The notes under the pieces are model-generated. The model had not been told where the DNA came from. It saw only the letters and a program-made list of their open reading frames with translations, and did no database searches. The translations under genes and the position numbers were made by a program. Shown here one piece after another: positions 1-64,000 of a stretch of DNA of 64,000 nt. Source of the DNA: Ralstonia pickettii (GTDB lineage Bacteria; Pseudomonadota; Gammaproteobacteria; Burkholderiales; Burkholderiaceae); assembly GCF_001699815.1 (NCBI RefSeq), contig NZ_MCGB01000097.1, forward strand, positions 1 through 64,000, read 5' to 3'. The stretch's first letter is position 1, and every line of letters begins with the position of its first letter.

Positions 1-107
1 TCGATCGCTTGTTGAATCACTTGCCGCGCCCCGTGACGAACCAATTCGTCAAGTCCAAGCCCGACTCCCGATAGACCGACGACTGCTTTTTCCGTATCCT
101 TGCTCAT
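1..107 (-). CDS. IS256-family (mutator) transposase, N-terminal fragment running off the window
   Basis: The minus strand reads 35 codons from an ATG at 105-107 and is still open at base 1. The N-terminus contains the run LDELVRHGARQVIQQAI, which resembles the start of IS256/mutator transposases (acidic-Leu-Val-Arg-x-Gly-Ala-Arg, then Gln-Gln-Ala). Those enzymes are DDE transposases of about 400 residues; nothing of the catalytic core is in view. The element would end somewhere between base 108 and the KfrA-like gene, and its insertion may explain the odd 5' end of that gene. The family call rests on few residues. Confidence 0.55.
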   Translation of the reverse strand, partial: MSKDTEKAVVGLSGVGLGLDELVRHGARQVIQQAI

Positions 108-424
108 GGTGGATGGTTTGATTTTTTGCTGGTTTCCGACTTCGACAATCAGATTCTCAGCTGAAACCTCCACCGCCTTCAACTTCCCGCCTCAACTCCC
201 CCGTACACCACTTTCGACTTTAGCTCCCCCAATTTGAGGCTGAAGGCCTCGAGCCGATGCGCTCCGCGAGGTCGCGGGATCGGGATCGGGCTATCGAAGG
301 ACTGACTTTTCCCCATAAGATCAAGGCCTTACGAAGGGAGTGGAAGTCTAGGATGCCAATTGACAAATTTAATGCGGGCTTACGCCTATTGACGCTATTG
401 CCTCGCTTTCAACGTAATTAAAAT
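108..424. other. Intergenic region holding the right end of the IS256-like element
   Basis: About 317 bases without a convincing reading frame. The segment should contain the leader and right terminal repeat of the IS element, but the other end is outside the window, so the exact boundary cannot be set. A short direct repeat (gggatcggg-type) lies near 278-292. No promoter could be assigned with confidence. Confidence 0.4.
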
Positions 425-473
425 TGTCACTACAGAGCCCGCGTTGGCTCAGTTTCGCCAAACCGTAGTGACA
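425..473. promoter_or_regulatory. Inverted repeat upstream of the KfrA-like gene (candidate operator)
   Basis: A perfect 9-bp inverted repeat, tgtcactac at 425-433 and gtagtgaca at 465-473, is separated by 31 bases and flanked by A and T runs that extend the symmetry. It ends 8 bases before the first usable start codon of the KfrA-like gene. KfrA proteins are known to repress their own promoters by binding inverted repeats, so this is a natural operator candidate. It could instead be part of the IS end. Confidence 0.45.
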
Positions 474-481
474 TTTTTATT

Positions 482-1327
482 TTGTTCTACGCCGAGCAAA
501 TCAAGCCGACGCTAAGCGCAGTGCGCGAGCGGCTGGGCACTGGCAGCATGAACACCATCCACCGCCATCTGGTTACTTGGCAGGGTCAACAAAAGCCTGC
601 CGCGCGCAAGATTGGCGATCCGAACCCCCGCCTGCTGGCCGCACTGGGCACCGAGTTTTCGCGGGTGGCCGAGGACGCCGCGGCCGACGCCGAGGCCGCA
701 CTGGCGCAGGTCATGAGTGAAAACGCGGTGCTGGCCAGCACTGGCGAGGCTCTGGAAGCTGAACGCGACGCCCTGACGCAGGAGCTGCAGCAGGTTGCGA
801 CAGAGCGCGACAAGCTTGCCGGCAAGGCGGCCGAGCAGGCAGCAGAGATCGAACGCTTGAATGCAGAGTCGGAGCGGGAGCGCGGCGAACTCGCCGCCGT
901 TCGTCGGGCGCTCGCGCAAGTGGAGTTGCGCCTGGAAGCGCTGCCACACTTGGAGCGCGAACTGAGCGAACTGCGCGCCCAACTGGCGGCGGAACAGGCC
1001 GCCCGGGTCGCTGCCGATCGCACAGCCGCCGTCGCCGATGCGCAGCGTGAAGCTGCTGACATCGCCCGAATCCAGGCCAACGAGCGCTTGGCCAACGCCG
1101 AATCGCGCGAGCACCAGGTGCGTGCCCAACTGGCTGAAGCGCAGGCCGCGCATGAGCGCACCCGCGAGAAACTAACCGAGGTCGTCGGTCTTGAGGCCGG
1201 TGCCCAGGCCGAGTTGCGAATGCTGCGCGAGCAAATTGAGGCCGCGAAGCCGACACCAGAGTCGGCACCAGATCAGCAGACCGGTCAACCGCCGAGCAAA
1301 CCAAACTCACGGCGCAAGGGGGCGTAG
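482..1327 (+). CDS. kfrA: KfrA-like plasmid DNA-binding coiled-coil protein, shortened N-terminus
   Basis: Residues 8-35 contain PTLSAVRERLGTGSMNTIHR, the signature of the KfrA N-terminal DNA-binding domain. From about residue 55 to 260 the protein is an almost continuous Glu/Ala/Arg/Gln-rich coiled coil, as in IncP KfrA, which autoregulates and supports plasmid stability. The usual family member has 15-20 more residues before the PT-x-x-AVRERL motif. Here the only plausible start is TTG at 482, since the frame closes at 419-421 with no ATG or GTG in between. The start may therefore have been damaged by the adjacent IS insertion, or a rare start codon (ATT at 473 or 479) may be used. Overlapping antisense frames are shadows of the repetitive coiled coil. 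Confidence 0.75.
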   Translation: MFYAEQIKPTLSAVRERLGTGSMNTIHRHLVTWQGQQKPAARKIGDPNPRLLAALGTEFSRVAEDAAADAEAALAQVMSENAVLASTGEALEAERDALTQELQQVATERDKLAGKAAEQAAEIERLNAESERERGELAAVRRALAQVELRLEALPHLERELSELRAQLAAEQAARVAADRTAAVADAQREAADIARIQANERLANAESREHQVRAQLAEAQAAHERTREKLTEVVGLEAGAQAELRMLREQIEAAKPTPESAPDQQTGQPPSKPNSRRKGA

Positions 1328-1431
1328 CAACGCCGCTTACCTACCCACTGGGCGGCACGGCCCCCCTCTGCATTGCGCCCTGCCCGCCATACAGTCCTTC
1401 CCCTAGCCCTCTTCACATCCGGAGTCATCGC

Positions 1432-2382
1432 ATGCTGCGGTCGTTTGGCCTGGTTGACCAATTTCGCACACTGGCGGCATTCGTTTGTGCCGCCACCCTC
1501 GCCTCCACACCGGCTATTGCACAGGATGGCGTACCCGCACTCGCAATCACCGCGCCGAACGGGGCCAAAAGCGTGCTGGTCGCCACTCTCCACGTCCCCT
1601 ATCAGGGCATGCGCCAGCCGGCGATGTCGGTGCTCCAGGGCGCCACAAGTTTTGTCATTGAAAGTTCGAGGGCCCAAGGTCCACAGCCTGTCGAACTCCA
1701 GGGCGCCGATCTACTGGACCCCGAGGTGTTTGCTGGTCGGGCCTCTCGTGCACCATGGGCCCGGTCATTGACCGATACACAGGTTGAATTTCTTCAGCTG
1801 CGCGCGAAATGCGCAGCACCTCAACGTCCCGACCTGGCCATCGAAATGCTGCAGCACAAGAGTCCGCGTATGGCCGCCGCGTACGCTTGGATTCCCTGCA
1901 CAGAATTGAGCAACCTGTCCAGAGACGCGATATTCGCGATAGCGGCACTGCGCTACAACGTAGCGATAGTGCCTCTCGAAGATCAGACCGACTTGGAAAA
2001 CCGGCGACGCGCGGTCCCGGATCGGATCTATTGGCGCCTGCTGATGGGCGGCTTGAACATCGCCCGCCAGCGAGAGGATTTCCGTCAAGCTGTTATCGCA
2101 TTCAATCGCGGCGACTATGAGAGGATCGCCGCTCTCGCGAGTCTGGGTAACGAATCTCCAGAGGATGCGGCGATCTATCACCGCCTGATGGTCCACGACC
2201 GCAATTTGTCCTGGATGCCGCGCTTGCGCCAAGCCCTCGACGCCGGCGGCGCGGTGGTCGCGGTTGGTGCTGCTCACCTGCCAGGGTCCGACGGACTCAT
2301 CGCACTCTTGCGAGCGGACGGCTACCAAGTCAACGACATTCTGCTGCCGAATGACACAGCAATGGAGATGCAAGCACCATGA
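1432..2382 (+). CDS. TraB/GumN family protein
   Basis: A 316-residue protein with a hydrophobic N-terminal segment ending in Ala-rich sequence (about residues 13-30), suggesting export. The TraB/GumN hallmarks are visible: a strand with LVATLHV near residue 40, a conserved RN-x-x-W (HDRNLSWMPRL) near residue 257, and the C-terminal VVAVGAAHLPGSDGLIALL followed by GYQV. Members are thought to be membrane-associated or periplasmic hydrolase-like proteins; the founding plasmid member was linked to pheromone shutdown in Enterococcus, but proteobacterial members have no settled function. The stop overlaps the next start (ATGA), so the two genes are probably co-transcribed. Confidence 0.75.
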   Translation: MLRSFGLVDQFRTLAAFVCAATLASTPAIAQDGVPALAITAPNGAKSVLVATLHVPYQGMRQPAMSVLQGATSFVIESSRAQGPQPVELQGADLLDPEVFAGRASRAPWARSLTDTQVEFLQLRAKCAAPQRPDLAIEMLQHKSPRMAAAYAWIPCTELSNLSRDAIFAIAALRYNVAIVPLEDQTDLENRRRAVPDRIYWRLLMGGLNIARQREDFRQAVIAFNRGDYERIAALASLGNESPEDAAIYHRLMVHDRNLSWMPRLRQALDAGGAVVAVGAAHLPGSDGLIALLRADGYQVNDILLPNDTAMEMQAP

Positions 2383-3248
2383 TGGATGATGCAATGCATC
2401 GCGCTCAAGATGTCGTCTATGGCCAAGACCAAGCCGCGCAGATGCGAAAGGCACCGGGCCTTGCGCGCATCCGCGCGGCAGCATCTGACTCCAGTTGCAC
2501 GGTATTGGACCAGTCGGTCTGGAAGCGCACTGAGCTGGGCCCGGTCCTTGATCTCCTCACGACTGAAGGATCAACCCAGCGGGTCTACGTCGACGTGCCC
2601 ATCGCCGCCGTGGTTGGCTTAACGCATCGGAATTTCAGCAAGGCCTTGACGTGGCGCGGCATGCTGCAGGACCTGCACGGTTTTGGCTGGGACGAGCGCG
2701 TCATTGACTACTGCGAATCGGAAATCGGCCACCAATCATTTCCCGCCCCTGAGGCAGCGTACGAACTGAAGCTGGCCGCCTACGGCGGGGCTGTGACGTG
2801 CACCAACGGCGTCCACCGCCTGGTCGCGGCCGTGAACTGGTTGGGCGCCACGCAAGGTGAACACGCCGTGCTGCGCAAGGTCTCGGTCTGGTACCGGCCG
2901 ACCGATGCCTCGTTGGTCAGTGCGTTGCGCGCGCTCGAGCAGCAAGGCGCCCGATTGCGTCTCGGCTGCGCCAGAGACGACGCCGGCATCCGCCGTATGT
3001 GGTTCATCGAATCAACCACCGCGCACCGCGTCAGCTATTTCCACGTCACGCCCGGACGCTGCACTCCAATTCAGGTCGGACCGCGCTGGGTGGCAAAAGC
3101 ACGAGCATGGGCGGGCCTAGAGGCCGACGCCGTACATTTCGTGTCGGAGTGGTTCGATATTCCCCCGACCGTTCTCGATACGGTGGTAAAGGATGCTTGG
3201 ATCGACGCGCAGATCCGCGCGCCCCGCTACGAGGCCCCTCTTGACTAA
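2379..3248 (+). CDS. Conserved hypothetical protein, translationally coupled to the TraB/GumN gene
   Basis: A 289-residue soluble protein that I do not recognise. It begins at the ATG overlapping the upstream stop by four bases, indicating coupling. Residues near 137-150 (TNGVHRLVAAVNWL) resemble the NG-x-HR loop of ParB/sulfiredoxin-like folds, but no other ParB motif is clear, so this is only a hint. No signal peptide or membrane segment is seen. Composition matches its neighbours, so it is probably a genuine plasmid backbone gene. Confidence 0.6.
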   Translation: MMDDAMHRAQDVVYGQDQAAQMRKAPGLARIRAAASDSSCTVLDQSVWKRTELGPVLDLLTTEGSTQRVYVDVPIAAVVGLTHRNFSKALTWRGMLQDLHGFGWDERVIDYCESEIGHQSFPAPEAAYELKLAAYGGAVTCTNGVHRLVAAVNWLGATQGEHAVLRKVSVWYRPTDASLVSALRALEQQGARLRLGCARDDAGIRRMWFIESTTAHRVSYFHVTPGRCTPIQVGPRWVAKARAWAGLEADAVHFVSEWFDIPPTVLDTVVKDAWIDAQIRAPRYEAPLD

Positions 3249-3367
3249 ATGAAGACGGTGAGTCCCGTTGTCCAGCACGACTGGCCTTGCTATTCTTCCC
3301 TCGCACGCAGTAGCGCGCACAATTCGCCATCTCGCGATGGTCAACCACCTTGAAATCTACGCACTCC

Positions 3368-3760
3368 ATGGCGACGAAATCCAAGACCGCAGCAAAGAAA
3401 GCCGCACCGGCAAAGAAGACCGCCGCCGCCGCGGCCCCGACCATCAAGCCGCTGAAGGACACCTTCACCAAAGCCAGCCTGGTGAGTCACTTGGCCGAGC
3501 AGACAGAACTTGAGGCCAAGGCCGTGAAGTCCGTGCTCCTGCATCTGGAGAACACCATCCTGAGTGCGCTGCACAAGAAAGGCGCCGGCGAGTTCACGCT
3601 GCCTGGTCTCTTCAAGGTGGTATCCGTGAAGGTACCGGCCACCAAGCGTCGCTTCGGCAAAAACCCTTTCACGGGCCAAGAGCAATGGTTCGAGGCCAAG
3701 CCGGCCAGCGTGCGTGTCAAGGTGCGCCCGCTGAAGAAGGTGAAGGACGCCGCTCAGTAA
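3368..3760 (+). CDS. HU-family DNA-binding protein with Lys/Ala-rich N-terminal tail
   Basis: Residues 1-30 form a Lys/Ala/Pro tail (MATKSKTAAKKAAPAKK...) and residues 40-125 an HU/IHF-like fold with a conserved GAGEFTLPGLFKV stretch and the DNA-binding beta-arm around GKNPFTGQEQWFEAKPA. Such tailed HU proteins are typical of Burkholderiales. They bend and compact DNA and, when plasmid-borne, may act like H-NS-type stealth factors or assist replication. The ATG at 3368 is preferred over the in-frame TTG at 3350 because the tail normally starts MATK. A hairpin terminator follows directly. Confidence 0.88.
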   Translation: MATKSKTAAKKAAPAKKTAAAAAPTIKPLKDTFTKASLVSHLAEQTELEAKAVKSVLLHLENTILSALHKKGAGEFTLPGLFKVVSVKVPATKRRFGKNPFTGQEQWFEAKPASVRVKVRPLKKVKDAAQ

Positions 3761-3783
3761 GTCCTCCGCTGCCATTCGTGCCA

Positions 3784-3807
3784 ACGGGAGGCCAAGCCTC
3801 CCGTTTT
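3784..3807 (+). terminator. Rho-independent terminator after the HU gene
   Basis: A 9-bp stem (acgggaggc / gcctcccgt) with a 3-base loop is followed by TTTT. It lies 23 bases after the HU stop codon. Confidence 0.85.
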
Positions 3808-3809
3808 CA

Positions 3810-4607
3810 TTGGCGCGTGTGCCCAACGCAACCCATGAGGATGTCTTGTCTCTCTTTCCCCAGCGTAGCGCGGACGTGCGCCGCTACAAGTTCATCAATT
3901 GGAACGTCGTACTGAAGCCGGCTCTGCAAGAGAAATTTGAGAAGGTCATCACTGCAGCCGAGCAAGCAGGCTACCTCGAACGGCTATACGTGCGCGTCGA
4001 ACGCGAGCACCGAACTGTCACCCTATTCCCAGGCCAGCATCCGGTGGGCGCTTCGCTGAGAAAACAGGGCTCGACAGCGGCGGAGCACGGAGCCGCACTT
4101 GTGTTCTCTCAAGCCAAAACCGGCAATGTCGCCGTGCTGCTCTATCCGTACGAGTCTGAATTCATGCGGCAGCCCGAAAAGCTCATCGTTTGGCGAGTGT
4201 TCGTGGGCCCGAACGATGTCACACAAAGCGTCATCGACGCAGCCGTGGCCGACGCGTTCCGATACTGGCGCGTATCCAGTGTGCTCGACGGTGGTTCGCG
4301 GTGGGATCGTTGGCGCATCGGAATGCTGCGGCGCCGAGACCGTTACCAATCGGCGGAGAAGGCGATGACGACTCGGCCAAGCCTGGTAGCAAGGGCCGTC
4401 GGCGCGTTCCTTGCCTGGTGGCCTGTTGCTGCCTTCGTCGCGTTTAGTGCCCTCGTGACGGTCGTGACCGGCTGGCACGACTTCAGCGACAAGTTTGGTG
4501 CCGCTTTCCACTCAACATCCACCGCAGCGAAAGAGTCGACGACTACATCAAAGACAGGCCGCGCCAGCGAAGCGGCGGCGGCCCCCTCGACAGCGCAGGA
4601 TCGCTAG
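3810..4607 (+). CDS. Hypothetical membrane-anchored protein
   Basis: Unrecognised protein of up to 265 residues. The first ~170 residues look cytosolic and globular, with aromatic-rich strands (VRRYKFINWNVVLK, VLLYPYE). A single hydrophobic segment lies near residues 198-222, followed by a low-complexity Ser/Thr/Ala tail. The start is uncertain: TTG 3810, GTG 3819, or TTG 3846, the last preceded by GAGG eight bases upstream. It is convergent with the minus-strand gene behind it, and a short hairpin at 4614-4629 separates them. No function is proposed. Confidence 0.55.
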   Translation: MARVPNATHEDVLSLFPQRSADVRRYKFINWNVVLKPALQEKFEKVITAAEQAGYLERLYVRVEREHRTVTLFPGQHPVGASLRKQGSTAAEHGAALVFSQAKTGNVAVLLYPYESEFMRQPEKLIVWRVFVGPNDVTQSVIDAAVADAFRYWRVSSVLDGGSRWDRWRIGMLRRRDRYQSAEKAMTTRPSLVARAVGAFLAWWPVAAFVAFSALVTVVTGWHDFSDKFGAAFHSTSTAAKESTTTSKTGRASEAAAAPSTAQDR

Positions 4608-4613
4608 GCCCGC

Positions 4614-4629
4614 ACCCGTAGTTACGGGT
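4614..4629. terminator. Short hairpin between convergent genes
   Basis: Perfect 7-bp stem (acccgta / tacgggt) with a 2-base loop between the plus-strand gene ending at 4607 and the minus-strand block. No strong T run follows, so terminator activity is only possible. Confidence 0.4.
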
Positions 4630-4804
4630 TCAACCGAACTGGGGGGCGAGGCATCCCTGTTTTCGGGTAGTAGCTGTAGTACACGTCAACAGCGCGGGCC
4701 CAGCAGTCGAGCAACTCGTCCGAGTGGTCGCGTACCCACTTGGCCAAGGCCTCAGCGTTCGGGTGGCTCATTCCGAACGCCGGCGCACCAGTCGCCACGT
4801 CGAA
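4622..4804 (-). pseudogene. Out-of-frame C-terminal extension of the ART-like gene
   Basis: In the frame shifted relative to the preceding gene, bases 4804 down to 4622 encode about 60 residues of ordinary composition (FDVATGAPAFGMSHPNAEAL, then a Trp/Asp/Glu-rich helix and YYSYYP). The in-frame tail of the main gene over the same bases is Arg/Pro-rich and looks like a shadow. A one-base change near 4804-4820 would join both parts into a protein of about 285 residues. A sequencing error, an authentic frameshift mutation and programmed slippage are all possible. Confidence 0.45.
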
Positions 4805-5477
4805 CGCGCTTCGTGTCCAAGCAGAAAGCGAACGCCTTCGCCTTCTCGAAGGGATAGTCGCAGGGCACCAGGGGGTGCAGCGACTGTAGCGTGGCGGCGC
4901 TGGGCACCACAAAGCCTGCGTCATGGAAGTGCTGCCGGCCATGCGCTTCAAAGTCGTAGTCTACGAACCCAGCCGGGCTGTTGTATTCGACCCGCGTAAT
5001 CTCGGAGGCGGTGATCGGCGCAAACGAGAGCCACCACGTGCCTTCTTTGGTTGTGGTCGATTTCAATAAATGCCGCCGTCTCGTGAGAGGCAGACGCCAA
5101 GGATTTTCGACGTATGCGGAAAGGCCCATAAGCTTGGCTTCATCGGGCTTTTCGCCACGACGCGCGTAGTACTCGACAAAGGGCATCAGAGTGGCTGTGT
5201 CGGCCGACATCTCCACCGTCAGGCGCACTCGGGTTTTGTTCATGACGATGCCATTCTTGGGTGCGACCCCATCGACGCGGGTCAGATACTCCATGTCTCT
5301 CGCGGTCAACGTTTTGTCGCCTGTCGTCAGGCCGTGACCATCAGCATCGGGATCCGTCGTCAGCCAGACCACTGAGTTGCGAATGCTTCCGTCACCATGC
5401 TTCACGTGGCCACGCGAAATCCCCATCGAGAGGATCGTTTCGGCGTACGAGACGGACGTGAAATGGTAGAACTTCAT
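4752..5477 (-). CDS. Hypothetical protein with ADP-ribosyltransferase-like motifs; C-terminus probably frameshifted
   Basis: A 241-residue protein starting MKFYHFTS. The N-terminus combines YHFT-x-x-x-x-AETILSMGI with a downstream VVWLTTDP strand, a pattern seen in ART-fold proteins (first-strand His, then a TS/TD motif near 30 residues later). A Glu-containing SEITRVEY near residue 165 could be the third position of an H-Y/T-E triad. This is similarity by eye only. The frame ends at 4752, but a different frame continues with protein-like sequence to 4622 (next feature). It is the last gene of the minus-strand defence-like block, so a toxin or effector role is conceivable but unproven. Confidence 0.5.
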   Translation of the reverse strand: MKFYHFTSVSYAETILSMGISRGHVKHGDGSIRNSVVWLTTDPDADGHGLTTGDKTLTARDMEYLTRVDGVAPKNGIVMNKTRVRLTVEMSADTATLMPFVEYYARRGEKPDEAKLMGLSAYVENPWRLPLTRRRHLLKSTTTKEGTWWLSFAPITASEITRVEYNSPAGFVDYDFEAHGRQHFHDAGFVVPSAATLQSLHPLVPCDYPFEKAKAFAFCLDTKRVRRGDWCAGVRNEPPER

Positions 5478-5563
5478 CCGCGTTCCTTCATCGTTGTGTG
5501 TGTTGATAGTTCAGCAACGCGATTGACCGAATGCGGTGTCAAACGGGTGCCGACAAGCTTTCT

Positions 5564-5782
5564 TCATTCAATTAGTCGCAACTGTCCTAGGCGCTCCAAT
5601 CGCTCGCGGTCGGCCTGATCACTATGCTCCGGTGCGACCGGGTGGGCAGCGCCGCAAATCGTGCAGATCCAAAGCTGCACCCGGTGTGCCGCGTCGAACG
5701 ATGTTACGCCGGCATTTTCGGGAACGTGGTCACGCAGGACGCCACAACTGTTGCAGGCGAGCCATCGTGTGTGGGATCTCAT
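5564..5782 (-). CDS. Small zinc-ribbon protein
   Basis: A 72-residue protein starting MRSHTRWLACNSCG. Two Cys pairs (C-N-S-C near residue 9 and C-T-I-C near residue 40) form a probable zinc ribbon, followed by a charged helical tail rich in Arg, Glu and Leu. The ATG at 5780-5782 is chosen over the upstream one at 5839 because the extra residues are not conserved-looking. It lies between the Mrr-type nuclease gene and the ART-like gene on the same strand, so it is probably co-transcribed with them. Function unknown; small zinc ribbons in such places often bind nucleic acid. Confidence 0.55.
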   Translation of the reverse strand: MRSHTRWLACNSCGVLRDHVPENAGVTSFDAAHRVQLWICTICGAAHPVAPEHSDQADRERLERLGQLRLIE

Positions 5783-5866
5783 GGGAGTGCTTCGAGGGTT
5801 TTGGCCCGTTCGATGATAGCGCGCACGTTCGCAAGGCAAGGTGCTCGCTCATACAGTGAACCAACT

Positions 5867-8299
5867 TCAATGCCGATTTTGGCGCCACTGAGCAAATTGC
5901 TGGCCGTCGATTAGTTCGAAGCCAAACTCGCGCCCGACCTCGGCGGCCCCCGAAGTAAAGCGGCTTGTGGTAATGACGATCCCTTTGCTGGTGCCGCTGC
6001 TGCCGCGATCAGCAAAGGCAATGGCCCCATGCAGTTCACGCACGATTTCCGGGCCGACACTGCGATGCGCCGCCCAGCATTTGCATTGTACGATCCAAGA
6101 TTGGCCGCTCTCGTCAACCGCGTATAGATCGACGCCACCATCGCCATCCCGACTGGCGGCCTGGTGAATCACGCGCAGCCCTCGTTCCCTGAGCAGTTGC
6201 ATACAATCCCGCTCGAACTCAAACCATGCCGGCCGCGCACCTTCTGGCGCGGTTGATACCTCTTCGTAGATCATGCGCGATGCCGAGCGGCTGCGGTAGA
6301 CACGCACCCGCTCAGCCTCCGCCATTGCCCCGCGAGTGTGTGGGCGCACGAATGTGAACCCTTCTGGAAGGTGCATTCCATACCGCTGTGCGAGAAAACG
6401 CTGAGTCGCCGATGTTGTTGCCGCCCGGCGCAGGTGTTGAGTGACAGCGTGTGGGGCACGACCAGATTCGTGCGCGTGTTGTGTCGCCTGCCGTAGATTG
6501 GGCCGGCTATAGCGTACGCGCGGCAGGTACACCACCGTCGTCAAGTCACGGCCACGGCTGCGGCGCGTTGTCGTTCGCGTACCAAACAGCGACTCTCGCT
6601 CCTCCACCACAAGAAAGTCCCGGATGATCGCAGCTGCGATCAACTGCAAGCTCAACTCGGCGTCCGTGTTCCACGTCACTTCGCCATCATCATCGCGCGG
6701 GCGGATCAAGCGGCCACCTGTTGCGCGCGGCGGATCGCTGGCAATGCCAATCGCGACATGGTGGTAGCGCTGCGCTGCGTCGAGAAATTGGCACGCGAAC
6801 TCGCCTTGGTTCTCAAAGATCCGCACCGCCACGAATGGGCCGAACGCCACTTCTACTCGTGCGCCCCACGGGATAGTCCATTGCCGAGCTTCCTGTGCTT
6901 CGCGCAGCATCGCCTGAATCGTCGCTTCAGCTTCGTCTTCGGTGCCATCGAGCGCGACGCCGCGCATGGCTTCACAGACATCCGACAACGGGACCGGAAA
7001 ATCGTTTGGCCCGAGGCGCTGGCCCGCGTCAATGAGGTCCAGCATGTCCAGACCGCTGCGCCACATCTCCTCGATGTCGGACAGCGACGCTTCGAGGTTG
7101 AACGGCGCACTACGCAATTCCAAACCGTGTTGCCCAGTGTTGGCGAACCAGGGCCGGTGGGTGCCGCCCTGCGTGATCTTGTCATCCAACAGAGCAGCCT
7201 CGAACGTCCAACGTGCGGCTTCGGACAACATTTGGTCGCCCGCATCGTTGAGCAGCGGAATCAGCTTGTCGAGCAAACAGAACAGCGCGTACGTGTCATG
7301 CAGCACCTCAACACACGCCCGATACGCAGCTTCCGCATCGGGGGCTGGACCCGCCAATGCTGCCAGCCAACGTCCGATCAATGGCGCACGCGCCACTAGC
7401 ACCCTGCCCTGCTCGGCAATAATGCCCTCACCGAGCCAGTTGCCCTCTTCCGTGACGACCGGTGGTACGCGGTCATATGCCTGTCGCTCTGCAATTCCGC
7501 GCACGAAGCCAGCGGCGAGGCGGCGATTCCGATACACCTGCCTGCCCCATGCGACGCGAGCCTTGTCTGTTGCATTTAGGTCGCCTGCCCAGGGCCCGTC
7601 ATAGTTCAGCTCCGACCAGACGTCTGACGCGGGTTCCGCCCAAAGCGGGATCGCAGGAGCGGCATCGGTTGTGTCAGCCTTTCGTTCGCGCTCGAATGGA
7701 TCGAATCGCTGACCCTCGCGTGACCCCTGCAGTCCAGGCACCGGATGTTGCCATTGCTGCTCCATGCCTTGGAGTGAGGGAGCGGTTTCCCCAAAACCCG
7801 AATGCAACTGCGCCTCAAACCAAACAGTTTGGTACCCCTCCGGCGAAACGGCGATCATGCGAAAGCGACCGCGCTGGCGAATCGCCGCAACCACTGGATC
7901 AGCGCTCGGCCGCATCCACCGTGTGTGGGGATGGGGATTCTTTCCCTCTGTCATCAACGTAAAGGAAAACACCATGGAGGGGGTGTTGTTCCAACGCCAA
8001 CCAATTGCGACGCACGTCCGCTGTCGACGTAGCCGTTGGATGGTGTCACGGTCCTGGGCGATGAACACTATGCAAGCAACGCCATCTTCACCGATCCAGC
8101 CAGGTCCGAAGAACCGTTGACCCACCGAGGTTCCCTTGAACGGCTCCGCCAGCGCTTTGACTTGGGCGGCCGTGGCATGTTCTATCGTCGTGGCAACCGC
8201 GCGCGCCACCGGCACTCGTTCGTTCCGGGGGAATTGCTTAGCAGGTGGGTTTTGGTCGGCGGGCATAGGCGAATCGGCAAGCTCAGTTCGTTGTGCCAT
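5867..8299 (-). CDS. Large protein with C-terminal Mrr-type restriction endonuclease domain
   Basis: An 810-residue protein. Residues about 690-800 carry an Mrr-cat PD-(D/E)xK nuclease: FERDCMQLLRERG, then GDGGVDLYA and WIVQCKCWA, giving Glu, Asp and the Q-C-K catalytic triad. Before it, a basic stretch with EGFTFVRPHTRG is seen in several defence-associated proteins. Residues 1-600 are unrecognised and contain no Walker motif, so this is not an ATP-dependent McrBC-like enzyme. Mrr-family nucleases cut foreign, often modified, DNA. The start overlaps the end of the upstream DUF5677 gene by 17 bases, indicating a tightly coupled pair and probably a two-gene defence module. Confidence 0.75.
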   Translation of the reverse strand: MAQRTELADSPMPADQNPPAKQFPRNERVPVARAVATTIEHATAAQVKALAEPFKGTSVGQRFFGPGWIGEDGVACIVFIAQDRDTIQRLRRQRTCVAIGWRWNNTPSMVFSFTLMTEGKNPHPHTRWMRPSADPVVAAIRQRGRFRMIAVSPEGYQTVWFEAQLHSGFGETAPSLQGMEQQWQHPVPGLQGSREGQRFDPFERERKADTTDAAPAIPLWAEPASDVWSELNYDGPWAGDLNATDKARVAWGRQVYRNRRLAAGFVRGIAERQAYDRVPPVVTEEGNWLGEGIIAEQGRVLVARAPLIGRWLAALAGPAPDAEAAYRACVEVLHDTYALFCLLDKLIPLLNDAGDQMLSEAARWTFEAALLDDKITQGGTHRPWFANTGQHGLELRSAPFNLEASLSDIEEMWRSGLDMLDLIDAGQRLGPNDFPVPLSDVCEAMRGVALDGTEDEAEATIQAMLREAQEARQWTIPWGARVEVAFGPFVAVRIFENQGEFACQFLDAAQRYHHVAIGIASDPPRATGGRLIRPRDDDGEVTWNTDAELSLQLIAAAIIRDFLVVEERESLFGTRTTTRRSRGRDLTTVVYLPRVRYSRPNLRQATQHAHESGRAPHAVTQHLRRAATTSATQRFLAQRYGMHLPEGFTFVRPHTRGAMAEAERVRVYRSRSASRMIYEEVSTAPEGARPAWFEFERDCMQLLRERGLRVIHQAASRDGDGGVDLYAVDESGQSWIVQCKCWAAHRSVGPEIVRELHGAIAFADRGSSGTSKGIVITTSRFTSGAAEVGREFGFELIDGQQFAQWRQNRH

Positions 8300-9137
8300 A
8301 CAGGGCAGACTGGCGATCAGCGGTCAGATGCCACCGCTGGGCAAGGTTGGCCGCTTCGGTGTTGCTGGCCAGGACCGCCTCAGCCTGCGGAAACAAGGCA
8401 ACGTAGCTCGTTGCAAAGAAGCTCATGAAAACGAGGGCCACGCTTACGAACCTAGCGGCCATCGCCTCCTGGTCGCAAAGCGCTTGTGCATCGCGAATCT
8501 GCAGAATGCTGAGCCAGCTCGAGTGCGCGTAGCCGCAGAGGAAGCTGTAGATTTGGCGGATATAGACGGGGTGGAAACCGGCGGCGATGCCAGTGTCGAT
8601 CCAAGACTGGCCGGCGCGCCATTCGCCCTTCAGAACCTTTTTACGCATCGGTTCGGAATACTGCTGCCAGACGCCGTGGGCTTCGATCTCGATCTGGAGT
8701 TGATCGATCCTTGTCTTCTCGTCGGCCAACTTCTGTTGGTGCTCTGGCGCACGTGCCGGATACGCCTGTCGGTCCAGTAGGCCGGCACGACGCCAGATCA
8801 TATGGCGGAATTGTCGGACCTCCACATCTTTGCTGCCGTAGATGTAGGCGAACGTGAGGTAGGTCTCCAGAGCCGCGCGCGCAAGAATCATCACGGAACT
8901 GTGGTCGATGTGAAGATCTGCGCCATACCCGGCAATATCGATTTGGACCGGTTGGGCTATCAGGCGCAGCGAGGCTACGTGGTAACAGAATTTTTTGCCC
9001 AGCACTTGCGCATCGTTCATCCAAAGCTGGTCCACCGGGATCTGCTGCCCGGCCTGGGACTCAACGAGCTGCATCACCAACGTGAGCAGGCGCTCAAAGT
9101 CCCCCGAAAGATCATGGTTCAGCACTGATGCAGTCAT
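8283..9137 (-). CDS. DUF5677-family protein paired with the Mrr-type nuclease
   Basis: A 284-residue, largely helical protein. The run FHPVYIRQIYSFLCGYAHSS followed by WLSIL matches the conserved AHSS helix of DUF5677 proteins, and residues near 85-100 (SSVMILARAALETYLTF) match the other conserved helix. Hydrophobic stretches near residues 225-245 may be buried helices. DUF5677 has no established biochemical function, but its genes recur near restriction and toxin genes. Here its stop lies inside the start region of the Mrr-type gene. It may be a sensor or regulator of the nuclease; that is inference from context. Confidence 0.65.
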   Translation of the reverse strand: MTASVLNHDLSGDFERLLTLVMQLVESQAGQQIPVDQLWMNDAQVLGKKFCYHVASLRLIAQPVQIDIAGYGADLHIDHSSVMILARAALETYLTFAYIYGSKDVEVRQFRHMIWRRAGLLDRQAYPARAPEHQQKLADEKTRIDQLQIEIEAHGVWQQYSEPMRKKVLKGEWRAGQSWIDTGIAAGFHPVYIRQIYSFLCGYAHSSWLSILQIRDAQALCDQEAMAARFVSVALVFMSFFATSYVALFPQAEAVLASNTEAANLAQRWHLTADRQSALYGTTN

Positions 9138-9145
9138 TGCAGATA

Positions 9146-9169
9146 TGAAAAAGCCGCCCGAAGGCGGCT
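9146..9169 (-). terminator. Rho-independent terminator on the minus strand
   Basis: Read on the minus strand, agccgcc and ggcggct form a 7-bp stem around a 4-base loop, followed by five T. It sits between the 61-residue gene and the DUF5677 gene, so the GNAT/61-aa pair probably has its own transcript, and the DUF5677/Mrr pair needs its own promoter or read-through. Confidence 0.75.
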
Positions 9170-9191
9170 CCTGTAACGTGCGAGTGTGGCC

Positions 9192-9377
9192 TCAGCCTGC
9201 AACCCTTACGCGCCGGCCTGCCAACACCGATCCTGCTACTTTGGGCTCCACTACCGACCGGCGCGCGACCGCCTGTTCGCGCGTCAATTTGGCGAACACG
9301 GCGAGGCGCGCGGCGACCTGTTCCGGCTTTTCGGCCAGGAGCGCTTGGCGTCGAATTTTGCGTGCTGTCGGCTTCAT
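9192..9377 (-). CDS. Small basic hypothetical protein (61 aa)
   Basis: A 61-residue Arg/Ala/Val-rich protein with net positive charge; the central helix carries EQVAARLAVFAKLTREQAVA. Its ATG overlaps the stop of the GNAT-type gene by four bases (ATGA), so translation is coupled. Size and charge would suit a DNA-binding antitoxin or accessory factor of the GNAT protein, but no family motif is recognisable. Confidence 0.5.
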   Translation of the reverse strand: MKPTARKIRRQALLAEKPEQVAARLAVFAKLTREQAVARRSVVEPKVAGSVLAGRRVRVAG

Positions 9378-9982
9378 GGTTGATCTCCCTTGCGCATTGC
9401 GGACAGGACTGCCCCCAGATCGCGCTCAAGTCTCTCAATCTTACCCTTTTTCTCCACGACCCGTGAGTAGCCCAGGCTTTTGTAGAAATCTACCAACTCG
9501 GGAATGGGCCGCTGCAATGAGGCCGTCGTGCAGTCAAACGCCGCCGCACAGAATTCCAGGTAGCGCACTGCGATCTTGGCAAAGCGGCCCTGCAGCGGGT
9601 TAGGTGCCGGCGCACGGCTGAGCAGGTGGATCGACGCGACCACGTGTCGATTACTGATCCGCCCCAGGATCAAGCCACACAAGACATGCGTGTGATCCGG
9701 CAACTCCGCATAAACGGCGGCCTCCACGCGGCGCGGCCGACGGCGAGCCCGTGTCAACTCGCGGGACCACAGCCAGCCTGGGGCATAGCCTCCGAAGGTC
9801 CAGCGATCTGCAGCATCGACGTCCGTCCGTCCGATCGGCCGGAAGCGCACCGTTACCCCCTCTTCTACCGCGACGGCCGCGCTGGCCGCCGCGCCTGCCA
9901 GCTCGCGACGCTCAGCGCAGCGGCTTTCGGCAGTGTCCCAGTCTTGGCGCTGGGCCGCCATTTTTGAGGTCGGCGACGACAT
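9374..9982 (-). CDS. GNAT-like N-acetyltransferase family protein
   Basis: A 202-residue protein when started at the ATG at 9982 (MSSPTSKMAAQR); the longer start at 10039 would run through a terminator hairpin. The GNAT layout is visible: a beta-strand stretch VEAAVYAELPDH, then LCGLILGRIS, an RFAKIAVRYLEFCAAAF helix, and the C-terminal LVDFYKSLGYSRV that typifies GNAT beta5-alpha4. The acetyl-CoA pyrophosphate loop (Q/RxxGxG/A) is weak or missing, so activity is uncertain. Coupling to a small basic protein is reminiscent of acetyltransferase toxin-antitoxin loci, but those usually place the antitoxin first. Confidence 0.6.
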   Translation of the reverse strand: MSSPTSKMAAQRQDWDTAESRCAERRELAGAAASAAVAVEEGVTVRFRPIGRTDVDAADRWTFGGYAPGWLWSRELTRARRRPRRVEAAVYAELPDHTHVLCGLILGRISNRHVVASIHLLSRAPAPNPLQGRFAKIAVRYLEFCAAAFDCTTASLQRPIPELVDFYKSLGYSRVVEKKGKIERLERDLGAVLSAMRKGDQP

Positions 9983-10024
9983 TTCGGTCTGGATGGAGGC
10001 TATTGGGCTGATTCTAACATGCCT

Positions 10025-10058
10025 AAAAGCGCACTCCATCGAGTGAAGTGCGCTTTTT
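10025..10058. terminator. Bidirectional hairpin between the GNAT gene and the recombinase
   Basis: An 11-bp inverted repeat, aaaagcgcact and agtgcgctttt, separated by 11 bases. A-rich and T-rich flanks would allow termination in both directions. It lies inside the longer version of the GNAT frame and supports the shorter start. Confidence 0.6.
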
Positions 10059-10066
10059 ACTGTGGT

Positions 10067-10084
10067 TGATAAGTATTCTTATCA
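10067..10084. promoter_or_regulatory. Palindrome upstream of the tyrosine recombinase
   Basis: tgataag-tatt-cttatca, a 7-bp perfect inverted repeat with a 4-base centre, in the short AT-rich leader of the recombinase gene. It could be an operator or an accessory arm site for the recombinase; nothing in the sequence decides between these. Confidence 0.4.
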
Positions 10085-10144
10085 TGTACTGTGAAATTAA
10101 TGTACGCTTTCGAGAACGTCACTTTTTCGCGTTTTCCAACAGGC

Positions 10145-10182
10145 CCGGAAACCCAAGCCCGACAACGCTTCGCCGCCCATGG
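10145..10182 (+). repeat. Att-like direct repeat, copy 1
   Basis: Sixteen bases (ccggaaacccaagccc) are identical to copy 2 at 14922, and the following ~22 bases are similar (gacaacgcttcgccg against agtaaggctttgccg). AAGC and GCTT form inverted arms around a short spacer, as in tyrosine-recombinase core sites. The ATG of the recombinase gene (10179) lies within the repeat, so a shared leader sequence is an alternative explanation. Confidence 0.5.
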
Positions 10183-12293
10183 ACCCGCTCGACCCCGACC
10201 ACAACCCTGAACCACCCCCCAGCCTCGAGACGCTGCAAAGTGAAATAAAGCGCACTCGACCCACCCGCCGCCGCGTTGTCGTTCGACGCCACCTCCACCG
10301 TGGCCATTTCGCGTTCCTGCGCGCGGTCGTCCAGGGGCTGGATGCCCGGCCGATGTGGGCGCGCTACCTGGCCATCGATGGCGAACTGGAGGCGCAGGCC
10401 GAGCTGACGCAGGAGACCTTCGTCGCGCACCCGAAGGTACGGCGCATGACCGCCTGGCTGCGCGCTGAACTGGCGGCGGCCGTGCGCCGCGCCGGCCACT
10501 ACGGCAAGGTGCGCCTGATCCGCATCGACCTCTCCGGCCTTGCGCAGCGCGGACCCGCGTTGCCAGCGCTGGAGGAGTTCGCGCTGGAGAACAGGCTGGA
10601 TGACTTCAGCATCGAGGAGCAGCTCGAAGCCTATCGGGAGCGCTTCGGAGACGCGGTGCAGCGGGCCGAGCGCCGGACCAAGCTGATGGAGCGGCAGCTG
10701 CGCCTGCTGGCCGACCTGGAACAGGTGCTGGCGGAGCCGGTGCGGGTCGACGACCACTGCCACGCGTGGCTGGCCGCGGGCGTCGCGGATCGGCTGGAGG
10801 CCGCCGGCGTAGCCACCATCGGCACCCTGATCGACCGTATCAACAGCCTGGGCGGCGGCTGGTTCCGCGCGCTGCGCGGGGTCGGCGAGAAGAAAGCCCA
10901 CGCCATCGAGCGCTTCCTGCGCGCGAACGCCGACACGCTGGCGCGCAAACTGGGCGAACACGCCCGGATCCCGCGCCGGCAACTCACCGCGCACGAGCGT
11001 GACCGCGTGGTGGCATCCGGCACTGGCCTCCTGCCCCTGGAAAAGATCGTTGTGCCGGCCGCGCTCGACGGCAGTAACGGCCGTTTCCGGCGGCCCCCGG
11101 TCGAGTGCCTGCTGGACGCCCAGAACGACTACGAGGCGGTACTCACCTGGCTGCGCTCGAAACCGGGGCTGCCGCCTGCCGAGATCGCCCGGCGGCGCAC
11201 CGGCCGGCGCGATGTCATCACCGAGCCCGGCCCGCTGGATTGGCTGCACTACCTGTCCAACACCCAGCGCAGTTATCGCAAGGAGGCAGAACGCTTTCTG
11301 CTGTGGGCCATCTGGATTCGGCGCAAGCCGCTCTCGTCGATGACGACTGAGGACTGCGTCGCCTACCGCGATTTCCTGGCCGACGTGCCCGACGACTGGT
11401 GTGCGCCACGCTCTCGGGAACGGTGGACGCCGAGCTGGAAACCGTTCGAGGGCAAGCTGTCGCCCGAGTCGCAGGCCTATGCCCTGACCGTGCTGCAGAA
11501 CCTGTACCGGTACCTCAACGACAAGAACTATCTGAGCGGCAATCCGTGGGGCGGCGTGCGGGCGACGAATGGTGGCAAACCACAGCTGGACGTTGGGCGC
11601 AGTCTGACCGAGGACCAATGGGCGTTTGTGGTGGAGCGCCTGTTCCTGCTGGAGCGCACGTCATCGAACCTGCGGCTGCAGGTCGCCTTGCCCTTGCTCT
11701 ACGCCACGGGCTTGCGTCTCGCGGAGATCGTGGGAGCGACAACGGCCGACCTGGCATGGCGCAGTCTCGCCCTCCCCCGCTCCGGCGAACGCATGGACGG
11801 CTGGTGGCTGACCGTGGTCGGCAAGGGGTCGCGTGTACGTGAGGTGCCAGTGCCCGATGAGGTCGTGCACGCGCTGGGCGCGTACCTGGACTCCCGCGGC
11901 TTCCCCAGCGACCCCGCCCAGATTCGTGAGCCGGTGGCCCTGCTCGGCCACGCGACCGATCAGGCTGAGCGTGCGCCGTGGGCAAAGCGGGACACGGCGA
12001 GCCCTGCCGCTCCGCTGACGCCGGGTGTGCTCTACCGGCAGATCAAGCGCTTCTTCCAGGCCTGCGCAACCGAGTTGGAGGCAACCGATCCGCAGGGAGC
12101 AGCACGGCTGAACGAAGCCAGCACGCACTGGCTGCGACACTCACACGCATCACATGCCATTGCCGCCGGCACGCCGGTCGAGATCATGCAGCAGAACCTG
12201 GGGCACAAGTCGCTCGACACCACGACGGTCTACGTGACGTCGGAAGAGGCCATTCGGATGAAGGAGCTGCGGGGGTTTTGGAAGCGTTCGTGA
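10179..12293 (+). CDS. Large tyrosine recombinase with DUF3701-type N-terminal region
   Basis: A 704-residue site-specific recombinase. Residues ~30-340 form an unusually long N-terminal region with helix-hairpin-helix-like features (GVATIGTLIDRINSLGG and RALRGVGEKKAHAIERFLR), matching DUF3701-containing integrases. Residues ~365-460 look like a SAM-like core-binding domain, and ~485-700 are the catalytic domain. Catalytic residues seen: Arg in YATGLRLAEIVG, Lys in VVGKGSRVREV, HWLRHSHASH, the second His in NLGHKSLDTT, and the nucleophile Tyr in TTTVYVTSEE. It may resolve plasmid multimers or move an integrated segment. It lies between an att-like repeat and the parS cluster. Confidence 0.88.
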   Translation: MDPLDPDHNPEPPPSLETLQSEIKRTRPTRRRVVVRRHLHRGHFAFLRAVVQGLDARPMWARYLAIDGELEAQAELTQETFVAHPKVRRMTAWLRAELAAAVRRAGHYGKVRLIRIDLSGLAQRGPALPALEEFALENRLDDFSIEEQLEAYRERFGDAVQRAERRTKLMERQLRLLADLEQVLAEPVRVDDHCHAWLAAGVADRLEAAGVATIGTLIDRINSLGGGWFRALRGVGEKKAHAIERFLRANADTLARKLGEHARIPRRQLTAHERDRVVASGTGLLPLEKIVVPAALDGSNGRFRRPPVECLLDAQNDYEAVLTWLRSKPGLPPAEIARRRTGRRDVITEPGPLDWLHYLSNTQRSYRKEAERFLLWAIWIRRKPLSSMTTEDCVAYRDFLADVPDDWCAPRSRERWTPSWKPFEGKLSPESQAYALTVLQNLYRYLNDKNYLSGNPWGGVRATNGGKPQLDVGRSLTEDQWAFVVERLFLLERTSSNLRLQVALPLLYATGLRLAEIVGATTADLAWRSLALPRSGERMDGWWLTVVGKGSRVREVPVPDEVVHALGAYLDSRGFPSDPAQIREPVALLGHATDQAERAPWAKRDTASPAAPLTPGVLYRQIKRFFQACATELEATDPQGAARLNEASTHWLRHSHASHAIAAGTPVEIMQQNLGHKSLDTTTVYVTSEEAIRMKELRGFWKRS

Positions 12294-12436
12294 TTTTCGA
12301 ATGCGGGGGCCGCAACTTCCCCGTCTTTGCAGGCTTAGCCGGCACTGTCCTTAAGCTGGCGCCAAGATCAAACGAAGCCCGTCCTTCATTGGGCTAACTT
12401 TCAGTATATAGCGAGCCCCCGTGAACCCCTCAATGA

Positions 12437-12913
12437 GTTGTCACGTGGAAACTCGCCCCGCAAGCATCCCCAGCTGCATTGCTGCAGTTTCCACGTGACA
12501 ACTTATCAGACGAGTGTCATGCGCACGCAGAATCATGCGACATGTTGTCGCCGACTGCCGCCAGAGACCGTACTTCTGAACCTTCTATTGCATCACATAG
12601 ATGCTGGATAGTGACGCCAGCAAAGGGGCCCATCGCGTTTCCAGGTGGCAGCTACCAATGGGGTTCGGTAGATCCGTAAAAGTTTCGCCCAGACTTCGCG
12701 TCATTGCGATCGCCGATTCGGCTAATAGCTCCAAGTGTTCCCGTCAGCCACGAAGCCCGTTCGCCCGAACCGCACATGCAACGTATGCTTGGCACGAGTT
12801 TCCACGTGACAACTGCACTCCAGCGTCAGGAAAGATGTGACGGGTTGTCACGTGGAAACTGGTCGCAAAGTTCAGTCCACAGTGCATGACGAGGATAGTT
12901 TCCACGTGGCAAC
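12437..12913. repeat. parS: parS-like centromere cluster, five 16-bp sites
   Basis: Five near-palindromic sites, gttgtcacgtggaaac or its reverse complement, lie at 12437-12452, 12487-12502, 12798-12813, 12844-12859 and 12898-12913. The last carries one change (cacgtggc). All keep the central CACGTG of the classic Spo0J/ParB site GTTTCACGTGAAAC but with an altered half-site, suggesting a plasmid-specific variant read by the ParB encoded just downstream. The last site is about 50 bases upstream of the candidate parA promoter, so ParB may also control the operon. The 295 bases between sites 2 and 3 hold no gene that I can support. Confidence 0.85.
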
Positions 12914-12962
12914 TCATTTACAACGGCTGATGAGAAAAACACTAAGAGAGATAAGAAATTCC

Positions 12963-12990
12963 TTGAGTTCACAGCAAGTCTCGCTAAAAT
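12963..12990 (+). promoter_or_regulatory. Candidate sigma70 promoter of parAB
   Basis: TTGAGT at 12963-12968 and TAAAAT at 12985-12990 with a 16-bp spacer, in a locally AT-rich segment, 21 bases before the parA ATG. A GGAG ribosome-binding site lies at 13003-13006. Confidence 0.5.
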
Positions 12991-13011
12991 CACAAAAACC
13001 TTGGAGAACCT

Positions 13012-13710
13012 ATGAGCGCATTTACGATTGCAATCGCAAACCAAAAAGGTGGCGTAGGTAAGACAACGCTGAGTCTCAATCTCGCATCTGCCTTCCAATC
13101 TGGAGGCACGGACGTCGCTCTAGTCGACGCAGATCCTCAGAACACCTCATTGCGATGGGCAACAAGCGGTGAGGAGCCTCTCAAGATTTCGGTGGCGAGT
13201 CTCGCTCCCGCAGGTTCTAAGATCGGAAACGAAATCCAAAAATTGCAAGGCAAATACGATCTTGTCGTTGTGGACTGCCCTGGTAACCTTGAGGACCCGC
13301 GAACGCCCGAGGTGCTCGGCATCGCAGATTTCTGCCTGATCCCAATGGGGCCATCGCCGGCTGACTTGTTCAGCACTCTGGCAATGATTAACGAAATCAA
13401 GAACATCAAACGGCGCATCAATCCGGAATTAGCTTCCGCACTGATGCTGAACAACATCAATGGCCGTACACGCATGCGAGAAGAAATCCTTTCGCTGCTG
13501 AACCAGCAAGACGTTGGTACGCATCTGCTCCAGAGTCAAATTGCCCAACGTGAAATCTATCGGCAGCTGTTTGCTCTTGGGACTACCGCACATGAGTGCG
13601 GGCGATACATGAAGGGGTTGAAGGAAGCACGCGCTGAAATCGAGTCGCTGGTCCTTGAGTTGACGCAGCACATCACTCAATCGCGTTCGCAAAAGGTGGA
13701 AAATGTCTAA
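13012..13710 (+). CDS. parA: ParA partition ATPase
   Basis: A 232-residue ParA/MinD-type ATPase without an N-terminal HTH (small type). The deviant Walker A KGGVGKTT is at residues 12-19 with the signature Lys, the switch I region ALVDADPQNT near residue 40, and Walker B-like LVVVDCPGN near residue 85. It would form an ATP-dependent gradient on the nucleoid and move ParB-parS complexes. GC content is a little lower than the flanking genes. It overlaps parB by eight bases, and parS sites lie directly upstream. Autoregulation, if any, is probably through ParB, since no HTH is present. Confidence 0.93.
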   Translation: MSAFTIAIANQKGGVGKTTLSLNLASAFQSGGTDVALVDADPQNTSLRWATSGEEPLKISVASLAPAGSKIGNEIQKLQGKYDLVVVDCPGNLEDPRTPEVLGIADFCLIPMGPSPADLFSTLAMINEIKNIKRRINPELASALMLNNINGRTRMREEILSLLNQQDVGTHLLQSQIAQREIYRQLFALGTTAHECGRYMKGLKEARAEIESLVLELTQHITQSRSQKVENV

Positions 13711-14779
13711 GAATACTAAGGACACTAAAGTGCAAGGCGCCTCGACAACAAAGGGGCAGCCCATCCCAAAGCTCACCCTCGCGAGCGGGCTGATTAAGGG
13801 GTTCAAGAACGAGCAGCAGGCCATTCAGACTCGCGAGCGAGAGCAGGAACCGCCTCCGGCTTCCCCTCAGGAGCAAGAATCTCAACCCGTTACCGAGACA
13901 ACCGCCAACACGGTGGAACCTGCTGCCGGCCCAACTGCGTCCGCAGTTGGTGGGCGCAAGAGCATCGCAATTGCCGATTGCGTCTCGAACCCGTACAACC
14001 CTCGCGTCTTCTATCCAGAGGCGAAAATCCAAGAGTTGGCCCTAACCCTTCAAAGGGAAGGCCAAATTGAGGCCATCAAGTTCACGCGCCTACCTCAGTT
14101 CCCTGGCAAGTATGTGATCATCGACGGCGAGCGTCGGCTGCGTGCGAAGAGATCGCTGGGCGAGACGCACATCGATGCCGAAGAACGTCATGACGTACTG
14201 CCCATCGACCTCTACACCACGGCTTACCGAGCGAACAACGACCACGAGCGGCAGTCAATCTTCGATGACGCGATTGCGTGGCAGCAATTGATCGAGCAAC
14301 AGGTGGTCGCGGATCAAAATTCGCTGGCTGAGAAGGTCACCAAAGACAAGGCATACGTCAGCAAGGTTCTTTCGCTGAACGCACTGCCGAGAGCCATTCT
14401 AGAGCGCATGGCAGAAAGTGCTGATCGTGTGGGGTTGCAGGCGGCCTACTGCCTCAAGTTGATCTTCGACCGTGTCGGGGAGGAAGGCGCTGATCGTCAT
14501 CTGACGGCAGTTATCGAAGGCAAGAGAACGGTGCGCGAATTGGAGCTCATCTTGCGCAACCTGCAAGGCCCGGGCGCTACCGCGAAGCGAAGTCGCACTC
14601 GCTACCACCAGCTTTTCGATTTCAAAGCTGATGGTGTGCAGCGCGGCCAACTTAAGACATTTCCTGACGGCCGAATTAGCTTGGAGCTGAAGGAAATTCC
14701 GGCTGATAAACAAGAGGCGCTGGCTGAGAAGCTGAAGGCACTGGTTGACCAAGAGTTGGTAGAGCCATCAGCGGGCTAG
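13703..14779 (+). CDS. parB: ParB/RepB/Spo0J-family partition protein
   Basis: A 358-residue protein. The N-terminal ~85 residues are Gln/Glu/Thr-rich and probably flexible. Residues ~95-190 carry the ParB CTPase/nuclease-like domain with NPYNPRVF, LALTLQREGQIEAIK and the IIDGERRLRAKRSLG (GERR) motif. A central HTH (SLAEKVTKDKAYVSKVLSL) should read the parS sites, and a C-terminal region (~300-358) dimerises. Coupled to parA by an 8-base overlap. A strong terminator follows the stop. Confidence 0.93.
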   Translation: MSKNTKDTKVQGASTTKGQPIPKLTLASGLIKGFKNEQQAIQTREREQEPPPASPQEQESQPVTETTANTVEPAAGPTASAVGGRKSIAIADCVSNPYNPRVFYPEAKIQELALTLQREGQIEAIKFTRLPQFPGKYVIIDGERRLRAKRSLGETHIDAEERHDVLPIDLYTTAYRANNDHERQSIFDDAIAWQQLIEQQVVADQNSLAEKVTKDKAYVSKVLSLNALPRAILERMAESADRVGLQAAYCLKLIFDRVGEEGADRHLTAVIEGKRTVRELELILRNLQGPGATAKRSRTRYHQLFDFKADGVQRGQLKTFPDGRISLELKEIPADKQEALAEKLKALVDQELVEPSAG

Positions 14780-14816
14780 CAACAGCACGCTGTATGCAGG
14801 TTTTTCAACGACGAGG

Positions 14817-14847
14817 CCCAGGTGTACCTGGGTCTTTGTCTTTTTTT
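14817..14847 (+). terminator. Rho-independent terminator after parB
   Basis: cccaggt-gt-acctggg palindrome at 14817-14832 followed by a T-rich run including seven consecutive T. Confidence 0.88.
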
Positions 14848-14879
14848 GACGCTCTCTGAAAGAGACGCAGCGTTTACTT

Positions 14880-14893
14880 TGTTTACGTAAACA
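14880..14893. promoter_or_regulatory. 14-bp perfect palindrome in the AT-rich part of the origin region
   Basis: tgtttacgtaaaca is a perfect palindrome inside an AT-rich stretch (14870-14915) with further tttaaac repeats, just upstream of the iteron array. It may be the unwinding region of the origin, a regulator site, or both. Confidence 0.45.
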
Positions 14894-14921
14894 CTTTAAA
14901 CCTTTAAACAACATTTAGGCT

Positions 14922-14961
14922 CCGGAAACCCAAGCCCAGTAAGGCTTTGCCGGTCATATGG
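14922..14961 (+). repeat. Att-like direct repeat, copy 2
   Basis: Shares 16 identical bases (ccggaaacccaagccc) with copy 1 at 10145 and a similar following block ending catatgg. Here AAGCC and GGCTT are exact inverted arms around a 6-base spacer (cagtaa). Together the copies bracket the recombinase, parS cluster and parAB (4.8 kb). Confidence 0.5.
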
Positions 14962-14980
14962 TGCATAGATTTGTGGATTG

Positions 14981-15614
14981 GGTGAACACCATTGGGGAAC
15001 GCCGGTTGTGGATTTGGGGCTACGGTGAAAGCCATTGGGGCCAAGGGGTTGTGGATTTGGGGCTTTGGTGAACGGATTTGGGGCGCCGCCAGCGAACCCT
15101 AAAGGTGAAAGGATTTGGGGATGGCGAGGGTGAACAGATTTGGGGAGAGCCACCCTAGAGTACAGCCCAGGTGCGACACACGAGACCGTAGGTTGGACCC
15201 GCTTGGTGAACGGATTTGGGGAGATGAAAGGTGAAAGGATTTGGGGCGCATGCGAGCAGGCACTCCCGCACAAATCCATGCCTGCAAACATAGGTGAAAG
15301 GATTTGGGGATTCCATAGGTGAACGAATTTGGGGTAACCCCGTGAGTACCCACTTCCATCCAGCCCCAGGCTCCCGGGCATAGGTGAAAGGATTTGGGGA
15401 GGGGAAGGGTGAAAGGATTTGGGGCAATTGGCTCCGAAAGCGCACCCGAGACGACTTCAAGAGTCTGTCGCCCCTTCCAATGCTTACGAAATGGGCAAAT
15501 GAGCGCTATGGAGCACAATAGATGGACGGGCAACTGCGGAAAGCCCCCCAAATCCGTTCACCTTTCGAGGAATGCGGGGCCGAAAGCCCGCGTAAAAGGT
15601 GAACGTTTTTGGGG
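14981..15614 (+). repeat. oriV: Iteron array of the replication origin (oriV)
   Basis: Seventeen-base iterons with consensus ggtgaa(a/c)ggatttgggg start at 15067, 15104, 15129, 15205, 15230, 15293, 15318, 15383 and 15408. Degenerate copies start at 14981, 15024 and 15598, and one inverted copy lies at 15546-15562. Several come in pairs with start-to-start distances of 25 bp. Three tgtggatt blocks among the first copies resemble partial DnaA boxes. Rep_3 initiators bind such iterons to open the origin, and iteron number sets copy number. The array lies directly upstream of repA. The stretch 15425-15545 has no repeat and no gene. Confidence 0.92.
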
Positions 15615-15688
15615 AGAGCGAGATCAAGAGTCGAACACTCAGGCAGCGAGCGCTGTCCCTTCCTGGCAACGTAAGATTGCCAAACGAG

Positions 15689-15731
15689 CGCTATAGGTGA
15701 AAAATCTACCCCTAGTTTTTCACCTATAGCG
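15689..15731. promoter_or_regulatory. 16-bp inverted repeat at the repA promoter (Rep dimer operator)
   Basis: cgctataggtgaaaaa at 15689-15704 and its exact reverse complement at 15716-15731, separated by 11 bases. Each arm contains ggtgaa, the core of the iterons. In iteron plasmids, Rep dimers repress their own gene through such an inverted repeat while monomers bind the direct repeats. It ends 17 bases before the repA start. Confidence 0.85.
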
Positions 15732-15748
15732 AACCCACCCACTAGGTC

Positions 15749-17056
15749 ATGGCACGCGTACCCGAAGCAAAGAAGGGTTCCCAGATCGCCCTGTTTCAAC
15801 AACAGGAGGCTCCTGAGCCGTTCAAGAAGGCGGTTCAAGCGATCCACGTTTCACCGGTAGGTAGTGCGCTGTCGCTCCAGCAGCGCCGCATCTTCAATGC
15901 ACTGATCAAGAACGCCATCGAGCAACGCCTGGCAGGCCGAGAAACAAACAACACGTTTCAGGTCTCTATCCCTCAGATGATGGCAGCGCTCGACCTCACC
16001 ACGAAGGACAACGCATACATCAAAGAGACCGCAAAATCGTTGATGCGCACTGTCGTGGATTGGGATCAGCTCAATAGCGACGGCACGTCGACATGGACGG
16101 GTTCAACACTCATTGCCGGCGCCAAGATTGTGGGCTCCGTCTTGTCGTATTCGTTCGCTCCGCAGATCAGTGAGGAGCTACTGGATCCCCAACGGTACGC
16201 AATGATCGACATGCGGATCGCCAAGCTGTTCCGGCGGTCCTATTCGCTTGCGTTGTGGGAGAACACTGTACGGTTCGAACGGATAGGCCTGACCGCACGT
16301 ATCCCACTGGCCACCTTTCGCAATCTCATACTCGGACGCGAAGAGAGCGAGACCAAATACAAGGAATACAAGATCTTCAAGCGAGCGGTGTTGACGCCGA
16401 GTATTGCCGAAATCAATGATGTATCAGACCATGAGATCGAGTTGATCGAGCACAAGGTCGGCCGAACCGTCGGTGAGATTCAATTCAAGATCAGTCGCAA
16501 AGTGAGCGCACTGGAGGAGGAGCCTCACCAAGACCTAGTCAACACAGTGGTCAAGTTCGGTGTCCCGCATTCCGAGGCCAAGCGCCTCGTTCGCACGTTC
16601 GGAGCCGAACGCATCCTGGAGGCAATCAGCTACACGCGCGCTCGACAAGCGAAGAAGGGTGTTCCGCCGTTGGATAACATCCCGGCGTACTTTCGCAAGT
16701 CGCTTACGGAGGATTGGGGCAAGGGCGCGGGCAAGGCTGAGTCTGCCGGAGCTGGTCAACAGCAGCAGAAGCCGTTGGCACGAAGCCCAAAGAATGAAGA
16801 GGATGCGCGGGCGCAATACCTCGCAGCTCGCATTCCGCATGCGCAGGGCTACTTTGGGGAACTATCCGCTGACGATCAGTCGGCGATGCTCTCGCGTTAC
16901 AACGATCAGTGTTCTGTGAAGGAGTTGAAGGTCGTCGCAGGCAAGAAGCCCTCCAAGGCAGCGGAATCGAATTTTTTCGAATGGGTGGCACACGAAACTT
17001 GGGGCGAACCCAATGCCGGCGAAATTCTGAACTTCGTGCTGTCGGGAAAAGTCTAG
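15749..17056 (+). CDS. repA: RepA replication initiator, Rep_3 superfamily
   Basis: A 435-residue initiator. Residues ~40-260 form the two winged-helix domains of Rep_3 proteins: LQQRRIFNALIKNAIEQ, VSIPQMMAALDL, DNAYIKETAKSLMRTVVDW, then SYSFAPQISEELL, RRSYSLALWENTVRF and the DNA-reading helix YKEYKIFKRAVLTPSIAEIN. Residues ~270-435 are an extra C-terminal region not needed in the small Rep_3 proteins and may contact host factors. It starts 17 bases after the operator repeat and is followed convergently by the helicase gene with only four bases between the stops. Confidence 0.9.
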   Translation: MARVPEAKKGSQIALFQQQEAPEPFKKAVQAIHVSPVGSALSLQQRRIFNALIKNAIEQRLAGRETNNTFQVSIPQMMAALDLTTKDNAYIKETAKSLMRTVVDWDQLNSDGTSTWTGSTLIAGAKIVGSVLSYSFAPQISEELLDPQRYAMIDMRIAKLFRRSYSLALWENTVRFERIGLTARIPLATFRNLILGREESETKYKEYKIFKRAVLTPSIAEINDVSDHEIELIEHKVGRTVGEIQFKISRKVSALEEEPHQDLVNTVVKFGVPHSEAKRLVRTFGAERILEAISYTRARQAKKGVPPLDNIPAYFRKSLTEDWGKGAGKAESAGAGQQQQKPLARSPKNEEDARAQYLAARIPHAQGYFGELSADDQSAMLSRYNDQCSVKELKVVAGKKPSKAAESNFFEWVAHETWGEPNAGEILNFVLSGKV

Positions 17057-17060
17057 CTGA

Positions 17061-18782
17061 TTATTTCGACACACCGGCTTCAAGAACGAATCGAGAGGTT
17101 GGATTCTTCTTCGCCGTGCTCATCTCAAGACGGTCGCGCGCACGGGTCATGGCCACGTAGAACAAGCGACGCTCCTCGGACTCTGTGCTCTTCTCGTTCG
17201 GCACCACGGTTTCTTCAGCCCTGATGATGCATACGTGATCCCACTCCAAGCCCTTTGAGTTGTGCATGGTCGTGAGAATCAGCGCGTCGGCCGCCGGTAC
17301 GTTGTTCTCGCGCCGCAGGAAGGCGATACGATCCGAGAATGGACCGTTGAGGCGGCTCAGCACGTCGTAGGTCGTGGTGACCGCACGCTTGGCGGTGTCT
17401 GCTTTGGCACGTTGAGCCATCCACTCGTAGACACCTTCCAGCACGAGCGGATAGAACTTCCGATCGCAGAGACCGCGCCATTCGGCAAGCCGCTTCATCA
17501 GCTCCCGGTACGTGTCCGCGGTGCTCTCGGCCAGGCCCATCTCGACCAGCTCCTTGCGCGGCCGCTGCTCAAGACTGGGACCGATCCGGCTGTGCAACGT
17601 CTTGAGGTCTTGCGCTCCGACGCCAGCGAACGCCAGCACGGCATCGAGGCCGTTGGTCTTCGTTTTCTGGATGAGTTCGAGCAGGTTGCACATTAGCGCG
17701 GCCTCGGCCCGGCTCAGGATTGATTTGCCGGACGCTCGGAAATACTTCACGCCATGGGAGCGGCAGACGGCCTCAACTGGGTCGAGGATACGGTTCGTTC
17801 TTGCCAGGATCGCTGCCGATTTGCTGGCGCGCATCGACGCTGCGAGGGCCTCCACTGCGTTCACGGCCTCGGCATATTCGTCATCGAAGCGCCGAAACGA
17901 GATGTGGCCGCCGGGGCCACGCGCGGCGACCAGATCTTTGCGGATGCGCTCCTTGTTGTTCCGAATGACGTTGTCGGCAGCGGCGAGGATTTCTGACTTG
18001 CAGCGATAGTTCTCCCCCAGAATCACGGGACGCGCGTCGAACTCCTTGATGAACGACTCCATGCCTCGGAATCCGAGCGCGGCCCTGAAGCCGTAGATGC
18101 TTTGGTCATCGTCACCGACTACGGTCACGATCGAGCCACTGCGCGCGTGCTGCGCGACCCACTGGTATTGCAGCGGATCGGTGTCCTGGAACTCATCGAC
18201 CAGCAGGTGCGTGAAAGGGTAGGGCGAGATGGTTCCGCGCTCCATGCCCTCGATGGCCATACAGAGCATGTCCTGGAAGTCGAGCTTCCCGTTCCGCGCC
18301 AGCGCTTGTTGGTATGCCGAATACAGGCGCTCCTCAACGCTGCCAGGCGGAACCCTGCCGAAGTCCATTTTGATTGCCTCGATGGCGGCCAAAGCGGCTT
18401 CTTCCTTCCAATCAAGGTCGGCTTCCTTCAGGGCTTGTGCAACCAGCGCCAACTGGTCCCCCTCGTTGGCGATGTCCTGCTGCTTGCATCCCTTTGGTGT
18501 GAGCTGCTTGAACGCCAGCCCGTGAAAGGTCCCTGCCAACAGGCGAGCCTTCGATGCCGGCCCGGCCAGCGCGCGAATGCGCTCCTGCAGTTCCGTGGCC
18601 GCCTCCTTGTTGAAGGTCACAGCACCGACCCTGCATGCGGGATCGGCGAGAAGAATGGCTGCCTTGGTCGCAATTGTCTTTGTCTTTCCGGCGCCCGGGC
18701 AGGCAACGGCGACACAGTGCAGGCGTAGGTCTGCCACTTCGCGCTGTGACGGGTTCAGTTCGTCTAGGATTGACGTGGGCAT
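17061..18782 (-). CDS. UvrD/Rep-like superfamily 1 DNA helicase
   Basis: A 573-residue protein when started at MPTSILDELNPSQREV (ATG 18780-18782); longer frames upstream are not protein-like. SF1A helicase motifs are clear: Q-motif LNPSQREV, Walker A CPGAGKTKT near residue 26, motif Ia VTFNKEAATEL, motif II LLVDEFQDTDPLQYQW, motif III GDDDQSIYGFRAA, motif IV GENYRCKSEILAAA, motif V TMHNSKGLEWDHV and motif VI YVAMTRARDRLEM. It is shorter than chromosomal UvrD (~720) and lacks the long C-terminal extension. It may aid plasmid replication or processing of transferred DNA. Confidence 0.88.
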   Translation of the reverse strand: MPTSILDELNPSQREVADLRLHCVAVACPGAGKTKTIATKAAILLADPACRVGAVTFNKEAATELQERIRALAGPASKARLLAGTFHGLAFKQLTPKGCKQQDIANEGDQLALVAQALKEADLDWKEEAALAAIEAIKMDFGRVPPGSVEERLYSAYQQALARNGKLDFQDMLCMAIEGMERGTISPYPFTHLLVDEFQDTDPLQYQWVAQHARSGSIVTVVGDDDQSIYGFRAALGFRGMESFIKEFDARPVILGENYRCKSEILAAADNVIRNNKERIRKDLVAARGPGGHISFRRFDDEYAEAVNAVEALAASMRASKSAAILARTNRILDPVEAVCRSHGVKYFRASGKSILSRAEAALMCNLLELIQKTKTNGLDAVLAFAGVGAQDLKTLHSRIGPSLEQRPRKELVEMGLAESTADTYRELMKRLAEWRGLCDRKFYPLVLEGVYEWMAQRAKADTAKRAVTTTYDVLSRLNGPFSDRIAFLRRENNVPAADALILTTMHNSKGLEWDHVCIIRAEETVVPNEKSTESEERRLFYVAMTRARDRLEMSTAKKNPTSRFVLEAGVSK

Positions 18783-18889
18783 CTGAGAAACCAATACGGT
18801 GGCCAACCCCGAGCCTGCGATGGCCGATGGGGTCGGCAAGTGGCCTGCGAGCCGGGTGAAGCTTCTGGAAACTCGCAGGCACCCGGGAC

Positions 18890-19363
18890 TTAGGCTCGAC
18901 GGACCTTCTGAAGCGACGAGCGGAATGCGCGCAGGCTGTCGTTGAAGGACCCAGAGAACAAGTACCAACCCCAGCCCAGAAGCGCGAAGATGCTGTACAT
19001 CAGCGCCAGATTCATCCCCGCTTCGCGCGCCGAAGCGTCGATCGACTGCTGTTCGAAGCCAAACGTCTTGCACAGGGCCTGCGGCGGGGGCAAGCCTTTG
19101 ACGGCAGACGTGGTGTCCTTGCATGTCTGCATCGTGATATAGCCAGCCGGAGCCGCCGGATACTTGGCTCTATCAGCGACGGACTGGAGCAGCTCGCGCG
19201 GGATCGCGGAGAATGAGAAGTCACTATGGATCGCAAGCAGTAGGCAGAACGCGACGCTCGGCACGACAACCAGCAAGCGGAAAGCCCAACCACCCCAGAA
19301 TGCGATGTGGCGGACCAGCGTCCATGCGACGGACAGCTTTGTCAGTGTGGCCTGTGAGTTCAT
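18890..19363 (-). CDS. Hypothetical inner-membrane protein
   Basis: A 157-residue protein starting MNSQATLTKLSVAWTL at 19363, with GGGAA upstream. Three hydrophobic segments are seen: about residues 18-45 (two closely spaced stretches around GGWAFRLLVVVPSVAFCLLL) and 118-135 (LMYSIFALLGWGWYLF). Cys residues in the intervening region suggest a periplasmic loop. It lies downstream of the FlhD-like gene at the distal end of the minus-strand transfer operon. Function unknown; a mating-channel or regulatory accessory is possible. Confidence 0.6.
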   Translation of the reverse strand: MNSQATLTKLSVAWTLVRHIAFWGGWAFRLLVVVPSVAFCLLLAIHSDFSFSAIPRELLQSVADRAKYPAAPAGYITMQTCKDTTSAVKGLPPPQALCKTFGFEQQSIDASAREAGMNLALMYSIFALLGWGWYLFSGSFNDSLRAFRSSLQKVRRA

Positions 19364-19499
19364 GGTGTTCCCAATGGATGTGTAAGCGGTTAGCGATCGA
19401 GTGCGTCGCCACTCCATAAATGGCAGTGACTCGCAAAAACCGGCAATCGGCTTCAAAAAATGTCGGTGGAGTAGACCGCTGCGCGCCGAACCCGGGGCG

Positions 19500-19802
19500 T
19501 CACGCAATCGCGGGGGCCGCCTTGCCCGCCGAGGCAGGGCTTTCCAACAGCTCCAGGCGAGGTCCAGCCAACAGCGCAGCGAGCACCCGATCATCAAAGT
19601 GGATGCGGCACAAAAACAGATTGGTCTGTGCCATGCGCACGCATGCCTCTTCGTCGAGGGTCAGCAATGCCTCGCCCATCGATTGAGAGATACCCAGCGC
19701 AGTTGTCGCCAGGGCTTGATCGGTGGCTAGCAGCCTGCGAGCAAGGCGCAGATACGCGATATTGAGAGATCGAATCTCGCTCAGCAGCGATGTCGCTTCC
19801 AT
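19500..19802 (-). CDS. FlhD-like transcriptional regulator
   Basis: A 100-residue protein starting MEATSLLSEIRSLNIAYLRL. It aligns by eye along its length with enterobacterial FlhD: EIxxLNxxYLxLAxRLxxxDxAxA, then LGIS-x-x-M-x-x-L-x-x-L, AxTNLFLCRIHFDD and a short tail. FlhD acts with FlhC as a heterohexameric activator; relatives such as SetD (SXT) and AcaD (IncA/C) control conjugation. No flagellar gene is in the window, and the gene sits inside the transfer operon, so a role in transfer control is the natural reading. No separate FlhC lies beside it; the FlhC-like partner is 30 kb away as a fusion protein. Confidence 0.75.
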   Translation of the reverse strand: MEATSLLSEIRSLNIAYLRLARRLLATDQALATTALGISQSMGEALLTLDEEACVRMAQTNLFLCRIHFDDRVLAALLAGPRLELLESPASAGKAAPAIA

Positions 19803-19950
19803 GGTGATGTCGTTTGCAGGCGATTCAGGAAATGCCGAGCGCATGTGGCCCGCCGCCGGCGGAACCCTCTGTGCCGATGCGTACGCCGTACCGCCACCAA
19901 CAGGTGAAGATACGGCGGAGGTCGTCCGGCAGGGCACGAGCGCGCTCAGA

Positions 19951-20817
19951 TCAGATGTTGCGCACGGTGGTCATCAGACGCAGGTGCGTCGTGTAGCAAC
20001 GAATGGCCAGCGGTTGGAACTTGCGCAGGAAGCGATTCACTTCCTCGTTCACGTCCGACTGATCGCGGATGGCGTTCCACACCATGAAGTCGAAGTGATC
20101 CATGGCCCGGTCGAACTTGTTCAGCACGCCCAGAGCCCGCATCGAGAAGGGCGAGTATGCTTCGACCACCATCTCCATCGACGGCTTTGTGACCGACGGC
20201 TTCCAGATCATTGCGCCGCTGGATTCCATGTCCTTCTCGCGTGCTGCGCGATAGCCCTCGGCGACGCGCAGCTGCTCATCGACGTAGGCTTCCAGATTGG
20301 CCATTTGTGTCTCGAAGTGCTTTGTGATGGTCGACAGCTCCGACGCGGTGAACGTGCTGTGTCCGAAGCGGGTCAGGTTGATGGTCATCCGGTTCATGAA
20401 CGGCCACCACTGCTCGAACAGGGGCTTGAGGCGCGTGTGGTTGAGTTTGACCATAGTCTCGACAACAGACGCACCCGCGAGCTGACGGGTCAGGATCTGG
20501 CGCCCCAGTTCGCGCCGGCGGGACACGATCTTGGCGCGATCATCCGGCGACATTTCGCGGAACATTTTGCGGGTGCGCGCAACCTCGCCCTTCTGGCTGT
20601 CCGCGTCGGCCGCCGAGATCAGACTGTCGCGCTGCAGCGCATCGACCGCGCTCTCCATCTCGTTGAGTTCTTGTTCAACGTCGGACGGTGTTGTTGCGCC
20701 TGCCGTATTCGCTGCGGCGCTGGATTCAACTTCATCGTTGGGAAGGGTATCCCCGTTCGTCGTCACGGCAACGTCGGAGTTGTCGGCGCCTGCAACCTTA
20801 TCGATCGTGTTCTGCAT
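19951..20817 (-). CDS. Conserved hypothetical protein of the transfer operon
   Basis: A 288-residue soluble protein starting MQNTIDKVAG with an excellent AAGGAG ribosome-binding site. Residues 1-55 are acidic and low-complexity (Asp/Ala/Thr/Asn), and residues 55-288 are mostly helical with conserved-looking WWPFMNRMTINLTRFGHSTF and a C-terminal LRKFQPLAIRCYTTHLRLM. I do not recognise the family; comparison with the AcaB/DUF1845 regulators of conjugative elements is worth making but is not supported by a clear motif. It sits between DUF4400 and the FlhD-like gene. Confidence 0.6.
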   Translation of the reverse strand: MQNTIDKVAGADNSDVAVTTNGDTLPNDEVESSAAANTAGATTPSDVEQELNEMESAVDALQRDSLISAADADSQKGEVARTRKMFREMSPDDRAKIVSRRRELGRQILTRQLAGASVVETMVKLNHTRLKPLFEQWWPFMNRMTINLTRFGHSTFTASELSTITKHFETQMANLEAYVDEQLRVAEGYRAAREKDMESSGAMIWKPSVTKPSMEMVVEAYSPFSMRALGVLNKFDRAMDHFDFMVWNAIRDQSDVNEEVNRFLRKFQPLAIRCYTTHLRLMTTVRNI

Positions 20818-20876
20818 GGTGTGCTCCTTAAAATTTGCTCCCAAAATGGGCGCCAGTGGGACGGAATGAAACGCGG

Positions 20877-21494
20877 CTATCGGCCTACGTGAAACGATGC
20901 AGCCATCCGCCAGCCGAGCACGCCCAACACCAGCGCGCCGACTGACCACCACATCGTGTTCAAGGAAAATGGAAACAGGAGGGCGGACGTGCCCAATCCC
21001 AGGGTGATGACCGTGGCGTGTGCCGCCACGTGAAAAGCAACGGGGCTTGCGAACCCGGCAGCAGCTGCTTTGATTCGGCGCGAGACGGCACCGTCGTTCA
21101 TCATGGCCATGCCGAAGACGAAGGCACCGAATGCCCACGAGAGAGCGACGTTCGCGCGGAAGATGCCTCGGTAGATGGACATCCAGAAGTGCCGCAGCCA
21201 AGCGTTGCTCATGTCCGTCGCGCCAGCGTCGGAGATATCGGTGCTGTTCGGCAGCGTGGACGTCCACGCCTTCATGGCGCCAGACTCGACGAACCAGTGC
21301 CGAAACTGCGTGTTGGTCCGATCCGCAGCCCGCGTCGCCGCGGTGTCTCCCAGGTTCAGTTCAACCGACGCCAGTTCGGCGTCGGAAATCTCGAATGTGG
21401 TATCGCCTTCGAGGAAGGGACAGCCGACCGCGAGCATGATCGGGGCAACAAGCGTCCACAGGCGAAGGTGCGAGGCGAAGCGACTGTCAGCCAT
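20877..21494 (-). CDS. DUF4400-family conjugative-element membrane protein
   Basis: A 205-residue integral membrane protein. An N-terminal hydrophobic segment (LWTLVAPIMLAVGCPF) is followed by a ~100-residue probable periplasmic region, then three hydrophobic helices (VALSWAFGAFVFGMAMM, VAAHATVITLGLGTSALLF, WWSVGALVLGVLGW). The stretch GAVSRRIKAAAAGFASPVAF is the conserved core of DUF4400 proteins of integrative conjugative elements and IncA/C-like plasmids. Its start overlaps the stop of the upstream gene by one base (TGATG). The family is nearly always linked to TraD-type coupling proteins, as here. Confidence 0.75.
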   Translation of the reverse strand: MADSRFASHLRLWTLVAPIMLAVGCPFLEGDTTFEISDAELASVELNLGDTAATRAADRTNTQFRHWFVESGAMKAWTSTLPNSTDISDAGATDMSNAWLRHFWMSIYRGIFRANVALSWAFGAFVFGMAMMNDGAVSRRIKAAAAGFASPVAFHVAAHATVITLGLGTSALLFPFSLNTMWWSVGALVLGVLGWRMAASFHVGR

Positions 21495-21742
21495 CAGAGC
21501 ACCACGCGCAGGATCAGCAACGCCGGCGTCACGATGACGGAAGCCAACCCAAACCAGAACAGCGCCGGTCGGCGAAGTGCGACGCTCTGCAGCGCGAAGC
21601 ACAGTGCTTCGCGGCCGCGGGCGTACTCGGGCGGAATCTCGGCCAGTTCCTGCAGGTAGCCTCGGGCGGCGAGTTCGATACGGCCGACCGTATCGAGATC
21701 GAGCCGGGACACCTTAGCGATGAGCGAATTCTTCAGCGACAT
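21494..21742 (-). CDS. Small membrane protein (82 aa)
   Basis: Starts MSLKNSLIAKVSRLDLDTVG at 21742, inside the end of the upstream gene (29-base overlap). It has an amphipathic N-terminal half and one C-terminal transmembrane segment (LFWFGLASVIVTPALLIL). Its stop overlaps the DUF4400 start, so the three genes are translated as a unit. No known function. Confidence 0.6.
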   Translation of the reverse strand: MSLKNSLIAKVSRLDLDTVGRIELAARGYLQELAEIPPEYARGREALCFALQSVALRRPALFWFGLASVIVTPALLILRVVL

Positions 21743-22220
21743 CGTATTCCTCGAAATAGCGGCAGAAGACGTGCCCACTGAGCACCCGCGCAGCCATTTG
21801 CATGGCAGCGCTGCGCGGCGTCACGTCGTCAGGGCAGGGCTCATCGACCATGCGGCACTGGTAGCCGGCGCTTTGGCGTGCCTCGAAGTCCGGGATGGGT
21901 TCCTGCAGTGGTGCCCAGACGTGGTACTTCTCGCCCTTGAACGCGGCGTAGCGCATGGAAAAGATCTCGTGCGAGCGGGTGAAGAGGCCGCGCACGAAAG
22001 CAATATTCGCGTCGCCCTCCTTGCGCGCCTGGCGGTAAGCCGACAACGCATCCATCAGCATCTCGGCCACGAGGGGTTCTTCGCGCACGCGAAAATTGAC
22101 GCCGAGAAAATCGACGACGCGCTTGCAGGAGTCATCCAGCTCCGGGAAGGCGATGAAGACGGGCGCGAGCTTCGACGAAAGCTTGTACTGGTTCACGACT
22201 TGTCGAAACAGACTGGGCAT
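21714..22220 (-). CDS. Hypothetical protein downstream of the coupling protein
   Basis: A 168-residue soluble protein starting MPSLFRQVVNQYKLSSKL, eight bases after the coupling-protein stop. Helical N-terminal half; the C-terminal half carries several Cys and aromatic residues (YQCRMVDEPCPDD, HVFCRYFEEYD). Unrecognised, but its tight position in the transfer operon argues for a role with the coupling protein or relaxosome. Confidence 0.6.
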   Translation of the reverse strand: MPSLFRQVVNQYKLSSKLAPVFIAFPELDDSCKRVVDFLGVNFRVREEPLVAEMLMDALSAYRQARKEGDANIAFVRGLFTRSHEIFSMRYAAFKGEKYHVWAPLQEPIPDFEARQSAGYQCRMVDEPCPDDVTPRSAAMQMAARVLSGHVFCRYFEEYDVAEEFAHR

Positions 22221-22227
22221 GCTGCAG

Positions 22228-24084
22228 TTATCCTTGGATGATGGGAATGCGACCTTGGTAGACCGAGCCACCGGAGATGCGCATGAAGTACTGGAGGTTC
22301 GGCAGTTCGGTGATGAGGCGTGGCGGAATCAGCGGCGCCTTCTCCAACTGCGTCGAGCGAGATACGGAGCCGCTGAATTCCCCGACGTGCGACTCGGAAC
22401 CTGTGCTTGCGCTGCTCGACACCACGATGTTGCGAATGGCTGTCTCGCCCACCTTGTCGGAGAACCATTGCGCGGTGTCGGTATCCTCAAGGCGCAGGAT
22501 GATCTGGTTGTTCAGGTTGCCGAGCACCTGCAGCATCTTTGCAGCACTGCCAAGCTTGGCTTCCAGGTCGGAGCGGCTTTGGAACGCCACGAACGACCGG
22601 AAGCCGGCGCCACGGCCTTTGTTGAGAATCTGGATCACCTGCTCGTTGATGGCTTCGGCCACCTCATCGACCAGCAAGACGATGTCGGGTGGCGTCTCGT
22701 AGAAGTTGTAGATGGCGCCCGCGACAGAAGCCACGTCGGCCAGCAGCATGGAAGCGATCGCCTTGGCGACGATGCTGTTGGACATCGAATCCAGGCCAAC
22801 GTACAGGACGGCCTTCTGCTTGATCACGCGCTCGATATCCCAGATCTCACGGTCATCCGTGAAATCGTCGGCCTTCGGCGCGAGCATGAGACCGGTTTCG
22901 CCGGTAGCCAGCATCTGCAGCAGCGGCAGCGCCGAGGCGATGATCCGCATGTAGTGCTCGCGATCGTGCACGAAGGTGGCCACCAGGCCGTCGATCGTCT
23001 CGTGGCCGAGGCCCTTCTTTGCGAAGTTGTCGACGTAGAGCTGAACCATCCCCTGCAGAGGATCCACCCCGCCCTTCTGGGCGATGCGCTGCAGAAAGCC
23101 TCTGGCCTCGTCTTCCCAGTCGAGCATGCCCGCTTCCGGAAAGAATCGGCGCAGGCATCGATCGAGCAGACCATTGATGCCGGACTGTGCGTAATTCAGG
23201 ATCGAGCGGAGGTTCGGCTTGTCGCCGACGTACAGCTCACCCTTGACTGCGCGGTCGATGAAGAGGAAGGCAAAGTCGCGGAAAGGGCCTTCTTCCATCA
23301 GTTGGGAGACGCGGCTGGCGATTTCCGACGGCTGCGACCAATTCTCAACCGGATTCATCCGAATCGATTCGGACGGCGCAGCCTGCTTCCAGTACAGGAA
23401 CTTGCGACCGGCACGCTTGCATTCACGCTCGACGCGCTTCTTGAAGTCCTTGTCGTTCTTCGGGTCGACAATAATGAGGACGTCTTTGTTGGGGCTGTGA
23501 ATGACCTGTGTCGCAATCAGCTCGTAGGTCTTGGTTTTCCCGGCACCCGTGGTGCCGCTCACGGCCGTGTGACCGCCGAGCGCCTTATAGTGCAGGGGCA
23601 CTTCGATCTTGTTGGGTTCCATCCCGTGGATCCAGGACTTGCCCTGCGGGGCCGTGTCGGGGACGCTGTTGGGCGGCGCAAACGCGGTCTCGATTCGCTT
23701 GGCGACTTTCGGCGGGAGCCACTTCGGAAGACCCGGAATTTCGGTGGACGGCATGCGCAAGATGTCGTGCGCGATCTGGCAATGGCGCTGCGTCCATTCG
23801 AAGCCGTTACCGAAGTACATCGCGTCAAGGTCGGCTCGCATGCGGGCACTCGTGCGCAGCAGCACGTCGATCTGAATGAGGGTGAGCCAACGCGTCGAAA
23901 TCGACATGCGAAAGGCCAGCGCCTTGCGCACCTGGTAGGCGCGCGCCACGAGGAACAGAGCACAAATGACCGCGAACGCCCATGCGTGGGGCATGCCGGA
24001 CAGGGGGAGCAAGATCAAACCGATCAGCCAACCGACGGCCGCGCGGGCCTCGAAGATCGGGCGAAAGTGGCTCACGTAGTTCAT
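22228..24084 (-). CDS. traD: Type IV coupling protein, TraD class of MobH-type elements
   Basis: A 618-residue VirD4/TraD-family ATPase. Two N-terminal hydrophobic segments (about residues 15-31 and 33-47) anchor it in the inner membrane. Walker A SGTTGAGKTK lies near residue 175 and Walker B DIVLLVDEV near residue 470, followed by NKGRGAGFRSFVAFQSRSDL and NLNNQIILRLED, characteristic of coupling proteins. It links the relaxosome to the Trb channel. Its ATG overlaps the stop of the MobH-like gene (ATGA). The C-terminus (ISGGSVYQGRIPII) resembles that of TraD from SXT-like elements. Confidence 0.88.
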   Translation of the reverse strand: MNYVSHFRPIFEARAAVGWLIGLILLPLSGMPHAWAFAVICALFLVARAYQVRKALAFRMSISTRWLTLIQIDVLLRTSARMRADLDAMYFGNGFEWTQRHCQIAHDILRMPSTEIPGLPKWLPPKVAKRIETAFAPPNSVPDTAPQGKSWIHGMEPNKIEVPLHYKALGGHTAVSGTTGAGKTKTYELIATQVIHSPNKDVLIIVDPKNDKDFKKRVERECKRAGRKFLYWKQAAPSESIRMNPVENWSQPSEIASRVSQLMEEGPFRDFAFLFIDRAVKGELYVGDKPNLRSILNYAQSGINGLLDRCLRRFFPEAGMLDWEDEARGFLQRIAQKGGVDPLQGMVQLYVDNFAKKGLGHETIDGLVATFVHDREHYMRIIASALPLLQMLATGETGLMLAPKADDFTDDREIWDIERVIKQKAVLYVGLDSMSNSIVAKAIASMLLADVASVAGAIYNFYETPPDIVLLVDEVAEAINEQVIQILNKGRGAGFRSFVAFQSRSDLEAKLGSAAKMLQVLGNLNNQIILRLEDTDTAQWFSDKVGETAIRNIVVSSSASTGSESHVGEFSGSVSRSTQLEKAPLIPPRLITELPNLQYFMRISGGSVYQGRIPIIQG

Positions 24085-25343
24085 TGCTGCGGACGGGCGA
24101 GGATCAGCGAGCCAATGCGCTCGACCAGCACGATGTCAGCGCCCTGCGAGCTGGCGAGGAGGTTGAGCTTGCGCAGGTTGTCCACCAGCGTTTCGCTGGC
24201 GATGCCGTAGCTGCCGAGAATCCGCTTTTGCAGCACCAGCCCCTTTTCGGCCCAGTGCACGGCCACCTTGCCCGACTCGACGTCCTGCACGAGTGCGCGG
24301 AAGAACTCGCGCATGAGCGTGCTCGCAGAACTCAGGATTTCGGCAAACGGGTCTTCCTGTTTGACCGTTGGCTCTTTGGGCACCTGCATCGAGTCCAAGT
24401 CGAACAGTGAGCTTTGGGTGTTGGGCTTCTCCGATGTCGGCGCTGGCGTCTCAGGCGAAGCTGAAGCGGTTGACGTCGGCGTGGCCTTGGCCTGCTCGAA
24501 CAGCGCCGAGACGCTATCCGCTGCCGACGGCTCGCTCTTTGCCGCCTTGGCTTTGGGCTGCGATGGACGTTTCTCGGCCGCCGGGGCCGGTTGAGCGTGA
24601 GCGGCAAATCCGTCCTCCAACGTCTTCGCGGGAGGAATCGGCGTGGTATCGGGGGCAAAGCGCGCGCGCCGTGCTTTGTCCTCGGTGTCGCAGGTCACCG
24701 CCACGGCTTGACGCAGGACCTTGTGCAGCAGCGACTCGGTACCGGCCGGGCGGCTCTCCGGATTGATCGCACCGAAGAGGTCGGTTTGCACCATGCTCTC
24801 GAGCAGCTCCAGCCGAGTGTTGCCGAGGATGGAACGTGCGAGCAGGGCGGTACGCATCCGCTCGATGGGCAATGGCGCCTCTCGGCGTTGCACACGGTAT
24901 TCGCCACCTTCCAGCCAAGCCGAGAAGGCGCCATGCGCGGCAGGGCTCCACTCGGCCTGGTCTCTCAGTCGGTAGAACTGGAAATGGCGGAACGGTTCGT
25001 CCAGCCAGGTGCAGCACGCCGCGAGGAACACGGCATACAGGTATTGTGGTTCGAGCTTGCGCCGACGCTCCGAGGGCTGGTCGGCGCCGAACTTCTGTCC
25101 CCCGGATAGCCGCAGGGCGTAGTAGACGGTCTCGACCGTGGCGCGAAACGCGCCACCGGGTTCCGGATGCTGTTCGGGGCGCAGCGGCATCGACGAATAC
25201 CAGTCGGCGCAGGTTTCGAGCACGGACAACCACTTGCGCTCGAAATCCGCGCTCGACGACTCGTTCGCGTACTGCCGAACGAGGTCCAGCCGCGAACCGA
25301 GCGTGGCGGTCAATGCAGCGATGGGCATTGGCGTGTGGTTCAT
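24081..25343 (-). CDS. MobH/TraI_2-like relaxase, atypical (metal-binding His/HD motif not evident)
   Basis: About 420 residues from the ATG at 25343 (MNHTPMPIAAL), chosen because the longer start at 25370 overlaps trbL. Residues ~55-70 contain RPEQHPEPGGAF, resembling the HH-x-x-PGG signature of MobH relaxases. The middle ~250-320 is Pro/Ala/Thr-rich linker, and the C-terminal ~100 residues resemble the TraI_2 C-terminal domain. The second His after PGG and the HD-x-G-K motif of canonical MobH proteins are not visible. Position next to the coupling protein supports a relaxase or relaxosome protein, but it may be a non-catalytic relative. Confidence 0.6.
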   Translation of the reverse strand: MNHTPMPIAALTATLGSRLDLVRQYANESSSADFERKWLSVLETCADWYSSMPLRPEQHPEPGGAFRATVETVYYALRLSGGQKFGADQPSERRRKLEPQYLYAVFLAACCTWLDEPFRHFQFYRLRDQAEWSPAAHGAFSAWLEGGEYRVQRREAPLPIERMRTALLARSILGNTRLELLESMVQTDLFGAINPESRPAGTESLLHKVLRQAVAVTCDTEDKARRARFAPDTTPIPPAKTLEDGFAAHAQPAPAAEKRPSQPKAKAAKSEPSAADSVSALFEQAKATPTSTASASPETPAPTSEKPNTQSSLFDLDSMQVPKEPTVKQEDPFAEILSSASTLMREFFRALVQDVESGKVAVHWAEKGLVLQKRILGSYGIASETLVDNLRKLNLLASSQGADIVLVERIGSLILARPQQ

Positions 25344-25347
25344 ATCG

Positions 25348-26433
25348 TCAGCCCGCCATGCGCTTGCCAAGGCCCCACGCCGCCTTGATGCCGCCCTTTA
25401 CGGCCCCGCCGCTGATGCCGGCACCATTGCCAAACAGCTTGCCTGCAATGCTCGGAATCTCGAACGAAATGAACAGCAGGAAGATGCTCAGCACGAGCGC
25501 ATAACAGGCGCCCGCCATCGTGTCGGTACCGATCGAGTTCACGTCACCGAGTGAAGATGCGAACGACGCGGTCACCAGCTTCGACATGATTGCCGCGACC
25601 ACTGCATACAGAGAGCCGGACACCATGTAGTCAAACCAGGCGAGGAAGTATTTGCGCGTGAATTCGGAAAAACCCAGGGCGACCGCGAGCTGGCCGACGA
25701 CGATGCCGATGGCCACCTGAATTTGACCGAGCGAGATGTAGAAGTTGTAGATCACCGATGTCGCCACCGTCACGGCGAAGGCAAGCAGCAGGGGGATCAG
25801 GGCCAGGGCCACCCCAATCTTCTGGTACCAGGTCGCGGCATTCAGGGCATTGCCGTAGGAGTCCCACAAATTGCCGGCCGTCGTGGCCAACGTCGCACCG
25901 GGCGAAAGGTCGCCGCCGGCGATGGACGTGGCCATGGTGTTGAAGTACTGGTAGATGCCTGGCGCGAACCGCTCGTATCCCACATAGATCGCGGCGAATA
26001 TCCCGAGCGTCGCCATCTCTTCCAGGAAGTTCGTCCACGCGGTGACGGGGTGGTGAGCGCCAGCGAAGCGCATTGCCGCCAGGACAATGGTGATGATGCC
26101 CAGCGCCGCCGCGAACTTGGCGGCTTCTGGGGTAATCGTGTGACTGATACCGACCGCGGCATTGATGACCTGCGCCGTCGAATCGGTGAACTTCTTGAGC
26201 GCGCTAGAGATGGCTTCCCCGACCGCGCCTTTCGGCCCGGCGAGGTTGGGACCGGATTGGTTATCCGCGCCTGACCCCGCAGAGCCGGTGGGAGACGGCG
26301 TCGAGGGTGTCGTGACAGGGAAGGTCGCGTCTGCCTGCGCCGTTGCACCTGTCGACAACGCCGCGAGGCAGACCAGCAACGCTATGCGCATCAGGCCCAT
26401 CAGTCGAGGAAAGCTCATCTGTGCCACTCTCAC
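25348..26433 (-). CDS. trbL: TrbL/VirB6-like inner-membrane channel protein
   Basis: A 361-residue polytopic membrane protein. It has an N-terminal signal-like segment (LMRIALLVCLAALSTGATA), a Ser/Thr/Pro/Gly-rich stretch (~40-75), then at least five hydrophobic segments including AALGIITIVLAAMRFAGA, IGVALALIPLLLAFAVTV, IAIGIVVGQLAVALGF and YALVLSIFLLFISFEI, plus a Gly-rich C-terminus (GNGAGISGGAVKGGIKAA) typical of TrbL. It forms part of the inner-membrane pore. Its ATG overlaps the trbJ stop by four bases. Confidence 0.82.
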   Translation of the reverse strand: MRVAQMSFPRLMGLMRIALLVCLAALSTGATAQADATFPVTTPSTPSPTGSAGSGADNQSGPNLAGPKGAVGEAISSALKKFTDSTAQVINAAVGISHTITPEAAKFAAALGIITIVLAAMRFAGAHHPVTAWTNFLEEMATLGIFAAIYVGYERFAPGIYQYFNTMATSIAGGDLSPGATLATTAGNLWDSYGNALNAATWYQKIGVALALIPLLLAFAVTVATSVIYNFYISLGQIQVAIGIVVGQLAVALGFSEFTRKYFLAWFDYMVSGSLYAVVAAIMSKLVTASFASSLGDVNSIGTDTMAGACYALVLSIFLLFISFEIPSIAGKLFGNGAGISGGAVKGGIKAAWGLGKRMAG

Positions 26434-27221
26434 TGGGCGGTGCTGCTGCGCGTGTACACGGACTGGCGCAGCTTCTGGAGCTGAGCGTCCTGGCTGGAGA
26501 TCACGCTCTGCATGGCCGCCGTTTTTTCTTCCGTGTCGGCGTTCTCCTTCCGGTCTTTCACGGCGTCAGCCTGCACCTTGGTGCCAATCAGCTTGATGAG
26601 GTCGGCGTTCTGGCTGGAGAGCAGGTCCAGGTATTGATTGGTGGTCTGGGCGGTGGCCTGCGCCGTCGGGCTCAGCGTCATCTGTGACTGCAGGTCCTGA
26701 CGACGTTGGGCCAGATGCGCGATGTTCTTGGCGACGTCGGTGCCGGCATCGAACAAGGCTTGCGCCGTCTTATTCCCAGAGGTCAGGAGCGTGCGTTGGT
26801 CCTCGAACCATTGCGCGGGCGACTTGCCGGACACCACCACCAGGCCGTTCACCTTGTCCAAGAAGCTCGCATCGCTGGAGACTGCCCCGTAAAGCTGCTG
26901 GAGCACTTGGCCGTAGTCCGAGTAGCGCTTCACGTCCGCCAGGATCGAGTCGATCTGCGCTTGGTTCTTGATGTCATCAAGGCCCACAGCCTGCTGGAGC
27001 TGGTTCAGCATCATCTTGTACTGGTAGATGATGTTGGTGTTCTCGTACACCTCGGTCTTCAACGCTTGCGCCGCGCTGATGGTGTTCTTGAGGAAGTTAG
27101 CGGCATCGAACACCGGCCAGCCGGAGGCATGGGCGGGGCTCGACAGCACGACGGCGGATGCGGCCACGACGAATGTGCCGCGCATCTTTCGCAAAGTTGC
27201 AGAGAATGTGGTCTTGAGCAT
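26430..27221 (-). CDS. trbJ: TrbJ/VirB5-like periplasmic T4SS protein
   Basis: A 263-residue protein with a cleavable signal peptide (TFVVAASAVVLSSPAHA) followed by SGWPVFDAANFLKNTISAAQ and long helices (NTNIIYQYKMMLNQLQQAVG). This is the TrbJ pattern of a mature N-terminus ending in coiled-coil. The C-terminal region is Gln/Ala/Lys-rich coiled coil. VirB5/TrbJ proteins are minor pilus-tip components that aid cell contact. It lies between trbE and trbL as in IncP and Tn4371-like trb operons (trbB-C-D-E-J-L-F-G-I). Confidence 0.8.
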   Translation of the reverse strand: MLKTTFSATLRKMRGTFVVAASAVVLSSPAHASGWPVFDAANFLKNTISAAQALKTEVYENTNIIYQYKMMLNQLQQAVGLDDIKNQAQIDSILADVKRYSDYGQVLQQLYGAVSSDASFLDKVNGLVVVSGKSPAQWFEDQRTLLTSGNKTAQALFDAGTDVAKNIAHLAQRRQDLQSQMTLSPTAQATAQTTNQYLDLLSSQNADLIKLIGTKVQADAVKDRKENADTEEKTAAMQSVISSQDAQLQKLRQSVYTRSSTAQ

Positions 27222-27277
27222 GGGTGGCTCCTTCGATTGAGAGATGGCGCAACGCAGCGCCGTGGTACGACTTCGGC

Positions 27278-29725
27278 TTAGGCGGCCAGAAGTTCACGCA
27301 CGTAGCGGTCCTCCCAGCCATCGCCCTGCATGTAGTGCTTGTCGAAAACCGCTTGCGCCTTGCCGTCGGAGCGCAGCCGGGCAACCATCTCAGGCTTGAA
27401 GTCCGTCTGGAGCATGCGCGACGTGGTCCGGGTGACCCACAGGTAGTCGCGGTTCGGCACGGCGTCGTTGATCATTTGCACCTGGTCGACGGTCAGGCCG
27501 AACGTGTCGCAGTACAGGTTCTTGCTGGTATTGGCGAGGCTGTTGGGCAGGTAGATGAAGTTCGCGATGGTTTCCTTCAGCACCTCGAAGTCGGTAATCC
27601 GCGCGATCTGGCGCAGCGACTGTGTTGCCATCCACACGGCACCGTTGAGCTTGCGGATGGTGGTCAGCCACGTTTCCAAGCGCCTGTAGAAGCGTTCGTA
27701 CTTGAAGAAGAAGCCCGCCTCTTCAATCTCGATCAGCGTGAATCGCTGACCATCCATGCTCTTGCTGATCCGGAAGAAGGCGTAGTCTAGGAATAGAACC
27801 GCCGCGCGCTCGTAGTTGATGAGCAGCTCACCCATCTCGATGGTCAGGTCATCGCTGATTTGGAACGCGTCGTCGACGTTGTCGAAGAAGTCACCGTACT
27901 GACCACCCTTCATCCAGAGCTGCAGCCGCTCGCGCAGATCGGCGTGGATCAGTGTGGCGAAGAAGGACAGGGTCCATTGCTCGCGGCTATAGCCGGCCAG
28001 AATCTGAACCGCGTCGAAGATGTCCGTCTTCTGTGTGGGGGTGAGCCTGAATCCGTCTTCGTCCTCGATGGCCAAGATCAGCCATTCCGTCACGTAGGCG
28101 TGGTTCTCCGCCTCGCCGAGCAGGGACAGCGGGTTGCAGCGTGTGGCGGTCGCAAACTTACCGGTGACATCGATGAATTGACCACCACCGAGTTGCGTGG
28201 TGATGCGTGTCGACCGGTCCTTATCAAACCGGATGCGCCGGGGGTTATGGCGCCCCGACTGTGACATGAGGAAATTCAGGAATACCGACTTACCGGCACC
28301 GATCGGGCCGATCACGAAGAGGTGGCCATTGCCCCCGGGCTCGTGCATGTCGACGCGCTGGGCAGTCAGGTGGCGTGTCGGCAAGCAGGTGAGTGGTGGC
28401 ATCTCCTTGCCGGCCTTGTCCGAGAGCCAGTCGTTGCGGGTCGGCCCCGGATTGATCGTACAAATCGGGGCGACGTCCGACACGGCCGGTGTTTCGACAA
28501 ATTGCAGGCGCCGCTGGTTGTCCCAACGACCGGGCAGCGTGCAGTTCCAGGCGGGCATCAGGTTCGTACCTTCACGAATCGTGCCGAACCCCGCGTTACT
28601 GATGGCGCCAACGACCAGACTGACCGCGTCCGAGCATTCCTCTTCGGTGTTGCCGTAGACGATGACGGAGATGTTGGCGAAGCCATGCTGCTGACCATCC
28701 GCGGTCAGCCGGCGAAGTGCCTGACCCGCCTCGTCGGCGAGCTGTTCCCGGCCCTCATCGTTCTCCTGTTCTTCCTTGGCAGCGAACTGCTTCAGAATCT
28801 TCCACAGGTTGAAGCTCGCCATCTTGTAGAAGCTGCGGATCTTCTCGATGTAGACGTTGGCCTTGGAGTTGTCCAAGAAGCGGTAGAGGACGCAGACGTC
28901 CAGCTCAACATCGAGCTTCGTCAGGACGTCCAGCGCCGCTTCTTGGAAGCCGAGCCATTCCTTGACGGCGACCACGGCCGCGTAGCGCATTCCATGCGCC
29001 GACTCAAAGAGCAGTTGCTCGGCACCCGGCGTCACGATCGACTCGGTGAGGTGGGTGTCCAGCAGCGTCATCGGGAAGCGAATCCTGCGTGGCGGCACCG
29101 ATGGGTTCGCCGCTTGATGCAGAAGTGCCATGGACTCCTGCAGCATCTGCCGTTTGAGCCCGATCTTGGTGTTGCCGCCAACAAACGCATCGAGCATGCC
29201 TTCGAAGCGCTTGGCATCGGCCTGCGTCTTGGCAAGATCGAATGCGAACGCGTTGCGCGCGAGGAACGTGTCCTTTAGCGACTCGAATAACGCCGCGACC
29301 AGCCCCTTGCCGCCCACCGTGACGTGGTAGCTGATCTTTTCGAAGATCTTGTCCAGGCCGGATGCGGGCGTGTAGCTGAGCGCGAGCGAGTGCGTGTTCT
29401 GGTAGAACTTGCCCGATGACATGTTGGCCCGATTGAGCTCGTCGATCTTGGCGTCATGAGCACTGGCGAACTCGCCGGCGATGTAGTCGTGTGCGCGGCG
29501 GTGCTTGATGCGCCACCACGCAGTGATGCGACCGTCCAGGCTGCGGCAGGCCTGATCGAGCTGATCCCGAGCGGATGTGATCTCACTCTTGTTGGGGTGG
29601 TCCGCGTCAACGCCCCCCAGCCCGTAGGTGGCCAGCAAACTGCCATCCTTGCCGAGCACCAGCGAGGGCGTGATAAAGGTGAGCCAGGGAGCGATTTCCT
29701 GGATGGGCCGTTTTTTCTTCAGCAT
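27278..29725 (-). CDS. trbE: TrbE/VirB4-like conjugation ATPase
   Basis: An 815-residue VirB4-family ATPase energising pilus assembly and substrate transport at the inner membrane. The N-terminal domain has the typical LTFITPSLVLGKDGSLLATY strand; Walker A IGPIGAGKSVFLNF lies near residue 470. Walker B and following motifs lie near residues 660-690 (RFTLIEIEEAGFFF), with the WMATQSLRQIARI motif after them. The length matches the TrbE family (~820-850). Its ATG lies seven bases inside the end of trbD. Confidence 0.92.
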   Translation of the reverse strand: MLKKKRPIQEIAPWLTFITPSLVLGKDGSLLATYGLGGVDADHPNKSEITSARDQLDQACRSLDGRITAWWRIKHRRAHDYIAGEFASAHDAKIDELNRANMSSGKFYQNTHSLALSYTPASGLDKIFEKISYHVTVGGKGLVAALFESLKDTFLARNAFAFDLAKTQADAKRFEGMLDAFVGGNTKIGLKRQMLQESMALLHQAANPSVPPRRIRFPMTLLDTHLTESIVTPGAEQLLFESAHGMRYAAVVAVKEWLGFQEAALDVLTKLDVELDVCVLYRFLDNSKANVYIEKIRSFYKMASFNLWKILKQFAAKEEQENDEGREQLADEAGQALRRLTADGQQHGFANISVIVYGNTEEECSDAVSLVVGAISNAGFGTIREGTNLMPAWNCTLPGRWDNQRRLQFVETPAVSDVAPICTINPGPTRNDWLSDKAGKEMPPLTCLPTRHLTAQRVDMHEPGGNGHLFVIGPIGAGKSVFLNFLMSQSGRHNPRRIRFDKDRSTRITTQLGGGQFIDVTGKFATATRCNPLSLLGEAENHAYVTEWLILAIEDEDGFRLTPTQKTDIFDAVQILAGYSREQWTLSFFATLIHADLRERLQLWMKGGQYGDFFDNVDDAFQISDDLTIEMGELLINYERAAVLFLDYAFFRISKSMDGQRFTLIEIEEAGFFFKYERFYRRLETWLTTIRKLNGAVWMATQSLRQIARITDFEVLKETIANFIYLPNSLANTSKNLYCDTFGLTVDQVQMINDAVPNRDYLWVTRTTSRMLQTDFKPEMVARLRSDGKAQAVFDKHYMQGDGWEDRYVRELLAA

Positions 29726-30048
29726 GGCAGATCACTGTCGAACCCGTAGGGCCGGCGAAAGCGCGCGCCGAGCTTGCCGTGCCAGGGGCCTGGCTCGTAC
29801 AAGTCGCCATAGCGGTCATAGACCATCAGGATTTGGTTCCACCACGGGTCCTTGTTGGTCAGCCAACGCAGCGCCATGTGAACCACCATGCCGAGCGCGA
29901 GGAATCCACAGATAAACTGCCAACCCGCCCGGTAGGTGATGTAGACCAGCACTGCGGTGAGCGTGCCGTTGGCAATGGCGAAGCCACGCACGACACCACC
30001 GATCATGCGAGGCAGTGACAGCGAGCGACTAACCTTGTGCTGGCGCAT
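29719..30048 (-). CDS. trbD: TrbD/VirB3-like membrane protein
   Basis: A 109-residue protein from the ATG at 30046-30048 (MRQHKVSRSLSLPRMIGG). Two hydrophobic segments (FAIANGTLTAVLVYITY and FICGFLALGMVVHMAL) and a C-terminal soluble tail ending near DPWWNQILMVYDRYG, a pattern typical of VirB3/TrbD. These small proteins work with VirB4. Position between trbC and trbE supports the call. Confidence 0.78.
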   Translation of the reverse strand: MRQHKVSRSLSLPRMIGGVVRGFAIANGTLTAVLVYITYRAGWQFICGFLALGMVVHMALRWLTNKDPWWNQILMVYDRYGDLYEPGPWHGKLGARFRRPYGFDSDLPC

Positions 30049-30050
30049 GG

Positions 30051-30395
30051 TTAGACGAACGTGCAGTACGTGGCGGAGATGCCGAACTTCTGCAGCAGCG
30101 GGATACAAGCCGCTGCAATGCCGATACCGATACCAATCGTCGAGACGAATTTGACGATGGTGGATTCGGACTGCGCGATGGCGATTGCACCGATCACGAT
30201 CACAATCACGCCGCCCGCGAGCAGGTAGCCGCTCTTGACGAAGTTCGCGATCATGCAAACGAAACCGGACAGAGAGGCCAATTCGTCGGCGCGGGCCTCC
30301 GCCCCATAGAGCAGGGTGGTGATGGCAACGGCTTGTGCCACCGTGCCGCGCCAGGTGGTTGCGCGTTTGAGCAGGCGCTGGACTGCTTGGATCAT
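30051..30395 (-). CDS. trbC: TrbC/VirB2-like conjugative pilin
   Basis: A 114-residue protein with a long leader (about 35 residues, ending AEARA), then two strongly hydrophobic segments (FVKSGYLLAGGVIVIVIGAIAIA and FVSTIGIGIGIAAACIPLL) joined by a short polar loop. This is the standard VirB2/TrbC pilin layout. Processed TrbC forms the conjugative pilus. It carries two Cys in the mature region and one near the C-terminus. Located two bases upstream of trbD. Confidence 0.8.
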   Translation of the reverse strand: MIQAVQRLLKRATTWRGTVAQAVAITTLLYGAEARADELASLSGFVCMIANFVKSGYLLAGGVIVIVIGAIAIAQSESTIVKFVSTIGIGIGIAAACIPLLQKFGISATYCTFV

Positions 30396-30407
30396 GATGA
30401 AACCCCC

Positions 30408-31457
30408 TTAGAAAACACGTTTGATGACGTAGTCGTTGTTTGCGTAGCCCTGGATCTCCAGAATCTCGGAGACGTGCCGCATCTCGCCCGTGCGCCGCAT
30501 GTGCACGACGTAGTGGAAGCAGTCGGCGATGAGCTTGCGCATGTCGCTCAGATCCCATCGCGAGCCGAGCGGGATGCCGAGCATGGCGAGGCTCTCCAGG
30601 CGGGAGAGCGCAGTGCGGCCGTTGTTGGCGTGCAGGGAGCCCATCCCGCCGTCGTGGCCGGTATTGAGGGCTTGAATGAAGTCGAAGGCCTCGCCGCCAC
30701 GCACCTCGCCAACCAGCACACGGTCGGGACGAAAACGCAGGCTCAGCGCGACCAATTGCTGGGTCGTGACCTTCTTGTCGGGATTCGAAAGAAGACGAAC
30801 GCAGTTCGGGACGCTTAGCTTCAGTTCCTGGGTGTCCTCGATGGAGATGATTCGCTCTTCGTGTGGAATCTCGCCAACGAGCGCGTTGAGAAAGGTGGTT
30901 TTGCCGGACGATGTGCCACCGGCGACGAGCACGTTCTTGCGCTGCCGCACCATGGTCGACAGCGCGTGCGCGAGCCCGTCGTCGGAGACGTCGGGCGGGA
31001 AGATGATCTGATCGTCGTCAGGGTTGCGCGCGACGGAAGAAGAGAACGCGCCCATCGCCGTGTAGTCGGAGAGCGTCAGGTTCTTTTCACGGTGACGGCG
31101 AATGCTGAGGGCGTGCCCGTCGATTGCGGTCGGGCGCATGACTGCGGCGATCCGCAGCCCCTTATGGCCGGCGTTGATGATCCCTTGATCGGTGCCTTTG
31201 ACCGCCGATTTCTCAACCGACGAAGCCAGCGCGCGGATTGCGCCTTCAAGCTTCTTGGGCTCCAGCATGAGATCGAGACGCTCCAATCGGCCCTTGCGTT
31301 CAACCCACACGCTGTTGTGGTGATTGATCATGACTTCGGCCACGGTCGCCTCTTCAAGCACCGGTTGAATCGGCTTGAGCGATTCAAAGAACATCTTCAC
31401 GGCGCTTTCTTCGAGCGGCGTGAGCTGATTGGAATAGGGGTCATGATTCGCGGTCAT
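30408..31457 (-). CDS. trbB: TrbB/VirB11-like secretion ATPase
   Basis: A 349-residue hexameric traffic ATPase. Walker A VAGGTSSGKTTFLNAL lies near residue 177, the Asp box RIISIEDTQELKL follows, Walker B-like RPDRVLVGEVRGGEAFDF near 240, and the His box GMGSLHANNGRTAL near 268. VirB11 ATPases switch the machine between pilus assembly and substrate transfer. It is the first gene of the minus-strand trb operon, so the intergenic region upstream should hold its promoter. Confidence 0.93.
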   Translation of the reverse strand: MTANHDPYSNQLTPLEESAVKMFFESLKPIQPVLEEATVAEVMINHHNSVWVERKGRLERLDLMLEPKKLEGAIRALASSVEKSAVKGTDQGIINAGHKGLRIAAVMRPTAIDGHALSIRRHREKNLTLSDYTAMGAFSSSVARNPDDDQIIFPPDVSDDGLAHALSTMVRQRKNVLVAGGTSSGKTTFLNALVGEIPHEERIISIEDTQELKLSVPNCVRLLSNPDKKVTTQQLVALSLRFRPDRVLVGEVRGGEAFDFIQALNTGHDGGMGSLHANNGRTALSRLESLAMLGIPLGSRWDLSDMRKLIADCFHYVVHMRRTGEMRHVSEILEIQGYANNDYVIKRVF

Positions 31458-31878
31458 GGCGCTATTCTTTTGGAAAACGGATCAGGCCCTCGCGGCGAAA
31501 GCGGGGTCATTTTTTTCAGCTTTCGCGGAATGAATGCATTGGCGACGATGCAAGGCTCGAAGAGCTGGGGTGCTCAACTGCGCTAAGACCGTCTTGCTTG
31601 TCGCGCAGGACGTAGAACGACAATCCGGGGCGGATACCCGCGATGGACCAAAGTGCGGAAAGCCTCTATGCGGATGGGCGCTTTCCGGGGATTTATCCCG
31701 AACGCGGTAAACCAACGCGCGCTTTTTGGCACCCAAACTTCACTCCGTGAACGCGCTAGTCAGGTGGCTCACCGACTGACATGACATCGGTGAAAAGCTC
31801 GCAAATATCGCGGGGCTTTTGAATCAAGCGTCCGCATTCATTCCTGATTCAATTGTCGGCATCTAATTGGGTGCCGGA
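31458..31878. promoter_or_regulatory. Divergent promoter region of the two transfer operons
   Basis: Four hundred bases between trbB (minus) and trbF (plus), with lower GC than its surroundings towards the trbF side. It must contain the promoters of both trb halves and is the most likely target of a transfer activator. I see several short A/T-rich blocks but no pair of -35/-10 boxes that stands out, as would be expected if an activator is required. A minus-strand frame at 31482-31736 has no protein-like character. Confidence 0.5.
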
Positions 31879-32592
31879 ATGGGTCTTTTCAAAAGCAAGA
31901 AATCCGAACAAGCGAAGGTGCTTTCACCGCATCCCGGCATGTATGCGGAGAAAAGCATTGCCCAGGCCGTCTTCGATCAAACGACCGCGGTCAAGGTCGA
32001 CCGCAACCATTGGAAGATCGCCTTCTTGATTGCGAGCTTGACGGCCCTGGTTGCCGTGGCGACGCGCGAGCCGGCACCTTCCGTGGTGAAGTCCTATGGC
32101 GTCAGCTCCGACGCCAACGGCCAGCCCCTGGTCAGAGTGCTGCAGCCCTACGAGCCGAAAGGACGTGACCTGACGGTCGGGTTCAAGGACCTCATCACGC
32201 GCTGGTTCACGATCGAACCGATGCTGACGCCGGTGGTCGAGGATGCGCGGATGTACAAGAGCATCAAGTCCGCGAAGGAGCAGATGGTTGGGACTGCACG
32301 CAAGCAGTTCGATCAATGGTTTGACGAGGACGCACCGTTCCGGGCCGTGACGTCCAGCCCGACGCTCACCCGCGAACCCGAAATCAAGAACATCGCGCCG
32401 CTGCCTGACAACACCGTCGCCGTCGAATTCATCGCGACGACGAACGAAGAAGGCCAGAAGCCCAAGCGCATGCGGTACGCGATCACGTTCCGCTACGAAA
32501 TCAAGCCTCCCCAAAGTGATGCGGAGGCGCTGGGTCCGAATCCGTTCGGGATCTACCCAGTCTTCTTCACCCTCCAGAAGACCCCGGCATGA
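31879..32592 (+). CDS. trbF: TrbF/VirB8-like T4SS inner-membrane protein
   Basis: A 237-residue bitopic protein starting at ATG 31879 (MGLFKSKKSEQAKV); an upstream in-frame TTG at 31867 is less likely. One transmembrane segment (KIAFLIASLTALVAVA, about residues 48-65) is followed by the NTF2-like periplasmic domain with FKDLITRWFTIEP, an NTVAVEFIATTNEEG strand and a final NPFGIYPVFFTLQKTPA that matches the VirB8/TrbF C-terminus. It nucleates assembly of the channel. Overlaps trbG by four bases. Confidence 0.85.
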   Translation: MGLFKSKKSEQAKVLSPHPGMYAEKSIAQAVFDQTTAVKVDRNHWKIAFLIASLTALVAVATREPAPSVVKSYGVSSDANGQPLVRVLQPYEPKGRDLTVGFKDLITRWFTIEPMLTPVVEDARMYKSIKSAKEQMVGTARKQFDQWFDEDAPFRAVTSSPTLTREPEIKNIAPLPDNTVAVEFIATTNEEGQKPKRMRYAITFRYEIKPPQSDAEALGPNPFGIYPVFFTLQKTPA

Positions 32593-33470
32593 CCATGTCC
32601 CTATTGCGCACAACTTCCTCGGCGCTCGCATGCGCTTGTCTCGCGCTGGCTGTTGTCGGAGGCGCGTGGGCTGCTGCCGAGCGCCCCGCGAAGCGCGCCG
32701 AACCTGTTATCCCCCCGCTGAACTTGGGATCAATGGCGGATGCCATGAACCCCATGAATCCGTTCAACGGTGGAGCGGAACCGCTGGCTATGCCGGGCGA
32801 TTCCCGCCTCGTCGTCTTTACGTACAGCAAGGATCAGATTTATCGCGTCCTGACCGCGCCACTGAAGGGAACCACCATTGAGTTCCCGGACGATGAGCAG
32901 ATCGTGTCGGAGCCGGCGTGGGGTGACAGCGTGCGCTGGGAATCGTCAACGGACAACGGCAATCATCTCTATCTCAAGCCGCACGCTGCCGGTCTGGTCA
33001 ACACCCTGTCGGTGACCACAAACAAGCGCTCCTACGAGTTCACGCTGGTGTCGTCCCCCCTGGGCGGGATCTTCTACCAGAAGGTTCGCTTCCGCATCCC
33101 TGAGACCGTGATGGCCAAGATCAAGGCGCGGGCAGATGGCGAGGCACGCGAGCAGGGAGAGCGTCCGGCGAACACCGTCGGCGTTTCGCCGGACAAGCTC
33201 AACTTCGACTATTCGACGTCGGGAAGCGCGGACTTCAAGCCCGACGCTGTCTTTGATGACGGCAAGCTCATCTGGATGCGCATGCCCGCGACTGCCAGCG
33301 AGTGGCCCGTCGCGCTGGTGAAGGACGGAAGTGATTTCGTCGTAGCGAACTTCATTCGCCGAGGCGACTACCTCGTGCTGCAGCGCCTGGCAGAGACCGT
33401 GGCGCTTCGGTCGGGTAGCACGGAGGTGATCGTGCGCCGCGGCCGCGGTCGCTTCTTGGGTCTCTTCTAA
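32589..33470 (+). CDS. trbG: TrbG/VirB9-like outer-membrane complex protein
   Basis: A 293-residue exported protein with a signal peptide (ALACACLALAVVGGAWAAAE). The N-terminal domain contains VVFTYSKDQIYRVLTAPLKGTTIEF and WGDSVRWESSTDNGNHLYLKP. The C-terminal domain carries LNFDYSTSGSADFKPDAVFD, KLIWMRMP and NFIRRGDYLVLQRLAETVAL, all typical of VirB9/TrbG/CagX. It forms the outer-membrane core with TrbI and a VirB7-like lipoprotein; no separate VirB7 gene is evident nearby. Confidence 0.88.
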   Translation: MTMSLLRTTSSALACACLALAVVGGAWAAAERPAKRAEPVIPPLNLGSMADAMNPMNPFNGGAEPLAMPGDSRLVVFTYSKDQIYRVLTAPLKGTTIEFPDDEQIVSEPAWGDSVRWESSTDNGNHLYLKPHAAGLVNTLSVTTNKRSYEFTLVSSPLGGIFYQKVRFRIPETVMAKIKARADGEAREQGERPANTVGVSPDKLNFDYSTSGSADFKPDAVFDDGKLIWMRMPATASEWPVALVKDGSDFVVANFIRRGDYLVLQRLAETVALRSGSTEVIVRRGRGRFLGLF

Positions 33471-33480
33471 AGGATCGGCC

Positions 33481-34692
33481 GTGGCTAAGCAGGTTGAGGA
33501 CGTGACCGACGCTCGCGAGCGAGTCTCCAAGGGGAAGATCCCCAAAGGGATTATCTACGTCGCAGCAGGCATTGCTGCGGTGCTGATCGGCACGCTTGCC
33601 TTCTACTACCAGAGCAAAACCGACGCCGAAGTGAAAGAGGCGTCGGAGGAGCAGCGCGCGGAGAAGATGAAATCGCGGGCGACGGCGGGTGAGGCGTCGC
33701 AGAACCTCGGCCAGCAGATCCGTGCCCAGCAGCAGGCCGCCAAGGATGAGGCGTCCCGCCAAGAGGCCTCTGCGGTAAGAGCCGACTCCGGTCAGCGCGC
33801 ACCGGTCATGTCGGCGAAAGACTTCACGACGGGCCGTCAGGGCACCGAGGTGATGGGGAAGAAGAATGAAGAGGACAGCATCTTTACTGCGCCGCTCTAC
33901 AAGGCAGGCATGAACAAGGTGCGTGACAACGCACGCCCGAAAGTCGACCTTCAAGGTACGCTGGACCCTGCGTCCATGCGGGCGATGCAGCAGGCTGCCG
34001 CAGCGGCTGCCAACGCAACCGGCGCACCGCCTGCTGATGCTGCGCCCGTCAACAGCGATCAACAGTTTCTGAAACAGACAGCAGCAACGAAGTACGAGCG
34101 CACAGGTATTGCGGGCCGTTTGCCGAGTTGCACCGTATCCCAGGGCTTTGTGATTCCAGCGACGTTTGTCGGCGGCAACAACTCGGATAAGCCGGGCGAG
34201 TTTCGCGCGATGGTGTCGCAGAACGTATGGGACACGGTGGATGGCACCTGCCTCGCGATTCCGGCAGGTTCGATGCTGGTTGGGACTTACAGCAGCGACA
34301 TCAGCATCGGGCAGGAGCGCCTTCTCGTGGCGTTCACCCGTCTGCAGCTCCCCAATAAGAAGTGGGTTCCTCTCGGCTCGATGCAGGGTGCCGACACCAA
34401 TGGCTATTCCGGTGTGAGCGGGGACGTCAACAACCATTTCTTCAAGATCTTCTATGGCGCGGTTGTCATCGCCGTGCTGGAGCAACGCTTCAACAATCAG
34501 CAGACGGCGACGACCTCCAATTCGAACGGCCTGACTACTTACGGCAACGCGGCGGGCCAGGTCGCCACACAGACGGCGCAGACCATCCTGAACCGCAACC
34601 AGAACATTCGGCCGACCATCACCACGGAACCTGCCCAGAAGCTGTTGGTACAGGTCAAGCAAGACATCGTCCTGGAGCCGTACCGTGAATAG
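33481..34692 (+). CDS. trbI: TrbI/VirB10-like core-complex protein
   Basis: A 403-residue protein starting at GTG 33481 (preceded by AAAGGA). One transmembrane segment (GIIYVAAGIAAVLIGTLAFYY, about residues 23-43), a long Gln/Ala/Lys/Glu-rich periplasmic linker, then the conserved C-terminal beta-barrel domain: VSQGFVIPATFVGG, GTCLAIPAGSMLVGTYSSD, RLLVAFTRLQLPNKKWVPLG and GAVVIAVLEQRF. VirB10 spans both membranes and senses ATP-driven conformational change. Overlaps the next gene by eight bases. Confidence 0.9.
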   Translation: MAKQVEDVTDARERVSKGKIPKGIIYVAAGIAAVLIGTLAFYYQSKTDAEVKEASEEQRAEKMKSRATAGEASQNLGQQIRAQQQAAKDEASRQEASAVRADSGQRAPVMSAKDFTTGRQGTEVMGKKNEEDSIFTAPLYKAGMNKVRDNARPKVDLQGTLDPASMRAMQQAAAAAANATGAPPADAAPVNSDQQFLKQTAATKYERTGIAGRLPSCTVSQGFVIPATFVGGNNSDKPGEFRAMVSQNVWDTVDGTCLAIPAGSMLVGTYSSDISIGQERLLVAFTRLQLPNKKWVPLGSMQGADTNGYSGVSGDVNNHFFKIFYGAVVIAVLEQRFNNQQTATTSNSNGLTTYGNAAGQVATQTAQTILNRNQNIRPTITTEPAQKLLVQVKQDIVLEPYRE

Positions 34693-35485
34693 GGCGATTG
34701 GGCTTCTCCTGATGGCGGCCTGTGTGTCCGCGCACGCCGTGGTGGTCGATGCGGTGATTTCACCGACGGCCTACGTCGTGCGCGACGGTGGACAGGTTCG
34801 GCTGCAGACGCTTCCGGGCAAGCCGGTCTTGTACTGCGGCCTGGGCGCCTTCGAAACCTGGGCTCAGCGTTTGGTCGGCCAGGAGTTCCAGATCGGGTCC
34901 GCGCGACAGCCCGACGGAGTGACTCATGCCGAGACGCTTGTCAGCGTTGTTGCCGGTGCCGGGTGGCTGCGTCCCGCCTCGTTGGATGACGCGGGTCAAG
35001 CCGCCATCGTCGAGCGCAAGGGCGGTTGGGCCTGCGCACCGAAAGCCGCCCCCTTTGCGGAATTCAGTGATCGCGTCGATCCGACCATCCTGGCCGGCAT
35101 TGCGCTGAACGAATCGTCGTATCAGGGGCGACCATGGCCGTGGACGTTGAACGTCGCGGGGCGTGGCTACTACTTCGCCACCCGAGACGATGCCTATGGT
35201 GCCATCCGCCGCCTGATCGAGGCGAAGCGGTGCGATTTCGATGTCGGAATCATGCAGGTGAACTGGTGCTACCACGGCCAGCGCTTCGCATCGCCCTGGG
35301 ATGCCCTGTCGCCTGCATCGAACATCCGTGTCGCGGAAACCATCCTGCTCGAAAACCGGCAACGCAGCGGCTCTCCGATGAAGGCGGTCGCTTGGTATCA
35401 CAGCGCTGACCCCGCGCGTGGAGGGCCCTACTTCGCCCGATTCCTGAACCACCTGAAGCGGCTGGACTCCGCCAATAGCCCATGA
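34685..35485 (+). CDS. VirB1-like lytic transglycosylase with extra N-terminal domain
   Basis: A 266-residue exported protein (signal peptide LLLMAACVSAHA). Residues ~25-125 form an unknown beta-rich domain; residues ~128-255 are a lytic transglycosylase (SLT) domain with the catalytic Glu in GIALNESSYQG, the CDFDVGIMQVNWCYHG motif and AVAWYHSAD. Such enzymes open the peptidoglycan for the secretion channel or pilus. It overlaps trbI upstream and the next gene downstream, so it is part of the trbFGI operon. Confidence 0.8.
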   Translation: MNRAIGLLLMAACVSAHAVVVDAVISPTAYVVRDGGQVRLQTLPGKPVLYCGLGAFETWAQRLVGQEFQIGSARQPDGVTHAETLVSVVAGAGWLRPASLDDAGQAAIVERKGGWACAPKAAPFAEFSDRVDPTILAGIALNESSYQGRPWPWTLNVAGRGYYFATRDDAYGAIRRLIEAKRCDFDVGIMQVNWCYHGQRFASPWDALSPASNIRVAETILLENRQRSGSPMKAVAWYHSADPARGGPYFARFLNHLKRLDSANSP

Positions 35486-36732
35486 CGAAGTTCCGACACC
35501 TCGCTTTGCTGCTGCCCGTTCTGTCCGTGCAGGCCTTCGCCGCAGACACCGATCCGCTGGATTTCGATTACCAGGTGGTGGCGCCATCCACGGCTCGCCC
35601 CGCGATGATCTTCAACGACGGGTCGAGCACGTACATTCAGCCGCGTGCCGGGCAGACCATCGTGGCCGACAACGGGCAATCATCCGGTCCGTACATCATG
35701 GTTGATGGTGTCCCCGACGTTCTGCACTTCACTGCGAACGGGCAAATGGTGACGGCGCGCTGGAAACGCTCCAACGCGATCACGCGCGAGCCGGCGAATC
35801 CGTCGGGGGACTTGCCCCATGGGTTCACTGGCTTCTCCGGCCGCATCGCGATGGTCGGCGAGCACGGCAATCTGCAACTCGTGCGTCCCGGGAGCGTCAC
35901 GCAGCCGCTGGCGCAAATCGTCAAGGCGATAGCTCCCAGCGGTTGGACGGGGACCGCCCAAAAGACCATTGCGCTGACGGAGGAGACGACGTTCGTCACG
36001 CGGGATGCCGAGAACTGGCTTCAGGCGCTCGGGCGGTTGCTGGACCAGAAGGGTCTCTACGCGGAGGTCGACTTCGGCCGTCGCAACATCGCGCTGCGTG
36101 TTGAGCCGCCCAAGTCGATCGCCGTGGGCGTCGCGGTGGCTTCGTCCGATGCCAGCAACGGCGCGAATGTCGGCAACACAGGTGCGCCAGCAACGGTCCC
36201 AAACGATCAAGGCAGTGGTGACGGTGGCGTGGCCAGCTCGCTATTGGCCGAGGCGTTTGACGCGCAGGCCATCCGCGACACAAAGGCCGGGACGATTCAA
36301 ATTCGCTTTGCGACGAAGCCTGAGGGTCTCCAGATCAGGAACAGCGAGGGCAGCAAGCAGGGCCTGACGTGGCTGGACGGTGATCGCGTGGTCGCGTTCG
36401 ATACCGTGGATCGTTTCACCGTCTCTGCCGCGGGTAAGGCTGTCGAAGTTCGGCGAGCTGCTGAGATTCGCTATGACTTCGCGGCCGACAACGCAGCGGG
36501 CCTCGAATCGGTCTTCGAGAAGGACAACGCGACCTACCTCGTATTCCGAACTTCAAAGGCCAATGTGAGCGCACGCAACGACAACGGCGAGGGCTCGGGC
36601 GAACTGAAGGACCGCTACTTCAAGTTCAACGGAATCGCTGAGCGCTTGACTGTGGTGGCCGACGGCCGCTCAGTGATCGTGGAACGTGTCCCTGAAGTGC
36701 GCTTCTACGAGCGCAAGGCGAGGGTGGAATGA
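35482..36732 (+). CDS. VirB9/TcpQ-like composite periplasmic protein
   Basis: A 416-residue exported protein (signal peptide LLLPVLSVQAFA). Two separated regions look like VirB9/TrbG strands: MIFNDGSSTYIQPRAGQT...YIMVDGVPD near residues 37-80, and VFEKDNATYLVF...DRYFKFNGIAERLTVVADG near 342-400. The middle (~135-215, GWTGTAQKTIALTEETTF and WLQALGRLLDQKGLYAEVD) resembles the TcpQ/STN-like domain of type IVb pilus proteins. A Gly/Asn/Ala-rich linker follows. It may bridge secretion channel and pilus secretin. The call is structural inference. Confidence 0.55.
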   Translation: MTKFRHLALLLPVLSVQAFAADTDPLDFDYQVVAPSTARPAMIFNDGSSTYIQPRAGQTIVADNGQSSGPYIMVDGVPDVLHFTANGQMVTARWKRSNAITREPANPSGDLPHGFTGFSGRIAMVGEHGNLQLVRPGSVTQPLAQIVKAIAPSGWTGTAQKTIALTEETTFVTRDAENWLQALGRLLDQKGLYAEVDFGRRNIALRVEPPKSIAVGVAVASSDASNGANVGNTGAPATVPNDQGSGDGGVASSLLAEAFDAQAIRDTKAGTIQIRFATKPEGLQIRNSEGSKQGLTWLDGDRVVAFDTVDRFTVSAAGKAVEVRRAAEIRYDFAADNAAGLESVFEKDNATYLVFRTSKANVSARNDNGEGSGELKDRYFKFNGIAERLTVVADGRSVIVERVPEVRFYERKARVE

Positions 36733-37205
36733 GCGGATCACGACTCCGAGTGCGAGACGTGAGCGGTGCGAAAAGGCTGTTCGCTTTTTTCGCACTTCTG
36801 CTGGCTCTTGCCAGTTTAGCGCGGGCGGATTGTCTCGACGACGCGGCCAATTACTACCGGCTCGATCCGACGCTCGTTCGCGCCATCGCGTGGCACGAGT
36901 CCGGCATGCGGCCGCTTGCTGTCAATCGCAACTCTAACGGCAGTGTTGACGTTGGCCTCATGCAGATCAACTCCTCCTGGTTTCCGACGCTGGCGCGTGT
37001 GGGCATTGCCCCTGAGCACTTGTGGAATCCCTGTGTTAACGCCTACGTCGGGGCGTGGATTCTGAGCTCGAACATCGCGCGCCTGGGGCCGAACTGGAAA
37101 GCCGTCGGCGCATACAACGCCACTTCACCGGACAAGCAGTTGCGCTACGCCAACCAAATCTACGCGCGCTGGCAGGCATTGCAGCGCGCTGGTGCCAGTC
37201 ATTGA
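36729..37205 (+). CDS. pilT: Lytic transglycosylase, PilT/IagB type
   Basis: A 158-residue exported SLT enzyme: signal segment LFAFFALLLALASLARA, mature start DCLDDAANYYRLDP, catalytic Glu in AIAWHESGMRP, DVGLMQINSSWFPTL and AVGAYNATSPDK. It matches the single-domain IagB/PilT enzymes that accompany type IVb pili (pilT in R64). It opens peptidoglycan locally for pilus passage. Start overlaps the upstream stop by four bases. Confidence 0.85.
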   Translation: MSGSRLRVRDVSGAKRLFAFFALLLALASLARADCLDDAANYYRLDPTLVRAIAWHESGMRPLAVNRNSNGSVDVGLMQINSSWFPTLARVGIAPEHLWNPCVNAYVGAWILSSNIARLGPNWKAVGAYNATSPDKQLRYANQIYARWQALQRAGASH

Positions 37206-37222
37206 CACATTGCGAGACCGTT

Positions 37223-37747
37223 ATGAGAAGCCTTCTTTCCCACAAGCGCATGGCCGTCATCGCGATGGCTGCATGCACCTTCGTTTCCTCCGTCCACGCG
37301 GGGACCCGTACCCAGAGCGTTGACGGCGATGGTTGGCAGCCGCTTGGCAGCAGTGTTCGCAAAGCAAGCGTCGCTGGCCAAGCCAATCGCAACGGAGCCT
37401 CCGATCCCAACACGCTCGTCGCCGCGGCTTCCGCGTTGGCGAGTACCTCACCTGAACCAGCAGTGTCAGTCACGTCCGTTCCCTCAAATAGGCCGTTCGA
37501 ACTCATCGCCGACGAGTCAGTAGAGCAGCAATTGCTTGAGTGGGCGAGGCGCGCGGGTTGGAAGGTCTTGTGGAGGGTGCAGGACGCATGGGTAGTGCCG
37601 GGCAATAAATCCTATGGCGATGACTTTGAATCTGCTGTGAAGCGCGTCACGGAAGACTTGGCAGCCAACGGAACAGACGTGCTCGGCGACAGCTGGCGCG
37701 GCAACCACACGATCGTTATCACCCAGAACGGAGCAGCTGAGCAATGA
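37223..37747 (+). CDS. TcpQ/PilL-C-like pilus biogenesis protein
   Basis: A 174-residue exported protein from ATG 37223 (signal peptide MAVIAMAACTFVSSVHA). A Ser/Ala/Thr-rich linker is followed by a C-terminal ~80-residue domain, VEQQLLEWARRAGWKVLWRV...FESAVKRVTEDL, that matches the TcpQ/PilL C-terminal domain which binds secretins in type IVb pilus and toxin-coregulated pilus systems. It precedes the secretin gene with a four-base overlap, as expected for a secretin chaperone or partner. A longer frame from 37055 overlaps the transglycosylase and is not supported. Confidence 0.7.
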   Translation: MRSLLSHKRMAVIAMAACTFVSSVHAGTRTQSVDGDGWQPLGSSVRKASVAGQANRNGASDPNTLVAAASALASTSPEPAVSVTSVPSNRPFELIADESVEQQLLEWARRAGWKVLWRVQDAWVVPGNKSYGDDFESAVKRVTEDLAANGTDVLGDSWRGNHTIVITQNGAAEQ

Positions 37748-39435
37748 GGATCTTCTATCAACCGAAGCTGATCGCCGGTGCTGTGGCAACGGTCTTGAGT
37801 CTGTCGGGATGCGGTATCGCGGAGGTGCGCGGCATCCAGAAAGACGCGATGCGCGACACGCGCGCGCAGCTCGACGCTGCCCCGAGCAGCCGCCCGGTCT
37901 TCCAGATCCATGAGGGGGCATGGCTTCTTGGCGAGAAGGTCAAGGCGACCAAGCCGCAACCGGAACTCTTCAACAAGCCCGTGTCGTACAACGACGCACG
38001 GGACCGCATCAGTACGCTTGCCGACGTTGCCGACTGGATTGCTCGCACTTACAACGTACGGGTGGTCATCGATCCCTCGGTGAATGCACCGTTCCCCTCG
38101 GCGCAGTCCATTGTGACCACCGGCGCAACCGGCGCAGTCAAGGGGCCGCAACTACCCGCAGGGCTCGCCACGAGTCTTGCAGGCGCGCCCAACGCAACGT
38201 TGGCCGCCCCAGGTGGCATGCAGTCTGGGGCCGCAGCGATGCCGACGCAGTCACCGCTGCACTACGTTGGCGATTTCAAGGGTTTTATGCGGACGAACGA
38301 GCAGCGCTACAACGTCTACTCGCGCTTTCGCGACGGCACCCTCACGTTCTTCCGAGTCGAGACCCGGAACTTCACGTTGCCTGACATGGGAGCCTTCGCT
38401 TCCATGAGCGGGACGATCTCCAGTGACGGCAACCTGTCTTCCAGCTCGGGCGGCACGTCGGCTTCTACCACTAGCTCCACATCTGGCGGTTCAAGCGGTT
38501 CGGGCACCGGCGGACAAACAGCCAGCCAGTCGTTGGAAGTGAAACCGTGGAAACGCTTGGAGGAGATCGCCAAGCAAATTGCGGGGAATGGTGCGGAGGT
38601 CATCGCCGACCCGAATCTGGGGACTGTCACTGTCACCGGGACGCCGCCACAGTGTGATCGTGTTGAGGACTGGGTCCGTACTCTTGATGCCATGTTCGGT
38701 AAGCAGGTCGCCATCGACGTGCGCATCTACGAAGTCCGGCTCAATCAAGAGGACAACTACGGCTTGAATCTCTCGCTCGGGTACAAGAGCGGAAATGGGC
38801 ACACCGGTGCCACGTTCACCGGGGTGGCGCCGCCAACGGTGTCGAGCAACGCGACACCCATGTCCGTCGGCGCGACGATTGTCGGCGGCAAGCTGGACGG
38901 TACCAAGGTGGCAGTGCAAGCGCTGTCGACGCTGGGCAACGTTACGCAGGTTGTGTCGCGTTCGGGAGTTACCCAAAACGGCAAGGTCATGGCAATGCAG
39001 TCTGCAACTTTGCAGGACTACATCCCGAGCTCGCAGACCACGTTGGCGTCGAACGTGGGTTCCACGTCTTCCATGCAAACCGCCCCTGACATCTCCGGCT
39101 TCACAAGCACGTTCACGCCAAAGGTTGTCAACGGCCGCATCTTGATCATGTTCGACATGACCCTGTCGAATCTGAACCCGCTACAAGAACAGACCCAGGG
39201 CAGCGGGGCCTCCTTGTCCAAGGTGCAGCTGCGAACCAAGCCACTGGCACGTTTCCAGCAGACCGTCGGCCTGAAGCCGGGCGAGTCGCTGGTACTTACC
39301 GGCTTGCGCGATCAAACGACCAGTACCACGAACAACGGCGTTGGCTCGCCCTACGTCCCAGTGACGGGCGGTGGGGTGGATGCCGCAAAGCGCGAAACGA
39401 TGATTGCCGTCGTTATCACCGCACGGCTTCTTTGA
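37744..39435 (+). CDS. pilN: PilN-type lipoprotein secretin of the type IVb pilus
   Basis: A 563-residue outer-membrane secretin with a lipobox (VLSLSGCG). N-domains ~85-330 include ISTLADVADWIARTYNVRVV and QIAGNGAEVIADPNLGTVTV; a Ser/Gly-rich stretch lies at ~225-260. The secretin domain spans ~315-560 with VAIDVRIYEVRLNQEDNYGL, VVSRSGVTQNGKVM and the terminal LARFQQTVGLKPGESLVLTGL. Length and layout match R64 PilN (~560). It forms the pilus exit pore. Confidence 0.9.
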   Translation: MRIFYQPKLIAGAVATVLSLSGCGIAEVRGIQKDAMRDTRAQLDAAPSSRPVFQIHEGAWLLGEKVKATKPQPELFNKPVSYNDARDRISTLADVADWIARTYNVRVVIDPSVNAPFPSAQSIVTTGATGAVKGPQLPAGLATSLAGAPNATLAAPGGMQSGAAAMPTQSPLHYVGDFKGFMRTNEQRYNVYSRFRDGTLTFFRVETRNFTLPDMGAFASMSGTISSDGNLSSSSGGTSASTTSSTSGGSSGSGTGGQTASQSLEVKPWKRLEEIAKQIAGNGAEVIADPNLGTVTVTGTPPQCDRVEDWVRTLDAMFGKQVAIDVRIYEVRLNQEDNYGLNLSLGYKSGNGHTGATFTGVAPPTVSSNATPMSVGATIVGGKLDGTKVAVQALSTLGNVTQVVSRSGVTQNGKVMAMQSATLQDYIPSSQTTLASNVGSTSSMQTAPDISGFTSTFTPKVVNGRILIMFDMTLSNLNPLQEQTQGSGASLSKVQLRTKPLARFQQTVGLKPGESLVLTGLRDQTTSTTNNGVGSPYVPVTGGGVDAAKRETMIAVVITARLL

Positions 39436-39447
39436 TACCTGGGGTTC

Positions 39448-40158
39448 ATGATGAATCGACATTTCTTGTCTGCAGCGGTTGGACTTGCGCTGAGCGCCGG
39501 TGCAGGATTTGCAATTGCGCAGGGTGCCTCGGCGCCTCGCATGGAGAAGGCGATGCAGGCCGCTCAATCCATTCGTGATGCGCAGCCTTCGGCAACAACA
39601 ACTCCGCCAACGACAACACCTGCGGCTCGTACCGCGCAAGTTGCAGAAACGTCTGTACGGCCAACCCAGGCTGCTCCATCACCCCAGGCGTCGATTCCTG
39701 TTGCGGCTGCGCCTTCGCCGAAGACCGAAGCCGCTCAGGCAGGTGCTGAGGCCGACGAACTCAGCATCCTGCAACGGCAAGCGGCAGTCCTGAAGGTCAA
39801 GGCTGAAATTGCGAAGTACCAGGCGGACATCAAAAGCTCGGAGTCGCGCGCGATGCAGGCTGCAACGAGCGTGACGCCTGGGCAGGCAGGGGAACCGGGA
39901 GTTGTTCCGTCGCTGGTCGTTCCCGGCAACGTTACGAAGCCACCGATTCCGCTACCTGCGGCCAAACATGGGAAACCGCGTCTGGTTCACATCGGGGGAG
40001 CTGACGGCGTCTACTCGGCTCTCATCGAAATCAACGGCATCACGATTTCGGATGCAGTGGCTGGCACTCAGCTCGGCGATGGCTGGCAAGTCATCGGCGT
40101 CGATGCGAAACAAGTCAGAGTGGGTCGCGGCAAGCAAGTTCTGAAGCTCGCGGTGTGA
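39448..40158 (+). CDS. pilP: PilP-type pilus biogenesis protein
   Basis: A 236-residue exported protein with an N-terminal signal-like segment (AAVGLALSAGAGFAIAQG), a low-complexity Thr/Pro/Ala-rich linker, a short coiled coil (LQRQAAVLKVKAEIAKYQADI) and a C-terminal HR-like domain (PRLVHIGGADGVYSALIEIN...GTQLGDGWQVIGVDAKQVRV), as in R64 PilP. It probably connects the inner-membrane platform with the secretin. In R64 pilP follows pilO; here the order is pilN-pilP-pilO. Confidence 0.8.
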   Translation: MMNRHFLSAAVGLALSAGAGFAIAQGASAPRMEKAMQAAQSIRDAQPSATTTPPTTTPAARTAQVAETSVRPTQAAPSPQASIPVAAAPSPKTEAAQAGAEADELSILQRQAAVLKVKAEIAKYQADIKSSESRAMQAATSVTPGQAGEPGVVPSLVVPGNVTKPPIPLPAAKHGKPRLVHIGGADGVYSALIEINGITISDAVAGTQLGDGWQVIGVDAKQVRVGRGKQVLKLAV

Positions 40159-40159
40159 C

Positions 40160-41413
40160 ATGGCTCAAGTCCTCAACCTTCCAGGGATCAAGGGCACCTA
40201 TGCCGTCGGCCTGACTTGGCGGCATGAGGATGCCAGGCCAAGCCGCGCGGCACTGCGCAAGAAGGCTCGTGATCTGCAAGCACGGTGGAGTGTCGTCCAT
40301 CAGACGCGCACAGGGCACGTACAGGCCGGCTTTTGTGCGGGCCTCGAGGGCGCTGCCTCCAACTGGCGAACCAAGCCGCTTGCAGCCCTTGTCGCTGACT
40401 CACATCCTCAGCCTTGGTGCGGCTTCTATCGGATCAGCGCTGACCTGTATTGGTACATCGCGGTGCGCGACGGCCAGGAGGTTTTACCGGACGGGGACCG
40501 GACTGGCACGCTCGAAGAATTGGAGCAACTCCATGCGTTGCACAAAGCGTCCGGTGACTGGAACGTAGTCCGCGGGACCGAAGCCGAACTCGCAGACATC
40601 GTTCGCACTTCGCGATCGGTGAAGGGGCTGACCGATCTGGAGCCGGGGCCGCGACGCTACGTGCTACCGGTGGCCGGGGTGCTGACAGTGGCGGCATTGG
40701 CCGGCGTCGGCACGTGGTGGTATCAGCAACGGCAGGCTGAGGCACAGCGCGCTGCGGATCTCGCGCGACAACGTGCTGCACAGGCGATGCACGCGGCAAA
40801 GCAAGCCAAGCAACAAATTCCGCCATGGACACTTCAACCTGTGCCGTCTGCTGTTGTCGACGCATGTCGTTCGGCTTGGCACGGCAGGGCACTCGCCACG
40901 AAAGGTTGGTTGCTGACCGGCTGGAGCTGCCAGTTCGGTAGTCCCGTCACGGTCAACGTTGCCGCTCAATGGGAGCGCGACGGGGGTGTGGCTGAGGACG
41001 CGCCCGGCACGCTCCTCGACGATGGAAACCACTCTCGCTCGACGGAAGTTAAGCCCTATACGTTCACGATCCAACCAACAGGTATTGATGATTTTGAGGT
41101 TGCGAAGCGCATCGTTTGGAGCGTGTCGCACCGCAAAGCTTTCCAGTTGAAGCTGGCGGCGACGCAGCCCGCCGCGCTTCCTGGCGCGAATGGCCCCGAT
41201 GCACCTGAACCGGCCCCGTGGATTGGGAATGCGGCCGATTTCACGCTTGCGATGGCTCCATGGTTCAGCGGTGCTTCTGCATTCGATCAAGTCCCAGGTT
41301 TGCGGCTGACCGAGGTCAGCGTCGACCTGCGAGATGGCCAGTGGCATGCGAAAGGGACGCTCTACGTTAACCGTTTTCCTGGGGCGACTGCTGCCCTCAA
41401 GGTGGGGAGCTGA
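40160..41413 (+). CDS. pilO: PilO-type (PilO2) type IVb pilus protein
   Basis: A 417-residue protein. The cytosolic N-terminal ~170 residues (FYRISADLYWYIAVRDGQEV, LEELEQLHALHKASGDWNVV) resemble the actin-like N-domain of PilO2/BfpC-like proteins, followed by one transmembrane segment (YVLPVAGVLTVAALAGVGTWWY), an Ala/Gln coiled coil (QRQAEAQRAADLARQRAAQA) and a periplasmic domain. It is an inner-membrane platform component that recruits the PilQ ATPase. Stop and next start are one base apart. Confidence 0.8.
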   Translation: MAQVLNLPGIKGTYAVGLTWRHEDARPSRAALRKKARDLQARWSVVHQTRTGHVQAGFCAGLEGAASNWRTKPLAALVADSHPQPWCGFYRISADLYWYIAVRDGQEVLPDGDRTGTLEELEQLHALHKASGDWNVVRGTEAELADIVRTSRSVKGLTDLEPGPRRYVLPVAGVLTVAALAGVGTWWYQQRQAEAQRAADLARQRAAQAMHAAKQAKQQIPPWTLQPVPSAVVDACRSAWHGRALATKGWLLTGWSCQFGSPVTVNVAAQWERDGGVAEDAPGTLLDDGNHSRSTEVKPYTFTIQPTGIDDFEVAKRIVWSVSHRKAFQLKLAATQPAALPGANGPDAPEPAPWIGNAADFTLAMAPWFSGASAFDQVPGLRLTEVSVDLRDGQWHAKGTLYVNRFPGATAALKVGS

Positions 41414-41414
41414 C

Positions 41415-43001
41415 ATGGTGGCTTTGGTTGAGCGGTTCAGGGCATTCTCGCGCGTTGACGCGCATGTCGAGCCAATGCGGCTCCCGCCTGTTCCTGCCAC
41501 GCTGATGCAACACGTCGTGTGGGCGGGGGTCGGCGAGAAGATTCAGGTCGATGGCCGCTATGCAGGTGGTTCGGCCTTTCTCACATGGTTGGCTGACCTC
41601 AAACGCCATGGTCTGGAGCCGGTTGTTGAATCTCTTGCCCCGCAGGAGCTGGCGCAAGCGCGCGAAAGCACGTCGGACGGGCAATCGGGCGACGCATACC
41701 TTGAGTTTCTGGAAATGTCGCGCCGGCGGCACGTCGAGGCTGCCGAACTGGGGGCGTCCGACCTTCACGTTCTGCAGCGAGAAGACCATGCTGAATTTCA
41801 GTTGCGCATTGACGGCGAGCTATGGACGGTGCCCGAGTGGGAACTGAACGCTGCGCAGGGGGAAGCTTTTGTGCGAGCAACTTGCGTCGGCCTCGCAACC
41901 GTCAAAGAGCCGACATTCAATCCGCTCGAGTTCCAGGAAGCGCAGATCAGCGGCAACAAGCTGCCTGAGACCGATATTGAAAGTGTTCGCATTACGCGCG
42001 GCCCAGCCTATCCGATCGAGGCCGGTGGTGGCGTCATGGTTAATCGCCTGCAACCGCGCAGGCACACGGCCACACTTCAGCGACGCGAGACGCCGGCGAG
42101 TCGTCTGCGACTGGTGAGACCGGAGGCGCCGGCCGGCAAAGTCGACTTTGAGCGGATGGGATTCACGACGCTGCAGCTCGCGATGTTCGAGCAGGTCGTC
42201 CTGATGCCGGATGGTCTGTTTATTCAGACGGGGCCGACGGGAAGTGGCAAGACCACGACCGGCTACGAAATGCTGCGCTACAAGGGGCAGATTTCGCCCG
42301 AGCTGCGGCAGATCACCCGTGAGCATCCGGTCGAGTACCCGCGTGAATGGGCAGTGCAACTGCTTTCGACGGGGCAGAACTCCTCATACCTCGTCGAACG
42401 CATGCTCCGGATGGACCCGGACATCATCGACATCGGCGAGATCCGCACAGGCAATGAAGGTGTTGCAGCAGTTCAGGCAGCGCAGACCGGGCACTTGGTC
42501 TTCGGCTCGCTCCACGTTCTTGATCCGTTCGAACTGATTGGTCGCCTGCAAATGCTCGACCACACGCTGCTTTCCAAGGAGTTGATGTGCAACCACAAAA
42601 TCATCGCGGGTTTCATGGGGCAGCGGATGGTTCCCGTGCTGTGCACGGAGTGTCGGGAGCCATTGGCCAAACATCTCGACGCAATGCCGGGAATTCTGCT
42701 CGACCGCATCAAAACCTGGGGAAACATCGAACAGGTCCATGTGCGGGGAAAGGGATGTCCGCACTGCTTCGGCCGGCAAATCCGCGGGCGTGAGGCAGTT
42801 GCAGAGGTTGTCCTTAGCACCGAAGAGCTGATGGAAGACTTCCTCAGGGGGACGTCGTTGGCACGTCGAAATCACCGCCTGCGTGAGGGCTCCGACAAAT
42901 CCATGCTCGGCAATGTCATGGAACGTGTGTTGGCCGGCAGGATCGATCCGCGCGACGCGCAGAAGAACGTGCCCATTGAGGCGTATCGCGAGGGCGTATG
43001 A
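41415..43001 (+). CDS. pilQ: PilQ-type pilus assembly ATPase
   Basis: A 528-residue GspE/PilB-like traffic ATPase starting at ATG 41415 (MVALVERFRAFS), directly after the pilO stop. N-terminal domain ~1-170; Walker A QTGPTGSGKTTTGYEM near residue 270, Asp-box REHPVEYP, Walker B-like DPDIIDIGEIRTGNEG and the His-box GHLVFGSLHVLDP. A C-terminal Cys cluster (CTECREP ... GCPHCFG) is the zinc-binding C1E-like element of PilB/GspE enzymes. It powers pilus extension. R64 PilQ is of similar length. Confidence 0.9.
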   Translation: MVALVERFRAFSRVDAHVEPMRLPPVPATLMQHVVWAGVGEKIQVDGRYAGGSAFLTWLADLKRHGLEPVVESLAPQELAQARESTSDGQSGDAYLEFLEMSRRRHVEAAELGASDLHVLQREDHAEFQLRIDGELWTVPEWELNAAQGEAFVRATCVGLATVKEPTFNPLEFQEAQISGNKLPETDIESVRITRGPAYPIEAGGGVMVNRLQPRRHTATLQRRETPASRLRLVRPEAPAGKVDFERMGFTTLQLAMFEQVVLMPDGLFIQTGPTGSGKTTTGYEMLRYKGQISPELRQITREHPVEYPREWAVQLLSTGQNSSYLVERMLRMDPDIIDIGEIRTGNEGVAAVQAAQTGHLVFGSLHVLDPFELIGRLQMLDHTLLSKELMCNHKIIAGFMGQRMVPVLCTECREPLAKHLDAMPGILLDRIKTWGNIEQVHVRGKGCPHCFGRQIRGREAVAEVVLSTEELMEDFLRGTSLARRNHRLREGSDKSMLGNVMERVLAGRIDPRDAQKNVPIEAYREGV

Positions 43002-44071
43002 ATCTCCAGAAAGCTCTGCAGTGGCTGAAGGGCAATCCTCTGCCATGGAAGCTCCGAAAACGCCTCTATGAACGTGCGTCAACGCATCTGGCGAACGACG
43101 TAACGCTAGAGCGCGTGCTTACCCGGTTCGGGGCCGGCTTGCTACGACGGCGAAAACGTCGCGCTGCTGCTGCAATCGATGCCGTGACACAAGGCGTCCG
43201 CAACGGCCAGACGCTGGCGGCGGCAATGGACTCGTCGCTCACCAATCTTGAGCGAACCGTGCTCGACGCTGGTGATCGAGCGGGCAAGCTTCCCGAGGCA
43301 ATGAAGCTCGTCATCGAGGTGCGCGAACTGGTGGATCGCATCTTTTGGAAGCTGATCCTCGGCTTCGCGCCGGCGCTTGTCTATGTCTACGCGCTCTACA
43401 AGGTACTCGGCTTTATCGGTGCCGACGTAGTGCCCGAGTTCGCAGGAATCTTGCCGGCCGAGAAGTGGACCGGATGGGCACGCGTCCTCTACCTGATGGG
43501 CGTGTTTGCACAAAGCGCGGCAATGCCTTTGGCGACGTACGGGCTGCTTACCTATGCGCTCTGGTGCGCATGGGCGTTACCGAACTGGGCTGGCCGTGGG
43601 AGGGCGTTCTTTGATCGATGGGTTTTTCCGTTCCCACTCTATCGGGAGATCGCAGGGTTCTCTTGGTTGCTGTCGTTTCTTGCTCTGCAGCGGGCGGGCA
43701 TCCCTGAAGTGGAATCGCTGGCCGCACAGGTGCGCACGGCATCGCCATGGTTGGCGTCGCGGCTGCTCGCCATTTCATCCGGCACACGCAATGGCTTTGA
43801 TCTTGCAACTTCCATGATGCGGACTGGGCACGACTTCCCTTCCGTGGATCTGATCGATGAGATCGGCGAGTACATGGGCAAAGCCGACTCGTCGGAAAAG
43901 CTGGCGAACGTGGCGCGAGAGAACGCGGCCTATGTCGAGCGAAAGGTGCTTGCGATCGGCGGTGGCATGGCGTTGACCCTGAGTCTTCTTGTGTACGCAG
44001 CCATGTTTGTCATGCAGTTTGGCTCAAACGCGCTTTCGTCGGCTCTCACGTCGTCGATGAGGCAGATGTAA
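42998..44071 (+). CDS. pilR: PilR-type inner-membrane platform protein (GspF/PilC family)
   Basis: A 357-residue protein with two T2SF cytosolic helical domains (~60-130, containing GQTLAAAMDSSLTNLERTVLDAGDRAGKLPEAM; and ~235-320, GIPEVESLAAQVRTASPWLASRLL...ATSMMRTGHDFPSVDLIDEIG). Three to four hydrophobic segments separate or follow them (LILGFAPALVYVYALYKVLG, SAAMPLATYGLLTYALWCAW, ALTLSLLVYAAMFVMQFG). It anchors the PilQ ATPase. Overlaps pilQ by four bases. Confidence 0.9.
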   Translation: MNLQKALQWLKGNPLPWKLRKRLYERASTHLANDVTLERVLTRFGAGLLRRRKRRAAAAIDAVTQGVRNGQTLAAAMDSSLTNLERTVLDAGDRAGKLPEAMKLVIEVRELVDRIFWKLILGFAPALVYVYALYKVLGFIGADVVPEFAGILPAEKWTGWARVLYLMGVFAQSAAMPLATYGLLTYALWCAWALPNWAGRGRAFFDRWVFPFPLYREIAGFSWLLSFLALQRAGIPEVESLAAQVRTASPWLASRLLAISSGTRNGFDLATSMMRTGHDFPSVDLIDEIGEYMGKADSSEKLANVARENAAYVERKVLAIGGGMALTLSLLVYAAMFVMQFGSNALSSALTSSMRQM

Positions 44072-44107
44072 ATCGTTGGACGTGGTTTTACTTTAGGAGA
44101 GGGTGAT

Positions 44108-44608
44108 ATGGAACGGATCATTGGGGCGCTCGTGGCGATCGCGCTGGCAATCCTCGCAGTGGGCAACACGCTCAGCAACAGCGGGCAGGCGAAGTCGGAT
44201 CAGAAGAGTGGTGGCGCGGCGACGGATATTGGCTACGTCATGACAAAGGCCCGAGCAGGGTTCGCGCAGAGCAATACCGGCTTTGCCAATTTTTCGAACG
44301 CGAACCTGGGCGGGCTTATTAACGGAGGCACCTTCCCTCCGACCATGGTCAAGAGCGGAGGCATTTTCGACAAGTGGGGCAATCCCATTACTTTGAGTTC
44401 GGCAAATAGTGGCACGAGCGGGGTGATCTCTTTTGGGGGTGGCGGGTCGCAAACAACTGACGAATGCACGTCCACCGTGACGAGTCTGTCAGGCTACGAC
44501 TTGTTGACGGTTGGCGGTCAGAGTTTTACACGCAGCAACATGCCTGACACGTCGCAGGCCGGCGCTGTTTGCTCCGCGACCGCAACGATTGTCGTGACGT
44601 TCCACTGA
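44108..44608 (+). CDS. pilS: Type IVb major pilin PilS-like, atypical leader
   Basis: A 166-residue protein with an N-terminal hydrophobic helix (MERIIGALVAIALAILAVGN), followed by a pilin-like alpha/beta region (DIGYVMTKARAGFAQSNTGF, NPITLSSANSGTSGV) and two late Cys residues likely to form the D-region disulfide. An AGGAGAGG site precedes the ATG. The usual class III prepilin leader and the Glu at mature position 5 are absent. Possible cleavage after Gly6 is speculative. No prepilin peptidase gene is seen in the window. Confidence 0.75.
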   Translation: MERIIGALVAIALAILAVGNTLSNSGQAKSDQKSGGAATDIGYVMTKARAGFAQSNTGFANFSNANLGGLINGGTFPPTMVKSGGIFDKWGNPITLSSANSGTSGVISFGGGGSQTTDECTSTVTSLSGYDLLTVGGQSFTRSNMPDTSQAGAVCSATATIVVTFH

Positions 44609-44630
44609 GCCCCAGCGAGTCAGCGTTTCG

Positions 44631-45107
44631 ATGGCATTCGCACTCCTTCCGCTCGCCGCAGTCATGCTGCTGTTCGGGCTTGGCATTCAAGCGTTCCAGC
44701 TCGCCGACAGTGTTCCTGGTGCCGGCCCCGCAGGCCAGATGGAGACGCGCTCGGTGGTGTCATCTCAGCAAGCTGCGATGTTTGGGACCGCATGTGTTAG
44801 CACAGCGATCGCGCAGCGTGGCGCAATCAGTCCAAACATGACCGTGACGCTACCGGCAGGTGTGTTGCTGCCTGCTGGTGCTGTTTGTATGACGACGGCG
44901 AATGGTAGCGGTCGCAACGTCTACGGGTACCTGCCAGCGGCACCTGGTGCAGCGGGAAAGTTACTCGCCGATGCGCAGGGCGGCAACAATTGGTTCGTCA
45001 TCCGGGCCGCAGGTGTGGCGGTGAGTTTGGCGGGCGGAAACACCATGTCAGTACCCACGACCATCCCCGTTAGCTCACTCCTCAATTGGGTTCAGACGTC
45101 TTCCTGA
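44631..45107 (+). CDS. PilM-like small pilus biogenesis protein
   Basis: A 158-residue protein with one N-terminal transmembrane helix (ALLPLAAVMLLFGLGIQAFQ) and a periplasmic remainder with the pattern VSSQQAAMFGTACVSTAIA and a conserved-looking NWFVIRAAG strand. It resembles R64 PilM in size and layout, though gene order differs (pilM precedes pilN in R64). Alternatively it is a minor pseudopilin. Located between pilS and pilV. Confidence 0.55.
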   Translation: MAFALLPLAAVMLLFGLGIQAFQLADSVPGAGPAGQMETRSVVSSQQAAMFGTACVSTAIAQRGAISPNMTVTLPAGVLLPAGAVCMTTANGSGRNVYGYLPAAPGAAGKLLADAQGGNNWFVIRAAGVAVSLAGGNTMSVPTTIPVSSLLNWVQTSS

Positions 45108-45119
45108 AGGCGACGCGCA

Positions 45120-46418
45120 ATGGATGCAATTCTCGGTTACATGATCGCCATCGCCCTGTCGTTGCTGAGCGTGGGGCAGTTCTACCAGTGGCAGGCGTCG
45201 GGCATGACAAACGTGCAGACTGCGGCCGCGGCAAGCCAGCAGGTGATCTACAACAAGGCCGCGGCTCAGTACGTTCAAGACAACGGGACATCGATCGCGG
45301 CGATTGCAACGCCTACCGTGCCGGTGACCATCACCACCGCAATGCTGATCAGCAGCGGTTACTTGCCGAACGGCTTTTCGACCACGAATGTTTTCGGACA
45401 GACATGGCAACTTCAGGTCCTGCAGCCCACCGCGGGGACGTTGCAGTCGGTCGTGCAATCGGTTGGCGGGAGGGCAATCGCGGACACTGTCCAGCTTGTT
45501 CAGATTGCCGCCCAAGCAGGGGCGCAGGGCGGATTCGTCCCCTATGCCGGCCAGAATGGTGACGCAACCATGACCCCCGCAAATGCTTACGGCGCATACG
45601 GGGCATGGAAGCTTCCGTTGACCAATTTCACCAATCCAGGCAGCGGTCACCTGGTGTCACTGCTTGCGTTCACAGGCGTGAGTGCGAACAACAGCTATCT
45701 GTACCGCGTTCAGGTTCCTGGCCATCCCGAGCTGAACAACATGCAGACCGACCTTGGTATGACCGATCAAGGGGGGGCGCTGCACAACATCAGTGGCGCA
45801 CAGCAGATCAGCTCACAAAGCTTGCAGGCTCTTTCCGGTGGTTCGCTTGCCGTGCCATCGATCACGACCGCAAACGGCAAAGTAGTCACTTGGGAGCAGG
45901 TGGGCGAGGGCGGTGTGCTAGGCCTGAAAGGATCGAACGGTACATCGATCTACCTTGAGAGCTTGAATGGCACGTTCCGTATCGTCAACAACCCTTGGAC
46001 ACAGTCCATATTCTCGGTCGACCAGTCCGGCGATGTGGTCGCGGCGGGAACGCAGAGGCTGGGTAACGTTGCTTCGCCCAACACGGCGTGTGCCCAAAAC
46101 GGAACACAGGCAGGCAATGCTGATGGCTCTGGCCAGCAATTAGTTTGTCTGTACAACGTGTGGAAACCAATTGGCGGGAGCTTGCAGCGCTTCGGGTATT
46201 ACACCGCGCAACATGGTTCTGGAATTCCGAGGCCGACTTGTCCGGCGGGCGGAACCCCGATGATCGTTGTGACCCCGGCGAACTTTGCGGTCGATCCGAC
46301 GACGGTCGTCAACTATGGAGCGTGGGGATCAGGCCCGTGGACTGTCTACATCATGGATGGATCAAATGCCGGCATCGGTGGCGCGACTGCCACTGTTGGG
46401 ACCTATTGCGGATACTAA
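45120..46418 (+). CDS. pilV: PilV-type minor pilin/tip adhesin (no shufflon)
   Basis: A 432-residue protein. After a hydrophobic N-terminus (MDAILGYMIAIALSLLSVGQ), residues ~60-110 (VPVTITTAMLISSGYLPNGF...FGQTWQLQV) closely follow the R64 PilV N-terminal region. A long Gly/Ser/Asn-rich middle carries repetitive beta-strand sequence, and the C-terminal ~75 residues contain Cys-Gly-Tyr-rich receptor-binding-like sequence (GYYTAQHGSG...GTYCGY). No inverted 19-bp shufflon repeats or rci recombinase follow, so the tip is probably fixed. The classic prepilin leader is missing, as in PilS. Confidence 0.8.
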   Translation: MDAILGYMIAIALSLLSVGQFYQWQASGMTNVQTAAAASQQVIYNKAAAQYVQDNGTSIAAIATPTVPVTITTAMLISSGYLPNGFSTTNVFGQTWQLQVLQPTAGTLQSVVQSVGGRAIADTVQLVQIAAQAGAQGGFVPYAGQNGDATMTPANAYGAYGAWKLPLTNFTNPGSGHLVSLLAFTGVSANNSYLYRVQVPGHPELNNMQTDLGMTDQGGALHNISGAQQISSQSLQALSGGSLAVPSITTANGKVVTWEQVGEGGVLGLKGSNGTSIYLESLNGTFRIVNNPWTQSIFSVDQSGDVVAAGTQRLGNVASPNTACAQNGTQAGNADGSGQQLVCLYNVWKPIGGSLQRFGYYTAQHGSGIPRPTCPAGGTPMIVVTPANFAVDPTTVVNYGAWGSGPWTVYIMDGSNAGIGGATATVGTYCGY

Positions 46419-46430
46419 TGGAGTCGTGAA

Positions 46431-47072
46431 ATGAGGATGCTACTTAGGGTCTTGTCGGTGATTGTGCTTCTGGCGGGATCCAGACTTGCAATGGCGAACC
46501 CTGTGCTTTGTTCACCGGGATACCAAGACTCGACTTGCCCGAGCCCTATCGCAAGGGGCCCAGTCCCGGCACCGCAGTGTTCGTCTGGCGCTGGATGGAC
46601 GACGACTTCAAGTCCCGTTTGGAAGGGTTCCTATTGGAGTGCGCCTGGCTGCAACTATCAGCCACCGCCTTCGTGTCCTTCGGGCTACTACGCTGCCAGT
46701 GGCCCTTCTTGGAATGGATCGAGCTGGGTAGGCCTGAACTGTCAGCCGACGGCACCTCCGCCCCCGCCGCCGCCTGCAGGTCACGTGTTGGTGGCAACGT
46801 ATACAACCAACAGCTGTGGCAACCTTGGGCCCTTTAATGGATACGCAGACGGAACGTATGACGCCAGCAACTCCGATTGGGGAGGGCAGACTTTCTCTGG
46901 TACTTGGGACCAGATGTATTACAACGGGGTAGCGTATATGAACTCGAACTATGCTCGTTACATTGCTCCAGCTTACATCTCCCAGCCTTCGGACCCAGCG
47001 ACGGCTACACAATATTTGTCGCGAGTGTTCTTTGTCTACAACCCGTGGGCATGCGGCGGCGGTGTTGGCTAA
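46431..47072 (+). CDS. Secreted Cys/Pro-rich protein after pilV
   Basis: A 213-residue protein with a signal peptide (LLRVLSVIVLLAGSRLAMA). The mature part has two imperfect repeats of the form CPSGYYAASGPSWNGSSWVG with paired Cys, a run of eight Pro near residue 110, and a Tyr/Asn/Gly-rich C-terminal domain ending WACGGG. It is unrecognised. Position as the last gene of the pilus operon, before a terminator, suggests a surface-exposed or pilus-associated adhesin. Confidence 0.6.
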   Translation: MRMLLRVLSVIVLLAGSRLAMANPVLCSPGYQDSTCPSPIARGPVPAPQCSSGAGWTTTSSPVWKGSYWSAPGCNYQPPPSCPSGYYAASGPSWNGSSWVGLNCQPTAPPPPPPPAGHVLVATYTTNSCGNLGPFNGYADGTYDASNSDWGGQTFSGTWDQMYYNGVAYMNSNYARYIAPAYISQPSDPATATQYLSRVFFVYNPWACGGGVG

Positions 47073-47132
47073 AGCAAAATGGCGTTTGTCCTGACCGCAG
47101 GCAAGTTATTGAGAGATCGGCGACACAAAGAA

Positions 47133-47166
47133 AAAGCCCCACGGTGACTGTGGGGCTTTCTTTTTG
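47133..47166 (+). terminator. Rho-independent terminator of the pil operon
   Basis: aaagccccac and gtggggcttt form a 10-bp stem with a 7-base loop; a T run continues after it. It lies between convergent genes and would also work on the minus strand because of the A run on its left side. Confidence 0.9.
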
Positions 47167-47179
47167 ATGGCTAGACTGT

Positions 47180-48163
47180 TTAGCCCACCACGTTGCCGGT
47201 CGTGAATGTGAAGCTGCGCGTGAACGGCGTGCCGTTGATCGTACCGGACAGGTTCACCGTGTACGGCGTGTTCGGTTGCAGCGGTGCGGTCGGGTAGGCG
47301 ACGGCTTCGAACGCGGGGACCAACTTGTTCGGATCAGTTGACGAGTTGAGCAGTTGCAACGTCACCGTGTGCGAGGCGTTGTCGGTCATCGTGCCGGAAG
47401 TCAGCACAACGGTGTCGCTCGGGTTGGCCGCAACCGCGACAGGAATGCCCCACGAACCGCTGGTGTTCGGCGGCGCCGGCGTTTCACCGTTCGACGAGTA
47501 GGCCACACCGGTGGTGCCTTGGCACGGGAAGGTCAAGGGCATGTTGCCCGGCATCGTCTTAGGCGCATCGAAGCTCATCGAGGCGCGCACGTCGGGGAAA
47601 CCGTTGAACAGCGTCTTGGAGACGCCGATGCCAACAATGCTCGACGGCCACACGCCCGCAGCGATGTGGTAGACGCCGGACAGCCAGCCGATAATGTGTT
47701 GCTGACCGTATTGGGCGTCGGTCAATGTCGCATTGGTGTAGTAGCCCCCGCTCACGCCGCCGACGTACTGATTGGGGAAGCCAGCCGCCACCGCGCGATC
47801 CTGATAGGTGACACCGGTGAAGCCAGTTTTGCCCGCCGTCTCGCTATCCGCAACTACGCCATTCGTGCTCATGTAGGCAGCGTGTGCTTGGGCGGCAGTG
47901 TCCAGCACAGTGTTTTCGGACAGTGCCGGAAAGCCACACTGCGTACGGTACTGGTTCAGCGTGTTGAACGCTGCCAGTTGTGCGCTCGTGCTGCCGTACT
48001 GCGGTGTCGTCTGGGTGCCGGTGACAGTCTGTGCCGGCGGAGTCGTAGTGCCGCCGGTCGAACCGCCAGTCGTGGACGTGCCACCGTCACCGCCACCGCC
48101 GCATGCGGTCAGTGCGAGAGTCGATGCAGCAGCAATTGCGAGGAGAGAGAGTTTGTTCGTCAT
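47180..48163 (-). CDS. CAP-domain (SCP/PR-1-like) lipoprotein
   Basis: A 327-residue lipoprotein with lipobox LALTACG, then a Gly/Ser/Thr linker. Residues ~60-200 form a CAP domain: AFNTLNQYRTQCGFPALSEN, AAQAHAAYMSTNG and HIIGWLSGVYHIAAGVWPSS. The C-terminal ~100 residues are beta-rich (immunoglobulin-like) with NPSDTVVLTSG and NTPYTVNLSGTING. CAP proteins have varied extracellular roles; on conjugative plasmids some influence surface contact. It is monocistronic. Confidence 0.8.
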   Translation of the reverse strand: MTNKLSLLAIAAASTLALTACGGGGDGGTSTTGGSTGGTTTPPAQTVTGTQTTPQYGSTSAQLAAFNTLNQYRTQCGFPALSENTVLDTAAQAHAAYMSTNGVVADSETAGKTGFTGVTYQDRAVAAGFPNQYVGGVSGGYYTNATLTDAQYGQQHIIGWLSGVYHIAAGVWPSSIVGIGVSKTLFNGFPDVRASMSFDAPKTMPGNMPLTFPCQGTTGVAYSSNGETPAPPNTSGSWGIPVAVAANPSDTVVLTSGTMTDNASHTVTLQLLNSSTDPNKLVPAFEAVAYPTAPLQPNTPYTVNLSGTINGTPFTRSFTFTTGNVVG

Positions 48164-48311
48164 TGATTTTCTCCGGTGATTTTGAGGTCGGTGATCGATA
48201 TGCGACCACTTGATTTAATCGTAGCGTGCGGCTCAAGAAGTCAAGGATGCACTCCAGGTACTTCAGATGCCGCGCTCAACGTGTGCGGGGGCGGTCGGCA
48301 GCAACGCGTTG

Positions 48312-48755
48312 CTACTTGACCTTGTGCAGTTCCACGGGCCCGAGCATCGAAACGAGCAGATACCCCGTCGTCGTTGGGAAGTCCTTGTTGCTCCAGTTCG
48401 AAGGGACATGGACGAGCGCAAAGTCCTTCGTGGATATCCCGCTGACTGATTCACTAACGGCGCGGCCGAAGAGCGCTTGAGCTTGCTCTTTGGTCAGATC
48501 ATTGACCGGGCCCTGGATGGCTCGCCAATTGCCGTTGTGGAACTCCTGAACGGCGAGTTTGCCGTCTGCCTTCTCGATCCGAAGCGTTGGCTCGAGCCCG
48601 TTCTTTCCCTGGACGGAGTATTCGCCGACGATGTCGCTCGTCGACGAGCCACATGCCGTGATGATGGCGGTGGCGGCGATGGCCAGCAGGAGCTTTGCCT
48701 TCTTGCGCACGGTTGCGGTAAACGCCGGGATGTCGAACTTGCAGAATGTGGTCAT
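48312..48755 (-). CDS. Small lipoprotein
   Basis: A 147-residue protein starting MTTFCKFDIPAFTAT with a late signal sequence and lipobox (LLAIAATAIITACG, Cys near residue 35). The mature domain has VGEYSVQGKNGLEPTLRIEK and a C-terminal GYLLVSMLGPVELHKV, reminiscent of small beta-sandwich lipoproteins. The N-terminal extension before the hydrophobic core is long, so a later start is possible. Function unknown; could serve entry exclusion or as a VirB7 substitute, without direct support. Confidence 0.6.
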   Translation of the reverse strand: MTTFCKFDIPAFTATVRKKAKLLLAIAATAIITACGSSTSDIVGEYSVQGKNGLEPTLRIEKADGKLAVQEFHNGNWRAIQGPVNDLTKEQAQALFGRAVSESVSGISTKDFALVHVPSNWSNKDFPTTTGYLLVSMLGPVELHKVK

Positions 48756-48865
48756 GTGATTGTGGGCTGTGAGTTGTGTCGGCTGGGGCCGTCGTGCTGA
48801 TCGTGGTGAATGCATTATGGGTAAGCGCGCTTTCTCGCTTGCCGGTGCCGAAGAGTTGCGCGCTC

Positions 48866-49225
48866 CTAGCACCCCTCTGCCGAGAAATAGAGCGTCTTGC
48901 CGCAGGTCTTGCAAAAATGGGCGCGTGTGCCGGGCGCACGTCGAAGCGCGTGCACGCTGAGATGCTTGGACGAGCAGCGATCACACGTGATCGTGCCAGC
49001 GTCAGATACCAACCCCGGATGCTTCTTTCGATACCAGAAAAACGTATGTGTTCGAAACCGGTAGAGCCGGTACCAGCGCGGTGCGAAGAAGATCATGAGC
49101 GCGAGACCGAGGACCAGCGCAGGAGCGGTGCCGGCGTGCGATTTCCCGACTAGGGACGCGCCAGTCAGTGCGGTACCAAACAGCGATGCGGTACCAGAAA
49201 CGAAGCGGGAAGCAAGATGGCGCAT
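48866..49225 (-). CDS. Membrane-anchored zinc-ribbon protein
   Basis: A 119-residue protein starting MRHLASRFVSGTASLFG at 49225. One or two hydrophobic stretches (residues ~13-48, ending APALVLGLALMIFF) are followed by a basic segment and a zinc ribbon of two Cys pairs (CDRCSSKHLS and CKTCGKTL). Longer frames upstream are Arg/Pro-rich and not credible. It lies between the small lipoprotein and the FlhC-like fusion gene on the same strand. Function unknown. Confidence 0.6.
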   Translation of the reverse strand: MRHLASRFVSGTASLFGTALTGASLVGKSHAGTAPALVLGLALMIFFAPRWYRLYRFRTHTFFWYRKKHPGLVSDAGTITCDRCSSKHLSVHALRRAPGTRAHFCKTCGKTLYFSAEGC

Positions 49226-49371
49226 ATCGTTGTCCTTTGTGGATGGGGAGGCACCCGCCGCCAGTCGTGACGCCGCGGCAGAGGCTTCTACGTCTTGAGC
49301 GTACGCCGAGAGAATCAGAGTCAAGCTCGGGCGGCATCGCCAGCCCATCCACCATTCGGGGCCCGATCCAG

Positions 49372-50553
49372 CTATGCGAGTTGTTTGCGCGGTTTGCCCT
49401 TGCGTGGCGCCGTCAACGCACCTGTGCATGACGGGCAATAGAAGGACGCCGCCAGTTCGATTTTTGGCGTGGTATTGCACGTCAGATAGTGCGTGGAACA
49501 GGTGCGGCAACTGGACATGGACAAATCGCTGCCGGTGGACACTGATCGGGCCAAATGGAACGCCCGGTCCGGGGTCAGCCGCGCGGCATCGCCGAACAGA
49601 CGCCCGACGGTGTCGAGTGCGGTGATGAACGCCTCTGGCTCGTTCGCACGTGCGGCAAGGGCGCTCCAGTACAGCCAAATCAGCGTCGTCGACTGAATGC
49701 GGCTCGACACCGACTCCACGTACCAGGATGACGAGGAGGGCATCAGGCCGCAGGGAGACGATTCGCCGTGGATTTGTCGATAGAGAGCGCGCGCCGTAGC
49801 CGCGGTGCCAGGGAACATCGAGGCCACGCTGGATGCGCGGCAACGCAGGCCAATGAGCGCCTCGGTATAGCGTTCCATCTGCGCGCGGCCGACGCGGAAA
49901 TTTCCCCAGCGTTCACGTTGCAGGGGCCGCGGGGCACGTGAGTCGCCGGCGTTCATCACGTGGTGGCAGATCGTCTCTTCCGAGATGAGGTTGGCCGAAT
50001 ACTCAAGCCAGAACATCGGATTCTCAAAACGCCAACGGAACATCGGGAAGTTGGCGCCGAAGATGGCAAGCTCCAGCTCGTGCTGAGACACGGTCACGAG
50101 ATAGTCAGCCAGGTCTTGCGGCATGCCCAGCAGTTGAGCGGCAACGGGCGTGGAGTGGAGTAGGTCGACTACCATCCAGACGTAATCCTTGTTCTGGTGG
50201 AACAAGCTCATCTTCAGGCTGGGATCAAGGTTGCCGAATTCCGCCTTCACCTTGTCAATGGCCAGGGTTGGTGTCGTCTTCTTGATGAGGCTGCGCCAAT
50301 CTTCGACGTTCTTGAACATCGGTGTCACGACCAGGAACGGTGTTCCCATCAACTGCCGCTGCCCTGCAGCGTTCTGCGCGAGCATGGCCAGCTCTTCCGG
50401 CCGCACTCCAAATACTGGCGCCACTTCCCGGTGCCGAAGCATGCAGGTGCCCATGAAATCCGCAAGCTGGTAGTTGATGGAACGGATCCGGTCGGTAATC
50501 CGGTCGGGAAGGATGAGCGAGTCTTTGGCAGAAAGAGCAGTCGAACGAGTCAT
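49372..50553 (-). CDS. FlhD-FlhD-FlhC-like fusion transcriptional activator
   Basis: A 393-residue protein. Residues ~228-380 align by eye with FlhC: an LGxR helix region, then LYRQIHGESSPCGLMPSSSSWYV (FlhC has a GMLPFSTDWF equivalent), and the Zn-binding pairs C349/C352 and C373/C376 within SSCRTCSTHYLT...SFYCPSC. Residues ~22-86 and ~118-182 each resemble FlhD (IRSINYQL...VFGVRPEEL...; DYVWMVVDLL...LLGMPQDLADYL...FRWRFEN). If so, both subunits of the FlhD4C2 activator are fused. SetDC and AcaDC of conjugative elements are relatives; regulation of transfer is the likely role. Downstream of the coiled-coil gene on the same strand. Confidence 0.65.
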   Translation of the reverse strand: MTRSTALSAKDSLILPDRITDRIRSINYQLADFMGTCMLRHREVAPVFGVRPEELAMLAQNAAGQRQLMGTPFLVVTPMFKNVEDWRSLIKKTTPTLAIDKVKAEFGNLDPSLKMSLFHQNKDYVWMVVDLLHSTPVAAQLLGMPQDLADYLVTVSQHELELAIFGANFPMFRWRFENPMFWLEYSANLISEETICHHVMNAGDSRAPRPLQRERWGNFRVGRAQMERYTEALIGLRCRASSVASMFPGTAATARALYRQIHGESSPCGLMPSSSSWYVESVSSRIQSTTLIWLYWSALAARANEPEAFITALDTVGRLFGDAARLTPDRAFHLARSVSTGSDLSMSSCRTCSTHYLTCNTTPKIELAASFYCPSCTGALTAPRKGKPRKQLA

Positions 50554-50603
50554 GGCGAGAGAGTCAGTTGTTGTTTTTGGGACCGGCGCTTGAATCAGGC
50601 GGT

Positions 50604-51812
50604 TTACGTGCGTGTCCGGCGGGACACGCGGTTTGTGGTCTCGGTGGTCGCGAGCGCAGCGTTCACTTCACCGAGGAATTTGGTCAGGACGCCAGCGAGG
50701 CCTTCGAGAATGGGACGGCATTCGGCCGATGCGTTGGCAAAGATGGCCGTGAGTTGCGCAGACTGGTATTTGTGTGCGACGGATTCGATGTCGGCAACCA
50801 GCGTGATCATCTTCGCTCTGGCGTCAGCAGACGAGTTGATGTCGTCCTGCTGTTGTGCGATTTCCAGGTTGAGTCGATCAAGCTCGTCCTGCTTGCGCTT
50901 AACGTCCTCATTGGCCGCTTCGAGGCGACGGTTGGCTTCTTGGAGCGCATCGTCCAGGGTCTGGAGTCCTGGCGGCAGAACGTGCACTTCGACTGTCTCT
51001 TTCACAGCCGCCGGTTGGCCGCTCTCTGCCCTTGCTGCTAGCGCGTTGCGTTCGCGCGTGAGACGGTCGATCTCTTGCTGTAGCGTGCTGACGGTCGAAG
51101 AGCTGCGGGTGACCTGGAGTTGTGCTTCGTCCATGGCACGCTGCCGATTGGCCACCTCCTCCTGGGACACCGTGAGTTGGGCAGCCAGAGTTCGAATCTG
51201 TGCTTCAAGATCGCGGTTGTTGTTCAGGTTTTCGTTCAGCTCTTCCTGCGTGACTTGGAGCTGCAGGCCGGTATTGGTCAGATCCTCTTCTGTCTTCCGA
51301 AGCTTCTCGATGATCGGCCGGATGTCCTCGCGTTTAAAGCTATCCGTCTTCAACTTGTGCTCGATGACCTTGTCGACTTCGTCATCGGTGATGTCCTTGC
51401 GGGCCAAGATCTTCATCTCACCCAAGGTCAGGTTGGTGATGGCCCGGCTGTTGTTCGCAAACTTCCTGTAGATGTTGATGTAGAGAGCCACGCGTGAATC
51501 GGTCATCCGAAGGACGGTGCTTGCGTAGCTGGACAGCATGGCACTCCCGCGCTTCCTGGCCACGGTCTCATCACCGAGGGTGCGCGTGAGGCTCCCCATG
51601 ATGATGCCGTCAATGTGGACCAGCCGTGCCCCAATTGCGATGAACTCGGCCACGACACGGTTTTGCGACTGCCAGATTTCCTCGGTCGCCTGTGCGATTC
51701 GGCCAATCGACGATTCGTCCAGGTCCATGAACTGGGTCCTCGCGAATGTCATGGCGGAGACAGAACCGTCGTCCGTGATCGTTTGCGCAAGCTGGAAGTC
51801 CGTATGAGTCAT
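50604..51812 (-). CDS. DUF3102-like protein with long coiled coil
   Basis: A 402-residue protein starting MTHTDFQLAQTITDDG at 51812. The N-terminal ~150 residues (ESSIGRIAQATEEIWQSQNR...GARLVHIDGIIMG...LRMTDSRVALYINIYRKF) resemble DUF3102, a DNA-binding-like module of phage and plasmid proteins. Residues ~190-350 are strong Gln/Glu/Arg-rich coiled coil, and a helical C-terminus follows. Layout resembles KfrA-like partition/stability proteins. It precedes the FlhC-like fusion by 50 bases on the same strand and may form an operon with it. Confidence 0.6.
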   Translation of the reverse strand: MTHTDFQLAQTITDDGSVSAMTFARTQFMDLDESSIGRIAQATEEIWQSQNRVVAEFIAIGARLVHIDGIIMGSLTRTLGDETVARKRGSAMLSSYASTVLRMTDSRVALYINIYRKFANNSRAITNLTLGEMKILARKDITDDEVDKVIEHKLKTDSFKREDIRPIIEKLRKTEEDLTNTGLQLQVTQEELNENLNNNRDLEAQIRTLAAQLTVSQEEVANRQRAMDEAQLQVTRSSSTVSTLQQEIDRLTRERNALAARAESGQPAAVKETVEVHVLPPGLQTLDDALQEANRRLEAANEDVKRKQDELDRLNLEIAQQQDDINSSADARAKMITLVADIESVAHKYQSAQLTAIFANASAECRPILEGLAGVLTKFLGEVNAALATTETTNRVSRRTRT

Positions 51813-52558
51813 GTCGATGTAAGCCAGTGGAGTGTTCTCGTGACCGGAGCCAGATGTGCTCAGGCGCCAAACGGGCGGTGCGATGCGGATGGTTACCGCG
51901 AATGCACCTCCTCTTCGAGCCATCGTAAGGCGGTCAGGGAGAAGTCAAGTGAACGCGTGGCCTGCGATGTGCGAGAGCAAAATCGAAGGTCATCGGTTGG
52001 GGCGGGTCGGAAAGCGGCTACATACGAACGGCCTATTACGAATTGCTAAAGGAAGACGCGACTCTATCGTTGTATCGTTCGCCGAATCGCAATACTTAAC
52101 CCCAATGAGGTGGGGTGTGGGTGCAGTATTTGGAGGGGTGCGTGAATTAAATGAAGCTAATATCAGTCGTCAAAGCGAATTAAGATTTTCTGAATGCATC
52201 TTCAAATGCCCCACAAAAGGGGGGCATCCGATGGCATGAGCGTCGCGTCATCCACTGCCTTGCAGCGGATAGGCTCGCGCGTGCGAGCTTGCGCGGATCC
52301 ACTGCATCCGCTAAAGTTCGTGACATCTCCGCGTCGTTGACGCATCGAACTTGCGCTTGATGGAGCAACTCCATCTGGCTTCACAGCCGCTCAGCGCCAT
52401 TCTCCCTTTCTGATTTGTCCCGGCTCAGCTTGTTTGCCTGACGCTCGCGCGTGAGGCAAGCACGTTGTTGCTTGCGGGATTCCTTGCTCATCCGAGCATC
52501 GAATGATCGCCTGGCAGCCGCCAGGAAATCCCTTGCCGCGTTTTCTGGAGAGAGAACC
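51813..52558. other. Non-coding region with hairpins between divergent operons
   Basis: About 745 bases without a gene that I can support. It separates the minus-strand coiled-coil/FlhC-like operon from the plus-strand ssb-primase block and should hold both promoters. Hairpins seen: atgcccc/ggggcat at 52206-52227, a gcaagca/tgcttgc pair near 52456-52475, and cctggc/gccagg at 52510-52525. The AT-rich part around 52080-52200 is a plausible promoter zone. It could also contain oriT, but no nick-site consensus for a MobH relaxase is known to me. Confidence 0.5.
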
Positions 52559-52873
52559 ATGGAATCCCTGCTCAAGTTCGTCAATACCCCCTTTCGTCTG
52601 TTCTGCACGATGCTGGTGCTGTACATGGCCGCGCATTCGCATGCCATCGCCGTTGTCGTAGGCATCGTGTTCCTCTCGGTCATCTGGCATAGCCTGAAGA
52701 GCGAGAAGGCTGCACCGATCCCTGCTGCACCCGTCATCATCCCGCCGAAGCCTGCACAAGCCGAGGCGGACAAGGCCGCTCCCGCGGTGCGCCCGGCTGC
52801 CAACACGGCACGCTATGCGAAGTCCGCGGTTGTCACGCCCATGCTTCGCCCCAAGGCCGCCACGCGCCCTTGA
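52559..52873 (+). CDS. Small inner-membrane protein
   Basis: A 104-residue protein starting MESLLKFVNTPFRLFCTM with GGAGAG eight bases before the ATG. One or two hydrophobic segments (FRLFCTMLVLYMAAHSHAIAVVVGIVFLSVIW) are followed by a Pro/Ala/Lys-rich cytosolic tail. Upstream in-frame residues are Arg-rich and not credible. First gene of the plus-strand leading-region-like block. Confidence 0.6.
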   Translation: MESLLKFVNTPFRLFCTMLVLYMAAHSHAIAVVVGIVFLSVIWHSLKSEKAAPIPAAPVIIPPKPAQAEADKAAPAVRPAANTARYAKSAVVTPMLRPKAATRP

Positions 52874-52904
52874 CCTCAGGCCTTCCCTTGGAAGGCGCCT
52901 TTAA

Positions 52905-52946
52905 CCCCCTGTTGGTGGGAGTCTTCTCCCGCCAGCAGGTGGGGGG
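52905..52946 (+). promoter_or_regulatory. Long stem-loop in the leader of the 142-aa gene
   Basis: ccccctgttggtggga and a matching downstream arm (tcccgccagcaggtggggg) pair almost fully, allowing G-T pairs and one bulge, around a short loop. It lies 25 bases before the ATG at 52971 and has no T run, so it is more likely a folded leader or single-stranded-DNA element than a terminator. Confidence 0.55.
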
Positions 52947-52970
52947 AGGCTGCCCCATGGAGAAGTCACC

Positions 52971-53399
52971 ATGAATACCAATGCAGTCGCGTGGCAACTC
53001 GATTTCTTCGGGGATGCTGCTGCCGTAACCCCCACGCAACACAAGCAAGACCCTCTCCCGGATCCGGCCTACTGGTCCGACTCGGTCAAGGAGAAGATGG
53101 TCGACGCTCTCATCAGCCTCGCATGCGACAGCCGCCGAGGCGACAACATGCCCGAGTCCCTTATCGACTGCGCCGACATGCTTCGCGCGCGGATGCGCGG
53201 AACCCTCTATGACTTGGAGGATTACCGCATGACGCTCGGCTGGATCTTTCACTACTGGGACGGTGCGCTGCCGTACCTGTACGTGTGCGCAGTGACCGGG
53301 GTGAACCCCGAAGTCCTGCAGGACGTCATCCTGAACCAGCCTAGGCTGAAGAAGGATCTCGACGAACTGAGGCATTCGTTCTGCGGCACGCTGTTGTAG
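52971..53399 (+). CDS. Hypothetical protein of the leading-region-like block
   Basis: A 142-residue acidic soluble protein starting MNTNAVAWQLDFFGDAAA. It has an all-helical look, with DLEDYRMTLGWIFHYWDGAL and LYVCAVTGVNPEVL. Unrecognised. Ends eight bases before the next gene, so the two are co-transcribed. A ParC/ArdC-like anti-defence function would fit the location but no motif supports it. Confidence 0.55.
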   Translation: MNTNAVAWQLDFFGDAAAVTPTQHKQDPLPDPAYWSDSVKEKMVDALISLACDSRRGDNMPESLIDCADMLRARMRGTLYDLEDYRMTLGWIFHYWDGALPYLYVCAVTGVNPEVLQDVILNQPRLKKDLDELRHSFCGTLL

Positions 53400-53407
53400 G
53401 AGGCCGC

Positions 53408-54175
53408 ATGACGTTCCTCGAATCGCTCGTGAAGGTGCTCCTTCCCAAAGCCGACAACCCTCAGCGTCACGCAGACGCCGAACCCATCAAGGTTGGTGCT
53501 GGCGGCAACAACGAAACACAGATGACCATCAGCGGTGAGCCGCACCTGTTTCGCGATGAAGGTGATCGAGTCGCGCATTTCGTTGCGCTCTTCGAGAGCC
53601 GTCTCACCGAGACCCCGTTCGGTCCCAAGCTGCTGCCTGCCTTAATCCCCCATTGGTCTCTCAAAGCAGTCCACGAGGGCTTGAAGGTGACGGAGGTGGT
53701 GGCACAGGTCATTCAGGGCGGCGTCCAGCCTTCCTCAGTCAAGCAGGAGCCGACTCGCAGTGCGGCTGCCCCTAGACGGGCAGTGCCCGAAACGACGGAG
53801 GAAGCACCGGTTGAGGCCGATGCGCAGGCCCGCCGCGCACGTGCCCCTGAAGCGCGCTCGCGTGCCACCTATCACGGTCGCATCAAGTCGTGGGGCGAAG
53901 AGCGGTTCCCTGATCGCAAACGTCCCGGTAAGTCCTACAAGAATTTTGCGTTGAAGCTCGAAATGGCCTCAGGCATGGAGACGCTGCAGGGCGAAGGCCT
54001 GAAGGACGCAATCTCGGAGGCGGGCTGCAAGCTCGGCGACGCAGTTGAGGTCAAACGCCTTCGCAAGATCAAGGTCCCGGCCTTCGATGAAAAGAGTGGT
54101 GACCCCGTTCTCGATGAGAACGGCAACCAAAAGGTTCATGACAAGTGGCTGTGGTCCATCTCCGTAGCCCATTAA
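53408..54175 (+). CDS. Hypothetical protein with KfrB-like C-terminal domain
   Basis: A 255-residue protein. N-terminal ~105 residues (MTFLESLVKVLLPKADN; LLPALIPHWSLKAVHEGLKV) form an unknown helical domain, followed by a basic/acidic linker and a C-terminal ~100-residue beta-rich domain: ATYHGRIKSWGEERFPDRK, SYKNFALKLEMASGMETLQG, GDAVEVKRLRKIKVP. The pattern of a shared-ligand strand, then Gly-Asp-x-Val-x-Val, resembles the small domain found as KfrB and at the end of conjugative primases and relaxases. Located directly upstream of ssb. Confidence 0.5.
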   Translation: MTFLESLVKVLLPKADNPQRHADAEPIKVGAGGNNETQMTISGEPHLFRDEGDRVAHFVALFESRLTETPFGPKLLPALIPHWSLKAVHEGLKVTEVVAQVIQGGVQPSSVKQEPTRSAAAPRRAVPETTEEAPVEADAQARRARAPEARSRATYHGRIKSWGEERFPDRKRPGKSYKNFALKLEMASGMETLQGEGLKDAISEAGCKLGDAVEVKRLRKIKVPAFDEKSGDPVLDENGNQKVHDKWLWSISVAH

Positions 54176-54192
54176 CCAAAAGGTAATTCCGT

Positions 54193-54726
54193 ATGGCTTC
54201 AGTCAACAAGGTCATCATCGTGGGCAACCTCGGTGCTGATCCGGAAACACGTTACATGCCCAGTGGCGACGCGGTCACCAACATCCGCGTGGCAACCACC
54301 GATCGCTTTAAGGACAAGGGTAGCGGTGAGATGCGCGAAGCCACCGAATGGCATCGCATCGCGTTCTTCGGTCGCTTGGCGGAAATCGCTGGCGAGTATC
54401 TGAAGAAGGGATCGTCGGTCTACATCGAGGGTCGTCTGAAAACCCGTCAATGGGAGAAAGACGGCCAGAAGCAATACAGCACCGAGATTGTCGCGGAGCA
54501 GATGCAGATGCTTGGCGGCCGACAGGGCGCCGGTGGTGAAAGTGAAGGCGGTGGTGGTTACTCGCGCGGTGGCGATGATACTAGCGGTGGCCATGGCGGT
54601 AGCCGCAGCCAGGCTGGAGGAATGAGCCGCAGCGCAGGCGGCAGTGGCCAGGGCAGTAGTGCACGTCGTCAACCCGCGCCGTCCAACGGCTTCGAGGATT
54701 TTGACGACCCGGACATCCCGTTCTAG
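54193..54726 (+). CDS. ssb: Single-stranded DNA-binding protein
   Basis: A 177-residue SSB. The OB fold spans ~1-110 ([61 protein letters not shown]), followed by a Gly/Ser-rich disordered tail and the acidic tip FDDPDIPF that recruits partner proteins. Plasmid SSBs protect transferred single strands in the recipient and dampen SOS. It sits between the KfrB-like gene and the primase gene. Confidence 0.96.
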
Positions 54727-54774
54727 TCCTGATCGACAGGGCTCATTTGTAGTTCTTCTCAAGCGCCTCTGGGC

Positions 54775-54900
54775 TTCCACGAAAGTGGAACCTGGAGGGG
54801 CAACTTCCTCTCCTGCGCCGGCGGTCGCTTGGCGCATCCCCCTTCGAATCTCACCCCCAAGACGTCGTGCTGAAAAGACGGTCTGCCCGTGCGGGCCGTC
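54775..54900 (+). promoter_or_regulatory. Two hairpins in the ssb-primase intergenic region
   Basis: A GNRA-type hairpin (ttccac-gaaa-gtggaa, 54775-54790) and a bulged stem (gacg...gcccg-tg-cgggc-cgtc, 54877-54900) lie in the 237-base gap between ssb and the primase gene. No ORF here is protein-like. The second stem has only a short T-rich follow-up and may be a weak terminator or an attenuator. Confidence 0.5.
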
Positions 54901-54963
54901 CTTTGAGCAAGCGTTCCCTCGCCTGTCTCAGGCATCGACCAACACTCCACCTGGAGTCATCCC

Positions 54964-56040
54964 ATGAAGAAACTGAGTGAAATAGTGCAAAACTGGACGC
55001 CCACTCAATGGGATGCTCTGGTGAACCAATACCTGCCGGCGGCTTTCCTCACGGAGAGCTTCTGGAAGGGTAGGCCTGGCCCGTGCCCGATCTGTGGTGG
55101 GCACGATCGATTTACCTACGACAACAAACGTGGTCGCGGCGATTGGGTCTGCCGCAAATGCAACGCTGGTAGCCCCAAAGCCGGAGACGGCATTGAGCTC
55201 GTGTGTCGCGCGACTGGTATGTCGTATCACGAATTGACCTGCAGATTGAACGGCGAACCCGTTCATCCAATCGGTCCCTTGGTCAATCGGCCGGTCGCCT
55301 GTCGGCAAAAGAAGTCAGCCGATCCCGTCTGGAAGAAGCGCCGCATCCATAAGCAGTGGGATGAAGCAGTGTCTCTCACGCCAGGCGACCACGTGATGCA
55401 CTACTTGGCCGCACGGGTTCCGGGGCTCCGGGCGCCGCGTCCGCAATCGTTGCGGGTTGCGATGCAGGACTACCTGTTTGAGGACGAGGTGATCGGCCGT
55501 TATCTAACCATCATCGCCAAATTCACCTTGCCCGATGGCCAGATGGCGACCGTGCATCGAACCTCGTTGGACCCCGTCAAGCCGATGAAGGCGACCATCA
55601 TCAGCAAGGACGGGGAGGTATTGCCCGCCAAGCGCAATGACGTGTCGGCGTTGCCGCTCGCCGGCGGCGCGGTGCGGCTGATGACGCCTCGTAACGGTGA
55701 GATCGGGATCGCGGAAGGGCTGGAGACTTCCTACGCTGCCTACATGCTCTTCGGTGTGCCGATGTGGTATTGCCTCAATCGCGTGCTGGTCAGCCAGTTC
55801 GTTGTGCCAGAAGGTCTTGGCATCCACACCGTGCACATCTTTGCCGACTTTGATGCAGTGGATCCAAAGACGGGAAAGTCGCCGGGAATGTCCGATGCCT
55901 TGACGCTCGCCAAGCGCTTGCGTGCGGAAGGCTTCACGGTTGTCATCCATCGGCCGAAGCTGCGCGGTACAGATTTCTGTGACGAGTGGTGTGCTGAATA
56001 TCAGTCGCGCGCTGTGCATCACGAGGCGGTTGCCGCCTAA
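54964..56040 (+). CDS. Toprim-type DNA primase with zinc ribbon (P4/TraC-like)
   Basis: A 358-residue primase. N-terminal zinc ribbon (GPCPICGGHDRFTYDNKRGRGDWVCRKC) like the P4 alpha/plasmid primase Zn-ribbon; ~190-345 Toprim-like domain with GIAEGLETSYAAYMLFG (conserved Glu) and HIFADFDA with the Asp-x-Asp motif, ending GTDFCDEW. No helicase domain is fused. It would prime the complementary strand after transfer or assist plasmid replication. The start ATG is preceded by CACCTGGAG. Confidence 0.88.
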   Translation: MKKLSEIVQNWTPTQWDALVNQYLPAAFLTESFWKGRPGPCPICGGHDRFTYDNKRGRGDWVCRKCNAGSPKAGDGIELVCRATGMSYHELTCRLNGEPVHPIGPLVNRPVACRQKKSADPVWKKRRIHKQWDEAVSLTPGDHVMHYLAARVPGLRAPRPQSLRVAMQDYLFEDEVIGRYLTIIAKFTLPDGQMATVHRTSLDPVKPMKATIISKDGEVLPAKRNDVSALPLAGGAVRLMTPRNGEIGIAEGLETSYAAYMLFGVPMWYCLNRVLVSQFVVPEGLGIHTVHIFADFDAVDPKTGKSPGMSDALTLAKRLRAEGFTVVIHRPKLRGTDFCDEWCAEYQSRAVHHEAVAA

Positions 56041-56047
56041 GTTCGTT

Positions 56048-56105
56048 GCCGCCTTCGGGTGGCATTTTCTCTTTACTTCTGCCCTGTGGGTTCGTCCCAC
56101 AGGGC
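56048..56105 (+). promoter_or_regulatory. Two UUCG-type hairpins after the primase gene
   Basis: gccgcc-ttcg-ggtggc (56048-56063) followed by attttctcttt may terminate the primase transcript. A second stem, gccctgtggg-ttcgt-cccacagggc (56081-56105), has ten perfect pairs and lies 30 bases before the 70-aa gene. The stem-rich spacing recalls the other gaps of this block. Confidence 0.6.
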
Positions 56106-56135
56106 GAATTCCCTGGGCGCATTCTGGAGTTCGCT

Positions 56136-56348
56136 ATGCCCATGAAGGGATTCATTCAAGTGGTCGGAAAACTGCAGATCCACGCGATGCGCATTGTCGA
56201 TTCGCTGGAGGTTCCAGCGGGCAAGTCTGATGCGCAGTGCTACCACGTCTTTCGCCGCAGCGACGGCGGCAGCATGGAGTTCGTTGGCAAGGACAGCGAT
56301 CTCGATTTCGTCGAGACGTTCTGTCTGCAACGTGCATCGCTGCACTGA
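56136..56348 (+). CDS. Small hypothetical protein (70 aa)
   Basis: Starts MPMKGFIQVVGKLQIHAMR at ATG 56136 with TCTGGAG upstream. A mixed alpha/beta small protein, 70 residues, with two Cys (SDAQCYHVF, VETFCLQ). No family recognised. It is the last gene of the plus-strand block and is followed by a strong terminator. Confidence 0.6.
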   Translation: MPMKGFIQVVGKLQIHAMRIVDSLEVPAGKSDAQCYHVFRRSDGGSMEFVGKDSDLDFVETFCLQRASLH

Positions 56349-56372
56349 TTGAAGTACCCAACCCTAACGAAA

Positions 56373-56399
56373 AACGCCCGGCACTGCCGGGCGTTTTTT
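56373..56399. terminator. Strong rho-independent terminator
   Basis: aacgcccggca-ctgccgggcgtt type hairpin (stem cgcccggc / gccgggcg) followed by eight T on the plus strand and preceded by A on the other side, so it can serve both the 70-aa gene and the convergent 45-aa gene. Confidence 0.93.
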
Positions 56400-56429
56400 T
56401 TCGCCTTCGATTCGTGATTCGCCGGGCCG

Positions 56430-56567
56430 TTACTCGTGGCCGACGGGCCGCTGGGCAAACCGGCCGAGCACGACGCGCGCGGCTTCCAGAATTGCCATGC
56501 CGGTGCCGGCGATCAACCAGAATTTGGCGGTATTGACGTAGTTGAGGTGAGCGAAGAAGTCAGCCAT
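56430..56567 (-). CDS. Very small membrane protein (45 aa)
   Basis: Read from ATG 56565-56567 with a perfect AGGAGG seven bases upstream. The 45 residues (MADFFAHLNYVNTAKFWLIA, then a hydrophobic helix GTGMAILEAARVVLG and a polar tail) suggest one membrane-spanning or membrane-associated helix. The strong ribosome-binding site and dedicated terminator argue that it is real. Function unknown; it resembles the 40-aa protein at 61703 in size, FWLIA motif and expression signals. Confidence 0.65.
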   Translation of the reverse strand: MADFFAHLNYVNTAKFWLIAGTGMAILEAARVVLGRFAQRPVGHE

Positions 56568-56684
56568 TTCAATGCCTCCTGAAGGGTGTGAGGTTACACG
56601 AACGCGGTTGCCTTTGACCGCTTGATGTCTTCAGGATACCCGGGCTGTCGCCATGTCAACCTTTGGCGCCGCTACGCTGCAGGG

Positions 56685-57071
56685 TTAGTTTGGAAAGAAT
56701 CGCGCCATGGCTTCACCGAGGTGCTCGGCCATCGCCGTTGGCAGTCCATCAGGCGAAGGCGAGTCGGACTCGGACAAGGCGGCCGGATCGAAAGCGGGGG
56801 CGGGCGAAGGATTTGGCCGTGCCACAGACTCCGCGAGAGCGAACGGCGCTGGTGCTGCAGACACGAGTGTGGCGACAGCCGGTGCAATGGCCTGTGCCGG
56901 CACCAGATTTGTCTGCACCGCTTGCCTAGCCAGGAACGCGGTGTAGCCGAGTTCTGCCATGTGCCGCAGCGCGTGCGCGCGTTGTTTGGAATCCAGGATG
57001 CCGGCCAGATAGGGGAAGAGAGTCGGCGCGGTGACGGGCGTCAGCGTGACCTTGATCGAGAGCTTGTCCAT
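56685..57071 (-). CDS. StbB/ParR-like partner of the ParM actin
   Basis: A 128-residue protein starting MDKLSIKVTLTPVTAPTLFP. The N-terminal ~55 residues (AGILDSKQRAHALRHMAELG) fit a ribbon-helix-helix-like DNA-binding domain, as in StbB/ParR; the rest is Pro/Ala-rich and disordered with a short C-terminal helix (MAEHLGEAMARFF) that could contact the filament. It follows parM by 19 bases on the same strand. Identification is by context and size. Confidence 0.6.
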   Translation of the reverse strand: MDKLSIKVTLTPVTAPTLFPYLAGILDSKQRAHALRHMAELGYTAFLARQAVQTNLVPAQAIAPAVATLVSAAPAPFALAESVARPNPSPAPAFDPAALSESDSPSPDGLPTAMAEHLGEAMARFFPN

Positions 57072-57090
57072 GGTGGAATGGCGCCCCCGA

Positions 57091-58089
57091 TTACTTCTGC
57101 TTCACCGGGCGCGTGCTACCAATGTCGTAGAAGCCGCTCACATTAGCGAAGCACGGGGAGGAAAGGGCATGGATGGGGGTGCGCGGGAACGCGGCACGAA
57201 TGGCAGGCACATAGAGTGCGCTGCCGCCGCCGGCGAGGATGATCGCGCGGATGTCTTCGGTTCGGCCGACGCGGGTCTGGATTTCCTTGACGGCGAGCTG
57301 GCAGACGCTGCGCGCTTTTTCCAGATACGGCGTGAGATCGATCTCCTTGTCGAAGAACAGCATCGGCTTTTTGTCGCGCAGGCACTTGTCGATGCGCTCA
57401 ATGCCGGTGACAGGCTCACCCTCGTCCTGCTCAATCAGCGATGCGATCTGCTGATAGATCTTGGACGAGCCGCCCGGTACGCCGCCGCTGCGATTGTCGT
57501 CCATCGTGAAGCCCTGGGCGACCACCCAATCGGTGGTGAAGTAGCCGACATCGATGACCAGGTGCGCGTTGTCGGCATCGAACTTGGTGTTCTGTTGGCG
57601 CATAAACGTCACCAGCGCGCCGAGCGGTTGCGGCAAGCAGATGACCGATCCGATCTCAACGGGTTCGCCCCCGAAATCAAGCGTTCCTGTGAAGCGATCG
57701 CGCAAGTAGGAAGCGTATTTCTGGGTCGTGTGAACGGGCAGGCCTAGGATCAGTTGGCCCACCTCCGATACCTGGGCGAGGCGCAGGGCGCCACCCAGCA
57801 GCGCGGCGTACTCGTCTTTGGTCACAAAGTCCTCCGACAGCGTGCGGCCGGTCTGACCATATGCCGAGGAGAGCGACACACCGGGGCCGACTTCGTATTC
57901 CACGCCGTCAATGGCAATGGTGATTACGTCGCGCGCTTTGAAGAAGCCGTTCCCGTGGTTGGCAAGCGCGCGTGGCGCGGCTTGCGGCGCGAGGGACGGG
58001 AACATGTTCAGCTTGGTCTCGGAGCCCATCGGGAACGCGAACTTGGTGTTTCCGTATCCGACGTCGACGGCAACGGTGGCGGCTTTCAT
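57091..58089 (-). CDS. parM: ParM/StbA-family actin-like partition protein
   Basis: A 332-residue actin-like ATPase. Phosphate 1 VAVDVGYGNTKFAFP lies at residues 6-20, phosphate 2 LVIDVGYFTTDWVVAQGF near 175, and the adenosine motif IILAGGGSALYVPAIRAAFP near 290. It polymerises into filaments that push plasmid copies apart, working with an RHH adaptor and a repeat-containing centromere. The adaptor is probably the following gene, and the centromere the hairpin repeats upstream. A second partition system (ParAB) exists at 13 kb. Confidence 0.88.
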   Translation of the reverse strand: MKAATVAVDVGYGNTKFAFPMGSETKLNMFPSLAPQAAPRALANHGNGFFKARDVITIAIDGVEYEVGPGVSLSSAYGQTGRTLSEDFVTKDEYAALLGGALRLAQVSEVGQLILGLPVHTTQKYASYLRDRFTGTLDFGGEPVEIGSVICLPQPLGALVTFMRQQNTKFDADNAHLVIDVGYFTTDWVVAQGFTMDDNRSGGVPGGSSKIYQQIASLIEQDEGEPVTGIERIDKCLRDKKPMLFFDKEIDLTPYLEKARSVCQLAVKEIQTRVGRTEDIRAIILAGGGSALYVPAIRAAFPRTPIHALSSPCFANVSGFYDIGSTRPVKQK

Positions 58090-58156
58090 GGTGCAGACCT
58101 TGTGTTGGGGCGGAGCAGCTTCCGCCGGGGCAGTGGAATGACGCGTGAGGGCGACA

Positions 58157-58341
58157 TGACACGTAGCTCCCCCTTGCGGGAGACGTAGATGTCACGACGA
58201 GCTGGGCGAGATTGGTCAGCCTCTGCTAGTGACACGTAGCTGCACCGTGCGGTGCACGTGAGTGTCACGTGGTTCAGCGCATAACCGATCGGTGCCCGCC
58301 GGTGACACGTAGCTTCCCCTTACGGGGTATGTACGTGTCAC
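58157..58341. repeat. Three 39-bp hairpin repeats at 73-bp spacing (candidate centromere parC)
   Basis: Units at 58157-58195, 58230-58268 and 58303-58341 all begin tgacacgtagct and end with (t)gtcac. The centres differ but each is self-complementary: ctccc/gggag, tgcacc/ggtgca and cccc/gggg. Start-to-start distance is exactly 73 bp in both cases, about seven helical turns. They lie upstream of parM on its 5' side. Paired changes in the stems suggest that a folded form is conserved. Confidence 0.75.
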
Positions 58342-58551
58342 GTCGCCTTACGTTGGGACTGTACGAGGCTGCGCCGGCTGTTTGATGGAAGAAAGCCCGT
58401 CAATCTTGCGTAGCTTTCGTGCGGCGCAATTCACTGGGCTGCCCTATCCTTGAGTCACCACACGCGTCCCCCGACGCATCGATAGCTCCGCGAAGACCGC
58501 GGAAACTCAGGGTGAGCCGGCGACCAAGAGGTTGTTGGGCACCAATGTTCG

Positions 58552-58578
58552 TGCCGGATAGTCATCCGGCATTTTTTT
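58552..58578 (+). terminator. Rho-independent terminator without an assigned gene
   Basis: tgccggat-agtc-atccggca with seven T after it. No coding region ends upstream on the plus strand, since the parM repeats are the nearest feature, so it may end a small RNA transcribed from about 58400-58480. Confidence 0.75.
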
Positions 58579-59268
58579 CAAGCAAATCAAGTGGATGGGG
58601 CCGGAGAGTGAGGCCACCGGACACCGCGATACCAAAACGATCAGCGCGCTGGCTGTGAAGCTAGACCGCAGTGCGTACAAATCCGAAGCCGAACACCGAA
58701 CAGTGTTTGTGGATGGAACGCGATAAGACGCACCCGTTCAGCCAGAGGGCTGGGCACGAATCACAAGGCCCGATACACAGCGGCGGAGATGGTTCGGCTT
58801 GTGGGTGGGATACGAGAGCGACCCGAGCAAGGGTGACCGCACGTATCTGAACGTGACGACCGGTAGGCGCAGCCGGCACCAGAAATGCGCAAGGAGAATC
58901 TCACACCAGGGCAAAAGCCTGTGGGCGAGTGAAGGCCGCGGAGTCGCGTGCCTTGCTCGTGTCGGCAGGAAGGCGTCGCAAGATGCCGGCCGGTGTGTAG
59001 GCCGCGAAGCGGTGAGTCAGCGCGCAAGCGCAGGCTCGCTGCAGGACGGACAGTCAGAACGCATTGCTTCCATGCGTCGGGCTGATCGATTGGAATCGCT
59101 AAAGGCGGGGAAGTTGGGCCTGGCCGGGGGAACCGGCAGCCGACCGTGGTGGGTCGGGTAAAGGGGAAGCCAGCACGGGGGTGCGGATTCCGTGAGTGCG
59201 GCGCGGTTGCCGGCGGGGAAACCTGCGTCGAGGACGTGCGCGCTGCGCAACCAATACTCGGAGTCACG
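58579..59268. other. Long non-coding, hairpin-rich stretch upstream of the second recombinase
   Basis: Nearly 700 bases with no convincing protein. The open frames (for example 58799-59161 plus, 58761-59291 minus) are Arg/Ser-rich and lack a ribosome-binding site. Several GC-rich hairpins are visible, among them gccgg-gggaa-ccggc (59123-59137) and ccgacc-gtggtg-ggtcgg (59140-59157). It may be a structured RNA, the recombinase attachment region, or decayed DNA. Confidence 0.45.
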
Positions 59269-60456
59269 GTGCAGACGCGCATCAATCTCAAGCCGATCCT
59301 GGCGAACTACTCGCTGCCGGAACGGTTCAAGTCGGAATTCGCGGTCTTGGCGGGCGAGAACCTGCACAAGCCGCACAGCCAGACCCGCGTCAGCGGTCGC
59401 GCGCTGTCGTCGATCTCGCAGAAACAGCGCGCGCAGATGTTGCTCAGTCTCGCAGTGGAGCTGCGTGAGGGCGGCTTCACCATCATGTCGCCCTACAACC
59501 TGGCGGAGAAGCACCTGCGATGGTTGGTGCAGCGTTGGGTGACAGAACGAAACCTCGCGGTGGGCAGCGTTGAACTGCGCCTCTCACACCTGCGCGCGCT
59601 GTGCTCGTGGATGGGCAAGACCAACATGGTGGGCGGCATCGATGACTACGTGGAGAGGCCGGCAGGCTACACGCGCAGCTACGCCGCCGAGACCGACCGT
59701 TCTTGGGACGGCAACAACATCGACGCGCTAGCCAAGATCGAGGAGATCGCCCAGACGGATGCCCACGTCGCAATTCAACTGAAGCTTGAGGCAGCGTTCG
59801 GGTTGCGCGCGAAGGAAAGCTGGCGACTGCGCCCAGCGCGCGACCTACTTCCATCGGGCTATCTGCACGTGCAGGACGGCACCAAGGGAGGCCGGCCGCG
59901 ACAGGTGCTGATCGAGTTCGATTGGCAGTACGACCTGCTTGCGGAGGCGGCTGAGTTGGCCGCGTGCACGAATCCCGAACGGGGCTCCCTGATCCCGGCG
60001 ACCTATACGCAGGTGCAGTGGCGCAGGCGCTTCTATACCGTGCTGGAAAAGCACGCCGTGACCAAGCGCGGCGACGGTGTCACCGCCCACGGTCTACGAC
60101 ACCAGTTCCTGCAGCAGATGTACCAACGGCTGACCGGTGAGCAAGCGGCCATCAAGGGGGGCGCACGCGTTCTCGACCGTGAAGCGCACAAGGACGCCAT
60201 GACGCGGGTGGTGGAAGCCGCCGGCCACAGCCGCAAGGAGAAGGCCAACGCCTACCTGTCGACGCATTCCGCGATCGCAGCCCGGAGCCGGCCCGTCGTC
60301 ACACGTGAGATGGCCGTCGCGGCGGTTGCCGCGGCCAATGGGGTCAAGCTGAAGGCGGCAGAGGCCCTGGGCATTTCGCGCCCCGCACTGTATCGCCTGC
60401 TTGCCAAGCCCGCCGAGGCGGGTACTGCGGCCGGCCATCGGCACTTCACGGGATGA
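59269..60456 (+). CDS. Tyrosine recombinase (Integrase_1 type) with C-terminal HTH
   Basis: A 395-residue integrase starting at GTG 59269, with GGAG five bases before. Earlier starts run through non-protein-like sequence. Core-binding helices ~85-135 and a catalytic domain from ~150: Arg in AFGLRAKESWRLRP, Lys in QDGTKGGRPRQVL, then HGLRHQFLQQMY and a C-terminal His/Tyr region (AAGHSRKEKANAYLSTHS). After the catalytic domain a Fis-like helix-turn-helix is attached (NGVKLKAAEALGISRPALYR). The match is to the Integrase_1/Phage_int_SAM_2 type found in Pseudomonas and Ralstonia elements. Confidence 0.82.
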   Translation: MQTRINLKPILANYSLPERFKSEFAVLAGENLHKPHSQTRVSGRALSSISQKQRAQMLLSLAVELREGGFTIMSPYNLAEKHLRWLVQRWVTERNLAVGSVELRLSHLRALCSWMGKTNMVGGIDDYVERPAGYTRSYAAETDRSWDGNNIDALAKIEEIAQTDAHVAIQLKLEAAFGLRAKESWRLRPARDLLPSGYLHVQDGTKGGRPRQVLIEFDWQYDLLAEAAELAACTNPERGSLIPATYTQVQWRRRFYTVLEKHAVTKRGDGVTAHGLRHQFLQQMYQRLTGEQAAIKGGARVLDREAHKDAMTRVVEAAGHSRKEKANAYLSTHSAIAARSRPVVTREMAVAAVAAANGVKLKAAEALGISRPALYRLLAKPAEAGTAAGHRHFTG

Positions 60457-60465
60457 GGTCGTGCG

Positions 60466-61623
60466 ATGACTGAAGATGACGCAATGGCCGATGGCGATTG
60501 GGATACCTACCTGTTTCCAGAGCCAGAGCTGCGGGCGTGCACAGACGAAGAACTGTACACACTCATCCGAGAGAACCTGCCAAACGCGACCGCGGAGACT
60601 GACGGCACCGACCTGTTGACGGACGTGGCCATCGATCACGCTCAAGACCTGATCGAGCAGGCCCGCGATTTGCTGCTGGCTCGTGGGGCTGCTATCTCGC
60701 CGCAATGGCGCGCAGCGCTCCGCTTCCTGCGGTGGCCGCTGAGCCCAGCGGAAGTCACGGCCAACCAAGCTCGGCGGCTTCGCGAGATCGAGGAGGATCG
60801 GCTTCGGCGGGCGCACGCCGCGAAACTCGGGGTGGACATCCTCCAGGCAATTCGGACGGTGATGGACGGCGGCCGGCTACCGCTCTCCCTCTCGTTAGAG
60901 GGGGTGACTGTCAGCATTGGCTGGGGCCTGCGGACATCGGATGGTGAGCGCAGGAGCATCAGCCCCAGTGGGGCCGAAGTTGTGCGTATGCGGGACGCAC
61001 TTGCCGCAGCGGGGTGCTGCCACTGTCAGATCCACGGCGCGTCCCAAGATGGGATTCCATTCGAGGAGGCGCCTACGCCGGAGTGGTCTCTCAACTTCAG
61101 TGTGCCGACGAATCGTGCCGGGTGGGATCTGCTGAAGCAATGGTGGAAGGAAGGGCGGTTCAGCCACGCGCCACACGTCTGGATGTACCGGCCAGAACTT
61201 GGCGACCCCGAGTTCTTCTGGCACTGGCCACTCGATGCGTGTTGGCCGGGCAGCGCACCTGCGTGGCGGCGCCTGTATGGGCATCTTGGTTACGTCGACC
61301 TCCCTTGGGTGCGCTTTCATCGTCGGGTGCACGGCAATTGCTGGGAGCGCGACGAAGTGAGAGTGGAATGGGCTGCAGGAGAGCTCCGGTACATCGAGTG
61401 CGCCGAAGAGGCTGACCGAGAGGCTCAGCGGTTGATCACGTCGGGCGAGATACTCGCCTACAAGATCTCGGCCAGAGCTGCTATGGACGCACATGCCGGT
61501 GCCGGTGCCGGTGCCGGCCCGGCCCCGGTTGTGCGATCGCGACTCGCAGAGCTGCTCGCCCGGGTTTGCGGAATGCTTGGGCGTTCGTGCTCATCGGGCG
61601 CGGCCGACCCAACGAAGAACTGA
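60466..61623 (+). CDS. Hypothetical protein after the recombinase
   Basis: A 385-residue protein starting MTEDDAMADGDWDTYLFPEP. The N-terminal third is acidic and helical; the centre is beta-rich and Trp-rich (SIGWGLRTSDGERR; FSHAPHVWMYRPELGDPEFFW; LPWVRFHRRVHGNCW). An Ala-Gly repeat (GAGAGAGPAP, from ggtgcc repeats near 61490-61520) precedes a basic tail. Unrecognised. Only nine bases after the integrase stop, so probably in the same transcript. Confidence 0.55.
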   Translation: MTEDDAMADGDWDTYLFPEPELRACTDEELYTLIRENLPNATAETDGTDLLTDVAIDHAQDLIEQARDLLLARGAAISPQWRAALRFLRWPLSPAEVTANQARRLREIEEDRLRRAHAAKLGVDILQAIRTVMDGGRLPLSLSLEGVTVSIGWGLRTSDGERRSISPSGAEVVRMRDALAAAGCCHCQIHGASQDGIPFEEAPTPEWSLNFSVPTNRAGWDLLKQWWKEGRFSHAPHVWMYRPELGDPEFFWHWPLDACWPGSAPAWRRLYGHLGYVDLPWVRFHRRVHGNCWERDEVRVEWAAGELRYIECAEEADREAQRLITSGEILAYKISARAAMDAHAGAGAGAGPAPVVRSRLAELLARVCGMLGRSCSSGAADPTKN

Positions 61624-61655
61624 TCGCGCGCTAGACGCGTTCAGGACAAATAACG

Positions 61656-61684
61656 CAAAAGCCGCCAACGGTGTGGCGGCTTTT
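61656..61684. terminator. Bidirectional terminator
   Basis: aaaa-gccgcc-aacggtgt-ggcggc-tttt, between the plus-strand 385-aa gene and the minus-strand 40-aa gene. Confidence 0.85.
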
Positions 61685-61702
61685 GCGGGATTGGTCGGCG
61701 GG

Positions 61703-61825
61703 TTAGAACGGCGGGCTGGTCCCGGCGATGTAGGAAAGGTACAGCGCGACGGCCACAGCGATCAGCCAGAAGCTGACACGACGGCCCAGGGTTTGGGGAG
61801 ATCCGTACGGTTGTTGGGCTTTCAT
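61703..61825 (-). CDS. Very small membrane protein (40 aa)
   Basis: Starts MKAQQPYGSPQTLGRRVSFW at 61825 with GGAGG eight bases upstream. One transmembrane helix (VSFWLIAVAVALYLSYIAG) fills the C-terminal half. It has its own terminator and good ribosome-binding site, like the 45-aa protein at 56430. No known function. Upstream in-frame sequence overlaps the nuclease gene and is not credible. Confidence 0.65.
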   Translation of the reverse strand: MKAQQPYGSPQTLGRRVSFWLIAVAVALYLSYIAGTSPPF

Positions 61826-61850
61826 GGGATGCCTCCATTTAGATTCCATC

Positions 61851-62768
61851 TTAGCGAACGGCGGCGCTGATTGCGCGGGCCAGCCGCCATACGTTGGGAA
61901 CGCGGGCCACGGCAGTCGGTCCGACATCTTCCACCTCCGCTGCCGGCGCGCGGCTCAAGAGATCGTTGAGGGTGGTCTGCCGACCAGCCTTCTCGTGCGG
62001 ATGCGGGGTGGGCGGCGGCAACTCCATCGCCTGATCGCGCGTCGCGGCCGGCAGCCGGGGGAACGGGTCGACGCCGGTGAATTGTGCGAGTTTGGCGATG
62101 CTGACCACCGCATATTTCGGCGTGGCATCGTTGGGTGCGATGTAGGCTGCTGCGCCGACGCCCGGGACGTAGATCGCTTTCCACAGATAGTCGGGTACCC
62201 GTACATGTTCGTTGAGGTAACGGGCCTTGCCGTCCGTGAATGCTGGGCCGGTCACCACGTAGGCTTCGCCGGTCTGCCGTACCAGGCGGCGGGTCGACGT
62301 CTCCAGGTGGCTCCACATGCGGCGGTTGCTGACCGAGTTCTGCGGGACGACGTTGGCCAAGCTGAAACTTTCCTGTTGCGATGCCAGGTCGCCGAAGTCC
62401 CCGCTTGGCGACATGTGGCCACGGTCAATCTGGACGTGCGAGCTACCGTGGTAGTCCTGCAGGGTGGCGCGGGCGGTTGCCGGCAAAGACGTCTCTTCGA
62501 AGAAATCGCTTTCGCGCGGCAGCTCACGCGCCTGGTTCACCGCCTGCGCGGTCAGGTGTTCGGCTGACCACAGCGGTGTCCGGGTCGCCGAGGACACGAG
62601 CACCGCGTAGGCGCGGTAGCAGAGCAGGTGGCTGGCGCCAGCGTGCTTGCTGGACAGCACCTTCGGTTGCGCGCCGTCCGCGACCGATGCGCCGCAGTGA
62701 TCGGGAGAGGCGCCGGCGACCTGGAGGAATGCAGAGAGGGCAACGAAGAGCAGGGTTTTTTTGAGCAC
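61851..62768 (-). CDS. nuc: Secreted DNA/RNA non-specific endonuclease (NUC1 family)
   Basis: A 305-residue protein starting at GTG 62768 with a signal peptide (MLKKTLLFVALSAFLQVAGA when initiated with Met). The beta-beta-alpha-Me motif is present: catalytic His in DRGHMSPSGDF near residue 120, and the metal Asn in NVVPQNSVSNRRMW near 147. The C-terminal ~60 residues are a Pro-rich tail absent from minimal members. Exported NUC1 nucleases occur on IncN-like plasmids (nuc) and degrade extracellular or periplasmic DNA. The role in transfer is not known. Confidence 0.88.
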   Translation of the reverse strand: MLKKTLLFVALSAFLQVAGASPDHCGASVADGAQPKVLSSKHAGASHLLCYRAYAVLVSSATRTPLWSAEHLTAQAVNQARELPRESDFFEETSLPATARATLQDYHGSSHVQIDRGHMSPSGDFGDLASQQESFSLANVVPQNSVSNRRMWSHLETSTRRLVRQTGEAYVVTGPAFTDGKARYLNEHVRVPDYLWKAIYVPGVGAAAYIAPNDATPKYAVVSIAKLAQFTGVDPFPRLPAATRDQAMELPPPTPHPHEKAGRQTTLNDLLSRAPAAEVEDVGPTAVARVPNVWRLARAISAAVR

Positions 62769-63009
62769 GGCAGTTGGGATCCGGGTTGACCTAGATCCAT
62801 CGTGCCTTGTAACGGGCAATGTCAAGTACCCGAAAGCGAGAGCTTCTGCGGGCCGATTTGCGTGAAGGGTTTGGGAGTGCTGGGCACGGAACGAGATCCG
62901 GCCGGCCAAAGCATGGCCGTTACCGCACGGTCATCTACCGCGCGTCGACGCCATCGTCAGTTGGAAGGTCAGCGCCTCGCCGATCGCGCGATCATGGTGG
63001 CGAGGGGCG

Positions 63010-63582
63010 CTAGTCGAGCTGAGGCTCCAGGGCATCCACCGCACGCGCGACGAATACGTCCATGCGCGCGAAGGCATTTTCTTCGCCTTCAACCAGTTCG
63101 GCGTCGAACGCGTCGAGTGGTTCGAAGCGGATCCAGGGACGGCCATCGACGTAGATGACCTTGGCCAATCGCACGAGCTTGCGATACCGGCCGGCGTCTT
63201 CAAGGACGGTGGCCATTGGTACTTCCGCGGCGGCGGGGGAAGCGGGCCTGCTGAGCTGGGCGGCCATTGCCGCGAATATCGGTCCGCGGGTTTCCCAATC
63301 CATGGCATTGCGGGCGATCGCGTCCAGCAGCATTGGGATGTCCACCGGCGTCAATTGGCGACGCGCGATCGAGGCCAGCTCGTGTTGATCGGTTGGGCGA
63401 TACTCGACGCGTCGGTTCCAGATCAAAGCCAGCTCGTCGTAGGCCGCTTCTTTGGAGGTTCCGATTTGCACGGGCGGCGTGCCAATGCCGCACTGTGTAC
63501 ACACAATGACGGCCTCCTTTCGGCCAGCGAAGAACCTGGCCCGTCCGCCGCAGTGACCACAGCCGATCAGATCGTCAAACAT
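63010..63582 (-). CDS. Lar-like zinc-ribbon protein (restriction alleviation type)
   Basis: A 190-residue protein. The N-terminal ~60 residues, CGHCGGRARFF...VCTQCGIGTPP...EAAYDELALIWNRRV, match Lar-family restriction-alleviation proteins: two Cys pairs and a final A-x-x-x-WNRR. Residues ~65-190 are an additional helical/alpha-beta domain (RKLVRLAKVIYVDGRPWIRF). Lar (RalR region of Rac) modulates type I restriction. Here it would fit an anti-restriction function of a mobile plasmid, but many Lar-like proteins are untested. Confidence 0.65.
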   Translation of the reverse strand: MFDDLIGCGHCGGRARFFAGRKEAVIVCTQCGIGTPPVQIGTSKEAAYDELALIWNRRVEYRPTDQHELASIARRQLTPVDIPMLLDAIARNAMDWETRGPIFAAMAAQLSRPASPAAAEVPMATVLEDAGRYRKLVRLAKVIYVDGRPWIRFEPLDAFDAELVEGEENAFARMDVFVARAVDALEPQLD

Positions 63583-63662
63583 ACCGTTGGGTCTCGATGA
63601 TTGGATTTTAAGTCCGGATTATGCCTGTCGCCGAGTTTGTTGAACCACCACTGCAGACGGGT

Positions 63663-63905
63663 TTATGTTGCAGCGGCTCCAAAATATGCGTGAGACGTCG
63701 CCAAAATCCTGATGGCGGCGCTTTCCATGAAGCCTTGGATGATGGCTTCAGCCTCGGCGCGGGCGCGGCCGAACGCCCAGAACTCGTGCAGCCAGTGGCC
63801 TCCTGGGCTGTCTGGCCCCTGCTGGAGGCCGATGGACAGGGCGCCGCGCACGGCGATGATCGTTTCAGGGTGGGGAAATTCGGAGGAGAGATCTGCTGGG
63901 GGCAT
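63663..63905 (-). CDS. Small hypothetical protein (80 aa)
   Basis: An 80-residue protein starting MPPADLSSEFPHPETIIAVR with a final helix (AEAEAIIQGFMESAAIRIL). The codon pattern resembles its neighbours, but no ribosome-binding site stands out and no family is recognised. The ~95 bases after it to the window end contain no recognisable feature. Confidence 0.4.
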   Translation of the reverse strand: MPPADLSSEFPHPETIIAVRGALSIGLQQGPDSPGGHWLHEFWAFGRARAEAEAIIQGFMESAAIRILATSHAYFGAAAT

Positions 63906-64000
63906 GTACTACGTTATTTGGTAAAGGCCAACTTCCTCACTGCGCTTTTGAGGAATGGCTGGAGATAATGCGGAGAATAGCTGGGCGGCACCAGAATGTA

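Follow-up and report, generated by a model that had tools for sequence, protein, structure and literature searches.

Promoters of the FlhDC-type activators FlhCD, SetCD and AcaCD keep a −10 element and have no −35 element, according to the available part of PMC4542580. The E. coli FlhDC box, AAYGSSNNAAATAGCG-N10-12-CGCTATTTNNSSCRTT, sets its AAA and TTT 20-22 nt apart (PMC9962212, available portion). On IncC plasmids AcaDC and AcaB form a positive loop, as described in the accessible text of PMC9927553; the acaD gene of these plasmids is vcrx148 and encodes a protein of 202 aa (PMC3915882 and PMC4207636, accessible parts of each). Megaplasmids of the pMOL28/pHG1/pRALTA type have a common backbone, together with genes for metal resistance, hydrogen oxidation or symbiosis (PMC2864759, in its accessible sections); in the open-licence literature we found no paper on the control of their transfer. 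Here we describe a plasmid gene that appears to bring the parts of an FlhDC-type activator together in one polypeptide, and a candidate operator through which it may act.

Results

The window, by which we mean the whole stretch of 64,000 nucleotides analysed, contains at 49372..50553 on the minus strand a single open frame of 393 aa, exactly where an earlier note on this DNA had placed an FlhD-FlhD-FlhC-like fused gene. Full-length relatives (at least 80% of the query covered, less than 60% identity) were found in 48 plasmid records of the genera Cupriavidus, Burkholderia, Paraburkholderia, Caballeronia and Robbsia, and 45 of these 48 relatives already bear the RefSeq name "FlhC family transcriptional regulator". 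The remark in the note that no example had been described thus holds for the fusion, since we found no description of a fused FlhD-FlhC protein in the open-licence literature, and fails for the protein as a member of the FlhC family.

Among 397 Burkholderiaceae genomes, 61 (from 5 of 25 genera) matched the fusion at E 1e-30 or better; at E 1e-20, one of 369 genomes of the class and two of 398 genomes of the phylum matched, all of them Burkholderiaceae. As only about four candidates per genome were scored in most of these runs, absences in the genome searches are soft. No relatives were found in the phage and viral collections, and of 14 candidates from an initial scan of genome contigs, for which the query was the window protein by itself, none was confirmed. 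Stand-alone FlhC-like proteins in three further genomes were set aside, having the appearance of flagellar-type FlhC. In two genomes (G681, contig C8, and G775, contig C303) the fusion gene is split into two pieces. Positions 49300-51300 of the window are identical to contig C3 (336,372 bp) of the nearest genome.

The C-terminal half of the protein contains an FlhC domain at residues ~224-378 (49420..49884, minus strand). The match to Pfam FlhC (PF05280) has an E-value of 9.5e-8 and 32.4 bits, above the curated cut-off of 27 bits, and the model is matched by all 19 members of our first alignment. With phmmer the window protein by itself finds solved FlhC (2avu, 4.1e-4; 8j56, 6.9e-4), a profile of 19 homologues finds the FlhC of 8j56 at 3.6e-10, and hhalign against the flagellar FlhC profile gives a score of 101.5 over 149 columns. 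A G-x-x-P-x-S-x-x-W type segment is present, and the zinc-site type cysteines 349, 352, 373 and 376 (49426..49509, minus strand) occur in all 87 aligned sequences, and likewise in all 54 that remain when those at least 98% identical are dropped (the alignment holds 87 of 88 candidates; L132, which lacks a full frame, was left out). As far as sequence comparison goes, this confirms an FlhC domain with a candidate zinc site, in agreement with the pattern that the note had recognized. The NCBIfam FlhC equivalog model was matched with 33.7 bits, far under its cut-off of 216 bits, indicating that the domain is not a flagellar FlhC equivalog.

For the N-terminal half, the note had claimed two consecutive FlhD-like regions and had named profile comparison with FlhD as the test. 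The comparison upheld the second region (residues ~115-188; 49990..50211, minus strand) directly. The 19-sequence profile matched solved FlhD (8j56_A) at 1.3e-4 through columns 114-194, and hhalign of region 2 against the flagellar FlhD profile scored 43.0 over 74 columns, a value reached by none of 100 column shuffles (best 17.8) and well above 65 unrelated profile slices (at most 18.5). The window protein alone had no match to Pfam FlhD (PF05247) at the curated cut-off; four of the 19 homologues matched this model, the best at 0.0016. Nine of the matches obtained when 399 Burkholderiales genomes were searched spanned region 2 and FlhC with a stop codon in between; these are presumably adjacent flhD-flhC genes, so that region 2 and the FlhC half would stand in the order of the flhD-flhC operon. 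By these profile scores, we regard region 2 as a confirmed FlhD domain.

The first region (residues ~17-96; 50266..50505, minus strand) has no direct match to FlhD and is linked to it transitively. Against FlhD alone it scored 13.9 with hhalign, which is at chance level (18 of 150 shuffles were as high), and hhalign self-comparison of the N-terminal half gave no match. Against region 2, region 1 scored 20.9 over 78 columns, end to end; this score was reached by none of 150 column shuffles and by 12 of 150 when blocks of six columns were shuffled. When FlhD and region 2 were pooled, the score was 26.3 over 80 columns, and neither 200 column shuffles (best 20.8) nor 200 ten-column block shuffles (best 22.9) gave as high a value, while 65 unrelated slices stayed at or below 17.8 and 200 unrelated pairs at or below 17.1. 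Asn 27 and Asn 121, both aligned to an FlhD Asn, are kept in 86 of 87 and 87 of 87 sequences, respectively. Region 1 is therefore, with high probability though by an indirect route, a degenerate FlhD. Given the clear region 2, and a region 1 that aligns to it and does so more strongly with FlhD pooled, FlhD-FlhD-FlhC with a degenerate first FlhD is the likely architecture.

An unfused operon of the same kind is present in Cupriavidus sp. USMAA2-4 (NZ_CP017750.1, 108187-110152; L204:3688-5653), where genes for a 339-aa coiled-coil protein, a 114-aa FlhD-like protein (D) and a 179-aa FlhC-family protein (C) lie beside TraI/TraD. It is like the fusion locus in gene order; unlike the fusion, it encodes two separate proteins with a single FlhD, and it was seen in one record of the plasmid collection. 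The D protein scored 60.8 over 90 columns against FlhD plus region 2, and 23.1 over 83 columns against region 1 (a single sequence, scored without shuffle controls); the C protein matched the fusion's FlhC half with a score of 120. A tree built from 23 FlhC domains placed the fusions in one group (support 99/96) with the USMAA2-4 C protein as its sister (95/89), both apart from flagellar FlhC and AcaC; for this tree the tool warned that long branches meet. The simplest history would be an operon of coiled-coil protein, D and C, in which D was doubled and then fused to C.

The note had also treated AcaD as an ordinary separate subunit. Pfam FlhD matches AcaD only at residues 106-179. When AcaD and two relatives were used, the first half of the protein scored 54.5 over 71 columns against the second half, and the first half of AcaD scored 26.7 against FlhD, with unrelated slices at 15.9 or less. 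Judged by these profiles, AcaD is itself a tandem FlhD, encoded on IncC-type plasmids by genes at L205:47369-47974, L206:1201-1800 and L207:1225-1803, and two FlhD units in one chain are thus not new. As region 1 of the fusion did not match the first repeat of AcaD (12.7), the doublings of FlhD in AcaD and in the fusion may be separate events. AcaC matched the FlhC of the fusion weakly (36.6). On pSN254 the stretch after acaD (L205, ~47902-48524) has no listed gene and is read in two frames, so acaC looks interrupted there.

The note had placed the gene on a plasmid with transfer functions, and type IV secretion genes are indeed part of the plasmid backbone around the fusion. Genes read leftward at 24084..31457 (minus strand) encode a VirB11-type ATPase, a VirB4-type protein and a TraI_2 relaxase-type protein (Pfam), and those read rightward at 31867..47072 (plus strand) encode VirB8, CagX, TrbI, a pilus ATPase, T2SSF and PilS (Pfam and similarity to annotated loci). 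A Rep3 replication gene, starting at 15749 (Pfam), and a PRTRC D relative also lie around the fusion in the window. Just upstream of the fusion is a gene for a coiled-coil protein (50604..51923, minus strand; start codon uncertain), which gave matches of the coiled-coil type only. Of 18 related plasmid loci, 17 have this gene directly upstream of the fusion, and the two genes probably form one operon.

The window also holds a separate FlhD-family gene of 100 aa (19503-19802, minus strand; Pfam 7.9e-19) with no adjoining FlhC, which occurs on one other genome of the genus, G007. We considered it as a conserved partner of the fusion and rejected it, since a search of the plasmid collection at E 1e-3 gave no relative of it and 17 of the 18 related plasmids had no separate FlhD over the Pfam cut-off (the one that did has an FlhC beside it). 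Four weaker FlhD matches in the 18 plasmids are the fusion itself, and a second FlhC is found in two of the 18. A further gene of B. ubonensis, on a plasmid and named AcaB in RefSeq (L191:3116-3727), has relatives on the window's plasmid, pMOL28 and pHG1; these AcaB-like genes, at L221:14626-15213, L190:41241-41808 and L189:7158-7697, are each near a copy of the leader element described below, and the one on the window's plasmid lies outside the 64,000-nt window. Pfam support for the AcaB name is weak (0.062), and there is none for the copy of the window's plasmid.

The leader element came to notice through a short core that three plasmids had in common. Its pattern, TCGATGCGTC-N-GACGC, comprises two hairpins, a short one and, after it, a variable one. 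The window has copies of TCGATGCGTC at 52339..52348 and 58473..58482 (both minus strand); the promoter of the first reads along the plus strand towards an SSB gene cluster and has no good copy of the operator described below. All 20 fusion-bearing records (18 plasmid records plus the genomes G001 and G007) contain the element, with 2 to 11 copies per plasmid in the 18 plasmids, where the reversed pattern had no matches; the copies of each plasmid lie on one strand, save for one odd copy each in two of these 18 records. Read from the other strand, the leader is found 11-14 nt after a −10 box, TANNNT, in 52 of 71 non-redundant cases. In this count and in that of the 74 leader promoters below, redundant rows more than 70% alike were dropped, and three chance-like leader matches located inside genes (L163, L167 and L185) were kept.

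At least five leader elements were counted in 52 of 58 fusion-positive and 18 of 329 fusion-negative genomes, these counts being read by eye and the pattern also arising by chance in GC-rich chromosomes; at least one match was present in 246 of 387 genomes. Six of the 18 leader-rich, fusion-negative genomes were searched, and the fusion was absent from them. We therefore rejected the idea that the leader strictly marks the fusion, and, as the plasmid backbone is common to the carriers, the association of the two is no proof of function. Nothing in the window reached the Rfam gathering score (one chance match lay near the leader), and the leader core with one mismatch was not enriched in the window (8 copies; 8.7 expected). 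The 18-base stretches common to intergenic regions were overall no better than shuffles.

Upstream of the −10 box of the leader promoters we found a 28-bp inverted repeat, GAAAGC-N16-GCTTTC; at least 10 of its 12 positions agree in 46 of 74 leader promoters versus 15 of 370 shuffles. In nine stretches (357,642 bp in all), the spacing of 16 gave 8 perfect copies and 23 copies with at most one mismatch, while 23 other spacings gave 0-1 and 0-4, respectively, in the same DNA; in 37 partly redundant contigs the spacing of 16 gave 4 perfect copies and 45 with at most one mismatch, versus 0-2 and 0-6 for the others. A 400-kb chromosome sample of the same genome contained no copies. The whole window plasmid, scanned in 17 pieces so that a boundary-spanning site would be missed, has 3 perfect copies and a small excess of one-mismatch copies (7 versus 0-5 at other spacings). 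With up to three mismatches, the 39 copies in the window are no more than chance (32 expected). Of 22 annotated sites 20 are intergenic, versus 14.1% expected (P 1.7e-15), as placed on gene lists compiled by hand from annotated loci; the remaining one of the 23 sites, L003 position 230, is outside the annotated stretch and was left out.

Three copies of the box lie in the 409-bp intergenic region between the divergent transfer operons of the window. Two are perfect (31497..31524, which is 40 bp from the VirB11-type gene, and 31658..31685), and one has two mismatches (31793..31820; weight matrix score 30.9, training median 30.3). Another perfect copy (58391..58418) is in the leader-element promoter before PRTRC D, and a copy with one mismatch (15539..15566) lies 183 bp before the Rep3 gene. 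The placement recurs elsewhere: in B. ubonensis a box is 39 bp before the VirB11-type gene and other copies precede PRTRC ParB, and on pHG1 and pBVIE02 the coiled-coil/fusion operon has a box facing it, at a distance of 146 and 134 bp. The coiled-coil/fusion promoter region of the window itself has no copy with at most one mismatch.

On 29 of 100 non-redundant box sides (rows more than 75% alike dropped), TANNNT starts 26 or 27 nt from the box, compared with 0-2 at each other offset, a preference that is partly circular, many of these sites being the very leader promoters that had led us to the box. No TANNNT is present 26-27 nt away from the boxes between the transfer operons of the window. 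In the leader promoters L164, L168, L169, L176, L183, L186, L189 and L190, a long near-perfect hairpin, without TANNNT, replaces the box; such hairpin-bearing leader promoters could be single-strand DNA promoters. The box promoters have a −10 box without a clear −35, and the AAA...TTT gap of the candidate operator is 20, within the range of the E. coli FlhDC box. These two properties, together with the leader excess in fusion-positive genomes, make the fusion the best candidate for the binder, and we consider the chances evenly balanced that the fusion protein binds GAAAGC-N16-GCTTTC.

Discussion

The above comparisons suggest that the fusion has a role in the control of plasmid transfer, which we regard as probable; given the matching 28-base site before the transfer genes, it probably switches transfer on. 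With somewhat less confidence, we favour the view that it does so as a self-contained, single-chain activator of the FlhDC type, serving the plasmid rather than flagella. In this proposal each chain would contribute two FlhD units, the first of them degenerate and the second clear, and one FlhC with its zinc site. A pair of chains would thus amount to an FlhD4C2-like body, with four FlhD and two FlhC, and no separate subunits would be needed. The form that binds GAAAGC-N16-GCTTTC would most likely be a two-fold symmetric dimer of the fusion. Once bound, it would activate promoters having a −10 box and no clear −35, namely those of the divergent type IV secretion/pilus operons, the replication gene, and genes of plasmid-maintenance and leading-region type; further targets would be the AcaB-like regulator and, on some relatives, the operon of the fusion itself. 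Control of the trb and pil promoters by the fusion, in particular, we infer from the candidate operator.

A wider reading, which we put forward tentatively and a little short of even confidence, is that an FlhD-FlhD-FlhC protein, made in one piece, acts as the master activator of a whole family of megaplasmids in the Burkholderiaceae, pHG1 and pMOL28 among them. It would bind GAAAGC-N16-GCTTTC, switch on transfer, replication and maintenance genes together, and form a feedback loop with an AcaB-like partner, in the manner of IncC. The same reading has FlhD doubled separately in the fusion and in AcaD, so that selection would twice have locked the 2:1 ratio of FlhD to FlhC covalently.

The operator might belong to another regulator of the plasmid, most simply the adjoining coiled-coil protein, with the fusion acting elsewhere or as a partner. 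The coiled-coil gene adjoins the fusion in nearly all of the related loci (17 of 18) and has a counterpart in the unfused sister operon, the N-terminal part of its product appears, judged by eye, to contain a helix-turn-helix, and there are the 18 genomes that are rich in leader elements and fusion-negative, with the fusion absent from the six searched. However, the geometry of the operator equals that of the FlhDC box (PMC9962212, available portion), and FlhDC, SetCD and AcaCD typically act on promoters that lack a clear −35 (PMC4542580, available part). We therefore hold this alternative to be doubtful, if a serious one. Another possibility is that the box is part of a folded strand and not a protein operator at all. 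The leader promoters, which may be compared with Frpo, would then be single-strand DNA promoters of a leading region, as could be expected from the restriction of leader copies to one strand per plasmid (save the odd copies in two of 18 records) and from the long hairpin that stands in place of the box in several of them. It is harder to reconcile with this the perfect boxes that have no leader, located between the two divergent transfer operons and, in another genus, before the VirB11-type gene, or the fixed distance from box to −10; we consider it unlikely.

The remaining alternatives concern the protein itself. It might be a plain FlhD-FlhC fusion to which region 1 adds an unrelated domain, in line with the chance-level score of region 1 against FlhD alone, the 12 of 150 six-column block shuffles that reach its score against region 2, and its failure to match the first repeat of AcaD. 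This we judge rather improbable, because the end-to-end match of region 1 rises to 26.3 when FlhD is pooled, with none of 400 shuffles, 65 unrelated slices or 200 unrelated pairs as high, because Asn 27 and Asn 121 are kept, and because the unfused D protein can be aligned with region 1 along 83 columns (23.1). The fusion might also partner with an FlhD of the host or of the plasmid, or act on host flagellar genes. The host does have ordinary FlhD and FlhC genes, on chromosomal contig C2 of the nearest genome, and the window's plasmid carries its extra FlhD gene at 19503-19802. That gene, however, lacks relatives in the plasmid collection, nearly all related plasmids (17 of 18) are without a separate FlhD over the Pfam cut-off, and the gene context is one of transfer and maintenance, not flagella, which makes this the most improbable of the alternatives and one to which we give very little credence.

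What is new here is the single-chain fusion of a probable tandem FlhD with FlhC, the unfused sister operon and the candidate operator. A regulator, a 28-bp candidate operator and a list of promoters can now be named for testing on megaplasmids of the pMOL28/pHG1/pRALTA type, in laboratory strains that are harmless. A single-chain FlhDC would suit structure work on what is a hard multi-subunit activator, and AcaD as a tandem FlhD recasts a well-known regulator of IncC plasmids.

Flagellar FlhD4C2 (2avu, and 8j56 from Cupriavidus by the names of its depositors) resembles the fusion in its four-Cys FlhC domain and its FlhD domain, and its palindromic site has an AAA...TTT gap of 20-22, compared with 20 in the candidate operator; it is built of separate subunits and serves a flagellar regulon, whereas the fusion is one open frame in a context of transfer and maintenance. 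BisDC of ICEclc, as presented in the available text of PMC7423338, is likewise a transfer activator and includes the FlhC-like BisC; its BisD, unlike the fusion, is a ParB-domain protein in which, according to that text, an FlhD domain was not detected. SetCD of SXT/R391 is close to the role proposed for the fusion, being an FlhCD-like activator of conjugation whose promoters have no −35 (PMC4542580, available part); this likeness is by published description, and SetCD is encoded by two genes. AcaD/AcaC of IncC and AqaD/AqaC of pAQU1 are plasmid-borne and of the FlhDC type, as is the fusion, but consist of two chains where the fusion has one, and AcaD is, as the N-terminal half of the fusion probably is, a tandem FlhD.
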